From Actinomyces slackii (lineage in GTDB: Bacteria; Actinomycetota; Actinomycetes; Actinomycetales; Actinomycetaceae): a stretch of 64,000 nucleotides of DNA. The stretch covers positions 3,038,001 through 3,102,000 of the forward strand of contig NZ_LR134363.1 in NCBI RefSeq assembly GCF_900637295.1. Reading direction: 5' to 3'. Below are positions 1 to 64,000 of the stretch, in pieces. Below the pieces are notes generated by a model. The model was given only the letters and a program-made list of their open reading frames with translations. It was not told the origin of the DNA and did no database searches. Every line of letters begins with the position of its first letter. The stretch's first letter is position 1. Made by a program: the position numbers and the translations under genes.

Positions 1-1219
1 CCGCCCCCGGGGTGATGAGGTCCACCCCGGCGGGCGTCTCGCCCTCCAGGGACTCGGTCGCCAGCGCGGGGACCACGGAGCCGCCCTCAGCCTCGATGGA
101 CAGGGCCAGGCGCTCATCCTGGCTGTCGCCGCTCTCCAGCAGCATGGAGGCGGCCTTGCCCGCGGAGATCGTCACCTCGCCGTTGCTCGGCAGTGACAGG
201 CGGCCCGAGGAGCCGTAGAGGGCGACCTTGACGGTCACCGAGGTCACCCCGGGGTTCTCCAGGCGCAACTCGGCCGAGGCGCCCAGGGCCGCTGATCCGC
301 CGACGATCCAGGCCACGGACTGGGGCTGGGTGCAGGGCGCGGCGCTCAGGCCCCGCAGCTCACCGCCCGGGGTCAGGGAGGTGACGACCCCGGCGGCGCT
401 GGCGGCCCGCTCCCCCGCCGACTCGATGGTCAGCACGCCGCCGGAGGCCGTGTCCATGGAGGTGGTGGCGCCCGCATCCAGCGCCTCCTGCCCCCATGTG
501 GCCTCTGCGGCCTGCCCGACCGGGGTGATGACCGTGTGCGAGGTCGTCTCGCCCGCATCGACGACGGCCAGGGTGTTCTTGGGCGCGGCCTGACAGGCGT
601 AGACAGCGGTGCCCCCGGACTCCACGACGCTGAGCGCCTCGACCGGCGCGGCGGGGGCGGCCGGGGCGCTCCTGCCCCACAGGACCAGTCCGGTGGCAGC
701 GGCTGTCAGAAGCAGGGCGGTGGTCACCGCGGTGGATCGGCGAGCCAGGGACCGCCAGGTGCGGGGGCGCGACGGGCGCCGGCGGGGCCTGCGCGGGCCC
801 CGGCTCCGGGAGGCTCCGGTGTCACCGGAGGCGCCGGGCTCGGGCTGACTGGCCTGCTCGTCCCCGGGACCCTCATCCGGCGAATCGGCTGCGGCACGAT
901 CCGGACCGTCCGCCTCGGCGCCCTCATCGGCCGGCGCGGAGAGCTCCAGGTCAGCGGCCGGGACTCCCGTCCCGCCGTGCTCAGGGTCTTCGGTCCCCTC
1001 ATGGTCGCCGGCTCCGAGCTCGAGGTCAGGGTCATCCCCGGGGGCGGGTGCGTCTCCGCGCCCGATGCCCTGCTCACCGTCCGAGGGCGCAGCCGCGGCC
1101 TGCGCCTCATCCGCCTGGGAGCCGGCAGGCCCCTGGCCGGTCTGCGGCGCCCGGGGGACGGGGCCGGCAGTCTCGGCGGAGTCGGCGGGCTCAGCGGCGT
1201 GCTCGTGGGACCGGGTCAT
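1..1219 (-). CDS. DUF5719 family envelope protein (3' end beyond left edge)
   Basis: The visible part is the first 406 codons; the gene continues past the left edge. The start ATG at 1219-1217 overlaps the TGA of the upstream GT2 gene as ATGA. Residues 1-160 are an acidic, Pro/Ala/Glu/Asp-rich low-complexity region ending in a basic Arg-rich stretch. A single hydrophobic segment follows at about 163-183, then an extracytoplasmic domain rich in Ser, Thr, Gly and Val. This layout, and the position directly after a WhiB and a giant GT2, match the actinobacterial DUF5719 family. That family has no assigned biochemical role; linkage suggests envelope glycan work. The family call comes from layout and synteny, and the missing C-terminus limits it. 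Confidence 0.75.
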   Translation of the reverse strand, partial: MTRSHEHAAEPADSAETAGPVPRAPQTGQGPAGSQADEAQAAAAPSDGEQGIGRGDAPAPGDDPDLELGAGDHEGTEDPEHGGTGVPAADLELSAPADEGAEADGPDRAAADSPDEGPGDEQASQPEPGASGDTGASRSRGPRRPRRRPSRPRTWRSLARRSTAVTTALLLTAAATGLVLWGRSAPAAPAAPVEALSVVESGGTAVYACQAAPKNTLAVVDAGETTSHTVITPVGQAAEATWGQEALDAGATTSMDTASGGVLTIESAGERAASAAGVVTSLTPGGELRGLSAAPCTQPQSVAWIVGGSAALGASAELRLENPGVTSVTVKVALYGSSGRLSLPSNGEVTISAGKAASMLLESGDSQDERLALSIEAEGGSVVPALATESLEGETPAGVDLITPGA

Positions 1220-4200
1220 GCGGCATCCTTCCCGCGGCGCAGTGGCAGGGCCGCGATGAGCGTCAGCGCCCAGACGGCCCAGATCACTCGCGTGTGGACG
1301 ACGGCGCTGGTCGAGGCGTGAGTGATCCGAAGCTCTCCACCCTGGGCGGGCAGGGTGAAGGCCTGCTTCCACGTGCCGTCCAGGTCCTGGGCCGTGGCCG
1401 GCTCCAGGGGCCGGCCGTTGAGGGTGGCCCGCCAGCCGCGATCGGCGCGCTCGGCCAGGACGAGGCTGCGCCCCTGGCCGCCCGCGGGGATGGTGACGGT
1501 GGTGGAGGACTGACCGGTCCAGGCCAGGGTGGTGCTGGCGCCGTCCTCAACGAGGCGCAGCCTCGCGGGCTCGCGGATGGCCCCGTTGGCGGGCACCACG
1601 CGCCAGGCGGTGCCGGTGCCGGTGCGGGCCAGCTGCTCCAGGCCGGGGGTGGAGGCCAGGGCCGCTCGCGCATCGGCGGTGACCTCGTCACCGGAGGCGT
1701 TGCGCAGCACGATGACGGCGATGCCGTGCTCGGCCAGGGCCTGGGCGGCGTCCTCGTCCTGCCCCGCGGTGACCCGGCCGACCAGGCCGGTGAGCGAGGC
1801 GTCGGCCTCGTCCTGGAGCTCCAGGGCTGCCGGCGCGCTGGGTGGGTTGAGGCCTCGCAGGGCTGCGCCGGCCCGATCGAGCAGTTGGGCGTGGTGGACG
1901 GCCGGCAGGGCGTCGCTCATCTGGACGCCTGCGCCCCGCCACACCGACACGCTCAGGCCCTGGGGCGTGGAGGCGAGGATGAGGACCCTGCCCTGGGCGG
2001 GCGAGGACTGGATCTGGGAGCCGATCAGCGGGATCTGCTGGGTCCCCGGCCTCAGGGCCATGATCTGGGGATCGCCCTGCGGGGAGGCCTGGGCCGCCCA
2101 GGTGGCTCCGATCAGCCCGGGCCCCAGGAGGGCCACGGCGCAGGCCGCCGCCAGGACGGGGCGCCGCAGCCGCGAGGGCAGCCGGTAGGACTGGGCCAGG
2201 GCGGCGTCGGCGGCGGCCAGGGCGGCCAGGAGGAAGCCGGCGATGCTCAGGGACAGGCCGGTGCCGGCCCAGCCGGTGACCAGGACGGTGCCCGCGCCGT
2301 CGACGGCGGTGCCCACGGCCGTGACCACCCGGACGCTCAGCGCAGCCAGGGCCAGTCCGCCCAGGGCCAGGAGGATGCCGGTGCGGGCGCGCGCGCCCGC
2401 GGAGCCGGGGATGAGCAGGCCGGCCAGCCCCACCAGGGGCACGAGCACCAGGAGTGCCTTGGCGATCACGGCCACGATGGTGCCCCCGGGGATAAGCGCG
2501 TCCAGGTCCCCCGGGGACCCCAGGAGCAGGTCGATGCTGGAGGGCGTGGAGGCGGCCAGGGGCGCACCGGCGTCGGCCAGGATCAGGCGCAGGGCGTCGA
2601 CCCAGCCGTGCTGGCGCGCCAGCACCGCGGCCTGGGACCAGGCGGGGGCGGCGGTGGCCAGGATCGGTGCCGCGGTCAGCACCAGCCGCAGCCTGCGTCG
2701 CGAGAGCAGGGCCACGGCGGCCAGGACCAGCAGGAGGATGGGCGCCGTGGCGGGGGCGGCGGCCACGACGACGGACAGGAGCAGTCCTGCCAGGGCGGCC
2801 GCGGCCGCCGAGCCGGGGCCGTGGCTCGGCTGGGAGGCGTTCGGCGCGCCGTGCTCGGCGGGGCTCCGGTGCGTCCCCGAGGCCGGGGAGGCGCCAGCCG
2901 TCTCCTCCGGGGCCTGGTCGGCAGCCTCAGCTGAGTCAGCTGAGTCAGCTGAGTCAGCCGGGTCAGCCGGGGCGGGCGAGTCCGGCGCCGGGGAGGCCTT
3001 GGCGGCGGCCCTGCCAGCACTGCCGGCACTGTCAGCACTGCCAGCCTGCTCGCCGCTCTCGACGTCCTCATCCGGCTCCTCGTCCAGGTGGGCGAGGTCC
3101 TCGATGCGGTCGTCGGCGAAGCGGTCCAGCTCGGCGCGCTCGGCGTCGGTGAGCAGGTGGGCACCCACGAGACCGGAGACCACGACGTCGCGGCGGTCGA
3201 CGCCCTGGGCCCTGGCCAGGGCCAGCAGCGCCCAGGGCAGGACGAGGTGCACCAGGAGCGGGGCCAGGCGCCCCTGCCCCAGGGCCAGCAGGCCGGTGGG
3301 GGCCAGGCCCCAGGCCAGGGCCGCCCAGGCTCGCAGCGCCACGCGCCGGGTGATGGTCCCCGCGGCGAACCAGGCGCCCAGAACGGCCAGTGGGATGGCG
3401 GCGAGCAGGAGGATCTTGACCAGGGTGGTCGAGCCCATGCCCACCAGCGCCGCCAGGGCCATGAGGCCGGCCAGGATCGCCAGCAGGGGCGTGGGCCCGC
3501 CGGGGCGGCCGTCACCGGTGGGCAGCCAGCTGCTCCAGGCGGCCGACCAGGACTGGTGCCAGGTGCCCAGCTCGGTCAGGGCCCCGCCGGCGACGCTGCG
3601 GGTCAGGATGAGGTGGGACATGCCGGCGCCGGCCACGATCAGGGCCAGGACCATGAGTCCGGCCAGGGTGCGGCGCCGGGATCGGGCCAGTCCCGCCAGC
3701 TCGCGCAGCTCCAGCTCGCTGGGGGCCTTGGCCCGGGCGATGCGCTCGCGCTCCTGGCGCACCCGGTCTCGCCGCACGGCGCGGATCTCCGAGGCGGAGA
3801 CGTAGAGGCGGCTCAGCGCTGAGCGCGGAGCCCCGGTGTGCTGGGCCAGGCGCCGCCTGCCGGCACGGATGAGGGAGGAGCGGCCGGCCAGGGCCAGGGC
3901 CGCCGACATCTCGTCGCTCGCCAGTCCGGCCGCCTTGGAGGCCAGCCGCCAGGTCGCCCGGGCGACGCCGAGCACGAGGAACCAGCCCAGGAGCATGGCC
4001 ACGGGGCGCGTGGAGAAGGCCGCCCAGTTGGTCAGCTGGGCCACCCGGCGGGCGCGGTAGGAGCGCTCGGGGTCGGGGCTGGGCAGGCGGGTGGCCGGGG
4101 CGGCCTCGCCCTGGGCGTCCTGGTGGCGCGCGGCGCGCAGGCCCAGGTAGCCGGCGCGGCGGTGGCGGATCACGGCCCCCGGCTCGACGACGACGCGGTA

Positions 4201-5052
4201 GCCGGCCAGGCGCGCCGCCCGGGAGAGCTCCAGCCCATCGCCGAAGGGCCCCAGCCAGGGCGCGGTTCCGCCCAGCTCCTCCCACACCGAGCGCGCGATG
4301 AGGGCGCCCGCGGTGCCCACGGCCAGGACGTCGCTGCGGTCGTCGTACTGGCCCTGGTCGACCTCGCCGGGGACGATGTCATTGGCCCGCCGGGCCGAGG
4401 AGGTGGCGCGCAGCCCCACCTCCAGGAGCTGGGAGGGGTTGTCCCAGTCCACCTGCTTGGGCCCCACGATGCCCACCGAGCGGGCGTTGGCCGCCGCGGT
4501 CAGCAGCGCCTGGAGACAGTCGGGCTCGGGGGCGGAGTCGTCGTGGAGGAGCCAGAGCCACAGCCCCTGGCCGGTGGCCTCGGCGCCGTCGACGATCTCG
4601 GCCACCAGCTGGCGCTCGTGGGTGGTGATCGGGGACATGGCCCCGGTGGGGCCGGTGATGGGGCCCGGCCCGCTGCTGCGGCGCCTACGGGTCGCCATGC
4701 CGGCGGGGCCATCGGCTGCGCGATGCCTGTTGCCCGAGGCGATGAGGGCGGAGTAGGACTCCAGGCCCCTGGCCACGGCGTCGCCGAAGGTCGAGGCCTC
4801 GCCCGAGCGCACGATGCGCACGGCGCTGACGGCGTCCAGCCCGGCGGCCTCGACCAGCTCCTCGATGGGCGTGCCGTCGCCCAGGCCGTTGGCCCGTGAG
4901 GCGACGTCGACGATGAGGACGACCTCCGGGGCCCGGCTCTGGGCGGCCAGGCCGCGCAGAGTGTCAGCCAGAAATGGGGTAGCCCCGGCTGTCACGACAA
5001 CAGCCAGGGCTCCGATGTGATCGACTCCCCCGATGGAGCCTGCACGATTCAT
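1216..5052 (-). CDS. Giant family 2 glycosyltransferase with multi-spanning membrane domain
   Basis: This 1278-residue protein begins with a GT2 (GT-A fold) domain over about residues 10-310. It has an acidic DDS motif near residue 170 for nucleotide-sugar/metal binding and a later GDGLELSRAA segment typical of the acceptor side. Membrane helices start near residue 350. An acidic Asp/Ser/Ala low-complexity linker sits at about 655-760, more helices follow, and a long soluble region precedes one last helix near the C-terminus. Large GT2 proteins beside whiB and DUF5719 are conserved in Actinobacteria and probably act on envelope polymers; the sugar is unknown. The start overlaps the whiB stop (ATGA), and the stop overlaps the DUF5719 start, so the three genes look translationally coupled. 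Confidence 0.9.
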   Translation of the reverse strand: MNRAGSIGGVDHIGALAVVVTAGATPFLADTLRGLAAQSRAPEVVLIVDVASRANGLGDGTPIEELVEAAGLDAVSAVRIVRSGEASTFGDAVARGLESYSALIASGNRHRAADGPAGMATRRRRSSGPGPITGPTGAMSPITTHERQLVAEIVDGAEATGQGLWLWLLHDDSAPEPDCLQALLTAAANARSVGIVGPKQVDWDNPSQLLEVGLRATSSARRANDIVPGEVDQGQYDDRSDVLAVGTAGALIARSVWEELGGTAPWLGPFGDGLELSRAARLAGYRVVVEPGAVIRHRRAGYLGLRAARHQDAQGEAAPATRLPSPDPERSYRARRVAQLTNWAAFSTRPVAMLLGWFLVLGVARATWRLASKAAGLASDEMSAALALAGRSSLIRAGRRRLAQHTGAPRSALSRLYVSASEIRAVRRDRVRQERERIARAKAPSELELRELAGLARSRRRTLAGLMVLALIVAGAGMSHLILTRSVAGGALTELGTWHQSWSAAWSSWLPTGDGRPGGPTPLLAILAGLMALAALVGMGSTTLVKILLLAAIPLAVLGAWFAAGTITRRVALRAWAALAWGLAPTGLLALGQGRLAPLLVHLVLPWALLALARAQGVDRRDVVVSGLVGAHLLTDAERAELDRFADDRIEDLAHLDEEPDEDVESGEQAGSADSAGSAGRAAAKASPAPDSPAPADPADSADSADSAEAADQAPEETAGASPASGTHRSPAEHGAPNASQPSHGPGSAAAAALAGLLLSVVVAAAPATAPILLLVLAAVALLSRRRLRLVLTAAPILATAAPAWSQAAVLARQHGWVDALRLILADAGAPLAASTPSSIDLLLGSPGDLDALIPGGTIVAVIAKALLVLVPLVGLAGLLIPGSAGARARTGILLALGGLALAALSVRVVTAVGTAVDGAGTVLVTGWAGTGLSLSIAGFLLAALAAADAALAQSYRLPSRLRRPVLAAACAVALLGPGLIGATWAAQASPQGDPQIMALRPGTQQIPLIGSQIQSSPAQGRVLILASTPQGLSVSVWRGAGVQMSDALPAVHHAQLLDRAGAALRGLNPPSAPAALELQDEADASLTGLVGRVTAGQDEDAAQALAEHGIAVIVLRNASGDEVTADARAALASTPGLEQLARTGTGTAWRVVPANGAIREPARLRLVEDGASTTLAWTGQSSTTVTIPAGGQGRSLVLAERADRGWRATLNGRPLEPATAQDLDGTWKQAFTLPAQGGELRITHASTSAVVHTRVIWAVWALTLIAALPLRRGKDAA

Positions 5053-5369
5053 ACGGCGCGACGCTTGAGCTTGCGGCGCTCACGCTCCGACAGACCGCCC
5101 CAGATGCCGAAGCGCTCATCGTTGGCCAGGGCGTACTCCAAGCACTCCTCGCGGACCTCGCAGGTGGCGCAGACCCGCTTGGCCTCACGGGTCGAGCCGC
5201 CCTTCTCGGGGAAGAATGCCTCCGGGTCGGTCTGGGCGCACAGGGCGCGCTCCTGCCATGCCAGAGGGCCCTCATCGAGGTCGTCGCCACCGCCGAAGAG
5301 GAGGAGCAGCGCGTCGGTGTCAGGCTCCTCGGGGCGCGTCAGTGGTCCCTCGCCGAGGATGTTCCACAT
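5049..5369 (-). CDS. whiB: WhiB family iron-sulfur transcriptional regulator (WhiB2/WhmD type)
   Basis: The 106-residue protein has the four cysteines of the WhiB [4Fe-4S] site (C44, C67, C70, C76, in the order C-22-CxxC-5-C). It also has the GIWGG turn at residues 88-92 and a basic C-terminal tail for DNA or sigma-factor contact. Length and layout fit WhiB2/WhmD, which in mycobacteria and streptomycetes is linked to septation and cell division. A strong ribosome site (AAGGGAGG) lies just before the ATG at 5369, and a promoter is seen at 5407-5435. The TGA overlaps the ATG of the downstream giant GT2, so this regulator and envelope enzymes share a transcript. The subfamily assignment is an inference from length and neighbours. 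Confidence 0.95.
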   Translation of the reverse strand: MWNILGEGPLTRPEEPDTDALLLLFGGGDDLDEGPLAWQERALCAQTDPEAFFPEKGGSTREAKRVCATCEVREECLEYALANDERFGIWGGLSERERRKLKRRAV

Positions 5370-5693
5370 ATCGGCCTCCCTTCAGTTCGACGTTATTACC
5401 AGAAGAATTACATGCGTGTGAGACCGCCCAGTCAAGCCGGAGAGGGAAAGTTGACCCTCTCGTGATCATCGACACCGTTCCTTGACATTCCGCGGAGATC
5501 TCGGTCTGGATCAGACCATATGGCAACTTCCTACAAATCTGCTGGGAGGAGGCCGCAGTGAACCTGACAACCCTTGGAATCACGGGATTCCGGCATAATT
5601 ACACCGATGTGAGACGTGTCCCAGGACCCCGTGGCGCGCGCGGCGACCGGCCGGTCGGCTCCGTGATTTCTGTCGATCTGGTTCAATTCCCGC
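5370..5693. other. Divergent intergenic region between whiB and TIGR03089 gene
   Basis: This 324-base spacer is clearly less GC-rich than its flanks. It holds the whiB promoter described separately. On the plus strand I see -35-like hexamers (TTGACA at 5482-5487) and a CATAAT at 5592-5597, but no pair with good spacing, so the start of the TIGR03089 transcript is not resolved. No small ORF or RNA gene is convincing here. Confidence 0.5.
5407..5435 (-). promoter_or_regulatory. Predicted SigA-type promoter of whiB operon
   Basis: Read on the minus strand, TTGACT (5435-5430) and TGTAAT (5412-5407) are separated by 17 bases. Transcription would begin roughly 30 bases before the whiB ATG. The match to the -35/-10 consensus is good for so GC-rich a genome. 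Confidence 0.6.
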
Positions 5694-6518
5694 ATGCCCA
5701 CCGACCCCCTCACCCGCCTGCTGGGCGCCGATGATTCTCATCGCCCGCGCCTGGTGTGGTATAGCGACTCCGAGCGCATCGAGCTGACCGGCCACGTGCT
5801 GGCGATGTGGCTGTCCAAGACAGCAGGGCTCATCGACACCGAGTCGCAACCTCCGCAGGGCCTGCACCTGGGAGCCCCGCTCCACTGGCGCACCGTGGCC
5901 TGGGCCTGCGGCGCCTGGCTGGCGGGCCGGGAGGTGATCCTCGGCAGCGGGCCCCTGCTCGCCGAGGCGGGGATCGTCCCGGGCCTGTCCATGGCCTTCA
6001 CGCCCGAGGAGCTCTGCCCCAGCGCCGAGGCCCAGGCCCTGTGCCCGCAGGACTCCCTGGCCGTGCGCTGGCCCGGCCGGCTGCCCCCTCTGGTGCTCGA
6101 CGGCGCAGCCGACCTCATGTCCCAGCCCGACTCCTACTCCCCCGCCCCGGCCCAGCCCCATGACCGGGCCCTGACCCGCCTCGCCCCGGATGGGAGCCTC
6201 AGCTCGCTCACGCGGGCGGAGCTGCTGGACGGCCTGGTGGATGCCGGCGGGGCCGATGCGGCCCGAGCAGCCGATCCGGCCGGCAGTGCCGGACCAGCCG
6301 GACCAGCCGGACCAGCCGGACCAGCCGGACCAGCCGGACCAGCCGGACGCGCCGAGCATGCCGGCCGCGCCCGCGCGGTCCTGGTGCGCCGCCAGGACCG
6401 CGCCGGGGCACTGCGCGAGGTGCTGGGCGCATGGGGCCAGGGCCGCTGCGCCGTCATCCTGGCGCCGGGCACCAGCCGCGAGCGCGCGGCCCTGGCCGCC
6501 CGCCAGGAGGGCTGCTGA
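5694..6518 (+). CDS. TIGR03089 family protein (AMP-binding-like, actinobacterial)
   Basis: The 274-residue protein matches the actinobacterial TIGR03089 family, a short relative of the N-terminal part of AMP-binding/acyl-CoA synthetase proteins with no known reaction. Conserved-looking stretches include the N-terminal RLVWYSD...ERIELTG and the HWRT...ACGAWLAG block around residues 65-80. The full AMP-binding P-loop signature and C-terminal subdomain are absent, so independent ligase activity is doubtful. Residues about 200-217 are six Gly-Pro-Ala triplets encoded by a perfect 9-base tandem repeat, an insertion I would not expect in the family core. It is divergent from whiB and convergent with manA. 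No clear ribosome site precedes the ATG. Confidence 0.8.
   Translation: MPTDPLTRLLGADDSHRPRLVWYSDSERIELTGHVLAMWLSKTAGLIDTESQPPQGLHLGAPLHWRTVAWACGAWLAGREVILGSGPLLAEAGIVPGLSMAFTPEELCPSAEAQALCPQDSLAVRWPGRLPPLVLDGAADLMSQPDSYSPAPAQPHDRALTRLAPDGSLSSLTRAELLDGLVDAGGADAARAADPAGSAGPAGPAGPAGPAGPAGPAGRAEHAGRARAVLVRRQDRAGALREVLGAWGQGRCAVILAPGTSRERAALAARQEGC
6291..6344 (+). repeat. 9-bp tandem repeat (GGACCAGCC x6) inside TIGR03089 gene
   Basis: Six perfect, contiguous copies of the 9-mer GGACCAGCC encode (Gly-Pro-Ala)6. The unit is a multiple of three, so copy-number change alters the length of the linker without shifting the frame. Confidence 0.95.
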
Positions 6519-6596
6519 GCGCCCCGACTCCCCCGCGCGCGCCCGCCTCCCCAGCCCGGGGCATGAGCGTGGAGTCAGGGCGCTGGGGTTCGGGGG

Positions 6597-7814
6597 TCAG
6601 GGCACGTCGGCCTGGATGAGGGTGCCGTGGCCGGAGGCGGTGACGAGGCGCTCGTGGGCGCCGACGAAGACCGCCTGGCCCTGGGCCAGCTCCAGGCCGC
6701 CCTCCGAGGTGGACAGGACCGCCGCCCCCTCCACGGCGAGGATGATGCGCGGCCCGCGGCCGGGAATGGTCAGCGAGCCGTCCTGGGGCGCCACCGAGGT
6801 GACCATGAGCTCGAAGTCGTCCACCGGCGCGTAGTAGGCCCGCGTGCCATGCGCCAGGTACTCCGGCGCGGGCCTGACGGGCGGCGCGGCCACGTAGTCC
6901 ACGCAGGCGAGCATCTCGGGGACATCGATGCGCTTGGTGGTCAGCCCCGCGCGCAGCACATTGTCAGACGATGCCATCACCTCCACCCCCAGGCCGGAGA
7001 TGTAGGCGTGCACGCAGCCCGCGGGCGCGAAGAGCACCTCGCCGGGATGGAGGGTGACCGGGTTGAGCAGCAGTCCTGCGGCCACGCCCGGGTCCCCGGG
7101 GAAGGTGCGCGCCATCTCCAGGGCGTTGGCGTCGGCGCGCGGCGAGGGCGAGGCCCCGGCCTCATGGCGGGCGGCGATCTCCAGGACCAGCGAGTCGATC
7201 TCCTCGGCGGTGGGGCGGGTGGCGTGGGAGACCAGGTCGGTGAAGACCTGCCGGATGCCGAAGCGGGTGGGGTTGAGGCGCAGGGTGCGGCGCATGCGCC
7301 GGGCCAGGGGCGAGTGCAGCTCCCCCAGCACCTCGGCCACGCGGCGCGGGGCCCGGAACCCGGCCACGGCGTCGAAGCGGGTCAGGGCCATGACCATCTC
7401 GGGCTTGTGATTGGGGTCCTTGTAGTTGCGCTCGGCGCTGTCCAGGGGGATGCCCGAGGCGCTCTCCAGGGCGTAGCCCTCCATGGCCTGCTCCAGGCTG
7501 GGGTGGACCTGGAGGGACAGGGCCTGGCGAGGGGCGATGATCTTGAGCAGGAAGGGCAGCTGGGCCCCGAAGCGGCGGATGACGTCCTCGCCCAGGAGGC
7601 GCTGGGGATCGCGATCCAGCATGGCGGCCAGGGTCGGGGCGGCCCCCGGGCCGGCGTCGTCGGGCCCGGGCAGGACCCGGGTGGGGCCGGCGGGATGCGC
7701 CCCGTACCAGGCCTCCGCCCAGGGCTCACCGTCCCCGGCGATCCCGATGAAGTCGGGGATTGCGGTGGTCGAGCCCCAGTCATAGCGCTGACGGGCCGGG
7801 TCGAGGCGCCTCAT
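6597..7814 (-). CDS. manA: Mannose-6-phosphate isomerase, class I
   Basis: This enzyme interconverts fructose-6-phosphate and mannose-6-phosphate, the entry to GDP-mannose and mannosylated envelope glycans. The 405-residue protein carries the zinc ligands of type I phosphomannose isomerases: the LQVHP motif (Q102, H104), the glutamate in NHKPEM (E139) and H269 in GCVHAY. The conserved [10 protein letters not shown] signature follows at 285-294. Length is normal for the family. A GGTGAG-like ribosome site precedes the ATG at 7814. It is convergent with the TIGR03089 gene and divergent from rmlA, with only 90 bases between the two starts. Confidence 0.96.
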
Positions 7815-7904
7815 GGGCTCTCACCGTACAGCCCGCCCCTGCGGCGCCCCATGGTGAGATCCCACGATTCACGTTATGAGGCCGCATGCGTCACACTATG
7901 GCCC

Positions 7905-8777
7905 ATGCGAGGCATCATCCTGGCCGGGGGCTCCGGCACGCGACTCAACCCGATCACCCTGGGCACCTCCAAGCAGCTGGTGCCGGTCTACGACAAGCCG
8001 ATGATCTACTACCCGCTGTCCACGCTCATGCTGGCGGGCATCCAGGACGTCCTCGTCATCACCACCCCCCATGACGCCCCCAGCTTCCACCGGCTGCTGG
8101 GCGATGGCTCACAGCTGGGGGTGTCCCTGTCCTACACCGTCCAGGAGGTGCCCAACGGCCTGGCCCAGGCCTTCGTGCTGGGGGCCGATTTCATCGGCGA
8201 GGAGTCCGCCGCCCTGGTCCTGGGCGACAACATCTTCTACGGCCCGGGCATGGGCACCCAGCTGCGCCGCCACACCAGCCCCGAGGGAGGCGTGGTCTAC
8301 GCCTACCAGGTGGCCGATCCCACCGCCTACGGCGTGGTGGAGTTCGATGCGGACTTCAAGGCCATCTCCATCGAGGAGAAGCCGGCCCGCCCCAAGTCCG
8401 ACTACGCCGTGCCCGGCCTGTACTTCTACGACAACGACGTCGTCGAGATCGCCAAGAACCTGGAGCCCTCGGCCCGGGGGGAGTACGAGATCACCGACGT
8501 CAACCGCACCTACCTGGAGGCAGGCCGCCTGAGTGTCGAGGTCCTGCCCCGGGGCACGGCGTGGCTGGACACCGGGACCTTCGACTCCCTGGCGGATGCC
8601 ACGAGCTTCGTGCGCACGGTCGAGGCCCGTCAGGGGATGAAGATCGGGGCCCCCGAGGAGGTGGCCTGGCGCATGGGCTTCATCGACGACGACGGCCTGC
8701 GCCAGCGCGCCGAGCCCCTGGTCAAGTCCGGTTACGGCCAGTACCTCCTGGGCCTGCTGGAACGAGGCAGACGCTGA
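7905..8777 (+). CDS. rmlA: Glucose-1-phosphate thymidylyltransferase
   Basis: This is the first enzyme of dTDP-L-rhamnose synthesis, joining dTTP and glucose-1-phosphate to give dTDP-glucose. The 290-residue protein has the nucleotide-binding GGSGTRL loop at residues 8-14, the conserved [16 protein letters not shown] stretch, LGDNIFYG near residue 110 and the EEKP motif typical of RmlA. An open frame continues upstream, but it runs antisense through manA; the ATG at 7905 gives the exact family N-terminus (MRGIILAGG). There is no strong ribosome site, so initiation may be from a short leader. The partner genes rmlCD and rmlB lie at 19.0 and 36.8 kb. Confidence 0.97.
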
Positions 8778-8839
8778 GGGAGCGCTGAGGGGGCGCTGTG
8801 CCGCCCTATGATGTCCCCGTCGTCAACCCGAGGAGCACC

Positions 8840-9598
8840 ATGGCCTCCACGCCGCCCAGGACACTGGTCATCATGCCTGCCTGGAACGAGGAGGCGGCGA
8901 TCGCCGGCACCATCGAGGAGCTGCGAGCCACGGTCCCGGGCTTCGACCTGCTCGTGGTCGACGACGGCTCGCGCGACGCCACGGCGGCGCGGGCCCGCGC
9001 CGCCGGGGCCCTGGTGCTGGTCCTGCCCTACAACCTGGGCGTGGGCGGGGCGATGCGCGCGGGCTACAAGTACGCCCAGCGCTTCGGCTATGACCGCGCC
9101 ATCCAGGTCGACGCCGACGGCCAGCACGATCCGCGGGACATCGAGCGGGTCCTGGCGGGGCTGGAGCATGCCAATATCTCCATCGGGGCGCGCTTCGCCG
9201 AGGCCGGCGCCTACCGGGTGCGCGGCCCGCGCCGGTGGGCCATGGTCATGGTGGCCGCGATCGTGGGGCGCATCAGCGGCACGCGCCTGACGGATGTCAC
9301 CAGCGGGTTCCGGGCGGCCGACCGTCGGGCCATCGACCAGTACTGCCTGCACTACCCGGCCGAGTACCTGGGCGACACCATCGACTCCCTGGTCATCGCC
9401 GTGCGCTCGGGGCTGCGCGTCAGGCAGGTGGGGGTCTCCATGCGCGCGCGCCAGGCGGGCACGCCCTCGAACAACCCGGTCAAGGCCGCGGTCTACCTGG
9501 TGCGCTCCATGTTCGCCCTGCTGGTCTCCCTGACACGCCGACCGGCCTCCAGGCGGCAGGCCGCCGACCCCGTCCCGCCCACCACCGACGAAGGCTGA
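8840..9598 (+). CDS. Family 2 glycosyltransferase (polyprenyl-phosphate glycosyltransferase type)
   Basis: The 252-residue protein is a single GT-A domain. It has the PAWNEE entry motif at residues 13-18, VVDDGSRD at 39-46 and the metal-binding DADGQHD at 91-97. These are the hallmarks of the dolichyl/undecaprenyl-phosphate hexose synthase-like branch (DPM1/ArnC-like). The start is placed at the ATG at 8840 because GAGGAG lies 4-9 bases before it; an in-frame GTG at 8798 has no such site. It stops 3 bases before a DUF2304 gene, a pairing common in Gram-positive glycan loci. It probably charges a lipid carrier with a sugar at the inner membrane face; the sugar is unknown. Confidence 0.9.
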   Translation: MASTPPRTLVIMPAWNEEAAIAGTIEELRATVPGFDLLVVDDGSRDATAARARAAGALVLVLPYNLGVGGAMRAGYKYAQRFGYDRAIQVDADGQHDPRDIERVLAGLEHANISIGARFAEAGAYRVRGPRRWAMVMVAAIVGRISGTRLTDVTSGFRAADRRAIDQYCLHYPAEYLGDTIDSLVIAVRSGLRVRQVGVSMRARQAGTPSNNPVKAAVYLVRSMFALLVSLTRRPASRRQAADPVPPTTDEG

Positions 9599-9601
9599 GC
9601 G

Positions 9602-10006
9602 ATGCCCACCACCCTGTTCATCCTTGCGGTCATGGTCGCCTCCATGATCCTCATCGTCGCCCTGCTGCGCTCGGGCCGGCTGCGGGAGAAGTACGCGGCC
9701 CTGTGGGTCGTCATCGGGCTGACGATCACCCTCCTGGCGGCGGTGCCCCAGCTGCTGGGCATGGCCGCGGCCCTCCTGGGCTTCGAGGTCCCCTCCAACC
9801 TGCTCTTCGTCCTGGCGATCTTCCTGCTGCTGGGGGTGACGCTCCACCTGTCCATGGAGATCAGCCGCCTGGAGGATGAGACGCGCACGCTGGCCGAGGA
9901 GGTCGCCCTCCTCAACCTCGTCGTCGACTCGGCCGGCCTGACCCGGGGCCCCGACGACGACGCCCCGTCGCCGCAGGCCGGTCCCCGGCCCCCCGATGCG
10001 GACTGA
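9602..10006 (+). CDS. DUF2304 family small membrane protein
   Basis: The 134-residue protein has three predicted helices (about residues 3-21, 33-52 and 65-82) with the short charged GRLREKYAALW loop between the first two. A cytoplasmic acidic coiled-coil-like segment follows, then a Pro/Asp-rich tail. This is the DUF2304 layout. Such proteins are nearly always encoded directly after a GT2 of the polyprenyl-phosphate type, as here, and probably anchor or assist it; that function is inferred from linkage only. Confidence 0.88.
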   Translation: MPTTLFILAVMVASMILIVALLRSGRLREKYAALWVVIGLTITLLAAVPQLLGMAAALLGFEVPSNLLFVLAIFLLLGVTLHLSMEISRLEDETRTLAEEVALLNLVVDSAGLTRGPDDDAPSPQAGPRPPDAD

Positions 10007-10041
10007 TCCCTCGAGGGAGGGGCAGGACACATCCCCACATG

Positions 10042-10070
10042 TTCACGCAACGACCGCTTGGTGCTATTCT
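10042..10070 (+). promoter_or_regulatory. Predicted promoter of lic operon
   Basis: TTCACG (10042-10047) and TATTCT (10065-10070) are spaced by 17 bases in a locally AT-richer stretch. The predicted leader before the licCA ATG is about 40 bases. Each hexamer matches four of six consensus positions. Confidence 0.45.
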
Positions 10071-10115
10071 CGAACACGACCGTGAAGGCATCTTCAGTGA
10101 ACAGGCGATGATCCC

Positions 10116-12065
10116 ATGCCCGACATGCCCGCAGCCGCCCCCTCAGGGTCCGCGGCTGAGCCCACCGTGCCGGCCCAGCCGGCCCAGCCGGCCCAGCCGG
10201 CCCAGCCGGCCCAGCCGACTCAGCCTGCCCAGACACCCCAGTTGACCCAGCCCCAATTCGACATCCTCTACGCCCTGCTGAGGGCCGGGAGCGCCCTGAC
10301 CCAGCGCGAGCTCCACACCGCCACCGGGATGTCCCTGGGAGCGGTCAACACCGCGGTGCGCGAGTGCGAGGCCCTGGGCCATCTCGCCGAGCGCCGGCTG
10401 ACCGAGGCCGGTCGGGCCGCGCTGGAGCCCTACCGGGTCGACAACGCCATCATCATGGCCGCCGGCCTGTCCCAGCGATTCGCCCCCATCTCCTACGAGC
10501 GCCCCAAGGGCATCCTGCGCGTGCGCGGCGAGGTCCTGGTCGAGCGGCAGATCCGCCAGCTCCAGGAGGCCGGGATCACCGACATCACCGTCGTGGTGGG
10601 CTACAAGAAGGAGTACTTCTTCTACCTGGCCGAGAGGCTCGGCGTGAGGATCGTGGTCAATGACGACTACACCAACCGCAACAACAACGGCTCGCTGTGG
10701 GTGGTGCGCCAGGCCCTGGGCAACACCTACGTGTGCTCCTCGGATGACTACTTCACGGTCAACCCCTTCGACTCCCACGTCCACAAGGCCTACTACTCGG
10801 CCCAGTACGTCGAGGGCCCCACCGAGGAGTGGTGCCTGATCACCGGGGCGGGCGGGCGCATCACCGGCGCCCAGATCGGCGGGCGCGACGCCTGGACCAT
10901 GCTCGGGCACGTCTACTTCGACCGCGCCTTCTCCGCGACCTTCCGGCGCATCCTGGAGGAGGTCTACCACCTTCCCGAGACCCCGCCCAAGCTCTGGGAG
11001 GCGATCTACATCGACCATGTCAAGGAGCTCGACATGGTCATCCGCCGCTACCCCGACGGCGTCATCAACGAGTTCGACTCCCTGGACGAGCTGCGCGGGT
11101 TCGACCCCCTGTTCTTGGAGAACGTGGACTCCGAGTCCCTGGACAACATCGCCTCGGCCCTGGGCTGCCCCAAGACGGAGATCCGCGACCTCTACCCGCT
11201 CAAGCAGGGGATCACCAACCTGTCCTGCCACTTCACGGTGGGCGACAAGGAGTACCTCTACCGCCACCCCGGCATCGGCACGGACAAGATCATCAACCGG
11301 GAGGTCGAGTTCGAGGCCCTGCGTCTGGCCTGCGAGCTGGGCCTGGACCGCACCTTCCTGACCGGCGATCCGGCCAAGGGCTGGAAGATCTCCTCCTTCA
11401 TCCCCGACGCCCACACCCTGGACCCCTCCCGGCCCGGGGAGCTCGAGCAGGCCATGCGCATGAACCGCGACCTCCACACCAGCGGCGCGCAGCTGTCGCG
11501 GAGCTTCGACTTCGTCCAGGAGGGGATGAGGTATGAGAGGCTCCTGGAGGAGCACGGCCCCATTGACGTGCCCGGCTACGCCGAGCTGCGGGACAAGGTC
11601 GTGCGCCTCAAGGCCCATGCCGACGCCGATGGCTTCCCCATCGTCGCCAGCCACAACGACCTGTCCTTCGTCAACGTCCTGGTGGACGCCACCGGGCGCC
11701 TGGACCTCATTGACTGGGAGTACGCCGGCATGTCCGACGTCGCCAGCGACTTCGGGACGCTGGTGGTGTGCTCCGAGCTGAGCCCCGAGCAGGCGCAGAC
11801 CGCCCTGACCGCCTACTTCGGGCGCGAGCCCACCGCCGTCGAGCGCCGCCACTTCTGGTCCTACGTGGTCTTCGCCGGGTGGTGCTGGTACGTGTGGGCC
11901 CTGGCCAGGGAGGCCGAGGGCGACGACGTGGGCATGTGGCTGTTCATCTACTACCGTCACGCCGCCGAGCACGTCGACGCCCTGCTGGAGTCCTACGAGT
12001 CCGGCGCCGAGGAGCTGGACGCCCACCTGAGCGGCCACCGCCTGAGCACGAGGAGCGGGTCATGA
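10116..12065 (+). CDS. licCA: LicC-LicA fusion: winged helix, choline-phosphate cytidylyltransferase and choline kinase
   Basis: The 649-residue protein joins three modules. Residues 47-108 form a winged-helix-like DNA-binding domain (LTQRELHTATGMSLGAVNTA). Residues 108-345 are a LicC-type nucleotidyltransferase with AAGLSQRFAP and a following PKG motif. Residues 355-640 are a LicA/choline-kinase domain with HNDLSFVN near 513 (Brenner HxDxxxxN) and IDWEYAG near 531 (metal-binding Asp). LicA phosphorylates choline and LicC makes CDP-choline for LicD transferases. A Pro-Ala-Gln linker at 18-40 comes from a 9-base tandem repeat. The stop overlaps the licB start (ATGA). The substrate could be another amino alcohol, but the complete downstream licBDD set favours choline. 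No strong ribosome site precedes the ATG. Confidence 0.92.
   Translation: MPDMPAAAPSGSAAEPTVPAQPAQPAQPAQPAQPTQPAQTPQLTQPQFDILYALLRAGSALTQRELHTATGMSLGAVNTAVRECEALGHLAERRLTEAGRAALEPYRVDNAIIMAAGLSQRFAPISYERPKGILRVRGEVLVERQIRQLQEAGITDITVVVGYKKEYFFYLAERLGVRIVVNDDYTNRNNNGSLWVVRQALGNTYVCSSDDYFTVNPFDSHVHKAYYSAQYVEGPTEEWCLITGAGGRITGAQIGGRDAWTMLGHVYFDRAFSATFRRILEEVYHLPETPPKLWEAIYIDHVKELDMVIRRYPDGVINEFDSLDELRGFDPLFLENVDSESLDNIASALGCPKTEIRDLYPLKQGITNLSCHFTVGDKEYLYRHPGIGTDKIINREVEFEALRLACELGLDRTFLTGDPAKGWKISSFIPDAHTLDPSRPGELEQAMRMNRDLHTSGAQLSRSFDFVQEGMRYERLLEEHGPIDVPGYAELRDKVVRLKAHADADGFPIVASHNDLSFVNVLVDATGRLDLIDWEYAGMSDVASDFGTLVVCSELSPEQAQTALTAYFGREPTAVERRHFWSYVVFAGWCWYVWALAREAEGDDVGMWLFIYYRHAAEHVDALLESYESGAEELDAHLSGHRLSTRSGS
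10170..10214 (+). repeat. 9-bp tandem repeat (CCGGCCCAG x5) in licCA
   Basis: Five perfect 9-base units, followed by one degenerate copy, encode a Pro-Ala-Gln linker before the winged-helix domain. Changes in copy number would remain in frame. Confidence 0.92.
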
Positions 12066-13102
12066 GGTTCGGCATCATCAGCGGCTGCCTGTGGGGCCTG
12101 GACACGGTGGTGCTCGGCATCGCCCTGGCCATGTCCCCCTTCCTGGGGGCCGGCCAGGCCTCCCTGACCGGGGCCCTGCTCCACGACGCCATCTCCGCGA
12201 TCATCCTCCTGGTCTACATGGGGGCGCGCGGGCGGCTGCGCCACACCCTGGAGGCGGCCAGGACCGGCAGCGGCAAGGCCGTCATGGCCGGGGCGGTCAT
12301 GGGCGGGCCCGTGGGCATGACCGGCTACCTCATCGCCATCAACAACATCGGCCCGGGCTACACCGCCATCATCTCCACCTTCTACCCGGCTGTGGGCACC
12401 CTGCTGGCCTTCCTGCTGCTCAAGGAGAGGATGCGGCCCCGCCAGATCGTGGCGCTCATGGTGGCCCTGGCCGCGATCATCGTCATCGGCTGGTCCTCCT
12501 CGACGGCGCAGACCCCGGGCTCGCCGGTTATCGGGGTGGTCGCCGCCCTGGCCTGCGTCCTGGGCTGGGGCTCCGAGGCCGTCATCCTGGCCTGGGGGAT
12601 GCGCGATGACAAGGTGGACAATGAGACGGCCCTGCACATCCGCCAGACCGTCTCGGGCCTGTCCTACCTGGTCGTCGTCGCGCCCGTGGCCGGCATCATC
12701 GGCTTCACCGCCCAGGCCACCGTGTCCCCCTCGGTCGGGGTCGTCTTCCTGGCCTCCCTGGCGGGCGCGGTCTCCTACCTGTTCTACTTCCAGGCCATCG
12801 CCCATATCGGCGCCTCGAGGGGCATGGCCCTCAACATCTCCTACTCGGCCTGGGCGGTGGTCTTCGCCCTGGTCCTGCTGGGGACGGTGCCCACAGTCCT
12901 GGATGTGGTGTGCTGTATCGTCATCCTGGCAGGCACGGTGCTCGCCGCGACCCCCGACCTGACCGATCTGCTCCCCCGGCGGTCCCGGGTCCCCAAGGAC
13001 GTCCTGGCCCAGGTCAGCGGGCAGGGCCGTGGGGCGCCCGACTCCGAGCAGCCAGAGCAGCCCGAGCTCCCCGACAACCCGATGGGATCCGCGCATGACT
13101 AA
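12062..13102 (+). CDS. licB: LicB-like choline permease (EamA/DMT transporter)
   Basis: The 346-residue protein has about ten membrane helices in two homologous halves, the drug/metabolite transporter (EamA) fold. Its position between licCA and licD identifies it as the likely LicB, which imports choline for phosphocholine decoration in Streptococcus and Haemophilus. A charged helix end (LLKERMRPRQIVALM) after helix 4-5 is typical of the fold. The C-terminal 45 residues are a cytoplasmic Pro/Glu-rich tail not expected in the family core. Its ATG overlaps the licCA stop, and its TAA lies just inside the licD1 start, so the operon is tightly coupled. Confidence 0.88.
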   Translation: MRFGIISGCLWGLDTVVLGIALAMSPFLGAGQASLTGALLHDAISAIILLVYMGARGRLRHTLEAARTGSGKAVMAGAVMGGPVGMTGYLIAINNIGPGYTAIISTFYPAVGTLLAFLLLKERMRPRQIVALMVALAAIIVIGWSSSTAQTPGSPVIGVVAALACVLGWGSEAVILAWGMRDDKVDNETALHIRQTVSGLSYLVVVAPVAGIIGFTAQATVSPSVGVVFLASLAGAVSYLFYFQAIAHIGASRGMALNISYSAWAVVFALVLLGTVPTVLDVVCCIVILAGTVLAATPDLTDLLPRRSRVPKDVLAQVSGQGRGAPDSEQPEQPELPDNPMGSAHD

Positions 13103-14000
13103 CCCCGCCCCCTCCGCCGCGCAGGGGGACCTGCGCGGCGTCCACGCCCTCATCACCCGGATCCTGGGCGAGCTGGACCGGGTGTGCCGGGAGCTGGACA
13201 TCCCCTACGCCGTCTACGGGGGCACCGCCATCGGGGCGGTGCGCCACCAGGGCTTCATCCCCTGGGACGACGACGCCGACGTGCTCATGACCCGCTCCGA
13301 CTACGAGCGCTTCCTGGCCCAGGCCCCGGCCCGCCTGGCCCCGGAGTTCCGGCTGGACAGCACCCGCACCGTCCCGGACTTCCCCTTCATGTTCACCAAG
13401 ATGGTCCTGCCCGGCACCCTCATGGTTCCCCAGTTCGCCAAGGACTCGCGCTACCGGATGCCCATGTTCGTCGACATCCTGCCGGTGGACAACATCCCCG
13501 ATGACCCGGCCGCCTTCCGGGCCATGAGCCGCCGCAGCTGGCTGTGGGGGCGCCTGCTGTTCCTGTGCGGGACGCCGCGGCCCTACCTCATCGGGGCCAG
13601 CAGGCCCGCCCGCGCCGCCATCTACACGGCCACCACCCTGGCCCACTGGGGGATGCGCGCCCTGCGCATCACCCCGCGCGCCCTCCAGCGCCGCTGGGAC
13701 GCGGCGGTCAGGCGCTACGAGCACACCCCCACCGCCCGGATGGCCGACTTCACCATGCGCGACCCCGAGAACTGGGTGGTCACCCGCGAGGAGCTCTACC
13801 CCGCTCTGGACATGCCCTTCGAGAACATCACCGTCAAGGTCCCCCGCGCCTACGACGCGTTGCTGCGCCGCGGCTACGGGGACTACATGGAGCTGCCGCC
13901 CGAGGAGCAGCAGCGCAACCACGAGCCCTTCCTCATCGACCTGGGCCCCTACGCCCACTGGGTCGATGAGGCCCCCGGGGCCGGGGAGGCACGCGGATGA
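13095..14000 (+). CDS. licD1: LicD family phosphocholine transferase (copy 1)
   Basis: The 301-residue protein carries the LicD nucleotidyltransferase-fold signature: YGGTAIGAVRH at residues 41-51, followed by the IPWDDDADV block with the DDDAD metal cluster at 58-62. LicD enzymes move phosphocholine from CDP-choline to a sugar of a lipid-linked or surface glycan at the inner membrane. A GYGDYMELPP motif near residue 265 is the usual LicD C-terminal signature. The ATG at 13095 overlaps the end of licB by 8 bases, and the stop overlaps licD2 (ATGA). It is clearly a tandem paralogue of the next gene. It may differ from it in acceptor sugar. Confidence 0.95.
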   Translation: MTNPAPSAAQGDLRGVHALITRILGELDRVCRELDIPYAVYGGTAIGAVRHQGFIPWDDDADVLMTRSDYERFLAQAPARLAPEFRLDSTRTVPDFPFMFTKMVLPGTLMVPQFAKDSRYRMPMFVDILPVDNIPDDPAAFRAMSRRSWLWGRLLFLCGTPRPYLIGASRPARAAIYTATTLAHWGMRALRITPRALQRRWDAAVRRYEHTPTARMADFTMRDPENWVVTREELYPALDMPFENITVKVPRAYDALLRRGYGDYMELPPEEQQRNHEPFLIDLGPYAHWVDEAPGAGEARG

Positions 14001-14872
14001 CCCAGCCCGGATACTCAGACCCCGAGGTCCTGCGCAAGGTCCAGCGCGCCACCACGCTGGTCCTGGCCGAGCTGCACCGCCTCTGCGCCCAGCTGGGCAT
14101 CCAGTACGCCGTCTACGGGGGCACCGCCATCGGGGCGGTGCGCCACCATGGCTTCATCCCCTGGGACGACGACGCCGATGTGTGCATGGCGCGCGAGGAC
14201 TACGAGCGCTTCCTGGCCCAGGCCCCCGACCACCTGAGCCCCGGCTTCCGGCTCCTGGATCCGCGCACCACCCCCGACTACCCCCAGACATTCGCCGTGC
14301 TGGGCCTGGAGGGCACCGAGTTCGTCTCCCAGGCGGCCCGACGGCGCCCCTTCGTCATGCCCCTGGGCGTCGACGTCTTCCCCCTGGACACCGCCCCCCG
14401 CGACGCCGCCGCCTTCAGGCGCCAGTGCCGGGGCACCTGGCTGTGGGGCCGCCTGCTGTTCCTGCGCGGGACCCCCAGCCCGGTGATCGGCCTGCCGGCC
14501 CCGGCCCGTCAGGTGGCCGTGGCCGTCATGCACGCCGTTCACTGGGGGCTGCGCGCCCTGCGCGTGACGCCGGCGGCCCTGCAGCGGCGCTGGGAGCGCA
14601 CGGCCCGCCGCTTCGAGGGGCAGGACAGCCCCGTGCTGGCCGACCACTCCACCCGCGACCCCGCCCACTGGGCGGTGGAGCGCGATGAGCTCTTCCCCGC
14701 CGTCGTCGTGCCCTTCGAGGACATCGAGGTCAACCTCCCCCGCGCCTACGACGCCGTGCTGCGCCGCGGATACGGGGACTACATGGAGCTGCCGCCGGTG
14801 GAGCAGCGCGTCAACCACCAGCCCTTCCGGATCACCTTCGGCACCTTCGAGGCCGGGGACGGGGCCCGGTGA
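13997..14872 (+). CDS. licD2: LicD family phosphocholine transferase (copy 2)
   Basis: The 291-residue paralogue of licD1 has the same YGGTAIGAVRHHG and IPWDDDADV blocks (DDDAD at 57-61) and the same C-terminal GYGDYMELPP. The N-terminal region and the segment around residues 85-125, which would shape the acceptor site, differ more. Two LicD copies allow two positions on the repeat unit to be modified, as in pneumococcal teichoic acid (licD1/licD2). The start overlaps the licD1 stop, and the TGA overlaps the GTG of the flippase gene (GTGA), so it lies in the same transcript. Confidence 0.95.
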   Translation: MTQPGYSDPEVLRKVQRATTLVLAELHRLCAQLGIQYAVYGGTAIGAVRHHGFIPWDDDADVCMAREDYERFLAQAPDHLSPGFRLLDPRTTPDYPQTFAVLGLEGTEFVSQAARRRPFVMPLGVDVFPLDTAPRDAAAFRRQCRGTWLWGRLLFLRGTPSPVIGLPAPARQVAVAVMHAVHWGLRALRVTPAALQRRWERTARRFEGQDSPVLADHSTRDPAHWAVERDELFPAVVVPFEDIEVNLPRAYDAVLRRGYGDYMELPPVEQRVNHQPFRITFGTFEAGDGAR

Positions 14873-16116
14873 GCCGCTCGGAGCGCTCCCAGCTGGGGCG
14901 CGACTACCTGTGGAACTCGGCCGCCTCCCTGGCAGGCTCCCTCTCGCTGGTCGTCATGCTCTCGGTGGTCTCCCGCTCGGTGGGGATCGAGGCCGCCGGC
15001 GTCTACGCCCTGGCCATCGCCGTCGGGCAGCAGTTCCAGACCCTGGGCATGTACGAGGTGCGCACCTACCACGTCACCGATGTGGAGCACAGGTTCTCCT
15101 TCGGCACCTACCTGGCCACCAGGATCCTCACCGTCGCCCTCATGATCCTGGGGATCATCGGCTACGCCGTGATCTCGGGCAAGGACGCCCCGACGGTCCT
15201 GCTCATCATGCTGGTGGCCTTCCTGCGCCTCTTCGACGCCTTCGAGGACGTCTTCTACAGCGAGTTCCAGCGGGTGGGCCGCCTGGACCTGGGGGGCCGG
15301 GCCAGCTTCCTGCGCACGCTGGTGACCGCGGGGGCCTTCTGCCTGCTGCTGGTGGTCACCGGGGATCTGCTCATCTCCACCCTCGTGACGCTGGCGGCCT
15401 CACTGGTGGCGATGGTGGCGACCTTCCTGCCACCGGCCAGGCGCCTGTTCCCCCTGACGGCGCAGTGGGACCGCAGGGCCATCGCACGGGTGCTCTACGA
15501 GTGCCTGCCCCTGTTCATCGCCCTGTTCATCGCCATGTACCTGGCCAATGCGCCGCGCTACGCCATCGACCGCTTCCTGGACTCGGCCCAGCAGGGCTAC
15601 TTCGCGATCATCTACATGCCCGCCGTGGCCATCAACCAGCTCTCCCTGCTGGTCTTCCGCCCCCTGCTGACACGGATGGCCACGCGGTGGGTGGAGGGCG
15701 ACTGGCGGGGCTTCACCGCGATCATGAGGCGGGGCCTTCGCACCACCCTGGCCGCCTTCGTCGTCGTCGCGGCCGTCACCTATGTGGCGGGCCCCCTCAT
15801 CCTGGGGCTGGTGTTCGGCCAGGACGTCTCCGGCATGCGCCCCGAGCTCATGGTGCTGGTGGCGGGCGGCGCGATGAACTCCGCCGGGGTCATCCTCTAC
15901 TACGCCCTGGCCACCATGCGCCGCCAGCGCCTGGCCCTGTACGCCTACCTCCTGGCGGCCGCCATCATCACCGCCCTGTGCGCCGTGCTGGTCCCGCCCC
16001 TGGGGCTCCTGGGCGCCTCTCTGGCCTACACCGGGGCGATGACGCTGCTGGCCGTCCTGTTCGCGGTGGGCATCCACGCCGCCGGCCGGTCCGCCCGCGC
16101 CGGCGGGTCACGGTAG
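14869..16116 (+). CDS. Wzx-type polysaccharide flippase (MOP superfamily)
   Basis: The 415-residue protein has about 12 membrane helices in the polysaccharide-transport (PST) arrangement of the MOP superfamily. The N-terminal SQLGRDYLWNSAASLAGS segment and the mid-protein GDWRGF cytoplasmic loop fit that group. Such proteins flip undecaprenyl-linked oligosaccharides to the outer face. It starts at GTG 14869, overlapping the licD2 stop. Coupling to licD suggests that it moves the phosphocholine-bearing unit, functionally similar to pneumococcal TacF, whose specificity for choline-containing chains is known. That substrate link is inference. Confidence 0.88.
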   Translation: MSRSERSQLGRDYLWNSAASLAGSLSLVVMLSVVSRSVGIEAAGVYALAIAVGQQFQTLGMYEVRTYHVTDVEHRFSFGTYLATRILTVALMILGIIGYAVISGKDAPTVLLIMLVAFLRLFDAFEDVFYSEFQRVGRLDLGGRASFLRTLVTAGAFCLLLVVTGDLLISTLVTLAASLVAMVATFLPPARRLFPLTAQWDRRAIARVLYECLPLFIALFIAMYLANAPRYAIDRFLDSAQQGYFAIIYMPAVAINQLSLLVFRPLLTRMATRWVEGDWRGFTAIMRRGLRTTLAAFVVVAAVTYVAGPLILGLVFGQDVSGMRPELMVLVAGGAMNSAGVILYYALATMRRQRLALYAYLLAAAIITALCAVLVPPLGLLGASLAYTGAMTLLAVLFAVGIHAAGRSARAGGSR

Positions 16117-16153
16117 GGTGCAGCAGACTCGGCTTCGAAGAAGGACACAAGCG

Positions 16154-17263
16154 ATGAGGCTCGCATTCATCTCCAACACCTACCCGCCCCGGTCCGGCGG
16201 CCTGGAGCAGCACATCCAGAACCTCGCCCGCGGGCTCGCCGAGCAGGGCCACACGATCTATGTGCTGACCATCTCCGATGAGCCGGGCCGGCGCATGGAC
16301 GGCCAGGTGAGGGTCCTGACGGGGCGCTGCCACCTGCCCATCGCCGATGTCATCAGCTACCCGGGCCTCGGCACCACGGGCCGCCTGGCCGCCTTCCTGC
16401 GCGCTGAGGGCATCCAGGCGGTCTCAACGCATACGCGCTTCTTCCCCATGAGCCTCATCGGCCTGCGGGCGGCCCGGAGGGCCGGCCTGCCCACGATCCA
16501 CACCGAGCACGGCAGCGGCTTCGTGGCCTCCGGCTCCCCCCTCATCGCGATCGGCTCCAGGGCGGTGGACCTGACCGCCGGTCGCTACGTGCTGCGGGCC
16601 GCTGACCGGGTCCTGGCCGTCTCCCCCCAGGCGGCGCAGTTCGTCGAGCGCCTGAGCGGGGCTCGGGCGGAGGTCTTCTACAACGCCATCACCCCTCCGC
16701 GCCCCGGCGCTGACCACCTCGATCGCCCCCACCACCTGGTCTTCGTGGGCCGGGTGGTGGCCGGCAAGGGCTGGGACACCTTCTTAGAGGCGATGGCCGC
16801 GCTGCGCCGCAGCGGGGTGGAGGTCGACGGCGAGCTCCTGGGCGACGGCGCGGACCTGGGGGCGGCCCGCCGGCGGGCCGGGGAGCTGGGGCTCAGTGGG
16901 GTCGTGTCGATCCCCGGCCGGGTCAGCCCCGATCAGGTGCGCGCCAGTCTCGACGGCGCCACCCTGGTCAACCCCACGGTGCTGTCCGAGGGCTTCCAGA
17001 CCACGCTTCTGGAGACGATCGCCGAGGGCGGCAGGGTGGTGACCTTCGATGTTCCCGGGGCCCAGCTGCTGGCCGATTCGGGGGCGCCGGTGGTCATCTG
17101 CCGCCGGCACTCGCCGGCCGCCCTGGCCGAGTCCATCCGGGCCCTCATCGCCGCCCCGCCGGCGGCGGCCGACCCCGAGCTGATCGCCCCCTGGACCTGG
17201 CCGGTGCGCACCGGCCAGTACGCCAGGATCGTTCAGGAGGTCCTGGCGGGCAGGGCCGGCTGA
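16154..17263 (+). CDS. Family 4 glycosyltransferase
   Basis: The 369-residue GT-B protein has the N-terminal YPPRSGGLEQHIQNLARGL motif of GT4 enzymes. In the C-terminal domain it has the VFVGRVVAGKGWDT donor-site start and the E-x7-E region (LSEGFQTTLLETIAEG). The ATG at 16154 is chosen because GAAGGA precedes it and MRLAFISNTYPP is the normal family N-terminus; an in-frame upstream extension has no ribosome site. It is the last gene of the plus-strand lic run. Its last 31 bases overlap the end of the convergent DUF2142 gene. The sugar donor is unknown. Confidence 0.92.
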   Translation: MRLAFISNTYPPRSGGLEQHIQNLARGLAEQGHTIYVLTISDEPGRRMDGQVRVLTGRCHLPIADVISYPGLGTTGRLAAFLRAEGIQAVSTHTRFFPMSLIGLRAARRAGLPTIHTEHGSGFVASGSPLIAIGSRAVDLTAGRYVLRAADRVLAVSPQAAQFVERLSGARAEVFYNAITPPRPGADHLDRPHHLVFVGRVVAGKGWDTFLEAMAALRRSGVEVDGELLGDGADLGAARRRAGELGLSGVVSIPGRVSPDQVRASLDGATLVNPTVLSEGFQTTLLETIAEGGRVVTFDVPGAQLLADSGAPVVICRRHSPAALAESIRALIAAPPAAADPELIAPWTWPVRTGQYARIVQEVLAGRAG

Positions 17264-19035
17264 GCCTTCTGAGAGGCTTTCTGCGGCGCCTTCTCAGGCG
17301 CGCTGGAGGCCTCCGGCGCGCAGGGGCGCACCAGCATGAGCGCGGCCACCAGGGCCACCGCGTACATGAGCGAGCCCAGGGCCCACACGGCCATGGGGCT
17401 GATCGGGATGTCCCACCACCACTGGGGCTGGAAGTTGAGGTTCATGGGCATCCAGCCGGCGTCGTCCTTGCCGACGCTGTGCAGCCCGTGGGTGTAGCGC
17501 AGCAGGATGCGGTGCAGCGCATAGGCGTGGGCCAGGGCGGACATCCCCACCAGCAGGGTGGCCTGGGGGCCTGTCAGGACGGCCTCGCCCTTGATGCGGC
17601 GCAGCCAGATGAGGAGGAAGGGGGCCAGCAGGGGAAGGAGGTAGCGGGGCTGGAGCTCGTAGATGCTCTCGAAGCCCTGGGTGTAGGACAGGACCACGGG
17701 CAGGCCCAGGAGCGCGCCGGTCATCACGCCGGCGGATAGGACCGTCCTGACATCCAGTGCCCGGGCGCCGGCGAACAGGGCGAAGCCCGCCAGGCTCAGG
17801 GCGATGACCACCGTGGGCCCATCGAGGGGGACGTCGAACCAGCCGGCGCCCCACCGCTGCCCCCAGCCCCAGAATCCGGCGAGGTACTCCGGCAGCGTGG
17901 CAATGGTCAGCCGCAGCCGCTCGCTGTCGCTCAGCACGCTAGGCTGGGGTGAGGAGGAGGCCACGGCCGCGGACTGCCCCGAGCCCAGCATCATCCAGGC
18001 GCCGATGGCGCTGACCACGGCGGCGGCCAGGCCCGGGATGATCATCCCGCGGCGCAGGCGGGCGCCGATGAGGACCGCCAGGGAGACGACGAGCAGGTAG
18101 AAGGCGGAGTCCCCGCGGCAGGCGCAGGCCATCACGGCACCGACCAGGCCCAGGCCCAGCAGGGACCATCGCCGTCGGCCCTCGGCGCGCAGGGTACCGT
18201 AGAGCCCCGCCGCGTAGGCCAGCACCCCGGTCAGCGCCCAGGAGCTCGGGTTGTTGGAGACCACGAGGTAGAGGCCCATGGGCATCCAGGCCAGGATGAT
18301 GCTCAGCGCGTACTGCGAGCGCAGGCGCGCGGGCAGGGCCCAGCCGATGGCGCCCAGGAGCGCCATGGCGATGAGGAGATTGGCGCCCCGCATCACCAGG
18401 GCGGACTCATCGACGTCGTCGCCGATCAGCAGGTGGTGGAAGCGGTAGTAGCCCGTCGGGTAGTTGCCGTCGTCGTAGCGCCGGGTGTAGATGGTCTTGC
18501 CCTCGGGCACCGAGCCCTGGCAACTCGCGGAGATCTCCTCGTGGAAGGCGTAGCAGCGCGCGGTCTCGGACACGCGCTGGGGCACCTCGACCCGGAGCTC
18601 CCCCTCGACGACTCGCGTGGCGCAGCCCGAGGACTCCACGGGCCGTGGGCACCAGATGCTGCCCAGGTGGAAGTCGTCGTCGGGCGAGCCGCCCACGGGC
18701 GAGGCCAGGGCCCAGCTCAGCCCGGTGGCGAGCACCGCCACGATGAGCAGGGCCGAGGCCGCCCACCTCGATCCGCGACTCTGAAGCAGGCGCGCCAGGA
18801 CGCCCAGCGGCCCGCGACGCGAGCCCGCGACCGGAGCCGCCGGGGTCACCTGCGGTCCGGACTGCGCTTCCTCGCTCTGCCCTGCCCCCACGGCCTCAGC
18901 GGGCTGCGCAGTCTCAGCGGACCCGCCGGACCCGGCGGGCTCAGCGGGCTCAGTGGTCTGAGCGCCCTGGGCCCTTGGGGGCGGGGTCTGCTCGACGGGC
19001 GGGGTGTCGGCGGAGGCGGGGGTCTGCTCAGTCAC
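17233..19035 (-). CDS. DUF2142 family polytopic membrane protein
   Basis: The 600-residue protein starts with about 75 residues of Pro/Ala/Glu/Gln low complexity. A helix follows at about 90-110, then the large first extracytoplasmic loop with the SPDDDFHLGSIWC motif, and about ten further helices. The acidic DDDFH after the first helix resembles the acidic first-loop motif of GT-C glycosyltransferases. DUF2142 proteins sit in rhamnan and teichoic-acid-like clusters; their reaction is unproven. Four cysteines in the first loop may form disulfides. The start GTG overlaps the rmlCD stop by 8 bases, so it is co-transcribed with rmlCD, and its 3' end overlaps the convergent GT4 gene. Confidence 0.85.
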   Translation of the reverse strand: MTEQTPASADTPPVEQTPPPRAQGAQTTEPAEPAGSGGSAETAQPAEAVGAGQSEEAQSGPQVTPAAPVAGSRRGPLGVLARLLQSRGSRWAASALLIVAVLATGLSWALASPVGGSPDDDFHLGSIWCPRPVESSGCATRVVEGELRVEVPQRVSETARCYAFHEEISASCQGSVPEGKTIYTRRYDDGNYPTGYYRFHHLLIGDDVDESALVMRGANLLIAMALLGAIGWALPARLRSQYALSIILAWMPMGLYLVVSNNPSSWALTGVLAYAAGLYGTLRAEGRRRWSLLGLGLVGAVMACACRGDSAFYLLVVSLAVLIGARLRRGMIIPGLAAAVVSAIGAWMMLGSGQSAAVASSSPQPSVLSDSERLRLTIATLPEYLAGFWGWGQRWGAGWFDVPLDGPTVVIALSLAGFALFAGARALDVRTVLSAGVMTGALLGLPVVLSYTQGFESIYELQPRYLLPLLAPFLLIWLRRIKGEAVLTGPQATLLVGMSALAHAYALHRILLRYTHGLHSVGKDDAGWMPMNLNFQPQWWWDIPISPMAVWALGSLMYAVALVAALMLVRPCAPEASSAPEKAPQKASQKAQPALPARTS

Positions 19036-20470
19036 CGAGACCCGCCTGGTCGCCCAGCGCCGCGACGTACTCCTCCAGACGCTCCATGGAGTCGGCCGGG
19101 GTGAATCCGGTGGCCTCGATCTTGGACAGGTCCAGGGTGGAGATGAGGGGCCGGGGGGCCACCTGCTTGCCGGCGAAGTACTCCTCGGTGGTGATCGGGG
19201 TGACCGCCTCGGGGCTGTGACCGGTCAGCTCGTAGACGCGCTTGGCCACATCGGCCCAGGAGACCACCGGGCCCTGCCCGGAGAGGTTGTAGGTGCCGTA
19301 GTCCGCGCCGGTGTCCAGCAGGTGGATGATGCCCTGGGCCAGGTCCGCGGTGAAGGTCAGGCGCCCGACCTGATCGGCGACCACCGCGGGCTCCACGCCC
19401 TTGGCAGCCAGGCCCGCCATGGTGCGCACGAAGTTCTTGCCGGGGCCCACCACCCAGGAGGTGCGCACCAGGTAGTGGCGCGGGGCGGCCACCACGGCCG
19501 CGTCCCCTCCGGCCTTGGACTGGCCGTAGACGCCCAGGGGGCTGGGGGCCTCGTCCTCGGTGTGGACCTCGGCGGTGCCGTCGAAGGTGTACTCGCTGGA
19601 GATGTGCACCAGGGTCAGGCCGTGCGACGCGGCGGCGCGGGCCAGGTTGGCCGGGCCGGTGGCGTTGGCCCGCCAGGACAGGCGGCGGCCCTCGGGGGTC
19701 TCGGCGCCGTCGACGTCGGTCCAGGCGGCGGCGTTGATGATGATGTCGTAGTCCCCCCAGGGGAAGGAGTCCATGGCGGCGGTATCGGAGATGTCCACCT
19801 CGGGCAGGTCCACGCCGGTGGCGGTGTAGCCGGCGCCGCCCAGGCGCTCCATGAGCTCGCGGCCCAACTGCCCCTTGGCGCCGGTGACCAGCACGCGCCT
19901 GCCCGCCTCGGCCGGGAAGGGGGTGACCTGGGCCATGCGCGGGTGGGCCTTGTCCTTGTCGGACAGGATCGCCTGGTCCAGGTCGATGGGCCAGGGCACG
20001 GCGGCGGTCTCATCGGCCAGGTTCAAGAAGGTGTACTGGGCCTCGGGCGACCAGTGGTCGTTGACCAGGTAGGTGTAGGCGGTGCTCGGCTCCAGGGTCT
20101 GGTAGGCGTTGCCCACGCCGCGCGGCACGAACACGGCCACCGAGGGGTCGATCTCGCAGGTGTAGACCGCCCCGAAGCTGGGCCCCTCGCGCAGGTCCAC
20201 CCAGGCGCCGAAGACCCGGCCGGTGGCCACCGAGACGAACTTGTCCCAGGGCTCGGCGTGGATGCCGCGGGTGACCCCGACCTCGTCGTTGAAGGAGATG
20301 TTGTTCTGCACCGGGGCGAAGTCCGGCAGGCCCAGGGCCACCATCTTCTCGCGCTGCCAGTTCTCCTTGAACCAGCCCCGGTTGTCCCCGTGAACAGTCA
20401 GGTCGATCCGCAGGAAGCCGGGGATCGGCGTCGTCTCGATGCCCAGCGGCTTGGTGGTCTCGACGGTCAT
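19028..20470 (-). CDS. rmlCD: RmlC-RmlD fusion: dTDP-4-keto-rhamnose 3,5-epimerase and reductase
   Basis: The 480-residue protein carries the last two steps to dTDP-L-rhamnose. Residues 1-185 are the RmlC cupin, with the catalytic His in RGIHAE (H71) and the Tyr-containing AYTYLVNDHW segment. Residues 190-480 are the RmlD short-chain reductase, with the GAKGQLG nucleotide loop at 197-203 and the YGQSK catalytic pair near 317-321. Fusions of this type are common in Actinobacteria. An AGGAG ribosome site precedes the ATG at 20470. Together with rmlA and rmlB in this window the pathway is complete. Confidence 0.96.
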   Translation of the reverse strand: MTVETTKPLGIETTPIPGFLRIDLTVHGDNRGWFKENWQREKMVALGLPDFAPVQNNISFNDEVGVTRGIHAEPWDKFVSVATGRVFGAWVDLREGPSFGAVYTCEIDPSVAVFVPRGVGNAYQTLEPSTAYTYLVNDHWSPEAQYTFLNLADETAAVPWPIDLDQAILSDKDKAHPRMAQVTPFPAEAGRRVLVTGAKGQLGRELMERLGGAGYTATGVDLPEVDISDTAAMDSFPWGDYDIIINAAAWTDVDGAETPEGRRLSWRANATGPANLARAAASHGLTLVHISSEYTFDGTAEVHTEDEAPSPLGVYGQSKAGGDAAVVAAPRHYLVRTSWVVGPGKNFVRTMAGLAAKGVEPAVVADQVGRLTFTADLAQGIIHLLDTGADYGTYNLSGQGPVVSWADVAKRVYELTGHSPEAVTPITTEEYFAGKQVAPRPLISTLDLSKIEATGFTPADSMERLEEYVAALGDQAGLGD

Positions 20471-20585
20471 GACTCTCCTATCCGAGGGGCCCGTGCCTCC
20501 CCGCGTGTGAAACCGGGCCTCCCGGCAGGGAGCGGCCCGACGTCGATCATATCCCGGCCCCCGCGATACCGGGATTCCTCGGCGC

Positions 20586-22064
20586 TCAGCCCCAGTACTC
20601 GATATGCGGATCCGCCGCGGTCAGCTCCCGCCAGGACTCGTAGGCCCGGCGCTCATGATCCCGGATATTGGGCTGGCGCGTGGAGGACTCGCGGTGCAGC
20701 AGGCGCACGCTGTTGACGCAGATGATCCGCTGCCCGCCCGAGGCCATCCGCAGGCAGAGATCAACATCGTTGAAGTTCAGGGGCAGGCTCTCATCCCAGC
20801 CGCCCAGGGCCAGGTGGTCGGCGCGGCGGTAGAGCAGGCAGGCACCGGTGACCGCCAGGTAGTCCACATCGGCCTGCGCCATGGGGTGGGTGGGGTCATC
20901 GGGCTCACCGACCCGGGGGTGGGTGGCCAGCCCCACCGGGGGGCAGATGACCCCCAGGTGCTGGATGGTGCCGTCGGGGAAGAGCAGGCGGGCACCCACG
21001 GCGCCGACTCCGGGGCGGCCCAGGACTGCCAGCATGTCCTCCAGCCAGCCGGGACGGATGGGCTCGACGTCGTCATTGAGCAGCAGGAGGAGATCGCCGC
21101 TGGATGCATCGGCCCCGGCGTTGATGGCCGCGGCGAAGTTGAAGGCGCCCCGGGTGGTGGCCACCTCCAGGCGCCCGGGCCACAGGGCCCGGCAGCGCTC
21201 GATGGGCTCGGGGCCGGTGGACTCCCCGACGACGAGGACGACCTCGGTCCTGGCCGCATCGATGGTCTCCGCCAGGGCGGAGAGCAGCCCCTCGACCAGC
21301 ACCCGGGTGCCGCCGTCCTGGGTGGGCCGGGCGGAGAAGGCGGTGGGCACGATGATGGAGACCATTCCGGTGGGCGCCTCGCCGGCCACGACCCGGGGCC
21401 ATCCGGTGGGCCCGGGGATGACCCGCTCGCCGCGCCCCTGGCGCCCCTGCCGCTCCAGGTGCTCGCGGGTGGTGGCGATCCGCTCCCCCAGGTCCCCCAC
21501 CTCCACCGGCTGGGCCTGGTGGAGGGCCACCACCGGGCAGTGCTCGGCGCCTCCTGCCGCGCAGGCGAGCCGCAGCTGTAAGTCCCACTCGCTGCGGGGT
21601 GGCCTCGGGCCCCACACCGACTGGCCCGACTGGCCCTGGCCGGGCCCCTGAGCCTCAGGCTCACCGGCCAGGAGCCCGGTGTCCACCAGCAGGGCCCGGC
21701 CCGCGTAGGGCATCTGCTCCATGAGGCCCGGAGACCAGCGCGGGCAGCGGCGGATGCGGCCGGACTCGATCCGGTCGGCGGTGATCAGCCGGGCCGAGCG
21801 GGCCTGGGCGAATCCGGACAGGGCGCGCAGGGCCCCGGGCTCGAGCCGGTCCCCGGCGCGCAGCATGAGGGCGTAGGGGGCGGTTGCCCGGGCGGCGCCC
21901 TCCTGCCAGCTCTCGCACTCGATGAGCTCGTCATCCGGGCCGGCCACGGCTGCGAAGCTCTCCGCCGTGGCGGCCACCAGCTCCTCGAGCTGCTCCTGGG
22001 CCTGCTCCTGGTCGGTCTGCGCGTCGCCGCGGCGCAGCAGGACGGCGACCCCCGCCCCGGTCAT
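20586..22064 (-). CDS. Family 2 glycosyltransferase, rhamnosyltransferase-like
   Basis: The 492-residue protein has a divergent, GT2-like N-terminal half (about residues 1-215) without intact acidic motifs and a canonical C-terminal GT2 domain. The latter has MVSIIVPTAF near 235, FNFAAAINAGA near 310, LLLLNDDVEP near 327 and the later GACLLYRR and FNDVDLCLR segments. That organisation, a degenerate copy plus an active copy, is usual for rhamnan and O-antigen glycosyltransferases. The start overlaps the stop of a small coiled-coil gene (ATGA). It lies just upstream of rmlCD, which fits rhamnose as donor; that is inference. Confidence 0.9.
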   Translation of the reverse strand: MTGAGVAVLLRRGDAQTDQEQAQEQLEELVAATAESFAAVAGPDDELIECESWQEGAARATAPYALMLRAGDRLEPGALRALSGFAQARSARLITADRIESGRIRRCPRWSPGLMEQMPYAGRALLVDTGLLAGEPEAQGPGQGQSGQSVWGPRPPRSEWDLQLRLACAAGGAEHCPVVALHQAQPVEVGDLGERIATTREHLERQGRQGRGERVIPGPTGWPRVVAGEAPTGMVSIIVPTAFSARPTQDGGTRVLVEGLLSALAETIDAARTEVVLVVGESTGPEPIERCRALWPGRLEVATTRGAFNFAAAINAGADASSGDLLLLLNDDVEPIRPGWLEDMLAVLGRPGVGAVGARLLFPDGTIQHLGVICPPVGLATHPRVGEPDDPTHPMAQADVDYLAVTGACLLYRRADHLALGGWDESLPLNFNDVDLCLRMASGGQRIICVNSVRLLHRESSTRQPNIRDHERRAYESWRELTAADPHIEYWG

Positions 22065-22390
22065 CGCGCCAGCCTCCGCACCAGCGCCCCGGCCCGGCGC
22101 CGAACCCCCAGGTAGACGCGCTCGGCGTCGGAGCGGGGGGCGGCGTGGCTGCGGGCCTCCAGCTGCTCCTCCAGCATGCGCAGGTGGGCCTCCAGGTCGG
22201 CGATCCGCGCGCTCTGCTCCTCGATGATGCTGGCCCGGATGAGGGCCGCGGCCTTGAGGGACTCGACCTGGGCCTGGAGCTCGTCATTGCGCTGGGCGGT
22301 GGCATCGTGCCCGGGCACTGCCGGCGCCCGCGCGGGCGCCGGGGCGCTGGAATCGGCAGCATCCCGGTGGGAGGCGTCATGGGTGCTCAT
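22061..22390 (-). CDS. Small coiled-coil protein preceding the GT2
   Basis: About 109 residues from the ATG at 22390. An in-frame ATG at 22453 would give 130 residues, and neither start has a strong ribosome site. After an Ala/Pro/His/Asp-rich start, residues roughly 45-85 form a heptad-like helix (LQAQVESLKAAALIRASIIE and following) that ends in a basic Arg-rich tail. I recognise no family. Coupling by ATGA to the downstream GT2 suggests that it is a partner or scaffold for that enzyme, or a split-off N-terminal coiled coil as seen fused to some large GT2 proteins. Coding is supported by the coupling and amino-acid composition only. Confidence 0.6.
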   Translation of the reverse strand: MSTHDASHRDAADSSAPAPARAPAVPGHDATAQRNDELQAQVESLKAAALIRASIIEEQSARIADLEAHLRMLEEQLEARSHAAPRSDAERVYLGVRRRAGALVRRLAR

Positions 22391-22423
22391 GGCCCCAGCA
22401 TAGGAGATCGCCTCGCGGCGGGT

Positions 22424-22441
22424 GGGCGCCCCGGGGCGCCC
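22424..22441. repeat. Perfect 18-bp palindrome between divergent genes
   Basis: GGGCGCCCCGGGGCGCCC is its own reverse complement and lies in the short divergent spacer between the coiled-coil gene and the tandem GT4 gene. It could be an operator or a hairpin. If the longer start of the coiled-coil gene (22453) is used, it falls inside that coding region. GC-only palindromes also arise by chance in this genome. Confidence 0.55.
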
Positions 22442-22573
22442 ATCAGCGCTCATCAGTGCTCATCGGGTTGCCCAGCGCCCGTCGGCCCGCCCGGCGCCCA
22501 GGGGGATCCGCAAGCCCTATCGGGATCCGCGGAACTCGGGGAGCGCCATGGCGCGATCGGTACCATGTCCGCC

Positions 22574-25162
22574 ATGAGGATTGTCCAGGTGTCCGCCCAC
22601 TACCCCCCCAACTTCATCTCCGGGGGCACCCTGGTCCCCCAGCGGGTCGCGCGCTTCATGGCGGCGGCCGGGCACGAGTCCCATGTCTACGCCGGTCACC
22701 TCGATGACTCCCGCAGGCCCTTGGAGACCTGGACCGAGCTCGATGAGGCCGGGGTCAGCGTGACCTGGCTGGTCACCACCCCGTGGACGGCCTGGACCGA
22801 TCCCCTCAACTTCGACAATCCGGGGGCCGCCCGGGCCTTCGCGGCCTGGCTGGAGCAGGTGCGCCCCGACGTCGTCCATGTCCACTCCCTCCAGACCCTG
22901 GGAGTGGGCCTGGTCGAGGCCGCCCACCGCGCCGGGGCCTCGGTGGTCCTGACCATGCACGACTTCTGGTGGTTCTGCTCCCGGCAGTTCCTCGTGGACC
23001 GCCAGATGCGGCCCTGCTCCCTGGTCGCCGAGTGCGGCACCTGCGACTGCGATGACGCCCCCGGGCTGGCCGGGCGGCGCCAGCGCCTGCGCCGGGCCCT
23101 GGAGGCGGTGGACCTGGTCCTGGCCCCCTCGGCGTCGGCCGCCCGCGTCTTCGAGGCCAACGGCGTTGACCCCCGGCGCCTGGTGGTCAACGAGAACGGC
23201 CTGCCCGACGCCCAGCTGGAGCGCCTGGGCGAGACTCCCGAGCCGCGCACCGGGCAGGGCCCGCTGCGCCTGATGTACGCCGGCGGCACCCAGGAGATGA
23301 AGGGATTCGATGTCCTGACCCGGGCGGCCCGCCGCATCGGCGAGCGGGCGGGCCTGGTTCTGGACGCCTACGGGGTTGAGGAGGCCCGGGCCCAGGGCCT
23401 GCCCTCGTGGTTCCGCCCCCAGCCGGCCTTCCGGCCCGAGGAGCTGCTGGAGACCCTGGGGGACCACGACCTGCTGGTCCTGCCCTCGGTGATGCGCGAG
23501 TCCCACTCGATCCTCACCCGCGAGGCCCTGGCCGCGGGGCTGGGAGTGGTGTGCACCGATACCCTGGGCCCCGAGGAGGCCGTGGCCGAGGGGCGCAACG
23601 GCCATATCCTGCCGGCCGGGGACGATGAGGCCCTGGCCGAGACCCTGGGGCGCCTGGCCGATGACCCGGCCGCGGCCCGGGCCCTGACCGGGCACGGCTC
23701 GGCCACCCCCATCCGCTCCTTCACCCAGCAGGGCGCCGAGCTGGAGGGCATCTACGAGGAGCTGGTCTCCTCCGGGGCCCACGGCGGCCCCGAGGCGCCG
23801 CTGACCCTGCCGGCCAGTGAGCAGCCCGACCTTCTGCGCGCCCAGGCCCAGTTGCTCGACCCGGTGCTGTTCATCGTGGGCATCGACGGCGCCCCCCTGC
23901 GCTACCGCTGCTACCTGCCGGCCGAGGCGCTGGCGCTGCGCGGGCGCAGGACGATCATCCGCCACTACTCCGACCCCCGCCTGGAGCAGGAGATTCTGGA
24001 GGCCGGGGCCATCGTGCTCTACCGGGTGCCGGCCACCGACCGGATCCTGGAGCTCATCGCCGCGGCCAAGGAGCGCCCCGAGCCCGTCCCGGTGCTCTTC
24101 GACGTCGATGACCTCATCTTCGACTCCACGCTTCGCGGCCAGCTCGACGGCCTGGCGAGCCTGAGCGACGCCGAGCAGGACCTGTGGTGGCGGGGCGTGG
24201 ACCGCTACCGCACCACCATGGAGGCCTGCGACGGCTTCATCGGCTCGACCCAGACCCTGTGCCAGGAGGCCACGCGCCTGACCGGCATGCCCTCCTACCG
24301 CTTCGCCAACGGGGTGGGGGTCCCCCTGGCCCAGGCCTCGGACACCGCCATCCGCACCTCGCCGGCGCCGGGCCGGGAACTGCGCATCGGGTACTTCTCG
24401 GGGACCACGACGCATGACGCCGACTGGGCGGCTGTTGAGCCGGCGGTCATCGCGGCGATGCGCCGCCACCCCCATGTGCACCTGTGCCTGGGCGGCCATC
24501 TCAAGCCCACGGCGGCGCTGTCGGAGTTCGGCGAGAGGGTCCACCGCCTGCCCTTCACCTCCTGGCTGGAGCTGCCGGGCCTGCTGCGGGCCACCGATAT
24601 CCACCTGGCGCCCCTGACCGGCGACTCGATCTTCAACGAGGCCAAGTCCGCCATCAAGTGGCTGGAGGCGGCCATGGTGGGCAGGCCCATCATCGTCTCG
24701 CCCACCCAGCCCTTCCGCGAGGCCATTGAGCACGGCCGCACCGGGATGCTGGCCACCACCGCCCAGGAGTGGGAGGAGGCCCTGGAGGCCCTCATCTCCT
24801 CGGCCTCCCTGCGCTCGCGCATGGGGGCGCTGGCCCGGCGCGAGGCGCTACTGCGCTACTCCCCCTTCAGCCAGGGCCTGGTCTATGAGCGCATCCTGGC
24901 CCAGGCGGCCATCAGGGTGCGCCAGGACGGGCACCGCCAGGACTCGACCTGGAGCCCGGTGACCGATCCGGAGCCCGCAGCCCCCTGCCCCGTCGAGCTC
25001 GACCCCTATGGCCCGGGCGCGGCGGCGCGCAGGGCCGTGCCCGGCGCGGTGGCCCAGGCGAGATGGATGGCCCGCCAGGCCGTGGCGGTGGCCCGCACCC
25101 AGGGCCCCGGCGAGGCGGCCAGGCGCGCCGCTCGGGCCGTGAACCGGCGTCTGCGTGGGTAA
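22574..25162 (+). CDS. Tandem family 4 glycosyltransferase (two GT-B units)
   Basis: The 862-residue protein holds two GT4-like enzymes in one chain. The first (residues 1-395) has the YPPNFISGGTLVPQR entry motif, HDFWWFC, and a donor domain starting LMYAGGTQEMKGFD with an acidic ESHSILTREALAAG region. A cysteine cluster (CSLVAECGTCDC) follows HDFWWFCSRQF, as in some WcaL-like GT4 proteins. The second unit (about 430-800) has DVDDLIFD, IGYFSGTTTHDADW and a C-terminal EAKSAIKWLEAAMVGRP. A basic tail ends the protein. The ATG at 22574 gives a standard N-terminus; another ATG three codons upstream is equally possible. Such fusions add two successive sugars. Confidence 0.9.
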   Translation: MRIVQVSAHYPPNFISGGTLVPQRVARFMAAAGHESHVYAGHLDDSRRPLETWTELDEAGVSVTWLVTTPWTAWTDPLNFDNPGAARAFAAWLEQVRPDVVHVHSLQTLGVGLVEAAHRAGASVVLTMHDFWWFCSRQFLVDRQMRPCSLVAECGTCDCDDAPGLAGRRQRLRRALEAVDLVLAPSASAARVFEANGVDPRRLVVNENGLPDAQLERLGETPEPRTGQGPLRLMYAGGTQEMKGFDVLTRAARRIGERAGLVLDAYGVEEARAQGLPSWFRPQPAFRPEELLETLGDHDLLVLPSVMRESHSILTREALAAGLGVVCTDTLGPEEAVAEGRNGHILPAGDDEALAETLGRLADDPAAARALTGHGSATPIRSFTQQGAELEGIYEELVSSGAHGGPEAPLTLPASEQPDLLRAQAQLLDPVLFIVGIDGAPLRYRCYLPAEALALRGRRTIIRHYSDPRLEQEILEAGAIVLYRVPATDRILELIAAAKERPEPVPVLFDVDDLIFDSTLRGQLDGLASLSDAEQDLWWRGVDRYRTTMEACDGFIGSTQTLCQEATRLTGMPSYRFANGVGVPLAQASDTAIRTSPAPGRELRIGYFSGTTTHDADWAAVEPAVIAAMRRHPHVHLCLGGHLKPTAALSEFGERVHRLPFTSWLELPGLLRATDIHLAPLTGDSIFNEAKSAIKWLEAAMVGRPIIVSPTQPFREAIEHGRTGMLATTAQEWEEALEALISSASLRSRMGALARREALLRYSPFSQGLVYERILAQAAIRVRQDGHRQDSTWSPVTDPEPAAPCPVELDPYGPGAAARRAVPGAVAQARWMARQAVAVARTQGPGEAARRAARAVNRRLRG

Positions 25163-25414
25163 CCCCTTGTCCCTCACCCGGCGGAGCAGGAAGTCGGGCT
25201 GCGCATCGCAGCCGGCGACCACCTGGCTACAAGCAGAGTAAGCCCACGACTGAGGACCGTGGCAGCGCCCGCACGCGCCACCACTGCCAAGACCATGGAC
25301 TCCCAGTCGGGAAAGGCAGCCCCAGAGATGGCGGTCACGCGGACCACCAAACAACAGCACTGGTTCGTGTCTGACGCTACCTCTACAGTGAAGGAAGCAG
25401 GAAGGAGGCCCGTC

Positions 25415-25618
25415 ATGTCCGCATCCACAACCGGCCTGGTCCGTGTGTTCACCGAGGAGGAGCTCGAGGCTCGCAAGTCGGAGGTAGTCGGCAAGCTCGA
25501 GCGTCGCTTCGGCAGTCTTGAGCGTGCGCTGGAGCGCGAGGAGGACTGGGACTACGACGACGATGAAGCAGCCCTCTTCTCCGAGTATCACACGGTGACC
25601 TTCCTCCTGTCCGACTGA
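25415..25618 (+). CDS. Small acidic hypothetical protein, first gene of the STAND cassette
   Basis: The 67-residue product starts at the ATG at 25415, preceded by a strong GAAGGAGG site; the open frame extends to 25259 but without such a site. The sequence has a basic-acidic helix (EEELEARKSEVVGKLERRFG), then a very acidic stretch around residues 45-53 and a hydrophobic end. I do not recognise a named family; size and acidity resemble many antitoxins. Its TGA overlaps the ATG of a still smaller ORF, a layout usual for coupled gene pairs. It lies in lower-GC DNA between the tandem GT4 gene and the NB-ARC/TPR gene. Confidence 0.7.
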   Translation: MSASTTGLVRVFTEEELEARKSEVVGKLERRFGSLERALEREEDWDYDDDEAALFSEYHTVTFLLSD

Positions 25619-25749
25619 TGGAGGACTTCTCCGCGCAGGAGCGTCAGGCCGTCGACTTCACTGCGCAAACCACCACAATGGCGTCGGAAACGGCAGGCGC
25701 GAAGTACAGCGAATTGAAGGGTGCGAACGTGACGATCCACACGAGGTAG
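25618..25749 (+). CDS. Tiny overlapping ORF, possibly a truncated partner gene
   Basis: The 43-residue frame starts at the ATG at 25618, sharing one base with the preceding TGA (TGATG). The product, beginning MEDFSAQERQAVDFTAQ, is hydrophilic with no recognisable domain. Start-stop overlap with a gene that has a good ribosome site is the main argument for translation. It may be the surviving 5' end of a longer partner, since no homologous-looking frame continues after the TAG. I cannot assign a role. Confidence 0.4.
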   Translation: MEDFSAQERQAVDFTAQTTTMASETAGAKYSELKGANVTIHTR

Positions 25750-25863
25750 CCATCCGGCCAGGCGCGTCGCTCGCACTACGCCCCGGCGCCTGCGCGGATA
25801 GAAGACAGGAACTGGCCGTCCAAGCAAACAACTCACAGGGTTGTCCGTGGCTATGGTTGGACC

Positions 25864-28800
25864 GTGAGCTCCCTTCTTCTTCCCGTCGGATTGCAACTGG
25901 CCGCCCTGCTGGTGCGGGTTGCCTCCGCCGCGGCGGACCCCTCCCTGGGTACTGCAGCCGCCGTGCTGGGAGATAGCGGGGGTGTCCTTGACCGACTGCG
26001 CCAGATGCGCAGTGGAGATGATCCCCAGCGCCTGGGGAAGCGACTCGCCGAGGAGCTGGAGCGCCGCCTGGAGCAGGAGACGACGGCGGAGAACCGCCGC
26101 GAGCTGCGCGGCGCGGCCACTGAGGTCGAGGCGCTTCTGGCCGAGATCAGGCAGGATGACGACGCCGTTCTTGCGGCGGTCCGCAACCCGGAGACCTTCC
26201 CGGAGTACTTGCGCAAGCGCGCGACCGGCAGGCGCCGGAACGTCGCGCAGGCCGCTGAGCCGGTCTTCGACGCACTAGTGCAGGTGGTGGCCGAGGAGTT
26301 CATGCTCATCGCTCCGAACTCACCGGCCTTCGATACGGCGCATGCGCGCTACGTCATGGATACCCTCGACGACCTGACCGCAACAGCCGACAGGACCGAG
26401 GCCAAGACCGACGCGGTTCTCGCCGGCCAGGCCGGAATCGCCGAGGACGTGCGCGAGATCAAGACAATAGTGAGCAGCGGCGCGGCACAAACACCAATGC
26501 TCGACGCCGACCATCCACTGCGATTCGGCTCGATCCCCAAGGCCGCACCGGGCTTCGAGGAGCGCCCGGAGTATGACCGCCTGCGCGAGGCCCTCAGCGG
26601 TGGTGGCAGCGCGACCATCTCAGCCCTGCAGGGGATGAAAGGGGTCGGCAAGTCCCAGATCGCCGCCAAGTACGCCCGAGAATGCTGGGATGCGGGCTGG
26701 CCCCTGGTCGCCTGGATCAACGCCTCCCCAGCCGGCGACCCGGACAAGGGCGTGATCAGCGGCGTGGACATGGGCCTAGCCAGACTGGCGACGAGACTTA
26801 AGATCGTTGAGGACTCGGACAGCGTCCCAGCGCGCGCTGAGGCACTGGTGGACTGGCTGAACTCGGGTCCGGGGGCTGATTGTCTCATTGTGTTCGACAA
26901 CCTGGAGCGCGCCGACGACCTGCGCGATCGAGTGCCCGAAGCACCGGGTGTGAGAGTCATCGTCACGACGAACCTTCAAGGCAGAGAACTGGGGGAGACG
27001 ATCCCAGTGGGGGTCTTCAGCGAGGACCAGTCCCGCGACTTCCTGCACCACCGCCTGCCGGGAATAACCGACCCGGAGGCTGACCAACTCGCCCAGACCC
27101 TGGGCCACCTGCCCCTGGCACTGGCCCAAGCAGCAGGGACCATCCTGGGCGATCGCTGCGGGGTGGCCACGTACATGGAATTCCTCGCCGACGTTCCTCT
27201 GGAAGAGGCGGTGGATCGCTCCGACGGCGACCAATACCCCGACGCCGTCTGGCAAGCCCTGAGACTGGCCTACACAAGCGCACTGAAAGCTGCGAGCAGG
27301 AAAAATACTGAGCAGGGCCACCTGGCTCGACTCCAACTGGGAGCCCTGGCCCTCATGAGCGAGAACGGTGTCGCGGACTCATGGCTCCACCGTGTCGACG
27401 GCAAGGAGAGCTATGCAGCGATCAAGGCTCTGCGGGCTCTCCGAGAGCGCAGCGTGGTCGCCGTCGCCGATGACGACCACATGGTCTCCCTGCACCGCCT
27501 GCAGTCCCGCGTCATCCGCGAGGACATGATAGAACCAGAACTAACTGACGCTGCTGCCGTGGTGGTCTCCCTGCTCGACTCCGCCCTCCCTAACTCATCC
27601 CAGGACGATCAGGACGGCAGCAAGCGCCAGACCATCAGCACCGTCATCGAGCACCTGGCCGCCCTCGGGACCTCGGACCACAGCGCAGTCGCCAACCAGC
27701 CCGATGCCTTTGCCGACGTGCTGTGCCGCACACAGGTGCTCGCGAATCATGCCGGGGTCAGTTCCAGCGTGATCGCGTTAGATCGAATTGTCAACGCAAT
27801 CGGTGTCCTGCTAGGTCCCACCCACCAGAACACCTTGGCCTCACACCACAACCTGGCTGGCGCCTACCAGAACGCAGGATACCTGGAAAAGGCCACCACC
27901 ATGTACGAGCAAGTACTGGCCGACTGCGAGCGAATACTGGGCCCCAACCATCCAGGCACCCTGACCTCCCGCAACAACCTCGCCAGCGCCTACCAGGAAG
28001 CGGGGCACCTGGGGAAAGCCACCATGCTGCATCAACAGATACTGACCGACCGCGAGAAGGTCCTGGGCCCCGACCACGCAGACACCCTGACCTCCCGCAA
28101 CAACCTGGCCAGTACCTACCTGGCGGCAGGACGCGTGGACGAGGCCATCGGTCTGTTCAAGCAGGTATGGACCGACCACGAGAGAATCCTGGGCCCGGAC
28201 CATCCAGGCACCTTGACCTCCCGCAACAACCTGGCCGGCGCCTACCAGGAAGCGGGGCACATTCAAGAGGCCATCGACCTGCACGAGCAAGTGCTGACCG
28301 ACCACGAGAGAATCCTGGGCCTCGATCACCCAGGCACCCTGAACTCCCGCAACAACCTGGCCAGCGCCTACCAGGCGGCGGGGCGAATAGCGGAGGCCAT
28401 CACCCTGCATGAGCAGGTACTGGCAGACAGTGAGCAGGTTCTTGGCCCCGACCACCCAGGCACCCTGACCTTCCGCAACAACCTGGCCAGTACCTACCAG
28501 AAAGCGGAGCGCCTGGGCAAGGCCATCGGTCTATTCAAGCAGGTACTGGCCGACCGACTTCGGGCCATGGGACCTGACCACCCGGGCACCCTGACCTCCC
28601 GCAACAACCTGGCCGGCGCCTACCAGGAAGCGGGGCACCTCGACGAGGCCATCACACTTTTTGAAGAGACCCTGACCGACCGTGAGCGGGTCCTGGGTCT
28701 CGACCATCCGCACTCTTTAGGCTCGCGTCACAACCTGGCTGGCGCTTACCAGGAAGCGGGGCGCCTTGAGGAGGCCATTGACCTTTTCGTGCAGGTACTG

Positions 28801-29046
28801 GCCGACTGTGAGCGGGTCCTAGGAACTGATCACTCAGACACCCTGACCTCACGTCACAATCTGGCCAGCGCCTACTGGGAATCGGGAGACCAGGACAAAG
28901 CCATCGCCCTCCTCGATCAGGTACTGGCCGACCACGAGCGGGTCCTGGGACCCGACCACCCCAGCACCACTGCGGTCCGCGAGAACCTCGAGGCCGCCCG
29001 TCGGGCCCTTGAGGAGCAGGATCCTAAGTCGGGCCCCTCCTCCTGA
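25864..29046 (+). CDS. NB-ARC/TPR STAND ATPase (NLR-like, putative defence protein)
   Basis: The 1060-residue protein has a three-part STAND layout. Residues 1-220 are a helical N-terminal region with a hydrophobic first 23 residues, the position of an effector domain. Residues about 225-560 are an NB-ARC NTPase with Walker A GMKGVGKSQ near 256, Walker B LIVFDNLE near 340, and a downstream LGHLPLALAQAAG (GLPL-type) motif. Residues 650-1042 are nine full 42-residue kinesin-light-chain-type TPRs plus a half repeat. Bacterial proteins of this layout sense partners through the repeats and oligomerise; several act in phage defence. That role is inferred here. The start is GTG 25864 without a clear ribosome site. 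Base composition and rare codons differ from the neighbours. Confidence 0.9.
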   Translation: MSSLLLPVGLQLAALLVRVASAAADPSLGTAAAVLGDSGGVLDRLRQMRSGDDPQRLGKRLAEELERRLEQETTAENRRELRGAATEVEALLAEIRQDDDAVLAAVRNPETFPEYLRKRATGRRRNVAQAAEPVFDALVQVVAEEFMLIAPNSPAFDTAHARYVMDTLDDLTATADRTEAKTDAVLAGQAGIAEDVREIKTIVSSGAAQTPMLDADHPLRFGSIPKAAPGFEERPEYDRLREALSGGGSATISALQGMKGVGKSQIAAKYARECWDAGWPLVAWINASPAGDPDKGVISGVDMGLARLATRLKIVEDSDSVPARAEALVDWLNSGPGADCLIVFDNLERADDLRDRVPEAPGVRVIVTTNLQGRELGETIPVGVFSEDQSRDFLHHRLPGITDPEADQLAQTLGHLPLALAQAAGTILGDRCGVATYMEFLADVPLEEAVDRSDGDQYPDAVWQALRLAYTSALKAASRKNTEQGHLARLQLGALALMSENGVADSWLHRVDGKESYAAIKALRALRERSVVAVADDDHMVSLHRLQSRVIREDMIEPELTDAAAVVVSLLDSALPNSSQDDQDGSKRQTISTVIEHLAALGTSDHSAVANQPDAFADVLCRTQVLANHAGVSSSVIALDRIVNAIGVLLGPTHQNTLASHHNLAGAYQNAGYLEKATTMYEQVLADCERILGPNHPGTLTSRNNLASAYQEAGHLGKATMLHQQILTDREKVLGPDHADTLTSRNNLASTYLAAGRVDEAIGLFKQVWTDHERILGPDHPGTLTSRNNLAGAYQEAGHIQEAIDLHEQVLTDHERILGLDHPGTLNSRNNLASAYQAAGRIAEAITLHEQVLADSEQVLGPDHPGTLTFRNNLASTYQKAERLGKAIGLFKQVLADRLRAMGPDHPGTLTSRNNLAGAYQEAGHLDEAITLFEETLTDRERVLGLDHPHSLGSRHNLAGAYQEAGRLEEAIDLFVQVLADCERVLGTDHSDTLTSRHNLASAYWESGDQDKAIALLDQVLADHERVLGPDHPSTTAVRENLEAARRALEEQDPKSGPSS
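27811..28989 (+). repeat. 126-bp direct repeats encoding TPR array
   Basis: Nine consecutive 126-base units and a partial tenth encode 42-residue TPRs. Each begins with a variant of LGPDHPGTLTSRNNLASAYQ. Units 2-7 are very similar in DNA, indicating recent expansion or homogenisation by recombination, while the outer units have diverged. Confidence 0.9.
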
Positions 29047-29095
29047 CCACTCCCCCGGCGACCAGCCCTCTCCCGGGCCTGCCGGCCACTGCGCC

Positions 29096-30028
29096 TCAGG
29101 CCCTCGGCCCCCGCCGGCCTCGCAGGCCGTCCAGGAGGCCCTGAGCCAGAGCCCGGGCGCGCTCCGCCCGCGGCGGGGCCATAATCGCGTTGAAGGCCGC
29201 GTACTTGGCGATCCACACCAGGTAGCCGACCCTCCAGGCCACCGGCAGCAGACCCGAGCCGATGAGGGCCAGCGTGTTACGGGCCAGGTAGTAGTTGCGC
29301 ACCGGGCTGTGCATATGCACCGGCTGGCGCCGCCCAGGAATCCTCACCACCTCATCGCCCAATGAGTGGGCCATCGCGGTGCCCGTGGCCACGATCAGCT
29401 CATAGCCCTCTCGGCGCGCCCGCAGCCCCCACTCCAGATCCACATGATCAATGAACAGGCCCTCGTTCATCAGCCCCACGCGATCCAGGGCCTCCATGGA
29501 GATGAGGCAGCCCGAGGCGATGAGGAAGGCCACGCTCAGATAGGGCTGGGCCAGCTCCTCAGCCGTGGCGCGCCGCGGCCCCCAGCGCCGGGCCACGTAG
29601 ACGAGCTGATCACGGCCCTGCCGCTCCTCACCCACCAGCGGCCCCACGGCCCCCACCGGGGCCGGCCGCCCCCGGGCACTGGCCGCGAAGGCCTCGACGA
29701 GCTGAGCGACCATGCCCGGCCCGGGCACGGAGTCGTCGTCGGACAGCAGCACCCAGCGCGCACCCAGGGACCGGGCCGCGGCGATGCCCGCGTTCTGGGC
29801 GGCGGCGATCCCCCGGTTGCCGCCGTTCTCGACGAGGCGCGCCCCGGCGCGCTCACAGGCCCCGCGCACGGGCTCGAGCTCGCCTGGCGCCGAGCCGTTG
29901 TCGACCACGATCACCCACTGGCACTGGCGGGCCAGCTCCTCGATGAGCACCGGCGCCTCAGCGCCGGGATGGTAGGTCACCACGACGGCAGCCACCCCCG
30001 TGGCCGGGGCGCCCCCCGCCGCCGTCAT
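29096..30028 (-). CDS. Family 2 glycosyltransferase, rhamnosyltransferase-like
   Basis: The 310-residue GT2 has VVVTYHPG near residue 16, VVDNGS near 41, the NRGIAAAQNAGIA acceptor-side motif near 71 and the metal-binding LSDDDSVP near 94. The later GLFIDHVDLEWGLRARREG block is characteristic of RfbF/WbbL-type rhamnosyltransferases. The frame is open further upstream, but the ATG at 30028 overlapping the stop of the preceding GT4 (ATGA) is the natural start. It is the last gene of the wzm-wzt operon and is convergent with the STAND gene, 49 bases away. L-rhamnose as donor is likely because of the linked rml genes. Confidence 0.93.
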   Translation of the reverse strand: MTAAGGAPATGVAAVVVTYHPGAEAPVLIEELARQCQWVIVVDNGSAPGELEPVRGACERAGARLVENGGNRGIAAAQNAGIAAARSLGARWVLLSDDDSVPGPGMVAQLVEAFAASARGRPAPVGAVGPLVGEERQGRDQLVYVARRWGPRRATAEELAQPYLSVAFLIASGCLISMEALDRVGLMNEGLFIDHVDLEWGLRARREGYELIVATGTAMAHSLGDEVVRIPGRRQPVHMHSPVRNYYLARNTLALIGSGLLPVAWRVGYLVWIAKYAAFNAIMAPPRAERARALAQGLLDGLRGRRGPRA

Positions 30029-31431
30029 CGCCTCAGCCTGGCCAGGCGCCAGCGGACCTTCTCCGCCAGGCCGCCGGCTCCCCGGGTGCGCAGCACGTGG
30101 ACGGTCGAGCGCAGGTCGCGGCGCACGGCGGAGATGACGGGGATGCGCCCGGCATGGGCGCCGCGCGCCACCCTCTCGTGGTCCGCGGCGCGGTAGGGGG
30201 CGGCGCAGTAGGCCCGCAGGGGCGCCAGGGAGCGGCGCCACTTGTACTCCTGGGAGACTTCACTGACCCGCTGGCGCACGCGCTGGGACTCCTGGGGGTC
30301 GGTGAGCAGCTCGAGGATCGCCTGGGCCAGGGCCTCGACATCCTCAACCTCCACAGTGCGGCCAAGCGACCGGGCCTCGACGACATCCGCGAAGGAGTCC
30401 CCGCGCGAGCACACGATGGGCAGGCCCGCCCACAGGTAGTCCAGGATCCGGGTGCGGAAGGAGAAGGCCGTCTCCACATGGTCGAAGTGCGTCGAGATGC
30501 CGATATCGGCGTCCATGAGGTAGTTGATGCGGTCCTCGTAGACCACCCAGTCCTCGTGGAAGAACACGGTGGTCCCCGTCAGCCCCAGCGCGTCGGCCTC
30601 CTGGCGGGTCCGGGTGGCCATGTCCATCTGGGGGACATCGGGGTTGGGGTGCTTCATGCCCAGGAAGAACAGGCGCACCGTGGGCACCTGGGCCCGCACC
30701 AGGTCGATGGCCCGCACCACGCTGAGCGGGTCGAACCAGTTGTAGACGCCCCCTCCCCAGATGATCACCGGGTCCTCAGGGCCGATGCCGGGCACGCGCC
30801 CCCGGATGGGGTGGTGGGTCTGGACGGGGTCGGCGTCGGAGGTGCCGAAGGGCACGACGTCGATGAGGCTGCGCAGCGAGGGGTCGGCGTCGTAGACCTC
30901 CGGGTTGATCCGGCCGGTGGCCGCCAGATGCCCGATCCACAGGTCCCTCTGCTTCTCCGAGGCGCAGATGAAGAAGTCCCCGCGCGCCGCCTGGGCGCCC
31001 AGCTCGGCCAGGGCCCGGGCCAGGGCGGCCTCGCGCTGGTCCATCGGCTCGTACTTCTCCACCTCCAGGGACTCTAAGTGGAAGGGGTCGTAGAGGTCGA
31101 TGACGATCTTGCACCCACTGGTGCGCAGCCAGGGGAAGGTGGCGGCGATGTAGCCCTGGATGATGAGGATGTCGGCGCCCTCGACCTCGGCGCGGAAGGA
31201 CTCCACGGTGGCCCGGGCTGTCTGGAAGCCCACGCCCTGCCGCTCGCAGGCGGCGAAGGTCAGCAGGCGCACCCTGTGGCCCTCCTGCGAGAGGTGCGCC
31301 GCGATCTCCCAGGCGCGGATGGCCGGGCCGGCCATCCTCTCCCCCAGGGTGTCGAGTGTGGCCACGATGATCCGCTGAGGGCCGGGGCCCGCCTGCTGCG
31401 CGCTCATCTCCAGGCTCTGATCCATGCTCAT
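30025..31431 (-). CDS. Family 4 glycosyltransferase
   Basis: The 468-residue GT-B enzyme has an N-terminal domain starting RIIVATLDTLGERMAGPAIR, a conserved start in GT4 proteins linked to Wzm/Wzt exporters. Its donor domain has IIWGGGVYNWFDP, the HEDWVVYEDRINYLMDADIG segment and TRILDYLWAGLPIVCSRGDS as the nucleotide-sugar site. A basic tail of about 70 residues may contact the membrane. The ATG at 31431 overlaps the wzt stop; the longer frame to 31476 is rejected because it would run into wzt. It likely extends the polymer exported by the adjacent ABC transporter. Confidence 0.9.
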   Translation of the reverse strand: MSMDQSLEMSAQQAGPGPQRIIVATLDTLGERMAGPAIRAWEIAAHLSQEGHRVRLLTFAACERQGVGFQTARATVESFRAEVEGADILIIQGYIAATFPWLRTSGCKIVIDLYDPFHLESLEVEKYEPMDQREAALARALAELGAQAARGDFFICASEKQRDLWIGHLAATGRINPEVYDADPSLRSLIDVVPFGTSDADPVQTHHPIRGRVPGIGPEDPVIIWGGGVYNWFDPLSVVRAIDLVRAQVPTVRLFFLGMKHPNPDVPQMDMATRTRQEADALGLTGTTVFFHEDWVVYEDRINYLMDADIGISTHFDHVETAFSFRTRILDYLWAGLPIVCSRGDSFADVVEARSLGRTVEVEDVEALAQAILELLTDPQESQRVRQRVSEVSQEYKWRRSLAPLRAYCAAPYRAADHERVARGAHAGRIPVISAVRRDLRSTVHVLRTRGAGGLAEKVRWRLARLRR

Positions 31432-32654
31432 GACTGCCCGCCTTCCGTGACTGCCGCTGCGGCCGGGACCTGCCACCGGGCGGACATGGACACCGGCCCC
31501 CCGGAGTCCAGCCCCGAGCCGGCGCCCACCGTCAGCCAGGCGATCTCGCGCACGAAGTCCACCACATCATCGGGCCCGGTTCCCACGATGCCGGCGTGCA
31601 CGGAGTACTGGCCCTTCTGCAGGGGCAGGCTGGGGATGGTGATGTCGACATGCCCGGGCCCCTGAAGGTCGGGCAGGCGCGCCCCCTGGTCCCGGGAGAA
31701 GCAGGCCCACAGGTGCTCGCCCTCGGCGGTGTCCATGGTGATGCCCAGGTTCGGGTCGGGGATCCGGGAGTGGGCGGTGTAGTGGATCCGCAGCACCACG
31801 CGGTCCCCGGTGCGCAGGCCCTCCTCGGTCATGGGGCCCTGGGGGCCCAGGACCTCGACGCGATCGACCATGGCCTCCCCGGTGCCCCAACGGACCCGGC
31901 CGTTGTCATCGGTGCGGATGTTGGTGCGGGCCGCATCGGCGTACTGCTCCAGGACGACGCCGGCCTCCCCCACGGCGCGCAGGCTGCCGTGGTCCAGGTA
32001 GGCGGCGCGGTCGGCCATGGAGCGCAGCTGGGGCAGGGAGTGGGAGACGACGACGACGGTGCGCCCCTCGCGCCGGAAGTCGGCGAACTTCTCGGCGCAC
32101 TTCTCCTGGAAGGTGGCATCGCCCACGGCCAGGATCTCGTCGACCAGCATGATCTCGGGCTCGGTGTGGATGGCCACGGAGAAGCCCAGGCGCACGTACA
32201 TGCCCGAGGAGTAGTTCTTCACCGGCTGGTCGATGAAGGCCTCGACGCCGGAGAAGTCCACGATCGCGTCGAATCGGGCGTCGACCTCCTGCTTGGACAT
32301 CCCCAGGATGGAGCCGTTGAGGTAGATGTTGTCCCGCCCGGAGAGCTCGGGGTGGAATCCCGAGCCCACCTCCAGCATGGCCGCCATGCGCCCGCGCCGC
32401 TCGATCCTGCCGGAGTCGGGCACCAGGATCCGGGCCAGGCACTTCAGCAGGGTGGACTTGCCCGAGCCGTTGTCCCCCACCAGGGCGAAGGTGGAGCCCT
32501 GCGGGATCTCCAGGCTGACGTCCTTCAGGGCGTGGAAGTCCCGGTAGGCCGAGGCCCCCCGGCGCAGGAGCGCCGACTTCAGGGTGTTGTTGCGCTCGGT
32601 GAAGACTCGGAAGGTCTTGGAGACGCCCTCGATGGTGATCGCCGCATCCGTCAT
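31428..32654 (-). CDS. wzt: ABC polysaccharide exporter ATPase with C-terminal cargo domain (Wzt)
   Basis: The 408-residue protein has an ATPase domain at residues 1-240 and a beta-rich Wzt C-terminal domain at about 245-400. The ATPase has Walker A GDNGSGKST at 60-68, the YSSGMYVRLG signature near 150 and Walker B IMLVDEILAVGD near 172. In O-antigen exporters such as E. coli O9a the C-terminal domain binds the capped glycan end and sets specificity. Its presence here implies a defined terminal modification recognised before export. The ATG at 32654 lies one base after the wzm stop. The longer frame overlaps wzm and is rejected. Confidence 0.95.
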   Translation of the reverse strand: MTDAAITIEGVSKTFRVFTERNNTLKSALLRRGASAYRDFHALKDVSLEIPQGSTFALVGDNGSGKSTLLKCLARILVPDSGRIERRGRMAAMLEVGSGFHPELSGRDNIYLNGSILGMSKQEVDARFDAIVDFSGVEAFIDQPVKNYSSGMYVRLGFSVAIHTEPEIMLVDEILAVGDATFQEKCAEKFADFRREGRTVVVVSHSLPQLRSMADRAAYLDHGSLRAVGEAGVVLEQYADAARTNIRTDDNGRVRWGTGEAMVDRVEVLGPQGPMTEEGLRTGDRVVLRIHYTAHSRIPDPNLGITMDTAEGEHLWACFSRDQGARLPDLQGPGHVDITIPSLPLQKGQYSVHAGIVGTGPDDVVDFVREIAWLTVGAGSGLDSGGPVSMSARWQVPAAAAVTEGGQS

Positions 32655-32655
32655 G

Positions 32656-33486
32656 TCACAGAACCTCCGCCAGTCGGGGCTGATACCGGTCGAATACGCG
32701 CCACCCGATGAGGAAGACCCCCAGGGACAGGACGAGCACGATGGCGCAGGTGCTCGCATCGGGCAGCCGGTTGTCGTAGAGGAGGTTCCTGAAGGCCTCG
32801 ATAAAGTGGTAGAAGGGGTTGAGCCTGTAGGCGGACAGGACCGTGATCCCGTGGAAGGAGCCCAGGGAGTCCGAGACCTTGGCCACCATGGCGGCCGGGT
32901 AGACGATGGGGTTGGCGTAGAACCAGATCTGGAAGAGGATGCCCACCAGGTACTGGGTGTCGCGGAAGTGCACGTTGGCGATGGCCATGATCATCGCGGC
33001 GCCCGTGGCGAAGAGCGTGAGCAGGGCCATGAGCAGGATCGTGGGGATGATGTAGAGGTAGGGCATGCCGCCCAGCAGGGCGATGGCCACGGCGAGCACC
33101 GCCATCTCGATGGACCACGAGTAGAGCCAGGACAGGGAGTTGGACACCAGCAGGGCCGAGCGCGGGAAGTAGACCTTCTTGATGAGGTTCTCATTGCCCA
33201 CCAGCGCGCTCATCCCCCCGTTGACCACATTGGAGAAGAAGGCCCAGGGCAGCAGTCCGCACATGAGCCACAGCGCGAAGATGTTCATGCCCGAGGGGTC
33301 CCCGGGGTCGGGCTGGACGCGGATGATGAAGGCGAAGACGAAGGAGTAGACGAGCATGAGGGCCAGCGGGTTGGCCAGCGACCACAGCTGCCCCAGGGCG
33401 GTCCGCTTATACTTCCCCTTGACCTCGCGCATCGTGAGGTTGTAGAGGAGCTCACGCGAGGCCCGCAGATCATTGATGATCGACAA
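32656..33486 (-). CDS. wzm: ABC-2 type polysaccharide exporter permease (Wzm)
   Basis: The permease has about six membrane helices and the ABC-2 features YNLTMREVKGKYKRT at its cytoplasmic N-terminus and NPFYHFIEAFRN near the end. It pairs with Wzt to export complete glycan chains. I place the start at TTG 33486 (276 residues), because AAGGA lies six bases before it and the product then begins at the usual family position; an ATG at 33525 would add 13 residues but has no ribosome site. This is the first gene of the wzm-wzt-GT4-GT2 operon, after a strong hairpin. Confidence 0.93.
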   Translation of the reverse strand: MSIINDLRASRELLYNLTMREVKGKYKRTALGQLWSLANPLALMLVYSFVFAFIIRVQPDPGDPSGMNIFALWLMCGLLPWAFFSNVVNGGMSALVGNENLIKKVYFPRSALLVSNSLSWLYSWSIEMAVLAVAIALLGGMPYLYIIPTILLMALLTLFATGAAMIMAIANVHFRDTQYLVGILFQIWFYANPIVYPAAMVAKVSDSLGSFHGITVLSAYRLNPFYHFIEAFRNLLYDNRLPDASTCAIVLVLSLGVFLIGWRVFDRYQPRLAEVL

Positions 33487-33565
33487 AACACATCCTTCGT
33501 CCGGAGGCACCGCCTGCCGGCGCATCCGCGCCCATCATAGGCCGAGGCCCCTGGCCGCGCGCACG

Positions 33566-33610
33566 CCCCGCCCACCGGCTGCCCCGTGGTGGGGCGGCAG
33601 GTGGGCGGGG
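33566..33610 (-). terminator. Long GC-rich hairpin after the hydrolase gene
   Basis: An 11-base perfect outer stem (33566-33576 with 33600-33610) continues, after a mismatch, into an inner stem of eight pairs with a 5-base loop. It lies about 50 bases past the stop of the choline-binding hydrolase and before wzm. No T-run follows, as is usual in high-GC actinobacteria. Confidence 0.65.
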
Positions 33611-33660
33611 CGGCGACGGCAGGCCCAGCCGGGCGCTCAGGCGGGTGCTCAGCCGGGTCC

Positions 33661-36444
33661 TCAGCCGAAGTGGCGGGTCATGAACTGGACCAGCTCGATG
33701 CCGTAGTGGCGCGAGGCGGCCCAGCCCCCGCCGCTGGGGTTCTCCTGGATGCCCAGGTGCTGGATGTGCCGGGCCGAGCCCTTGCGCACATAGGAGAAGC
33801 GGGGGTCGACCACCGGGTTCTTCAGCGTGGCGGCCGAGGCCTTGGCGTCGCCGTAGGCCCGCAGGTGCTGGACCTGGGCGCGCAGGCCGGTGCGCACGTC
33901 CTTGAAGGAGTGGCCGGCCACGCCGCCTCCGGTCGCCCCGATGCCGCCGAAGTTGAACTGGGAGGCCTTGACGTCCCCGGTGAACTGCAGCCAGCCGGTC
34001 TCCTTGACCACCTGGGCGAAGAGCAGCTCGGGGCTGACGCCCTCGGCGACGGCCTCGTCGTAGACCATGGTGAAGAAGGCGGTGGGGGTCGGCGCCCCGC
34101 CGCGGCCCATGACGCCGCTGGGGTAGCTCCGCCCCGAGGAGGCGTAGACCGAGACCATCTTGTTGATGACCGTGGCCCTGGAGGCCGTGGGGCCGGACAT
34201 GATCGGGCGCAGGGCCTGGGTCTCGACCACGGCGCCGTTCTTGCGGAGCACCATGTTATTGCCCTCCTGGGTCCAGCCGTCCCTCACCTGCGAGGCCTGA
34301 GCGGTCTGGGCGGCCTGCCTGGCCTGGGCGGCCTGGGCGACCTGGCCGGTCCACACCCCCGAGGAGTTGAAGCTGTGCCTGACGCCCCCGATGCTCACGG
34401 TCCCGGTGACCATGGCGCCGCTGGAGCTCAGGTAGTACCAGGAGCCGCCGTCCTTGAGCCAGCCCGTGGTCATGGCGCCGCTGGAGCCGAAGTGGTACCA
34501 GGTGCCGCCCACCTTGGCCCAGCCCGTGACCATCGCGCCGCTGGAGCTCAGGTAGTACCAGGAGCCCCCGACCTTGAGCCAGCCCGTGGTCATGGCCCCG
34601 CTGGAGCCCAGGTGGTACCAGGTGCCGCCCACCTTGGCCCAGCCGGTCACCATCGCGCCGCTGGAGGCCAGGTAGTACCAGGAGCCCCCGACCTTGGCCC
34701 AGCCGGTGACCATCGCGCCACTGGAGCTCAGGTAGTACCACGAGCCGCCGACCTTGGCCCAGCCGGTCACCATGGCGCCGTCGGAGCCCAGGTAGTACCA
34801 GGAGCCGGAGTGGGAGATCCAGCCCGTGGCCTTGTTGCCCTTGGCGTCCTGGTAGTACCACTTCCCCCCGCTGTTGACCCAGCGCGAGGCGCCCTGGAGC
34901 TGGTTCTGGGCGATGGAGCGGATGGTGCCCAGGGAGGCGTAGCCCCTCGCGCCGGGGCAGGCGGTGGCGCCCACGTCCCGGTGCCCGATGATCCTGGGCA
35001 GGGAGAGCGTGGTGCCGGCCTGGTACTTGTCGGTGGTCCTGATGGTGAAGCTGGCTGAGCCGCTGGCGTTGCTGACCCCGGCGCGCCCCAGGAACCAGCC
35101 GGCCATCTTGCCCACGGCATCGATCTGGGTGGAGGAGGGGGTGACGTTGGAGTAGTCGCCCATCATGGACAGGCCCATGGTGCCGGTGTTGGCCCCGCGG
35201 GCGTGGCCCCCGATGACCATCTGGCCGGCCCCGGCCCGGGTGGAGCCGGAGCGACCCTCGAAGACCTGGCCGTACTTGTCGATGAGGAAGTTGTAGCCGA
35301 TGTCCCCCCAGCCCAGGGTCACGGCGTGGTAGTGGTAGATGCCCCGCACGATGGAGGGCGACTGCGCCGCCGTGTAGGAGTTCCCGCCTGCCGTGTGGTG
35401 GACGACGACGTGGGAGGCGCTGACGTAGGAGGGGCTCCAGGACATGTTGGCCTCGTTGGCGCCCCACTCGGCGCGGGTGGTCACGCCCACGGGCAGGCCA
35501 TTGGCCCAGGTCTTGACGGGCAGGCCGGTGGCGACGCCCGAGGGCGCCGAGCCGGCGCCGGTCTGGGCCGCCGTCGTCACGACGGGCGCCTGGCCGGCGG
35601 GCGCCTGATCGGCGGGCTGGGCGGGGGCGGTCCTGGCGGTGGCCCAGTCCGGCAGCTCGGCCAGCGGGAGGGGCTGGGCCTGGGAGCCGATGGAGGCCCC
35701 CGTGACCTCGGTGATCTCAGTGGGCTCGGCCTCAACGGTGGGAAGCGAGGCCGGGTCGAGCTCCTGGGCGCCCTCGGGCTGGGCGGGCACGAGCTCGAGG
35801 TGGAGGTCGGCCGGCAGGGCATCGGCGTCGCTGACCACGGAGGCCTGGACGGCGTCGGCCCCACCGGTGATGATCTCCGCGGTGCCGCTGGTGGCCTCAT
35901 CGCTCCCATCAGCGGTCTCCGCCGGGTACCACGGGGACCAGGATCCCTGCTCGCGCATGCGCAGGTAGATCTGGGCGCCCTGGGGCAGCTCGCCCGACCA
36001 CGTGAAGCCGGCGACGACGAAGGCGTTGACCTCCAGGGGATCGGTGAGGATCGCGGCCTCGGCCACCAGGTCGTCCTGGTCGTGAACCTCGGTATCCGCG
36101 ATGGTGCGGATGGTCGGACCACTGCCGGCGCCGGCCTGCTCGGCCGTGCCTCCAGTGCCCCCAGCGCCCTCAGCGCCCTCAGCCTTCCCGGCCTCCTCAG
36201 CCCCGTCCTGATCCGCCTGCCCCTCGGCCTCATTCTCAGCGCCCTGGGCCCCGTCCTGCTCCGCGGCGTCATCGAGACCGGAGCGGCCGGCGTCGGTGGC
36301 CTGCCCCGAGGGGGTGGTCAGGCTCAGGCGCTGGACCGGGGCGGGGTCCTCGGATGAGTCGGGCTCGGCGGAGGCCGTGGGGATGATGCCCAGGAGCAGG
36401 AGCGGAACCGCCACTGCTGCGCCCAGGAGGCGAGTTGCCGACAT
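33661..36444 (-). CDS. Secreted choline-binding murein hydrolase: amidase, choline-binding repeats, glucosaminidase
   Basis: The 927-residue protein has a signal peptide (residues 1-30, cleavage after ASA) and an acidic low-complexity segment to about 130. A PGRP/amidase_2 domain lies at about 318-515 with zinc ligands in VVVHHTAGG (near 347) and GHRDVGATACPG (near 486-494). Eight canonical 20-residue aromatic repeats (SWYYLSSSGAMVTGWAKVGG type) and one degenerate repeat follow at about 520-700. The C-terminus is a GH73-like glucosaminidase with a catalytic-type Glu in VVKETGW near 815. Such repeats bind choline on teichoic acids in pneumococcus. It should cleave peptidoglycan while docked on phosphocholine made by the lic genes in this locus. 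The ATG at 36444 has a GAAGGA site. Confidence 0.93.
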   Translation of the reverse strand: MSATRLLGAAVAVPLLLLGIIPTASAEPDSSEDPAPVQRLSLTTPSGQATDAGRSGLDDAAEQDGAQGAENEAEGQADQDGAEEAGKAEGAEGAGGTGGTAEQAGAGSGPTIRTIADTEVHDQDDLVAEAAILTDPLEVNAFVVAGFTWSGELPQGAQIYLRMREQGSWSPWYPAETADGSDEATSGTAEIITGGADAVQASVVSDADALPADLHLELVPAQPEGAQELDPASLPTVEAEPTEITEVTGASIGSQAQPLPLAELPDWATARTAPAQPADQAPAGQAPVVTTAAQTGAGSAPSGVATGLPVKTWANGLPVGVTTRAEWGANEANMSWSPSYVSASHVVVHHTAGGNSYTAAQSPSIVRGIYHYHAVTLGWGDIGYNFLIDKYGQVFEGRSGSTRAGAGQMVIGGHARGANTGTMGLSMMGDYSNVTPSSTQIDAVGKMAGWFLGRAGVSNASGSASFTIRTTDKYQAGTTLSLPRIIGHRDVGATACPGARGYASLGTIRSIAQNQLQGASRWVNSGGKWYYQDAKGNKATGWISHSGSWYYLGSDGAMVTGWAKVGGSWYYLSSSGAMVTGWAKVGGSWYYLASSGAMVTGWAKVGGTWYHLGSSGAMTTGWLKVGGSWYYLSSSGAMVTGWAKVGGTWYHFGSSGAMTTGWLKDGGSWYYLSSSGAMVTGTVSIGGVRHSFNSSGVWTGQVAQAAQARQAAQTAQASQVRDGWTQEGNNMVLRKNGAVVETQALRPIMSGPTASRATVINKMVSVYASSGRSYPSGVMGRGGAPTPTAFFTMVYDEAVAEGVSPELLFAQVVKETGWLQFTGDVKASQFNFGGIGATGGGVAGHSFKDVRTGLRAQVQHLRAYGDAKASAATLKNPVVDPRFSYVRKGSARHIQHLGIQENPSGGGWAASRHYGIELVQFMTRHFG
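34381..34860 (-). repeat. 60-bp direct repeats encoding choline-binding modules
   Basis: Eight units with an exact 60-base period each contain a TAGTACCA or TGGTACCA landmark (ending at 34440, 34500 and so on to 34860), encoding the W-Y-Y/H core of one module. Two alternating variants (SWYYL and TWYHL/F) suggest duplication of unit pairs. Confidence 0.93.
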
Positions 36445-37829
<1,385 letters not shown>

Positions 37830-37854
37830 GCAGGGCCGGTAAGCAGGATCAGCA

Positions 37855-37896
37855 GGGCGCCTCTGCCCCGCGTCGCGGCGCGGGGCAGAGGCGCCC
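37855..37896. terminator. Bidirectional intrinsic terminator after rmlB
   Basis: A perfect 18-base stem (37855-37872 pairing with 37879-37896) closes a 6-base loop between the convergent ends of rmlB and the first DUF6541 gene. It would serve both strands. Confidence 0.85.
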
Positions 37897-37908
37897 TTAG
37901 TCGGGCCC

Positions 37909-39867
37909 TCAGTCGCAGGCGGTGATCAGCCAGACCGAGGCCGTCCCCTGGGCGTCGATGAGGCTGAAGCCCTGGGAGGTGTCCACCTGGTCATAGCCGG
38001 GGTACTCGGCGCTGACCACGTAGTCATCGACGTCCTGGTCGGCGTAGTAGACGGGCGTTCCCCCCGTCTGCCGGATGAGCTCGCAGACCTTGGGGTCGGT
38101 GGCGATCTGGTCGAAGTGCTCGATCATGTAGGCGCTGGTGCCGCTCGGGCCCCCCTTGCCCAGGGCGCGGTGGACGCTGCGCGTGCCGGTGAGCACCGGC
38201 ATGAGGCCCGATCCCGAGCCCGGGTAGCCGTAGACCACGGCGTCATCGGGCAGCTCGCGGGCCACCCGCCTGATGAACTCCACCTCCTCATCGGTGACCC
38301 AGGGGGCGTGGATGAGGGAGTCGGGGTCGTATCCCAGCCGGGCCCAATGAGCCTCCAGGCGCAGGGACCCGGCCGTGGAGACGACCAGGGGCACCACCAC
38401 CAGCACGGCAGCCCCCACCGCCAGGAAGCGCCGGGCGACGGAGCGCTGCCTGACCAGGGCCAGGCACATCCGCATGAGGCGATCAGCGGCGTAGGCGGCC
38501 AGCACGCCGGCCAGGACCACCAGGACCGCCTTGATGCGGTGCTCGTCGTTCCACCAGGCGCCCACCAGCGCCCTCCACCAGCCCCGGGGCAGGGCCGTGA
38601 TGATGTCCAGGGCGACGATGCCGGCCCACACCGTCACCATCGCCCACTGGCCCCGCCGCACCAGGAGCACCAGGCCGATGAGGGCCAGGACGGCCAGGGG
38701 CGCGTGGGCCAGGGCGCCGCCGTCGGCCTCCATGGGGGCCAGGGTCAGGGCGCGCAGGGCGGTCTGCCCAACCGGCAGGACGAGCTGGGGGAAGTCCCCC
38801 ATGAGGCGCAGCATGCTGGAGGAGACCATGAGCGCCAGCGCCGCCGCGCCGCCCACCGCGGGCAGGAACCGGACCCACGGGCCCCAGGGTCGGTGCTGCA
38901 GCCAGCTGGCGCGCCCCCGCAGGCTCCACACCACGGCCCCCACCGCGGAGACGACCACCAGGAGCTGGCCTGCCCCGGCATGGGCGATGCCGGTTCCCAC
39001 CACGGAGGCAACCACGGCCAGCGCGCCGCGGATGGGCGTGCTGGCGGCATCCCGGCGCCAGAGTATGGCGGCAGCCAGGGAGAAGGGGATGAGGGCGATG
39101 GCCAGGGCTGTGGGAGCCTGGGCGTGGAGGTAGAGCATGTAGCCGGGGAACCAGGCGGTCCCCGATCCCGCCGCGCCCGCCAGGATCTGGGCCAGTGGCC
39201 CCCCGCCCAGGGAGCGCGCCAGCACGATGCACCCCAGGGGCGCCAGGAGGGCGGACACCATGATGGCCATGACGTTGAAGGCCACCGTGGGCTGGGTGCC
39301 GGAATGGAGGGCGGCCACGGCGTGCCAGAGGTTGGGGTAGTAGGAGCCGCCGTTGATCCACCAGGAGGAGCCGAAGGGGCTGGCATTGCCGAAGGTCATG
39401 ATCTGGGCGATGTAGTTGAGGTGGAACATCGCGTCATGGTTCTGCAGAACAGCCGCCGGCGATCGCAGGACCCGGGCCAGGATGATGAGCTGAGGGAGTG
39501 CCGTCAGCAGGATGCCCAGCACGATGGGGGCGGCATGGCCCATGACCAGGCGCAGCCAGTGCTCGGCGCGGTGCAGGCGGGCATGCCGGGCCACTCCGAC
39601 CGCGCCGGGCACCCGCCCAACCATGCCAATGGCGCTGATAGCGCTGATCCCGCCCAGGATCAGCGCGCTGCTCACCCCGTTCCAGGGCACGCCCACTCGG
39701 GCCAGTGCGACGGTGGAGGCGGTGATGACGATGATGCTCACCCCCGGGCCCGCGGCCAGGGCCATATCAGTGCGCACCCCCAGGGCGCCGAGCACGAGGG
39801 AGCCGGGCAGCACGAGGACCGCCAGGAGAAGTACGGCCAGGGTCAGCGCGCCTATCCACTCCAACAC
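37909..39867 (-). CDS. DUF6541 family polytopic membrane protein (paralogue 1)
   Basis: The 652-residue protein has about 12-14 helices and an extracytoplasmic C-terminal domain of about 130 residues. Motifs shared with its three paralogues in this window are D-x-x-F-H (NHDAMFHLNYI, near residue 145), YYPNLWHAV near 177, a C-terminal VCELI...VYYAD segment, and the last residues VWLITAC. The layout (acidic residue in the first large loop, many helices, C-terminal soluble domain) is like GT-C glycosyltransferases using lipid-linked sugars. DUF6541 has no proven reaction, so this is inference. It ends at the shared terminator and is the last gene of a long minus-strand run that starts near 51.5 kb. 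Confidence 0.85.
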   Translation of the reverse strand: MLEWIGALTLAVLLLAVLVLPGSLVLGALGVRTDMALAAGPGVSIIVITASTVALARVGVPWNGVSSALILGGISAISAIGMVGRVPGAVGVARHARLHRAEHWLRLVMGHAAPIVLGILLTALPQLIILARVLRSPAAVLQNHDAMFHLNYIAQIMTFGNASPFGSSWWINGGSYYPNLWHAVAALHSGTQPTVAFNVMAIMVSALLAPLGCIVLARSLGGGPLAQILAGAAGSGTAWFPGYMLYLHAQAPTALAIALIPFSLAAAILWRRDAASTPIRGALAVVASVVGTGIAHAGAGQLLVVVSAVGAVVWSLRGRASWLQHRPWGPWVRFLPAVGGAAALALMVSSSMLRLMGDFPQLVLPVGQTALRALTLAPMEADGGALAHAPLAVLALIGLVLLVRRGQWAMVTVWAGIVALDIITALPRGWWRALVGAWWNDEHRIKAVLVVLAGVLAAYAADRLMRMCLALVRQRSVARRFLAVGAAVLVVVPLVVSTAGSLRLEAHWARLGYDPDSLIHAPWVTDEEVEFIRRVARELPDDAVVYGYPGSGSGLMPVLTGTRSVHRALGKGGPSGTSAYMIEHFDQIATDPKVCELIRQTGGTPVYYADQDVDDYVVSAEYPGYDQVDTSQGFSLIDAQGTASVWLITACD

Positions 39868-39998
39868 GACGCCAGGCTAATGCGCCCCCGGCAGTGCCGG
39901 TAACCGGCCGCCAATACTCCTCGCCACACTCTCGCCGCGGCTCCCCTCGGCGGCCCGGCTCAGTGGCCCGGCTCAGCGGCTCCCCTCTGCGGCCCGGC

Positions 39999-42017
39999 TC
40001 AGGGCCGGCCATCGCAGGCCGAGATCCGCCACAGGGCGTAGTCGCCCTGGCGGACCACGAGCTCGAGCCGGGCGGGCCGGCGGTCGGCCAGGGCGTTGTC
40101 CCAGCGCAGGGGCGGCTGACCGTCACGAGCGCCCTCGGCATCCGGTGAGGAATCGGTGTACAGGTAGTGGGCCCCCAGGCCGTCGAGAAGGGCGCAGGCC
40201 TGCCGCCACTGCTCCTCATCGTCCTGGCTCAGATCGGGCCAGGCAGAGGCCAGGCGGTAGTGCGGGGTGTGGCTGGCCGGCACCGAGCGCACGGGGTAGA
40301 CCACCTCCACTCCCCCGACCGCCCACAGCAGGGTTCCTCCCCGGGAGGGCGAGGCGACGACGACGGCGCCCGGCGGCAGGTGCTGGGCGGCTCGGCCCAT
40401 GAACTCCAGCTCCGAGGCCGTGGCCAGGGTGCCGTACTGGATCCGCTCGGGATCGTGGACGCTGGCGACCAGGTCCTGATGCAGGGGCAGGCGCCCCACG
40501 GCCACCAGTGCCGCCACGGCCGCCAGGAGGATCAGGCGCCGGGGCGCGCGCCTCCAGCCGCGGCCCGCCCCGGCGGGGGGCGCCAGTCGGTCGAGCATGC
40601 GGCTCAGCGCCAGGCAGATGAGCAGGGCCGCGGGGATGGCCACCAGGGGCAGCAGGCGGCCCTTCTGCAGGTACCAGGGCGAGCCGAGCTGGCGGCCCCA
40701 CCAGGCCGGCCCGCCCACCATGATCGTCAGCGCCAGGGCGGTGGCCCACATGGCCACCCAGCGCCGGGCCGCGGGCACTCGCCAGCCGATCCACGCCCCG
40801 GCCATCGTGGCCACCGCGATCACCGCCCCCAGCAGTGCCGTGGCGCTCCAGACCCGCCCGTAGGCCGGCAGGTCCGCCAGGGCCTGGCCGGCAGTGACCG
40901 GCACGCCCGACCAGCCTCCCGCCGGGCGCTGGTAGCCCAGCACCGAGGCCAGGGGGAGGCGCAGGATCCACATGCCCGCGCCGGCCATGATGGCCGCGGC
41001 CGCCAGGAGCCCGATCCTGGCCCGTGGCCAGCGCCGCCCCACCGCCGCCCAGGCCTGGGGCAGCCAGGCGGGTGCCAGGAGGAGCAAGCAGAAGGCCCCC
41101 GCCCCGTGCGCGGCCACGGCGCCTCCCGCCGTCAGGGCCAGGAGCAGGGCGGTGGCCGGCCGGCTGCCCTGCCCTCGCACCAGGCGATCGGCCATGAGCA
41201 GCGCGCCGGGCAGGCTCAGCACGCACAGGGCGTAGGGCCAGACCGCCAGGGAGGTCACGAGCATCGTGAAGGACACGGGGGCGCCCACGAGCGCAGTGGT
41301 CAGGGCCACGGCCCCCGCTCGGTTGGCGGATTTGGCCATGGCCTCGGCGCCCAGCAGCATGCCGGCCATCACGGCGGGCCAGGCCACGGCCATGGCCAGC
41401 ACGCCCGCATTGGCGGCCAGGGGGACCGGTCCGGGAAGCAGTGCGGCCAGGGCGTGCCAGACCGTGGGGTAGTACACGGCCGTGCCCTGGTAGAGCTCGC
41501 GCAGCCCTCCGAGCAGGGAGGCGTCCCCGCCCTGGCGGATCTGCGTCACCGCGCTGAGGTGGAAGGCGGCGTCGAAGGCCTGGGCCGGCCACTGGGCGCG
41601 GACCACTCCGGCCAACCAGGCTGCCACGATGACCGCGATGCACAGGGCGACGGCGCAGATCACCGGGGCCGTGCCCCGCAGGCCCTGCACGGGCAGGCCC
41701 AGGGCCCGGCGCACGGACCCTGGCCCGCCCCGCGGGATCGGCGCGCCGGATCCCCGGCGCAGGGCCAGTCGGGCCAGGAGGCCGCAGGCCGCCGTGAGCG
41801 CCAGCAGGACGGGCAGGGCGGCGGCGTTCCAGCGCCACCCCAGCGCTCCCAGGGCGATGGCCTGGGCGGCCACCAGCGCGCTGGTCACTCCCGGCGCCAC
41901 GCTCAGCGAGGCCCAGCGCCCCAGCCCCGCGCATCGGCCGATCACCCATCCCGGCGCCAGGAGCAGGACCAAGGCCAGGGCCGTGAGCCCCACGAGCGCG
42001 GCCGCCCCGGCGGGCAT
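39999..42017 (-). CDS. DUF6541 family polytopic membrane protein (paralogue 2)
   Basis: The 672-residue paralogue has the same plan: helices, D-x-x-F-H (AFDAAFHLSAV), VYYPTVWHALAAL, then a C-terminal soluble domain with CALLDGLGAHYLYTD and a final LWRISACDG. The start is the ATG at 42017, sharing a base with the stop of paralogue 3 (TGATG); a longer frame overlapping that gene is rejected. A basic loop between early helices differs from paralogue 1, so donor or acceptor may differ. It probably acts at the outer membrane face on lipid-linked glycans, by analogy with GT-C enzymes. Confidence 0.83.
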   Translation of the reverse strand: MPAGAAALVGLTALALVLLLAPGWVIGRCAGLGRWASLSVAPGVTSALVAAQAIALGALGWRWNAAALPVLLALTAACGLLARLALRRGSGAPIPRGGPGSVRRALGLPVQGLRGTAPVICAVALCIAVIVAAWLAGVVRAQWPAQAFDAAFHLSAVTQIRQGGDASLLGGLRELYQGTAVYYPTVWHALAALLPGPVPLAANAGVLAMAVAWPAVMAGMLLGAEAMAKSANRAGAVALTTALVGAPVSFTMLVTSLAVWPYALCVLSLPGALLMADRLVRGQGSRPATALLLALTAGGAVAAHGAGAFCLLLLAPAWLPQAWAAVGRRWPRARIGLLAAAAIMAGAGMWILRLPLASVLGYQRPAGGWSGVPVTAGQALADLPAYGRVWSATALLGAVIAVATMAGAWIGWRVPAARRWVAMWATALALTIMVGGPAWWGRQLGSPWYLQKGRLLPLVAIPAALLICLALSRMLDRLAPPAGAGRGWRRAPRRLILLAAVAALVAVGRLPLHQDLVASVHDPERIQYGTLATASELEFMGRAAQHLPPGAVVVASPSRGGTLLWAVGGVEVVYPVRSVPASHTPHYRLASAWPDLSQDDEEQWRQACALLDGLGAHYLYTDSSPDAEGARDGQPPLRWDNALADRRPARLELVVRQGDYALWRISACDGRP

Positions 42018-44011
42018 CACGAGGTCCAGCCGCAGCCGGAGATGAGCCACAGGGTGTGCGTCCCGTCGGTGGCCACGGGGGTCAGCTGCGACTCGGGCAC
42101 GAAGTTGAGCTGATTGGGCCACTGGGGCGTCTTGCCGCCGGCGGACGCCCCGCCCTCAGAGCGGTCGGCATCGGTGTAGTAGTAGTGGGCGCCCAGACGA
42201 TCCAGGGCCTGGCACACCTGGGGGTCGACGCGCATCATCGCCGCATGCCCCGAGACGTATCGCCGATCCGGCTCGGCGTAGGGGCGCAGGGAGGGGTAGA
42301 CGACCTGCCGGCCCGTCAGCGACCAGTAGTAGGCCGAGCCATTGGTGGGCTGGCCGAGGACCATGGCGTCTTCGGGGATCAGCTCGGCTGAGCGGCGGAT
42401 GAAGTCGGCCTCCCCCGGGGCGAGCATGACCGTCCAGGCCGAGCGCGCGGGCTGGTAGGCCACCGCGGTCACGCGCTCGTGGATGCCCTCCCGCCCCAGG
42501 GTGTTGACCACCAGGAGGATGGGGGAGGCCACCGACAGCGCCGCCGCCACCACCCGCAGGCGGCCGGTGCGACTGCGGGCCTGGGCGCACAGCCACTCCA
42601 CGGCGGTGGCCGCCAGGACGAGCACCGGGATCTCCAGCAGGGGCAGGATGCGGGCCTTCTGCATGTACCAGGGGGAGGCCAGGATGCTCAGCGGCGTATG
42701 GGTCATCACCGAGGCGGCCAGGATGACCAGGGCCAGCGGCGCGCACAGCGCCGCCCAGCGGTGGCGGTGGGTGGCCAGGGCCACCAGCGCCCCCAGCACG
42801 GACAGGGCGCTGAGCCCGCTGGCGCCCATGCCGCGGTCGGGAATGGCCGAGATCATCGGGCTGTCGCGCCAGGCCTCCAGCATGGTGTTGCCGAGCATGG
42901 CGCCGGGGCGGGTGAAGCGGGCGAGCATGACCAACTGGTCGGCGAAGACCGATCCCCCGGCCAGGAGTCCCAGGCAGACGACCACGGCCACCCCGATGAG
43001 GGCGCTGCGCGATCGCCCTCCCTGGCGCCAGCGCCGCCGCACCTCGTGCAGGAGCACCAGCAGCATGGCGGGAACGCCCAGGACGGCGAGGTTGAACACC
43101 GAGGCGCCGTGCACGAAGGCCGCGCCCATGGCCGCCAGGACGACGGCCACGATGCCGCCCAGGGGCCACACGCTGCCCCGGCGGTACCCGCGCTGGGGGC
43201 GGGCCACCAGGAGCAGGGCGATGACCCCGGGCAGCAGGCACACCGACCAGCCGTAGGGCCACAGGGTGGTCAGCAGGACGAAGGGGGCGGTGGCGATGGC
43301 CGAGGCGATGATGCCTGACAGCAGGGGAAGGGCGTCGCGGATCCGCCGGGAGGTGGGCGGCACGCAGGCCGACAGCAGGGAGGCGCAGCCCAGGCACCAG
43401 ACCAGGCAGGCGCCGATCAGCGCCACCAGGTTCGCCGAGGTGGGCACATCGGCGGGCAGGATCGCTACCAGGGCGTGCCAGCCGGTGGGGTAGTAGTGCA
43501 CCTGCCCCCAGTACATCGGGGCCAGGCTGCCCACCGGGTAGGCGTTCTGGTCCTGGCGGACGTAGGCCGCCGCGTTGAGGTGCCACACGCCGTCGGAGGC
43601 CTGCATGGGGGTGTCCAGCCCGTCGAAGCCGCGCAGCATGGCCTGGGCGCTGATGAGGAAGGCCAGTCCCACGGCGATGATGACCGGCCACCAGATCGGG
43701 GTGCGGGTCTCACTGAGCCGCGGCGGGCGGATCCGGTGCATCAGGCGCACCGCGCCCACGGCCGCCCCCACCAGCACCACGGCGCCCAGGGCCGCGGTCA
43801 GGAGATTCCAGGGCAGTCCTGTCACGTGGTAGACGACGACCAGCGTGCCGATCATCGCCGATCCCACCGCCGGGGCCGCCGCCAGCGCCTGCATGCGCAG
43901 CACGGCCAGCCTCCGCAGAACGAGATATCCGGGGAGGTAGAGGATGACCAGAAGAGTGGGGACGGTCAGTGCCATCAACCACGGTGCAGAATCCAGAGGT
44001 TGCGCCTTCAC
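42017..44011 (-). CDS. DUF6541 family polytopic membrane protein (paralogue 3)
   Basis: The 664-residue paralogue carries D-x-x-W-H (ASDGVWHLNAA), YYPTGWHALVAIL, a C-terminal VCQALDRLGAHYYYTDAD segment and the end LWLISGCGW. The frame opens at GTG 44011; an ATG at 43975 would remove 12 residues, and neither has a convincing ribosome site. It is translationally coupled to paralogue 2, so the two may work on the same polymer. It follows a GT gene after 108 bases. Confidence 0.83.
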   Translation of the reverse strand: MKAQPLDSAPWLMALTVPTLLVILYLPGYLVLRRLAVLRMQALAAAPAVGSAMIGTLVVVYHVTGLPWNLLTAALGAVVLVGAAVGAVRLMHRIRPPRLSETRTPIWWPVIIAVGLAFLISAQAMLRGFDGLDTPMQASDGVWHLNAAAYVRQDQNAYPVGSLAPMYWGQVHYYPTGWHALVAILPADVPTSANLVALIGACLVWCLGCASLLSACVPPTSRRIRDALPLLSGIIASAIATAPFVLLTTLWPYGWSVCLLPGVIALLLVARPQRGYRRGSVWPLGGIVAVVLAAMGAAFVHGASVFNLAVLGVPAMLLVLLHEVRRRWRQGGRSRSALIGVAVVVCLGLLAGGSVFADQLVMLARFTRPGAMLGNTMLEAWRDSPMISAIPDRGMGASGLSALSVLGALVALATHRHRWAALCAPLALVILAASVMTHTPLSILASPWYMQKARILPLLEIPVLVLAATAVEWLCAQARSRTGRLRVVAAALSVASPILLVVNTLGREGIHERVTAVAYQPARSAWTVMLAPGEADFIRRSAELIPEDAMVLGQPTNGSAYYWSLTGRQVVYPSLRPYAEPDRRYVSGHAAMMRVDPQVCQALDRLGAHYYYTDADRSEGGASAGGKTPQWPNQLNFVPESQLTPVATDGTHTLWLISGCGWTS

Positions 44012-44119
44012 TCGAGGGACAGTGCCGCATCAGGATAGCGCCGCCCCCGGCCACTGCCCCATCGGACACCGCAAAGGGTTGCCATGATCACCTTGATGAT
44101 CGCATTGGAGGTCACCTGA

Positions 44120-45793
44120 TCACTGAGAATCACTGCCTGGCGGATCATCGGCGGGCTCGCCCAGGAGAAGGGCGTCGTACAGGGGCCTGACCCGCGTCCA
44201 ATCGGCATGCTCGATCATCCACTGGGACTGGGCGCGGCAGTACTCGGCGTCATCGCAGTGCTCCCAGATTCGCTGCGCCGCCTCCTGGGGGGTGCGGACC
44301 ACCCAGGATGAGGGGAACAGCAGGCCCGGACCTCCCCAGCGGGCGACGTCGGGCCAGTCGCGCACCACGGGCAGCGCCCCGGAGGCCGCCCCCTCGATGA
44401 AGCCCTCATGAGTGCCCTCGCGCCGCGAGGAGGACAGGATCACCCCGACCCCGCGCAGGTACTGGGCCACCTCGCTGGTGCGGCCGGTGATCTGGACGGC
44501 CGGTCTCAGGTCATCGATGCGCTCCTGAACGCCCTGGGCGTAGGCGCGCTCGGAGGGTGTGAGGTCCTGGGGGAATCCCGGGCCGATGAGCATGAGCCGC
44601 CACGAGGGGTCCTGGGCCCGCAGGATGTCGAGCACGTCCAGGGCCCAGGCCGGGTCCTTGCGCAGTGCCGCCCAGCCGACCAGCGCGAGGGTCCGCTGGG
44701 CCCCCGGCTCCTTGGGCTGGCGGAATCCGGTGAGAAGGGCGCGGTTGGGAACCGTGCTGACTCTCATGCCCTGCGGCAGGGGGGCGCTGGCGCGCAGGAT
44801 CTCCCTGATGGGCGGAGAGACGGTGATGAGGCGGTCCACGGCCGACCAGTCGATGAGCTGGGGCATGGCGGTGGAGGCCTCATAGGAGTGGATCCTCATG
44901 AGCAGGAGCGCCCCGGGGGCATGGGAGGGAGCCACCAGGGAGGTCCAGACGGCGGCGGCACTGCCCCATTCGACGACGATCGTCTGGGCCCAGGCCAGGT
45001 CCTCGGCGATCGGGGCGGGAACACGGGGCGGCTGCCCTCCCCGGCGCAGGGCCGCCCGGTCGGCCAGCAGGCCGCGCTGCTCGGGGAAGGTGGCGAGCTC
45101 GGACAGGTCGCGGCGGCGCACCTCGAAGCGCTCATCGTCCTGGTAGTCGGTGATGATGTCCTCGATGAAGTTCCAGTTCCGCAGGGAGATGAACAGGACC
45201 CGGCGCGGGCCCGGGCCCTCCGCCTGCCCGGCCTGTCCGGTGTGCCCGGCCCGGTCCGCCCCGGCGATGGGGGCGGTGATCTCCTGCCAGGCCCGGCTCT
45301 GGCGCAGCAGGGACAGGAAGGCCACGGGATCCTCGGCCAGAGCCGAGGGCCCCTGGCCGAAGTGCAGGCAGGGGTGGAACAGGAGCCGCAGGCAGGCGTC
45401 CAGCAGATCGACGGCGCTGCTGTCCTGGCCCACGGCCCAGCACTGGTCGGCCAGGTCGAGGGCCTCGCGCAGCACCATGTCATCCTGGCGCCGATCGACC
45501 AGCCCCTGGTCCAGGTCCACGATCCGGTCCTCCAGGCGCAGGATCACGGCCTCTGGCCGCTGGCCCATCCTGCCGGCGGCGCGGTGCAGGAGGCGCCGGG
45601 CCGCCGAGTAGTGCTGGCGGTCGGCCAGGAAGCGGGCCCGCCGGGCGACCTCCACCGCGCCGGGCAGGCCGGCCCCGCGTCGCAGCGCCAGGCTCAGGCG
45701 CCCCAGGACAAGCGCCTCCAGGGCGGCAAGGCCGGGGCCGGTGGTGGCGGCGCGGGAGATCAGGCCGACGACGCCGGTGGCATTGCGGACCAT
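44120..45793 (-). CDS. Family 4-like glycosyltransferase with N-terminal helical extension
   Basis: The 557-residue protein has about 190 residues of helical, Arg/Leu-rich sequence before a GT-B enzyme. The enzyme begins RRVLFISLRNWNFIEDIITD near 200, and its donor half has LALVGWAALRKDPAW and SSRREGTHEGFIEGAASGA, the usual E-x7-E site. The ATG at 45793 is chosen because a perfect AAGGAGG site precedes it; this makes the gene overlap the preceding GT2 by 34 bases. The extension resembles those of GT4 proteins in teichoic-acid-like loci and may bind a partner. The substrate is unknown. Confidence 0.87.
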   Translation of the reverse strand: MVRNATGVVGLISRAATTGPGLAALEALVLGRLSLALRRGAGLPGAVEVARRARFLADRQHYSAARRLLHRAAGRMGQRPEAVILRLEDRIVDLDQGLVDRRQDDMVLREALDLADQCWAVGQDSSAVDLLDACLRLLFHPCLHFGQGPSALAEDPVAFLSLLRQSRAWQEITAPIAGADRAGHTGQAGQAEGPGPRRVLFISLRNWNFIEDIITDYQDDERFEVRRRDLSELATFPEQRGLLADRAALRRGGQPPRVPAPIAEDLAWAQTIVVEWGSAAAVWTSLVAPSHAPGALLLMRIHSYEASTAMPQLIDWSAVDRLITVSPPIREILRASAPLPQGMRVSTVPNRALLTGFRQPKEPGAQRTLALVGWAALRKDPAWALDVLDILRAQDPSWRLMLIGPGFPQDLTPSERAYAQGVQERIDDLRPAVQITGRTSEVAQYLRGVGVILSSSRREGTHEGFIEGAASGALPVVRDWPDVARWGGPGLLFPSSWVVRTPQEAAQRIWEHCDDAEYCRAQSQWMIEHADWTRVRPLYDALLLGEPADDPPGSDSQ

Positions 45794-47079
45794 GGCACCT
45801 CCTTGGTTTGGCGTACCGTCGGGGGCGACGATACTGACGATACTGCGGCCAGCAGCGCGGGCAGCGCCTTGGTCAGCACGGAGGCCGCCATGAAGCGCAG
45901 CGGCGCCTCCCGATCGAGCATCCACACCGGGTCGGGGGTCACCAGGGTCCGCAGGCTGCCGTGGCGCCGTCGGCGACGGGAGGCCTCGATCAGCTCGGCC
46001 GCGGGAGCCCCCGGGTCCAGGCAGGCCGCGAGCAGATCGGTCTCCGCCACGGACAGCACCCGCGCGTATCCGGGGGCGGCGCGGTGCAGGGCGCGGATGA
46101 TGGCGGCCAGCGCGCGCCGCTCGCCCCGGCTCCAGTGCTCCGGGCGATCCCGGTAGTGAACGGCGCCGAAGACGTGGATGCGCACCATCTTGACGATCAC
46201 CGCCCGTCGCTGGGCCGGGCCCAGGGCGGCGAACCAGTCCTGGGCGACCAGGTCGATCAGGAAGGCCAGCTGCTCGTCGATGGGCCGGATCTCGTAGGTG
46301 ACGCGGTCCTGGGCGTCCTCCCCGATGAGGTAGGCCGGCCCCACGGCGTCATAGGCCGTGGGCAGGGCCGAGAGCATCTGCGTCATGAAGGACACGTCCT
46401 CGCCCACGGACAGGCCCGGCACCAGGGCCCCGATGCCCTCGCGGCCCAGGGCCTGAAGGCTCATGAGCCCCAGGGGCGCGGAGCGGTAGGACAGGCGGTC
46501 GGCCACCAGATCGGTGCGGGCCAGGCGTCCCAGGCGGTCCAGGCGGCCCAGGCGGCGCATCGCGGTCCCGCTCGATCCGCTCAGGGCGGCGGCCAGCAGG
46601 CGGGTCCAGCGCACCGCGGGGGTGGGGACCGTGGCCCCGGGCTCGCCCAGGGCCAGGCGGGGGATGACGAGCTCGGCGCCCGTGGCCCGGGCCAGGGCCA
46701 GCCAGGACTCCACCGCCCCGGGGCACAGCTGGTCATCACTGCCCATGATGGAGACCCAGGGCGTGCGGGCCTGGGCGATGCCGGCGTTGAAGGGGCCCGC
46801 GGGGCTGGGGATGCCGTCGTGCAGCTCCAGGTAGCGGACCCGGTCGCGGTGGGCGGGGCCGATCACCGCGGCGAGCTCGGCGGCATCGAGGTTGTGGCTC
46901 ACCACGGTCACGCAGGCCGCGGGCGCGTTGCCCTCCAGGACGGAGGCCACGGCCCGCCCCAGGGGGCGCCGCGGGCTGTGGCAGGCGATGACCACATCGA
47001 CCAGGGCGCCATCGGGCGCCTGGGGGGATCCCAGATCGGCGCGGTGAACCGGGGCGCCCGTCGGCGCGGCGCTGCTCAT
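45760..47079 (-). CDS. Family 2 glycosyltransferase
   Basis: The 439-residue protein starts with a GT-A domain: VDVVIACHSPRRPLGRAV at about 27, FNAGIAQARTPWVSIMGSDDQL with the acidic SDD motif near 114, and GEDVSFMTQML near 225. A helical C-terminal region of about 180 residues follows. The SDDQL motif and the long C-terminus fit GT2 enzymes that make capsules or teichoic-type polymers. A GAGGAGG site precedes the ATG, which overlaps the previous stop (ATGA). It overlaps the next gene by 34 bases. The sugar is not predictable. Confidence 0.87.
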   Translation of the reverse strand: MSSAAPTGAPVHRADLGSPQAPDGALVDVVIACHSPRRPLGRAVASVLEGNAPAACVTVVSHNLDAAELAAVIGPAHRDRVRYLELHDGIPSPAGPFNAGIAQARTPWVSIMGSDDQLCPGAVESWLALARATGAELVIPRLALGEPGATVPTPAVRWTRLLAAALSGSSGTAMRRLGRLDRLGRLARTDLVADRLSYRSAPLGLMSLQALGREGIGALVPGLSVGEDVSFMTQMLSALPTAYDAVGPAYLIGEDAQDRVTYEIRPIDEQLAFLIDLVAQDWFAALGPAQRRAVIVKMVRIHVFGAVHYRDRPEHWSRGERRALAAIIRALHRAAPGYARVLSVAETDLLAACLDPGAPAAELIEASRRRRRHGSLRTLVTPDPVWMLDREAPLRFMAASVLTKALPALLAAVSSVSSPPTVRQTKEVPWSAMPPASSA

Positions 47080-49727
47080 CGGGCCTCCTCATCGGTGGGC
47101 CCGGCCGGGGGCTGGGCGGGCGGCAGGACGATGCTGCGGTCGTGATCGGCGGCGCGCCTGTCCAGGGCGGCGATGGCCCGCACCCAGCCGTCCATCTGCC
47201 GCTCGGCGGACAGCTCCCCGGCGGCCCGGGCCGAGGCCCGCTTGGCCTTGGCCACCTGCTCATCGGACAAGGAGTCCAGCGCGGCCACCAGGGAGGCGGC
47301 GGTGAAGTCCTGCGTGACCACGCCCAGCTCGTGGTCGCGCACCAGGCGGGCCATCTCCGGGCTCGGGGAGACCACGACCGCCAGGCGGGCCTGGATGAAG
47401 TCGAAGAGCTTGTTGGGCAGGGCGTGGCGGTAGTTGAAGGAGACCGGCGGCAGGGTGAAGACCCCCACGTCATAGCGGGCCAGGGTCGGGACCAGCTCGG
47501 CGTAGGGCACCGGGTCCAGCACCCGCACCCGCCCCTGGGGCTGGGCGGCGGCCAGGGCGCGCAGGCGCTCGATGAGGGCCGGGTCGTTGCGGGTCAGGTA
47601 GAGGTCGAGCACGACCTCGCGAGAGGCGGCCCCGGCGGCCTCGATCATGATCTCCAGGTGGCGGTCCGGCAGGGCGGCTCCGGAGTGGACCAGGCGCAGT
47701 GGCCGAGCCACCTCGGTGACGGGCAGATCATGGTAGGGCGTGGCATTGGTGACCACCGTGGCCCGGATGCCGTACTCGCGCAGGTAGGCCTCGGCCAGCC
47801 CCTGGGCCACCGTGGTGACCGAGTCGGCCCGTGCCACATGGGTGCGGCACAGCCAGCGCACATAGGGCGCGACGAAGATCCTCCAGCGCGCCACCCCCTC
47901 CTTCTGGCGGGGGGCGTACTCGTGCAGGTCGGCGTGCACGCCTCCCAGCGGGGCCAGGGACAGGGCCAGCGGGACGGTCTCGGCGTCGTCGGCCAGGATC
48001 GTGTCCCAGGCGCCGGCCTCCAGCTGCCCACTGACCCAGCTGACCACCTCCTGGCTGCGCTGAGCGTGGGCGAATCGCCTGAGGATGAGGCTGGTGCGGT
48101 CCAGGCGCCAGGAGATGAGCTCATCGGGGATGCGCACATGGCGGGCCACGCCCTCGGGGGCGGGGCCGTAGCCGCAGGTGGTCACCTCGTGGGTGGGGGT
48201 GAAGAGCCGGACCTGCTTGAGCACCCGGGCGTCGGAGGCGATCGGGGAGAAGGAGATGATGAGCAGGCGCGGGCGCCTGCCGGGGGCCGGCCCCTGGGGG
48301 AGGCGGGCCCGGGCCGGGCCCATGAGCGCCCGCCGGTAGGCGCCGATGAGCCGGGCGGCCTCGCCCTGCCAGGTCAGCTGCGAGGCGGCCGCCCTGGCCG
48401 CCTCGCGGTAGCGCTGCGGATCGGCCAGGATCCGCGCGATGGTGGCGGCCAGGTCGTCGGGGTCCTCACCCGAGAAGACCTCGCCAACACCCAGCTCTTC
48501 GACCACCCCGCGGATATCGGGAAGATCAGCGGCCGCCACCGGCAGCCCGCCGCGGATGGACTCGAAGAGCTTGTTGGGCAGGGCGTAGCGGTAGGACAGG
48601 CAGGTGGGGCGCACATGGACCACCGAGACATCGGCGTCGGACAGCGCCTCAGAGACCTCCTCGGGGGCCACGGGCCCCACCCGGTGGACCCGGTGGGGCA
48701 CGCCATGGCTGCGGGCGTGGTCCTCCAGGAGCTCGAGGTAGTCGGGCTCGCCGTAGCCGAGCATGACCAGGTGGACGTTCTCGGGCAGCTGGGCCAGGGC
48801 CGCGATGGTCTCCTCGATGCCGCGCGAGGTGGTGATGCGCCCCCCGTAGGCGATGACCCGAGTGTCGGCCCCCAGGCCGGCCAGCTCGCGCAGGCGCCCG
48901 CGGGCGGGGTCGGGCAGGGGCCCGGCCTCGGGGATGTTGCGCACCAGGGCGGGAGGGATCGCCATGCGGTACTGGGCGGCCATCCACTCCACGATCGAGG
49001 GCGAGACGGTGATGACGGCGTCGGCCCGCGCCACTCCCCGCGCCTCCAGGGCGGCCTCCACGCGCGGGGCCAGGAGGCGGTCGGCGCGCACATTGCGGTC
49101 CAGCCACAGCTCGTGGGCGTCGTAGACCAGGCGGGCCCCGCAGCGCTCAACGATCCACAGGGCGGGGGCCAGCGTGTTGCCGTCATTGGCGTGGACCACA
49201 TCGGGCCCCCAGGCCAGGGCGGCCCGGGCGCAGCGCAGCCAGTAGGAGGACAGGGACACGCTCCGGTAGGCGCGCATGGCCAGGTCCGCCTGGGCGCGCA
49301 CCATCGCCGAGGCCGCCACCCCCAGGCCCCGGCGCAGCCGCCCGGCCGGCCTGCCGGGCGCCTCGGCCCGGGCCGCGCCCCCGTCGCCGTCGCCGTCGCC
49401 AGGAGCGGGGGCTGGGGCGGGGTCCTCCTTGCCGCTGAGGCGGTCGCGCAGGCCGGCCAGCCCCGGGGCCATCATGTCCAGGGAGAACTCGCGCGAGCGG
49501 TGGATATCCACCCCGGGGGCCACGGGCACCTCCCCCTCGGGGAAGCCGGCCAGGATCCGGGAGACGGCGAAGATCCTCACCGTCGCCCCGGCGTCGCGCA
49601 GCGTGGCGGCCTCCTTGAGGACCCGGGAGTCGTTGTGGGCGTCGTTGAAGACGAGCATGGCCACGCGCGGCCCTCGCCCGCCCATCGTCGGCAGGCGCAG
49701 CTGCGGCTCAGCGGTGGGCGCGGTCAT
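47076..49727 (-). CDS. Tandem family 4 glycosyltransferase (two GT-B units)
   Basis: The 883-residue protein contains two GT4-like units. The first (residues about 20-470) has VAMLVFNDAHNDSRVLKEA, HANDGNTLAPALW, YDAHELW, IAYGGRITTSRGIEETI and the LPNKLFESIRGGLPV site. A Gly/Asp/Pro-rich insert lies near 105-135. The second (about 480-850) starts LLIISFSPIASDARVLKQV and has DLHEYAP, LVHSGAALPDRHLE and LPNKLFDFIQARLAVVV. The second unit is clearly a paralogue of the separate gene at 51861. A strong AAGGAGG site precedes the ATG, which overlaps the stop of the ABC flippase gene. It likely adds two consecutive sugars. Confidence 0.9.
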   Translation of the reverse strand: MTAPTAEPQLRLPTMGGRGPRVAMLVFNDAHNDSRVLKEAATLRDAGATVRIFAVSRILAGFPEGEVPVAPGVDIHRSREFSLDMMAPGLAGLRDRLSGKEDPAPAPAPGDGDGDGGAARAEAPGRPAGRLRRGLGVAASAMVRAQADLAMRAYRSVSLSSYWLRCARAALAWGPDVVHANDGNTLAPALWIVERCGARLVYDAHELWLDRNVRADRLLAPRVEAALEARGVARADAVITVSPSIVEWMAAQYRMAIPPALVRNIPEAGPLPDPARGRLRELAGLGADTRVIAYGGRITTSRGIEETIAALAQLPENVHLVMLGYGEPDYLELLEDHARSHGVPHRVHRVGPVAPEEVSEALSDADVSVVHVRPTCLSYRYALPNKLFESIRGGLPVAAADLPDIRGVVEELGVGEVFSGEDPDDLAATIARILADPQRYREAARAAASQLTWQGEAARLIGAYRRALMGPARARLPQGPAPGRRPRLLIISFSPIASDARVLKQVRLFTPTHEVTTCGYGPAPEGVARHVRIPDELISWRLDRTSLILRRFAHAQRSQEVVSWVSGQLEAGAWDTILADDAETVPLALSLAPLGGVHADLHEYAPRQKEGVARWRIFVAPYVRWLCRTHVARADSVTTVAQGLAEAYLREYGIRATVVTNATPYHDLPVTEVARPLRLVHSGAALPDRHLEIMIEAAGAASREVVLDLYLTRNDPALIERLRALAAAQPQGRVRVLDPVPYAELVPTLARYDVGVFTLPPVSFNYRHALPNKLFDFIQARLAVVVSPSPEMARLVRDHELGVVTQDFTAASLVAALDSLSDEQVAKAKRASARAAGELSAERQMDGWVRAIAALDRRAADHDRSIVLPPAQPPAGPTDEEAR

Positions 49728-51556
49728 GATTCCTCCTTGGGCGCCCCGGCCTGGGCCGGGGCATCGTCGTCGAGCAGTCCGGCCAGCGCCGCCTGCCGGG
49801 CGAAGTCGGGGGCGGCGGCCACCACCTCGTCGAAGGTGCCGCTGGCGGCCAGACGGGCATCGCGCAGGAAGCAGACCTGGTCGCTGTGGCGGATCGTGGC
49901 CAGTCGGTGGGCGACGACGATGACCGTCACCTCGCCCGACAGCTCGGCCACCGCCTCGGTGACCGCCGCCTCGGTGGCCGTGTCCAGGGCGGAGGTGGCC
50001 TCATCCATGATGAGCACCAGGGGCTCGCAGTACAGGGCCCGGGCGATGCCCAGGCGCTGGCGCTGCCCGCCCGACAGGCGCATGCCCCCCTCGCCGACCT
50101 CGGCCCAGATGCCGCCCTCGCGCTCCTCGATGACCTCCAGGAGCTGGGCCCGGCGCAGCGCGCGGCGCACCCGCTGCTCATCGATGCTCCCGGTGTCCCA
50201 GGACAGGGCCACGTTGTGGGCCACCGTGGAGTCGAAGAGGGCGACCTCCTGGGGGACGTAGCCCACGCGCGCCCGCCAGGCGCGCAGCACCTCGCTCAGG
50301 GGCGTGCCATCGATCCGCAACTGGCCGCGGGTGGGCTCCTGAAGGCCCAGGATGATGTCCACCAGGGTGGACTTGCCCGAGCCCGAGGCCCCCACCAGGG
50401 CCATGGAGGCCCCCAGGGGCACGGTCAGTGAGACGTCCCTGAGCGCCGGCTCGGCCGACCCGGGATAGGTGAAGGAGACATCGTCGATGACCAGCGCGCC
50501 GGCGCCCTCGGGCAGGTCCCCGCCGGCGCGCATCTCGGCGTGGCGCTCGCGGTTGGCCCGACCCTCCTCGATCTCGGACAGGACGCGCTCGGCGTGGGGG
50601 ATATTGGCGCCGGTCTGGCCCATGATGGTCTGGAAGCGGGTGATGGAGGGCACGATGCGGAAGCCGCAGACCCCGAACAGCGCCAGGGAGGACAGGGCCT
50701 CGCTCAGACCGCCCTGGGACAGGCCCATGGCGGCGGCGATGGCCAGGCCGCCGATGAGGGCGATCTCCAGCATGTAGCGGGGCACGGCCCCCAGGAAGGA
50801 CTGGTCCGCCCGGGCCACCGAGGCCTTGCGCCGCTCGGCCAGGACCACGCGCTCGAGCTCGGCGGCCTTGTCCCGCAGGGTGATCTCCTTAAGGGAGTGG
50901 ACCATCTCGGTGACCAGGCGCACGGCCCTGACCGAGTAGGTGCGATTGGCCTGCCCCGCCAGGACGGCCCGCTTGAGGACCCACAGGTACATGACGATCG
51001 CGACGAGCAGGAAGTAGACCACCGTGACCAGGGCCATCGCCGGGCGCGCCACGAAGAGCACCGCCATGACGGCGCCGAAGGTGCAGATCTCGCCGGCCAG
51101 CTGGGTGACGGGGATGAGGACCCCCGAGACCGTGGAGGCCACCCCCACATCCGTGGAGCGCACCAGGTCCGTGGAGTGCCGCTTGAGACGGTCCGCCCAG
51201 GGGGCGTAGAAGAAGGAGTCCAGGAGCTGGGCGCCCAGGTCCTGCTCGAACTCGGCGAAGCGCCTGGTGGAGACCCGCTGGATGACAATGGCCAGCAGGT
51301 CCTTGGTGACGATGAGCAGGCAGACCGTCACCAGCAGCCAGACCATCCCCGCTCCCGAGGCGCGCAGCCCCACCACCGGGATGGTCATCTCCGCGCCTGT
51401 CATCAGCGGGGTCAGGATGAGGGCGAGCAGGCCCAGGGCCGCGATGTCCAGCAGTGCCAGGGCGGAGAAGAGCCCGGCGAAGGTGAGGATGAAGCGCTGG
51501 GACCCCGTGGGCAGCACGGTGAGGAGGTCCCTGACGGTACGCAGCAGCATGCTCAC
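49724..51556 (-). CDS. ABC transporter, fused permease-ATPase (MsbA/PglK-like flippase)
   Basis: The 610-residue half-transporter has six helices (residues 25-300) and an ATPase domain with Walker A GASGSGKST near 390, the LSGGQRQRLG signature near 497 and Walker B LVLIMDEATSALD near 515. Fused exporters of this kind in glycan loci, such as PglK, flip lipid-linked oligosaccharides using ATP. The frame starts at GTG 51556; an ATG two codons later (51550) is an equal alternative. It opens a minus-strand run of seven genes, and a good promoter lies upstream at 51671-51700. A lipid A-like substrate is unlikely in this Gram-positive lineage. Confidence 0.9.
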   Translation of the reverse strand: MSMLLRTVRDLLTVLPTGSQRFILTFAGLFSALALLDIAALGLLALILTPLMTGAEMTIPVVGLRASGAGMVWLLVTVCLLIVTKDLLAIVIQRVSTRRFAEFEQDLGAQLLDSFFYAPWADRLKRHSTDLVRSTDVGVASTVSGVLIPVTQLAGEICTFGAVMAVLFVARPAMALVTVVYFLLVAIVMYLWVLKRAVLAGQANRTYSVRAVRLVTEMVHSLKEITLRDKAAELERVVLAERRKASVARADQSFLGAVPRYMLEIALIGGLAIAAAMGLSQGGLSEALSSLALFGVCGFRIVPSITRFQTIMGQTGANIPHAERVLSEIEEGRANRERHAEMRAGGDLPEGAGALVIDDVSFTYPGSAEPALRDVSLTVPLGASMALVGASGSGKSTLVDIILGLQEPTRGQLRIDGTPLSEVLRAWRARVGYVPQEVALFDSTVAHNVALSWDTGSIDEQRVRRALRRAQLLEVIEEREGGIWAEVGEGGMRLSGGQRQRLGIARALYCEPLVLIMDEATSALDTATEAAVTEAVAELSGEVTVIVVAHRLATIRHSDQVCFLRDARLAASGTFDEVVAAAPDFARQAALAGLLDDDAPAQAGAPKEES

Positions 51557-51860
51557 CCGGCGAGTCTAACCGGCGCCGCGCCCGCCCTGGCCGGGATGTG
51601 CGGGCATCCGCGCCGCTGCCGTGCGCCCGTCGGATGACACGCCCGGCGGGCGGATGGCGCGCCCAGGAGGCTTATGCCCGAGAACAATACTCCTTGTCAA
51701 CCCGGCCGTCATGGTTATCGACCCGAGACCAGTGCATCCCCCTGATCGCCAGGTACGCTAGGCAGCATCCGCAACGCCTCCACCGGCTCCAACGATCAGT
51801 CCACCGGGAGCACCGCCCCGGCAGGAGTTGATCCTTCTCCCACAAGCAGATCGCGATCCC
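51557..51860. other. Divergent intergenic region between ABC flippase and GT gene
   Basis: This 304-base spacer is AT-richer than its flanks. It contains the minus-strand promoter listed separately. For the plus-strand gene at 51861 no hexamer pair is convincing, and its ATG has no strong ribosome site. No RNA gene or extra ORF is evident. Confidence 0.5.
51671..51700 (-). promoter_or_regulatory. Predicted promoter of ABC flippase/GT operon
   Basis: On the minus strand a perfect TTGACA (51700-51695) is followed after 18 bases by CATAAG (51676-51671). It would give a leader of about 110 bases before the ABC flippase start. Confidence 0.55.
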
Positions 51861-53042
51861 ATGAATATCAATTCTCAACGACCGTCCATTCTCGTCATCT
51901 CCTTCTCCCCGATCCATCGGGACGCCCGGGTCCTTCGCGAGATCGGGGCGCTGGCGGAGGTCGGCGAGGTGACGAGCATCGGGTACGGTTCCCAGCCCCC
52001 GCACGTCACCGAGCATCTGCGGGTTCCCGACGGCGCCCCCTCACTGCCCCAGACTCCCGCGGGCGTGGCCCGCCTGGCGGCCAGGCGCCTGCGGTCCTGC
52101 GAGACCGCCGCCCCCGCCGCGCGCGCCGCCATCGACCTGGTGGGCGAGCGCCGCTTCGACATGGTCGTGGCCAACGACGCCCGCTCCATCCCCACCGCCT
52201 TCGCCGTGGCCCACGGGGCGCCGGTGTGGGCGGACATGCACGAGTGGGCCCCCGAGGAGCGCGCGCATGTCACCAGCTGGCGCCTTCTCGTCGCGCCCCT
52301 GATGGATCACATCTGCCGCGAGTACCTGCCGCACTGCGCGGCCGTGACGACGGTGGGCCAGGAGATCGCCCGCCTCTACCAGGAGCGCTACGGCGTGACC
52401 CCGCGCCTGGTGCGCAACGCCGCCCCCTACGCCAGGCTCTCCCCCTCCCCCACCGCGCCGCAGGGAGTCATCCGCCTGGTCCACTCCGGAGGCGCGGTGC
52501 CCGGGCGGCGCATCGAGGCGATGATCGATGCGGTGGCCGCCCTGGACGAGCGCTTCACCCTGGACCTCTACCTGGTCCCCGGGGGCGACGGCGGGGCCTA
52601 CCTGGACCGGCTCAAGGACCGGGCCGCAGGATGCGGCAGGATCCACTTCCCCGCCCCCGTCCCACCGGGGGACCTGCCGGCAACCCTCAACCACTACGAC
52701 ATCGGGATGTACTGGATCCCGCCCTTCAACACCAATGCGCGTCTGGCCCTTCCCAACAAGATCTTCGATTACGTGCAGGCCAGGATCGCCGTCGCCGTGG
52801 GGCCCACCATCGAGATGGCGCAAGTCGTCGACGCCTACAGCATCGGGCTGTCCTCCCGCACCAATGAGGTCCAGGACATCATCTCCACGCTCAAGGAGCT
52901 CACGCCCGAGGCCATCACGCGCTGCAAGGCGGCCTGCGACCGGGCCGCGCACGAGCTGAGCTTCGAGCAGGAGCGCGGGACGATCCATGACATCGTCCGC
53001 TCCCTGACCGGCGCCCAGGCCTCGACCGCCTCAAGCGCCTGA
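51861..53042 (+). CDS. Family 4-like glycosyltransferase
   Basis: The 393-residue GT-B protein closely resembles the C-terminal unit of the tandem GT at 47076-49727. It shares ILVISFSPIHRDARVLREI at residues 10-28, DMHEWAPEE near 130, RLVHSGGAVPGRRIE near 210 and LPNKIFDYVQARIAV near 300. The ATG at 51861 gives a natural N-terminus; the frame extends 11 codons further. It is a lone plus-strand gene among minus-strand operons, so it was probably duplicated and moved. It may compete with or replace the second unit of the fusion protein. Confidence 0.88.
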   Translation: MNINSQRPSILVISFSPIHRDARVLREIGALAEVGEVTSIGYGSQPPHVTEHLRVPDGAPSLPQTPAGVARLAARRLRSCETAAPAARAAIDLVGERRFDMVVANDARSIPTAFAVAHGAPVWADMHEWAPEERAHVTSWRLLVAPLMDHICREYLPHCAAVTTVGQEIARLYQERYGVTPRLVRNAAPYARLSPSPTAPQGVIRLVHSGGAVPGRRIEAMIDAVAALDERFTLDLYLVPGGDGGAYLDRLKDRAAGCGRIHFPAPVPPGDLPATLNHYDIGMYWIPPFNTNARLALPNKIFDYVQARIAVAVGPTIEMAQVVDAYSIGLSSRTNEVQDIISTLKELTPEAITRCKAACDRAAHELSFEQERGTIHDIVRSLTGAQASTASSA

Positions 53043-53095
53043 GCCTCATCCGGGCCTGCCGGGCCTGGCAGTGAGGATCGCAGGGATCGCGGGGA

Positions 53096-55288
53096 TCAGT
53101 CGCCTTCGCGGAGGAACTCGCCCTTGTCATTGAAGACATTGGGCCTGCCCTGGGGCCCGAGCAGCGGCTCGTAGGGGATCTTGAGCCCCCACGGGTCGCG
53201 CTGGCCGACCGGGTCGGGAGCGCCGCAGGCGGTGATGCGCCACACCGAGGCCGAGCCGGCGCGGGCCACCAGCTCGAAGCCCTGGGAGGTGTCCACCCCG
53301 TAGAGCCCGGGGGCGCGCTCACGCACATCGATCCCCGGGACGGTGCCGGGCTCATCGGCGTAGTAGTAGCCGATCCGGTAGTGGTTGACCAGCTCGCAGA
53401 CCCGCGGGTCCTGGCCGATGCGGGAGAAGTTCTCGGCGAGGTACTGGGCATCCCAGTCCAGGGACCGGTAGGTGACATGTGGGAAGACCGAGCGCAGTCC
53501 AGCCAGGGGCTGGACATAGGCGGCCCCCGCGGCGGGGTCGCCGAGCACCATGAGGGAGGGATCGGCCTTTCCCCGCAGGGACATGATCATCGAGGCCTCT
53601 TCGGTGGTGAGCATGTGCACCGGGGCCCTGGAGCCGGGCGGGTAGGAGGACTGGCCGGCCCGCTGCCTGGCCGGTCCCGCGCTCAGCCCGCCCACCAGCA
53701 CGGCGGCGCAGGCCAGGAGCGCGACGGCGTCCCTGGGGCTCGGGCGCCTGAGCCCCGGGCGGCCCGGGGCTCCCTCGCCGTCGCTGTCAGTGCCGCCCTC
53801 GGGCTCGGCCCGCAGCGCCGCCCGCCGATCGGCCCGCGCCCCCAGGGCGGCGATCAGGGCGTCGACGGCGGTGGCCGACAGCAGGCCGATCGCCGGGAGC
53901 ACCAGGGGGATGACGCGGTAGGGGTCGTTGTACCACAGGCCCGTCAGCGCGGACAGCGGCCCCATCGGCAGGTAGGTGGCCGCCAGCAGCACCATGGGCA
54001 GGAGCCACGCCCAGGCGATCCACCTCAGGCCCGGCCGGCGCACGGCCACGACCAGGCCTCCCGCCGTCACCAGCAGGTGGAGTCCCAGGGCCACGAGGTA
54101 GCCGGCCCCTCCCCCGCCCATGGGCCACAGCGTGACCAGGGCCTGGAGCCGCAGGCCGAGCCCGGAGGTCCCCGCGTAGGTGTCGCGCCCCAGCCTGGCC
54201 AGGATCCCGGGATCCAGGATCACCACCGTGGACACCAGGGCCAGGGCGATCGCCGCCCCCGCCAGGATCCCCACCGCGATGCGCCGCCCGATCCGGTTGG
54301 CCACGAAGCGGCTGACGCTCATGCCGATGGCCGCCAGCAGGGGCAGGCCGGACAGGAGGATGGAGAAGACGGCCGTGGGGTAGGTCGCGGCCGCACCGCC
54401 CAGCGCCACGACGAAGATCAGCAGGGCGATGAGGGCGCGCCGTCGCCCCGCGTTCCCGGTATCGTGCAGGAGCCTGACTGATCGGCACAGCAGCGCCAGT
54501 GCCGCCGGCAGCACCGCGTAGCCCAACGCATTGGGCCACAGCTGCCGGTAGGCGAGCATGTAGATGGGGAAGGCCGGCAGGAGGGCCATGGTCAGCGGGG
54601 CGATGGCCGCGGCCCAGCGCGAGGTGGGCAGGGCCTCGGCCGCGAGCGCCGCCATGCCCAGCGTCCAGATGAGGGGCACCAGCGCCACCAGGGCGTTGGT
54701 GGTCGCCACCACCTGGGCGGGGCTGGCCACCGTGGCGACGAGGGCGTGCCACATCAGCGGGTAGTAGGCGGGGATCGCGCGCATGCTGAAGGACCAGGAG
54801 GCGCCGGTCAGCAGGGAGGCATCACCGGTCTGGGTGATCGTCCAGGCCAGGTTGTAGTGGAAGACGGAGTCGATCTGCTGGGCCGGCAGGGTGGGGTCCC
54901 ACTGCGTGAGGATGGGCAGGCTCAGGAGCACCGCGGCCAGGAGCGCCGCGCCCAGGGCACGGGCCTGGGTCCCGCGCGTGGGGCGGGGCAGGGCCTGGGG
55001 CACCGGGGCCGGGAGCCCCTGGAGGACCAGGCGCGCCGTGCCCCAGGACACCAGCAGGCACAGCGCCAGCCCGAGGCCCAGGCTCACCAGGGAGTAGCGG
55101 ATCCCCATCCAGTGGCAGGCCTGCCCGATCAGCGCCATGACGGCCAGGGTGACCGGCGGCGCCGCGGCCAGGGGCAGGAGCCCGCGCATGCCGGCCAGGC
55201 GCAGCATCACCCAACCGGGCAGGAACAGGAGTGCCAGGAGTGCCAGAGCCCGCCCCAGATGGGGGAGCCATAGGACTAGAACTGTCAT
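53096..55288 (-). CDS. DUF6541 family polytopic membrane protein (paralogue 4)
   Basis: The 730-residue protein is the largest of the four DUF6541 paralogues. It has D-x-x-F-H (QIDSVFHYNLA), YYPLMWHALVATV, a C-terminal VCELVNHYRIGYYYAD segment, and VWRITACGAPD followed by about 35 extra residues. A Glu/Gly/Asp-rich cytoplasmic insert lies at about 490-510. The ATG at 55288 is chosen for its typical N-terminal helix and a GGAG about 11 bases upstream; the longer frame overlaps the adjacent GT4 gene. It is convergent with the GT at 51861 and lies at the end of the 59.3-53.1 kb operon. Confidence 0.83.
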   Translation of the reverse strand: MTVLVLWLPHLGRALALLALLFLPGWVMLRLAGMRGLLPLAAAPPVTLAVMALIGQACHWMGIRYSLVSLGLGLALCLLVSWGTARLVLQGLPAPVPQALPRPTRGTQARALGAALLAAVLLSLPILTQWDPTLPAQQIDSVFHYNLAWTITQTGDASLLTGASWSFSMRAIPAYYPLMWHALVATVASPAQVVATTNALVALVPLIWTLGMAALAAEALPTSRWAAAIAPLTMALLPAFPIYMLAYRQLWPNALGYAVLPAALALLCRSVRLLHDTGNAGRRRALIALLIFVVALGGAAATYPTAVFSILLSGLPLLAAIGMSVSRFVANRIGRRIAVGILAGAAIALALVSTVVILDPGILARLGRDTYAGTSGLGLRLQALVTLWPMGGGGAGYLVALGLHLLVTAGGLVVAVRRPGLRWIAWAWLLPMVLLAATYLPMGPLSALTGLWYNDPYRVIPLVLPAIGLLSATAVDALIAALGARADRRAALRAEPEGGTDSDGEGAPGRPGLRRPSPRDAVALLACAAVLVGGLSAGPARQRAGQSSYPPGSRAPVHMLTTEEASMIMSLRGKADPSLMVLGDPAAGAAYVQPLAGLRSVFPHVTYRSLDWDAQYLAENFSRIGQDPRVCELVNHYRIGYYYADEPGTVPGIDVRERAPGLYGVDTSQGFELVARAGSASVWRITACGAPDPVGQRDPWGLKIPYEPLLGPQGRPNVFNDKGEFLREGD

Positions 55289-55380
55289 GAGGGAGTCTCC
55301 CTGTCGTGACTCGGCGCTGGCATAGGGGTGACCGGGGAGATGTCGCCAGGGGCGCCAGACGTGCTTGGGATGCGCTGATC

Positions 55381-56580
55381 TCAGGTGATGGGAGTGCCGC
55401 CTTTCACGAGCGCCAGGCTCTGGGGGGCCAGGACCAGGGCGGCCTGGCGCGCTCGCGCCGCCCAGGTGTGCGCGGCGGCGGCGGCCCGCGCGGCCTCGGC
55501 CCTGTCCCGAACCTCGCCCGGCTCCTGCTCCAGGTGGCGCAGGAGGTCGATGAAGGCCTGCCGGTTGTGGTCCACGACCCAGCCGGCGCCATTGGCCTCG
55601 ATGATCCGCCCGGCCTCGGTCCCACGGGTGGCGATGACCGGCCGGCCGTAGGAGAGGTACTCGAAGAGCTTGACGGGCACGGCGATGTCCCGGTACTCGG
55701 AGGGCTTGACGGCCAGGACGCCCACATGCGCCTGGGCGTAGAGGGGGGCGAGCTCGGAGGAGCTGAGGTGGTGGACCCCCAGGCCCAGCTCCGCCAGGGC
55801 GGGCTGGGCGGCCAGCGCGCCCTGCCACTGCTCGGCGCGGGTGACCAGGTCGAGGTGGGCGCTCGGCGCGGCGGGCAGGGCGGTGAGGAACTCGGTCAGG
55901 TCGTAGTGCGCGCCCAGCCCTCCCACGTAGAGCAGGCGCAGGCCCTGCTCGGCCTGCGGCAGGGGCAGGATGCGGCCCTCGTCCCCGGCGGGGGGAAGGG
56001 CGGAGAAGAAGTCGGTCTCATCGAGGCCCACCAGCCCCGCCATCCGCTGGGAGGGCAGGAAGAAGTGGACCTGCTTGCGGCGGTAGCCGCGCAGATCCGC
56101 GCGCTGGAGCAGGGGCAGGATGAGGCCGCGCAGGCCCGTGGACCGACCCATGGGGGTGCGCCAGTAGGCGTCCCGGTAGAAGACCCCCAGGGGCACCCCG
56201 GCGCGGCGCAGGTGCGCCAGGATCGCCTGCTCCAGGTGGGGCGCGACTCCGCTGCGCAGGCTGGTGGCCAGCGCATTGGGCTGGGTGGAGTTCTCCATGT
56301 AGTGGAAGGCCGGCCGCTGCCCGTCGTCCAGCCGGGCGCGCAGGGCGGCGAAGGCGCGGCGCCGCTGGGGCACCGTGCCGCTGAGGTCGAAGACCTCGTA
56401 GCCGATCTCGCTGAAGGCGGCCCTCATGCGCAGTGGGCGCAGGCGGGAGGCCGAGGTCGGATCGGGGTCCAGGGGGTAGGGGGCGTGGAAGACCATCCAC
56501 GGGCGCCGCGCCGCGGGCCCGAGCCGCCAGCCCGGTGCCGGGGCCCCGGGGGACTGGGATCCGCTCGTGGAGGGGCTCAT
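55381..56580 (-). CDS. Family 4-like glycosyltransferase
   Basis: The 399-residue protein begins with a Pro/Gly/Ser-rich 28-residue tail, then WMVFHAPYPLDPDPTSASRLR, a GT-B acceptor-domain start. The donor half has RLLYVGGLGAHYDL near 240, LDLVTRAEQW, and VPVKLFEYLSYGRPVIATRGTE near 325, a clear nucleotide-sugar site. The ATG at 56580 overlaps the stop of the preceding GT4 (ATGA), so the two act in sequence or as a complex. The donor is unknown. Confidence 0.87.
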   Translation of the reverse strand: MSPSTSGSQSPGAPAPGWRLGPAARRPWMVFHAPYPLDPDPTSASRLRPLRMRAAFSEIGYEVFDLSGTVPQRRRAFAALRARLDDGQRPAFHYMENSTQPNALATSLRSGVAPHLEQAILAHLRRAGVPLGVFYRDAYWRTPMGRSTGLRGLILPLLQRADLRGYRRKQVHFFLPSQRMAGLVGLDETDFFSALPPAGDEGRILPLPQAEQGLRLLYVGGLGAHYDLTEFLTALPAAPSAHLDLVTRAEQWQGALAAQPALAELGLGVHHLSSSELAPLYAQAHVGVLAVKPSEYRDIAVPVKLFEYLSYGRPVIATRGTEAGRIIEANGAGWVVDHNRQAFIDLLRHLEQEPGEVRDRAEAARAAAAAHTWAARARQAALVLAPQSLALVKGGTPIT

Positions 56581-57872
56581 GACCGGGCCCCTGCCTCCAG
56601 GGCGGCGGCGAGCCGGCCCAGGCGCTCAGCCATGGCGGTGTACTGGCGCTCGGCGTTGAACTCCTCATCCCAGGTGCGCCTGGCCTCGGCGCCCATGGCG
56701 GCGCGCTGGGAGGGCGGGGCGTCGGCGATGGAGGCGATGGCGCGGGCGATGTCCTCGGGGGTGGCCGCCGCCGGGACCAGATGGCCGTTGCGCCCGTCGC
56801 GGACGATCTCGGCGGTGCCGCCCACATCGGTGGCCACCACCGGCAGCCCCGCGGACATCGCCTCCATGATGGAGACCGGCACGCCCTCCCCCGAGGAGGT
56901 GTTGACCAGCATGGTGAAGCCGGAGGAGGCCAGCAGCTCCCGGGTGCGCTCATTGGACTGGTAGCCCAGGAGCTCGACCCGGGCGCGGGGGGCGACGCGG
57001 GCGGCATGATCCCTCATGGCATCCAGGCGCCCCTCATCGCGCTCGCCGATGTGGGTCCAGCGCACGGGGCGGTGGCGGGACAGGACCCCGACGGCGTCGG
57101 CGAGCCGGTCGACGCGCTTGTAGGGCGCCAGGTGGGAGCAGCTGACGAGGTGGAGCCCCGGGTCCCGGCCCTCGGCCGCCTGCCCGCCGGCGGGGCCGGC
57201 GGGGCTGGCGGGCACGCCCAGGTGACGGATCTCGATGCCGGCGCCGCCCTCACCGGCGCGGTAGGGCTCCAGGAAGGAGCGGGCGTAGCGGGAGATCGGG
57301 TAGATCTCATCGAGGCCTCGGACCAGGCGCCGGCGCCCGGGCAGGTGGCCCCCGGCGGCATCGGCCTCGTCGACGTCGTAGGCGTGAGCCCGTGAGACCG
57401 CGACGACCGGGGCGCCGTGGGTGGCCTTGAGCATCTGGGCCACACCGGCGGCCGTGTGCAGCCAGTAGGCGTAGACGAGCATGGGGCCGCCCACCAGGTC
57501 CTCACGGTAGAAGCGCGAGCGCGTCAGCGCCCTGGTCCGCTCCAGGACATCGGTGGCGTAATGGGCCTCGCGCACCAGGGCCGTGGGGCTGCGGCGCAGA
57601 TTGCCCACCTCGATGCGGCCCGGGCCCGCGGCCAGCTGGGGAAGGAGACGAGGCAGGCTCTGCTTCCAGGGGCGCGCGGGCCCGGGCAGGCGCACGGCGG
57701 TGGCCTGGGGCGGCAGGCGGCGAGTCTTGACCGCCCCGGCCCGTATGGGCACGATCCAGATCCTCTCGAAGGCCCGGGCCAGGTAGCCGATCTCCTGCTC
57801 GAAGAACTCCTCGCCGACATCGAAGGGGTAGTGGTCGGTGAGAATCACCAACGGTACTGACGACGGTCTCAC
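56577..57872 (-). CDS. Family 4 glycosyltransferase
   Basis: The 431-residue GT4 has PLVILTDHYPFDVGEEFFEQE at its N-terminus, YAYWLHTAAG and SRAHAYDVDE in the acceptor domain, and a donor domain with LVSCSHLAPYKRVDRL, the SSGEGVPVSIMEAMSAGLPV E-x7-E site and GGTAEIVRDGRNGHLV. The start is GTG 57872, because AAGGAG lies five bases before it; the frame is open 20 codons further without such a site. The stop overlaps the next gene (ATGA). N-termini of this kind are seen in colanic-acid-type and teichuronic-type GT4 enzymes. Confidence 0.92.
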   Translation of the reverse strand: MRPSSVPLVILTDHYPFDVGEEFFEQEIGYLARAFERIWIVPIRAGAVKTRRLPPQATAVRLPGPARPWKQSLPRLLPQLAAGPGRIEVGNLRRSPTALVREAHYATDVLERTRALTRSRFYREDLVGGPMLVYAYWLHTAAGVAQMLKATHGAPVVAVSRAHAYDVDEADAAGGHLPGRRRLVRGLDEIYPISRYARSFLEPYRAGEGGAGIEIRHLGVPASPAGPAGGQAAEGRDPGLHLVSCSHLAPYKRVDRLADAVGVLSRHRPVRWTHIGERDEGRLDAMRDHAARVAPRARVELLGYQSNERTRELLASSGFTMLVNTSSGEGVPVSIMEAMSAGLPVVATDVGGTAEIVRDGRNGHLVPAAATPEDIARAIASIADAPPSQRAAMGAEARRTWDEEFNAERQYTAMAERLGRLAAALEAGARS

Positions 57873-57962
57873 GGGTCTCCTTTCCTCCACCCGCTGCAGC
57901 AGGGCCCGGCGCATGCCGGTGGCCTGCCGCACCGATCATCGCATGGCGCCATGGCGGCACCC

Positions 57963-59324
57963 TCACACCGGGGCATCATGTCGGCTCCCGGCCACGGCGG
58001 CGCCGCGATCATAGGACCGCGCGGTGAGAATCGACATGCCGAGCATCCCCGCCAGCAGAAGCGCCATCAACGCCCCCAGGACCGTCATTGTCTCCATGAT
58101 CTCAAGCGGGCTGAGCCACAGCCAGGACAGGGGAACGGCGCAGTAGATGACGGCGAATGCCAGCAGCCTGCCCTGACGCTCGGTGACCACGAAGATGTTG
58201 GAGATGGGCGAGGTCAGCACATTCATGAACAGCCAGGGGGTCAGCGCGCGCGCATAGTGGCCCGCGTCATCCCATGTGGCCCCGAAGAGCACGGGGAAGA
58301 TCCACGGGGCCAGCGCGTAGAGCACCGCGAAGGGCGGGAGGCTGACCAGCATGGCCCTCCAAAGCACCGCCCGCACCAGGGGCAGCATGTCGCCCGGCTC
58401 CACGGCGGAGAGCTTCTTGAGGAAGACCTGGGCCACCGAGCCGGCGATCAGCGCCACGGGGACCTGCAGGATGCTCCAGGCCAGCTGGAACTGGCCGAGC
58501 GCCGCCAGGGAGATCGCGCCGATCATGAGGTTGATGCCGTTGTTGCGGATGGAGTCCACCAGGACGTTGGGGCCGTTGACCAGGGGCATCCTCCAGTAGC
58601 GGCGCACCATGGCCCGCATCGTGGGCTCGCTCGGATCCGGCGGCGCCATCAGCTCGGGGGCGCGGCGCCGCAGCAGCAGCAGGGTGATGATCTGGCCGAT
58701 CACGGTTCCGATGATGATGGCCGCCAGGCCCCCGTGCAGCAGCAGCCCCATCAGGAGCTGGAAGCCCGCCACAGCGGCCGATTGGATGACGCGGTTGCGG
58801 GCGATATCCCCGAACCGCCCCTTGCGCGTCATCCAGTACTGGACATTGGCGATCTGGGCGACCAGGAAAACGGTGATCCCCGAGCCCATCAGCCACCACA
58901 TGAGGGTGTCGGAATGGTGGTAGTGGTCGCGCAGCAGGACCGCCCCGGCGGTGCACACCAGGGAGGTGAGCAGGGAGGCGATGACAATGCAGCGCCGGGA
59001 CAGGCGGGCCAGGACGCGCGCGGAGAGGTCGTCCTTGGGAAGAATGATCGTCAGGTCGAAGCGCAGTGCCGCGAAGGTGACGACGAAACCCGTGATGGAC
59101 CCGTAGACCCCGAACATCCCCTTATCGGTGTCCGAGTAGACGCGCGCGATGAAGATCTGCAGGAGGAAGGTGATGATCTGCCCGGCCGCCGTGCCTGTCA
59201 CCAGAGTCACAATGGCACTGACGACGGGACTGCCCTGCGCGAATGACGCCCAGCGCCGGCGCAGTGCCTGTCCCATGCCAGTATTGAACCATGGGGCCCG
59301 CCGATATCCGTCCCACTGAGCCAT
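57963..59324 (-). CDS. Polysaccharide flippase (MOP superfamily, second copy)
   Basis: The 453-residue protein has 12-14 membrane helices in the polysaccharide-transport arrangement, with TAAGQIITFLLQIFIARVYS in the first pair and a long cytoplasmic loop RRRAPELMAPPDPSEPTMRA in the middle. It flips lipid-linked repeat units. The ATG at 59324 has an AAGGTGAG site; a later ATG at 59276 does not. It differs strongly from the lic-linked flippase at 14869, so it likely serves another glycan. It heads the GT4-GT4-DUF6541 operon and is divergent from the asparagine-synthetase-like gene, 48 bases away. Confidence 0.9.
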   Translation of the reverse strand: MAQWDGYRRAPWFNTGMGQALRRRWASFAQGSPVVSAIVTLVTGTAAGQIITFLLQIFIARVYSDTDKGMFGVYGSITGFVVTFAALRFDLTIILPKDDLSARVLARLSRRCIVIASLLTSLVCTAGAVLLRDHYHHSDTLMWWLMGSGITVFLVAQIANVQYWMTRKGRFGDIARNRVIQSAAVAGFQLLMGLLLHGGLAAIIIGTVIGQIITLLLLRRRAPELMAPPDPSEPTMRAMVRRYWRMPLVNGPNVLVDSIRNNGINLMIGAISLAALGQFQLAWSILQVPVALIAGSVAQVFLKKLSAVEPGDMLPLVRAVLWRAMLVSLPPFAVLYALAPWIFPVLFGATWDDAGHYARALTPWLFMNVLTSPISNIFVVTERQGRLLAFAVIYCAVPLSWLWLSPLEIMETMTVLGALMALLLAGMLGMSILTARSYDRGAAVAGSRHDAPV

Positions 59325-59372
59325 CTCTCACCTTCCCATCGGCAGTCATCACAAGTGCACGGAGGAGTTCTC

Positions 59373-60950
59373 GTGGATAACGTCCAACTGTCCCTCACCT
59401 CCCCGGGATGGACCAACTCGGCCGACGGGTCCTGGCTGTGGCGCCCGGTGCGCGGCTGGGACCCGGGCGAGCGGGTCCCCGGCGTCGTCTCCGCCTCCCC
59501 CGGCCAGCGGGACGGGCAGTGGACGGTGGTGCGTCCCCGGGGCCAGGACCTGGTCCTGGAGACCGACCGGGCCCGCTCCCACCACCTGCTGTTCGCCTAT
59601 GCCGACTCCCGGTGGATCGTCACGGATGACCCGCAGCACATGCGCTCGCACCTGGGCTCCTGGCGCCGCGACCACCAGGCCGCCGAGGCCTTCGCCCACA
59701 TGGCCCTGGTCCCGGGCTCACGGACCCTGGTCGAGGGGGTGGGCGCCACGGAGTCGGCCGCCACGGTGGTGCTGCGCCCCGACGGGTCCTGGGAGCAGCG
59801 CACCTGGGACTCCTACCGCTACGCCGTCGAGCCGATCACCGACGAGGCCGAGTTCGACGCCGCCTTCGATGCGGCCCTGGATCGCGCCGTCGGCCGGCTC
59901 CTGGAGCGCACGGCCGGGCGCAGCCTCGTCCTGCCGCTGTCGGGGGGCCTGGACTCCCGGCTCCTGGCGACCTGGCTGCGGCGCCTGGGGGCCGCGGACA
60001 TCGTGGCCTACACCTACGGCAAGCCGGGGGATCGGGAGGGGGCCGTCTCCCGGGATGTCGCCGCGGCCCTGGACATCCCCTGGCTGCGGATCGATCTGGA
60101 CGTGGCCGAGATGGCCCGCGTCTGGCAGGGCCCCGAGGGGGCGCGCTTCCAGGAGCAGACCTGGGGCATGACCTCGCTGCCGCATGTCCAGGACTGGTAC
60201 GCCCTGCGGACGCTGCGCCGTCGCTCGCTCATCGATGAGGGCGCCGTCATCCTGCCCGGCCACACGATCGTGGGCAACACCCACGATGAGCATCTGCTGG
60301 GCCCCGCCGCCAGCCGCGCCCGCGTGCTGGCCGCCATCGCCTCCCACCACACCACTCTCCAGGGAGATGGGCGCGCCGCCGGCCGGCTCGCCCTCCTGCG
60401 CCGCGAGCTGCTGCGAACCGAGGCGCTGGCCCCGGTCACCGGGGAGCGCGGCGCCCAGGAGCTCATCGAGTGGTTCAACATCCGCGAGCGCCAGGCCAAG
60501 TACATCAACGCCTCGATGAAGGCCTACGAGGCCATGGGCTACGACTGGGCCCTGCCGATGCTCGACACCGAGGTCTGGGAGTGCTGGCTGCGCGGGTCCC
60601 AGGAGCTGACCGCCACGCGCGCCTGGTACGCGCGCTACACCAGCCAGCGGTTCTCCCAGGCCACCGGGCAGGACCAGGAGCTGTACACGGCGGCGAGCAC
60701 TCGTCTTCCCGCCGTCCCCAAGCGCCTGGCGCTGTCGGTGCTGCGGGCCACGGGCGGGGACCGGGCGCTGTCGCGCGTCCGCTCGGTGCGCGCGATGCTC
60801 GATCACCCCATGGGCTTCGAGGCCTTCGCCACGGGCATCAGCCGTCCGCGCCAGGCGCTGCGCTTCGCCACCGGCACCACCACGCTGGGCCTGTGGAGCG
60901 AACTGTTCCTGGCCAACCGATGGGGCGCCGACCTGGTGCCGCAGGACTGA
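59373..60950 (+). CDS. Asparagine synthetase-like amidotransferase of glycan locus
   Basis: The 525-residue protein has a degenerate N-terminal domain (residues 1-150) and an Asn-synthase/adenylating domain with the PP-loop LPLSGGLDSR near 188-197, plus KPGDREG and PGHTIVGNTHDE segments. The glutaminase nucleophile of AsnB, Cys2, is absent (the product starts MDNVQL), so it should use free ammonia or another amine. Homologues in polysaccharide clusters are proposed to amidate uronic acids; a uronate-forming dehydrogenase lies 1.2 kb away. The start GTG 59373 has a GGAGGAG site five bases upstream. Substrate and nitrogen source are inference. Confidence 0.88.
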   Translation: MDNVQLSLTSPGWTNSADGSWLWRPVRGWDPGERVPGVVSASPGQRDGQWTVVRPRGQDLVLETDRARSHHLLFAYADSRWIVTDDPQHMRSHLGSWRRDHQAAEAFAHMALVPGSRTLVEGVGATESAATVVLRPDGSWEQRTWDSYRYAVEPITDEAEFDAAFDAALDRAVGRLLERTAGRSLVLPLSGGLDSRLLATWLRRLGAADIVAYTYGKPGDREGAVSRDVAAALDIPWLRIDLDVAEMARVWQGPEGARFQEQTWGMTSLPHVQDWYALRTLRRRSLIDEGAVILPGHTIVGNTHDEHLLGPAASRARVLAAIASHHTTLQGDGRAAGRLALLRRELLRTEALAPVTGERGAQELIEWFNIRERQAKYINASMKAYEAMGYDWALPMLDTEVWECWLRGSQELTATRAWYARYTSQRFSQATGQDQELYTAASTRLPAVPKRLALSVLRATGGDRALSRVRSVRAMLDHPMGFEAFATGISRPRQALRFATGTTTLGLWSELFLANRWGADLVPQD

Positions 60951-61005
60951 GGCCGAGTCGGCCCATGCGGCCCCTGCGACCAGGCCCTCCGACCGGTCCC
61001 TGGGC

Positions 61006-61045
61006 TGGTCCCAGCGGCCGCTCGCAGCGCCTGGTCCCAGCGGCC
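61006..61045. repeat. Two 14-bp direct repeats between convergent genes
   Basis: TGGTCCCAGCGGCC occurs at 61006-61019 and 61032-61045. The pair is enclosed by an 8-base inverted repeat (60998-61005 and 61043-61050). It may form part of a terminator between the convergent amidotransferase and GT4 genes; no T-run is present. Confidence 0.5.
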
Positions 61046-61052
61046 CAGGGCC

Positions 61053-62054
61053 TCACAACTGCGTCAGGCGTTCCAGGCGCTCCCTGAGGCGCTCCACCGC
61101 CCGGGCCGGGCCGTGGTGGGAGGCCACCCAGGCCCGCGCCCCGCTCGCGCCGGCCCCCTCCAGGGCCTGGCGCACGCCGCGCACCGCGGTCTGAACCAGG
61201 GCGTCCGGGGCACTCGGGCCGCCCAGGACGGGCACATCACGGGTGGTCTCGTGGGCGCCGTCGTACCAGCGCTCGTTGAGGGCCATCACTGTGGGCACGC
61301 CCGTGGCCATGGCCTCCAGCTCCGAGACGCCCATGCAGCCGGTCATCTGCCCCACGGCCACGGTCCCGCTGGCCAGCCAGCGCATGTAGTCGCCGTGGCG
61401 CATGCGCCGGCGCAGGACGACGCCGTAGCGGCCGGCCGCTCGGCCGGCGCCGCTTCCCCAGTCCAGGCCCTCTAAGACGACGTCGTCCCCCAGCTCCTGG
61501 CGCAGGGCCGCCAGGAGCTCGAACTGGGCGGCGCCGCCCTTGGCCTCGTCCCACCGGGAGGGGAACAGGATGCGGGCGGGCCCTGCGGCGGGGCCGCTGG
61601 CGCGCGGCGCCTCCCGGATGTCGACGATGACCGGGTGCAGGGTCGCCTGGGGCACCAGGTCCAGGACGTGCTCGGCCAGGTCGGGGGTGGTGTAGTAGAC
61701 GTCCCGGGCCTCGCGCAGGGCCCGGCGCACCAGGTCGGCGTAGGCGGGCTCATAGCGCCTGACCCGGATGTCGGTGCCGTGCAGGTGGAGGACATAGGGC
61801 CGGCGCAGCCAGCGGGTGTGGGCGGTGACGGTGGCGCCGTGGATGTCCAGCAGCGCGGCGCCCATCGCCCGGCGCGCCAGTCCGGCCTCCCACGCCAGGC
61901 CGCGCAGCGCCCGGCGCGCGGCGCGGGTGCGCGGGGACCAGGCGGGGTCGACGCGGGCGGTGTCGTAGAGCCTCCAGTCCAGTCCCTCGGCCCTGGCCTG
62001 GCGGACCAGGGCCGAGCCGATGCGGGCGACGTCATTGACGTGGAGGACTCTCAC
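61053..62054 (-). CDS. Family 4-like glycosyltransferase
   Basis: The 333-residue protein is short for a GT4 but has both halves. It begins MRVLHVNDVARIGSALVRQ, has LHLHGTDIRVRRYEP near 93, and a donor half with RILFPSRWDEAKGGAAQF near 165 and the TGCMGVSELEAMATGVPTVM E-x7-E site near 243. A GGGTGAGA-like ribosome site is weak, but the N-terminus is natural. It follows the nucleotide-sugar dehydrogenase gene on the same strand, separated by a terminator-like hairpin, so it may be read separately. Confidence 0.87.
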   Translation of the reverse strand: MRVLHVNDVARIGSALVRQARAEGLDWRLYDTARVDPAWSPRTRAARRALRGLAWEAGLARRAMGAALLDIHGATVTAHTRWLRRPYVLHLHGTDIRVRRYEPAYADLVRRALREARDVYYTTPDLAEHVLDLVPQATLHPVIVDIREAPRASGPAAGPARILFPSRWDEAKGGAAQFELLAALRQELGDDVVLEGLDWGSGAGRAAGRYGVVLRRRMRHGDYMRWLASGTVAVGQMTGCMGVSELEAMATGVPTVMALNERWYDGAHETTRDVPVLGGPSAPDALVQTAVRGVRQALEGAGASGARAWVASHHGPARAVERLRERLERLTQL

Positions 62055-62093
62055 CGGCGCATTCTCGCACAGGGCCGCGCTTCGTCACGAGAT

Positions 62094-62138
62094 CGGCCCC
62101 GGTCGTCGGGCGGCTGATCCGCCCGGCGACCGGGGCCG
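62094..62138 (-). terminator. Intrinsic terminator after nucleotide-sugar dehydrogenase
   Basis: A 20-pair stem with a single G-T wobble (62094-62113 with 62119-62138) and a 5-base loop lies 18 bases past the dehydrogenase stop. There is no T-run, as with the other hairpins in this GC-rich region. Confidence 0.8.
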
Positions 62139-62156
62139 AAGGGCCTCGGGTCGGCT

Positions 62157-63461
62157 CTACTGCCCGCCGCCGATGGTCAGGCGCGGGGTGCCCGCCCAGG
62201 CGGCCGGGTCGGTGGCGCGGCGGCCGTCGAGCAGCAGGCGGATCCCCGGCAGGTCCTGGGGGCCGAGCTCGCGGTACTCGGGGTGGTCGGCCTGGACGAT
62301 GGCCGCGTCGACCTGCTCGCCCAGCCGGTAGGGGGTCCAGCCGAATCCCTCCAGCTCCTCGTCGGTGTACATCGGGTCGTGGACCGCGACCTCGGCGCCG
62401 GCGGCGCGCAGTGCCTCCACGGTGGGGAAGACCCCGGAGAAGGCGGTCTCCTTGACGCCCCCGCGGTAGGCGGCGCCCAGCACGGCCACCCGCAGGCCCT
62501 CCAGGGAGCCCAGGACCTCAACGGCGCGATCGACCACGTACTGGGGCATGGTGGCGTTGAAGCTCCGGGCGGTGCGCACCACGGAGGCCTCGGGGTCCGT
62601 GGACAGGTAGAGGCGCGGGTAGACGGGGATGCAGTGGCCCCCCACGGCGATGCCGGGGCGGTGGATGTGGGAGTAGGGCTGGGAGTTGCAGGCCTCGATG
62701 ACGCGCTCCACATCGAAGCCGGCCTTGTCCGCGTAGACGGCGAACTGGTTGGCCAGGCCGATGTTGACATCGCGGTAGGTGGTCTCGGCGAGCTTGGCCA
62801 TCTCGGCGGCCTCGGCGCTGCCCATGTCCCACACGCCGTTGGGGCGGGGCAGGTCGTCGCGCTCGTCGAAGTCCAGGACCTGCTCGTAGAACTCGATGCC
62901 GGCGCGCGTGCCGGCATCGCTCAGGCCGCCCACGAGCTTGGGGTAGCGGCGCAGGTCGGCGAAGACCCTGCCGGTCAGCACGCGCTCGGGGCTGAAGACC
63001 AGGTGGAAGTCGGTGCCCTCGGCAAGGCCCGAGATCCTCTCGATCATGGGCTTCCAGCGGCCGCGCAGCGTGCCCACAGGCAGGGTGGTCTCGTAGGAGA
63101 TCAGGGTGCCCGGGCTCAGGTGCTCCGACAGGGAGGCGGTGGCGGCATCCATCCAGGCGAAGTCCGGCTCCCAGGTGGCGTCGTCGACGAAGAGCGGGAC
63201 CACCAGCACGATGGCCTGGGCGCCCGGGATGGCCTCGGCATAGTCGGTGGTCGCCCTCAGGGCGCCGTTGCCTGTGGCCGGGCTCAGAGCGGCGAGCTTC
63301 TCAGCCAGGTGGGCCTCGCCCGGGAAGGGCTCGACTCCCGCGTTGACGGCCTCGACGGTGGCGGGGTTGACGTCGACCCCGATGACCTCGTGGCCCTTCT
63401 CCGCGTACTGGACGGCCAGGGGCAGACCGATTTTCCCCAGGGCGACGACGGCGATGCGCAT
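62157..63461 (-). CDS. Nucleotide-sugar dehydrogenase (UDP-ManNAc/UDP-GalNAc dehydrogenase type)
   Basis: The 434-residue protein belongs to the UDP-glucose/UDP-ManNAc dehydrogenase family, which oxidises C6 of a UDP-sugar to the uronic acid with two NAD. It has the Rossmann start MRIAVVALGKIGLPLA, VFSPERVLTGRVFADL near 155, and the catalytic-Cys block GGHCIPVYP near 272-280. The GGHCIP form is typical of the WecC/WbpA/TviB branch rather than UDP-glucose dehydrogenase, so UDP-ManNAcA or UDP-GalNAcA is the likely product. The start at ATG 63461 has GGAAGGGA upstream. The exact substrate cannot be read from sequence. Confidence 0.93.
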   Translation of the reverse strand: MRIAVVALGKIGLPLAVQYAEKGHEVIGVDVNPATVEAVNAGVEPFPGEAHLAEKLAALSPATGNGALRATTDYAEAIPGAQAIVLVVPLFVDDATWEPDFAWMDAATASLSEHLSPGTLISYETTLPVGTLRGRWKPMIERISGLAEGTDFHLVFSPERVLTGRVFADLRRYPKLVGGLSDAGTRAGIEFYEQVLDFDERDDLPRPNGVWDMGSAEAAEMAKLAETTYRDVNIGLANQFAVYADKAGFDVERVIEACNSQPYSHIHRPGIAVGGHCIPVYPRLYLSTDPEASVVRTARSFNATMPQYVVDRAVEVLGSLEGLRVAVLGAAYRGGVKETAFSGVFPTVEALRAAGAEVAVHDPMYTDEELEGFGWTPYRLGEQVDAAIVQADHPEYRELGPQDLPGIRLLLDGRRATDPAAWAGTPRLTIGGGQ

Positions 63462-63782
63462 ATGCGTTCCCTTCCTCAGACACTGCGTCAGCGCCAAGGA
63501 TAGCCGCAGCCCGAGCCATCCGTGACCCCGTCCCGGATCACCCGGGCCGGGCGTCATTGCCACGCGCCGGGCCGTGCGCGAGCGCGGCATCGCCCGAGCG
63601 CCCGGTGGGCGCCGGGGCGCGGGTTGATCGGCTTAGCGGCCGCGGACTTAACCCCAGATCGCCCGGTGGGTGCCGGGCACGGGGCAGAAAAAGGCCCGGC
63701 CCCCGAAAGGGGCCGGGCCGTGGGCACGGGGGCAGGGCTCAGGAGCCTGGGCGCTTTGGGCCCGAGCACGTGGACCGAGCGC
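63462..63782. other. Intergenic region upstream of dehydrogenase
   Basis: This 321-base region carries the terminator of the right-edge gene (63688-63719). It also has a 17-base direct repeat with one mismatch (63600-63616 and 63661-63677). The dehydrogenase promoter must lie here, but I see no clear hexamer pair. A long minus-strand frame crossing it is a shadow of the right-edge gene. Confidence 0.5.
63688..63719 (-). terminator. Intrinsic terminator with T-run, right-edge gene
   Basis: A perfect 11-base stem (63693-63703 with 63709-63719) closes a 5-base loop. On the minus strand it is followed by TTTTT, a classical rho-independent terminator and the only one here with a T-run. Confidence 0.9.
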
Positions 63783-64000
63783 TCACCTGCGGGCCGCGCG
63801 GCGCTCCAGGACCGCGCTGCGCAGCAGGCCGGCCACCGCCCTGCCGGTGGCGGCCAGGGAGCGGTTGTCCTCGACCCACTGGTGGAGGCGCTCGGCGCGG
63901 CCGGGCTCGCCCGGGCCGGCCTCCAGTGCCCGGCACATGGCCGCGGCCACGGCGGTGGGCTCATGGTCGCTGGTCCAGCCCAGGTCGTGGGCCTCGACAT
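63783..64000 (-). CDS. C-terminal fragment of probable glycosyltransferase (5' end beyond right edge)
   Basis: The last 71 codons of a minus-strand gene end at the TGA at 63783-63785. The product (DLGWTSDHEPTAVAAAMCRA, then a helical Arg/Glu/Leu-rich end) resembles the C-terminal helix region of GT4 enzymes, where a per-position helper segment is followed by a basic tail. I prefer this frame to a longer overlapping open frame, because its codon third positions are strongly GC-biased and it stops just before the terminator. The family is a guess from such a short end. Confidence 0.55.
   Translation of the reverse strand, partial: VEAHDLGWTSDHEPTAVAAAMCRALEAGPGEPGRAERLHQWVEDNRSLAATGRAVAGLLRSAVLERRAARR

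Follow-up and report, generated by a model that had tools for sequence, protein, structure and literature searches.

Genes of the locus

The stretch of DNA analysed here (the window, 64,000 nucleotides) sits in a 3.22-Mb single-contig genome of Actinomyces slackii, and surface-polysaccharide genes make up most of its 31 open reading frames that were scanned. Its lic operon begins on the forward strand with a gene (10116..12065) whose product joins an N-terminal winged helix, a LicC (CTP:phosphocholine cytidylyltransferase) and a LicA (choline kinase), as judged from its domains and nearest solved structures. The closest of these are 1jyk, a CTP:phosphocholine cytidylyltransferase which we take to be the pneumococcal LicC, and 4r77, a choline kinase, and both outrank sugar nucleotidyltransferases. 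Relatives of this single-frame fusion with the full fused length occur across Actinomycetota. The gene is followed on the same strand by a LicB-like EamA transporter, assigned by position and EamA family (11768..13102, with the true start probably further in, at about 12047), by two members of the LicD phosphocholine transferase family found in domain searches (13029..14000 and 13997..14872), and by a putative polysaccharide flippase (14869..16116), whose Polysacc_synt match of 26.8 bits lies below the cut-off of 28.2. In pneumococcus, TacF adjoins the licD genes. Genes for LicA, LicB, LicC and LicD, the components of the Lic-1 pathway, are all present.

Domain searches further identified an RmlC-RmlD fusion (19028..20470, reverse strand) and a polysaccharide export ABC transporter (31428..33525, reverse strand) composed of Wzt (31428-32759) and Wzm (32656-33525). 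The same polysaccharide locus holds a large TPR protein (25864-29046), whose NB-ARC and NACHT-associated matches are weak and fall below cut-off and for which PADLOC gave no match. Between Wzm/Wzt and the divergent rmlB (36663..37829, forward strand, with a coding start probably near 36834 according to the alignment of relatives) lies the gene of principal interest. It is separated by 17.5 kb from the end of the lic genes at 16116 and shares one polysaccharide locus with them; the initial annotation had recognized the shared locus and set the distance at 20 kb.

This gene (33661..36444, reverse strand) encodes a 927-aa protein with an amidase, choline-binding repeats (CBRs) and a glucosaminidase, delineated from its reading frame, Pfam matches, alignment and predicted fold. 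Its start codon is the ATG at 36444, with GAAGGA directly upstream as judged by eye, and its first ca. 26 residues (36367..36444, reverse strand), inspected by eye in the translation, resemble a signal peptide. Residues 344-498 (34951..35415, reverse strand) form an Amidase_2 domain with a predicted PGRP fold (Pfam, 4.8e-15), in which H349, H350, H488 and C496 are invariant across 28 aligned sequences; H, H and C are the zinc-ligand motif of Amidase_2/PGRP amidases, and these ligands are conserved here. At the C terminus, residues 794-924 (33673..34065, reverse strand) match a glucosaminidase domain (Pfam, 8.2e-8), and residues 720-927 of the structural model adopt the fold of the LytB catalytic domain, which together point to a LytB-like GH73 glucosaminidase. 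All Pfam matches of the protein exceed their curated cut-offs. Its nearest proteins in a large database, for instance those of A. capricornis, A. faecalis and A. viscosus, are named N-acetylmuramoyl-L-alanine amidase; PADLOC returned no match for it.

Between the two catalytic domains lie nine 20-residue CBRs (residues 521-700; 34345..34884, reverse strand), delimited by TRF, Pfam and eye. Counted by eye from residue 521, seven units are canonical and the first and last are degenerate. PF01473 (8 stretches), PF19127 and PF19085 all match over cut-off (Choline_bind_1 in 8 stretches, 6.2e-48; Choline_bind_3, 3.7e-43; Choline_bind_2, 7e-8), and TRF independently detected a 60/120-bp array in the same region. 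Chance repeats were ruled out, since Pfam, TRF and fold are concordant. The initial description of an amidase-glucosaminidase carrying choline-binding modules between its catalytic domains is confirmed; the eight modules counted there correspond to the Pfam stretches, and the count by eye is nine.

Choline sites are formed by two Trp and one Tyr per repeat, and the Trp-Trp-Tyr pattern, judged here as a sequence pattern rather than from superposed site geometry, is present in repeats 2-8 of the window protein and in 220 ortholog repeats. The nearest folds of the repeat model are the pneumococcal choline-binding proteins CbpE, CbpF and CbpJ. When the 927-aa protein was searched against PDB sequences, large clostridial toxins occupied the top three rows, because their long repeat arrays add up, and CbpE came fourth; the NCBIfam glucan-binding repeat model scored 62.3 bits, below its cut-off of 147.7. 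The choline identity initially proposed for pathway and repeats is supported, for the pathway by the closest relatives of LicC-LicA and for the repeats by their predicted fold, according to which they would bind choline.

Choline-binding repeats and lic genes across genomes

CBRs were detected in 27 of the 49 genus genomes and LicC-LicA in 31, and every one of the 27 fell within those 31; LicD (PF04991) marked the identical 31 genomes. The pairing of choline ligand and receptor suggested by the initial annotation is borne out by this distribution, CBRs being found only with LicC-LicA (27/27). Neither was found in 18 genomes, and searching these Lic- genomes whole yielded no CBR match at E <= 0.001, the threshold for CBR absence throughout (LicC-LicA absence was set at E <= 1e-10 in the genus, 1e-20 in the order and 1e-15 in the phylum). 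Four of the 49 genomes were Lic+ without CBRs anywhere (G009, G010, G041 and G047). CBRs occurred in 13 genomes of the order sample (n=297), 11 of them with LicC-LicA, and in 9 of the phylum sample (n=296), which may overlap with it in genomes, 8 of them with LicC-LicA; the misses carry one or two marginal repeats each in the order sample (G142, G259) and one marginal repeat in the phylum sample (G510). LicC-LicA without CBRs was seen in 9 order-sample genomes outside the genus and in 4 phylum-sample genomes, a count that omits G209 and weak kinase-only phylum-sample matches. As LicC-LicA without CBRs is thus commoner than the reverse, CBRs imply the lic pathway, and the pathway does not imply CBRs.

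Fisher tests, which ignore relatedness, gave 1.0e-9 for CBRs anywhere against lic and 2.4e-8 for the amidase module against lic. A minimum of 8 changes in lic and 9 in CBR presence is needed on a tree built from rpoB in 48 genomes (without G037, which lacks the gene). Among 7 independent lic-differing pairs on supported branches, CBR presence was concordant in 5.7 on average and opposite in 0 (relatedness-corrected p for CBRs anywhere, median 0.031, range to 0.125); the corresponding values for the amidase module were 4.5 concordant and 0 opposite (median p 0.0625, range to 0.125). After correction for relatedness the direction of the association is consistent and its p value modest. An association brought about through the export transporter was ruled out by G012, which has a window-like Wzm/Wzt but neither lic nor CBRs, and physical linkage alone was likewise rejected, as CBR genes distant from lic are also absent in Lic- genomes.

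Beyond the genus, relatives of LicC-LicA (the best 80 of 167) were found in records of Schaalia, Arcanobacterium, Varibaculum, Bifidobacterium and many Coriobacteriia. Within 10 kb of LicC-LicA, a 19-aa profile built from the orthologs found a CBR reading frame at 24 of these best 80 loci and a strict regular expression at 13, in flanks of +/-10 kb that fall short of the Actinomyces amidase and at loci many of which end at contig ends; the same profile gave 0 matches in the 18 Lic- amidase loci. The pairing of lic with CBRs recurs in other actinobacterial lineages. The endolysin of Eggerthella phage PMBT5 (L270:991-1968) also carries choline-binding repeats, with 51% identity to those of the window, which suggests that choline may be present on an Eggerthella wall. 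Among the 183 phage records matched, 159 were Streptococcus phages and none in the tally was named for Actinomyces.

The A. slackii genome encodes a second CBR protein of 395 aa (L013:6936-8123, contig ca. 86.9-88.1 kb), with a C-terminal 'sunset' domain (NF051437), ca. 257 kb from lic around the circle if the chromosome is circular. One alternative reading of the repeats is that they bind glucan or another wall or biofilm sugar, as in glucosyltransferases, and that their link to lic is incidental within a travelling polysaccharide cluster. The fold is indeed common to toxin and glucan-binding repeat domains, toxin repeats lead the sequence search, and lic and the amidase share one variable locus. 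We nevertheless consider this reading improbable: both the nearest folds and the Trp-Trp-Tyr pattern belong to choline-binding proteins, lic-distant proteins such as the second CBR protein follow the same rule, and the 18 Lic- genomes are devoid of CBR matches anywhere at the threshold given above.

The same-locus amidase in relatives

By tblastn, the amidase catalytic domain was found in 46 of 48 stretches (one per genome, window included); the two without it, G013 and G017, are both stretches around other CBR genes. Nor did the stretches around lic and rmlB in the Lic+ genomes G013, G017 and G009 contain the amidase. Whole-genome searches gave no match in G009, a match to the repeats only among those listed for G017, and two matches in G013, the best at 6.2e-26. 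The gene is divergent from rmlB, at a distance of <=5 kb in 44 of the 46 and <=1.3 kb in 40, while G025 and G046 have no rmlB within the stretch examined; these amidases were taken as orthologs from position and similarity rather than from an amidase tree.

C-terminal CBRs were present on the amidase in 23 of 28 Lic+ genomes as against 0 of 18 Lic- genomes, so the amidase beside rmlB lacked CBRs in 18/18 Lic- genomes, again in keeping with the proposed pairing. Typed by motif patterns (with Pfam confirmation in 10 relatives), the Lic- amidases carry a GDWDGNGTDTLAVRRG-like repeat in 9 genomes, LGFP in 8 and no module in G032; Pfam confirmed LGFP (PF08310) in Lic- G011 and G020. The GDWDGNGTDTLAVRRG-motif repeat, of ca. 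45 residues, occupies the C terminus of Lic- amidases (L085:7994-10195, L109, L119 and others), and no Pfam model matched this GDWDGNG repeat in the 3 proteins scanned (Lic- G012, Lic+ G010 and G041). The five Lic+ amidases without CBRs have LGFP by Pfam (G002, G047), the GDWDGNG repeat (G010, G041) or no module (G005). Of 11 proteins scanned, 2 showed a glucosaminidase domain, each alongside CBRs, and G006 has CBRs without a glucosaminidase. For the tree test modules were set by hand as LGFP in G001 and G018, whose contigs end there, and as none in G005 and G032; a contig end likewise truncates the amidase of G022, and those of G015 and G029 were matched in two frames.

The LicC-LicA match of G005 is partial (residues 43-407 only). 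In its sister G032, a LicB-like gene adjoins the module-less amidase, and LicC-LicA and LicD were not found (L262, L103). Together the two (L263, L264 and L079 for G005) look like a joint decay of lic pathway and module.

Close relatives differ at this gene. Between G026 (Lic+, CBR) and G011 (Lic-, LGFP), identity is 97.4% in rpoB and 80% in the N-terminal and catalytic part of the amidase; in the C-terminal part the alignment spans 149 residues at only 30%. G030 and G018 share 97.8% in rpoB and 76% in the N-terminal and catalytic part, as compared to 97.1% and 89% for G030 and G014, both of which have CBRs. These identities suggest that what is swapped may often be the whole gene, replaced by another allele, and not the module alone. 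One tentative explanation, for which we would claim somewhat less than an even chance, is that the amidase next to rmlB serves Actinomyces as a general docking hydrolase and that its C-terminal module, or the whole allele, is exchanged to suit the surface polymer made by each genome: CBRs with lic, LGFP or the GDWDGNG-type repeat without it. If so, LGFP and GDWDGNG repeats would act as receptors for further polymers of the variable locus, which would itself be a swappable ligand-receptor cassette.

The repeats might also bind the choline of other organisms (oral streptococci, host mucus or lipids), with the enzyme serving as a weapon or adhesin and not as a self-docking autolysin, which would suit a protein that looks secreted and has as neighbours S. 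mitis and S. oralis, both with LicABCD homologs according to the available text of PMC10434233, but this is the least likely of the readings considered, as a dependence of CBRs on the genome's own lic genes (27/27) is unexpected for a foreign ligand and the amidase is kept beside rmlB in Lic- species with other modules or none. This retention suggests a housekeeping role for the amidase.

Proposed mechanism and comparison with known systems

The reading that we regard as very probable is a secreted murein hydrolase with two catalytic heads, anchored to the cell surface via phosphocholine made by the lic pathway. Its observed basis is the gene content and domain make-up, the predicted fold, the conservation of the aromatic residues, the co-occurrence with lic and the different module in Lic- species. 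The comparative support for such docking, drawn from sequences, is strong; secretion, a choline-bearing glycan, binding, catalysis and the physiological role of the hydrolase are inferred. Choline would be imported by LicB, phosphorylated and then activated to CDP-choline by the fused LicC-LicA, and its phosphocholine moved by LicD1/LicD2 onto a surface glycan made by the window's locus. The repeat solenoid of the hydrolase would grip this glycan-borne phosphocholine and thereby bring both catalytic domains, the amidase and the LytB-like glucosaminidase, to the wall, where they may act in cell separation or turnover. Pneumococcal LytB separates daughter cells, and cell separation is therefore our first guess for the role of the hydrolase.

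Docking of wall enzymes on choline is taught as a trait of pneumococcus and its relatives. In Actinomyces the pairing of the pathway with choline-reading proteins, the hydrolase among them, is nearly a rule (CBRs in 27/31 Lic+ genomes versus 0/18 others). The natural exchange of modules on the same-locus amidase offers a clean test of the role of phosphocholine in an actinobacterial wall and a handle on what LGFP repeats and the unnamed repeat bind. The LicC-LicA fusion, the second CBR protein and the module exchange among relatives go beyond the initial annotation, whose statement that such modules are best known from Firmicutes understates the print record, in which choline-binding proteins and Lic-1 genes of actinobacteria are already mentioned.

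Choline-binding proteins are mentioned for A. odontolyticus XH001 (PMC6166536), B. dentium Bd1 (PMC2788695) and Arcanobacterium phocae (PMC8235330). As far as the available text of these papers goes, they are of the same kind and from the same phylum as the window protein, but are treated as biofilm, adhesion or virulence factors, with no tie to a wall hydrolase or to lic genes of the same organism. In the available part of PMC10434233, Lic-1 enzymes are listed for A. viscosus and A. gerencseriae, both of which are given there as positive for phosphocholine by antibody; the main text of that paper, to that extent, does not contain the term choline-binding. The A. viscosus homolog has the same architecture as the window hydrolase, and on that listing A. 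viscosus therefore combines the hydrolase with the antibody phenotype. A. gerencseriae, taken here as G009, is the exception, an antibody-positive species by the same listing that is Lic+ and without CBRs. In the open-licence literature, as far as its text was available, we found no paper joining lic genes with choline-binding proteins in an actinobacterium: the proteins and the Actinomyces Lic-1 genes are each already in print, and their pairing there was not found in it. Such a pairing is known outside Streptococcus from Gemella, with phosphorylcholine genes and choline-binding proteins in all Gemellae (PMC7136413); Gemella, however, is a Firmicute, and the available text of that paper discusses no actinobacterium.

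The operon resembles pneumococcal lic1/lic2 and Haemophilus licABCD in bringing LicA, LicB, LicC and LicD functions together, and pneumococcus also in the flippase that follows LicD, which is TacF there. It differs from them in its fusion of LicC and LicA into a single protein that begins with a winged helix, in having two LicD genes, and in being embedded among rhamnose and Wzm/Wzt genes. The hydrolase is similar to the pneumococcal LytA amidase, LytB glucosaminidase and LytC in joining a choline-binding repeat solenoid to wall hydrolase domains, its C-terminal domain having the predicted catalytic fold of LytB, and its host genome, like that of pneumococcus, has licABCD-type genes. Unlike those enzymes, it has two catalytic heads flanking the repeats and a PGRP-like amidase preceded by a long N-terminal region, and it comes from Actinomycetota, where the amidases at this locus in relatives have LGFP or an unnamed repeat in place of the CBRs. 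A choline-anchored hydrolase is known as a type, and the interest of the present one lies in the natural exchange of its docking module.
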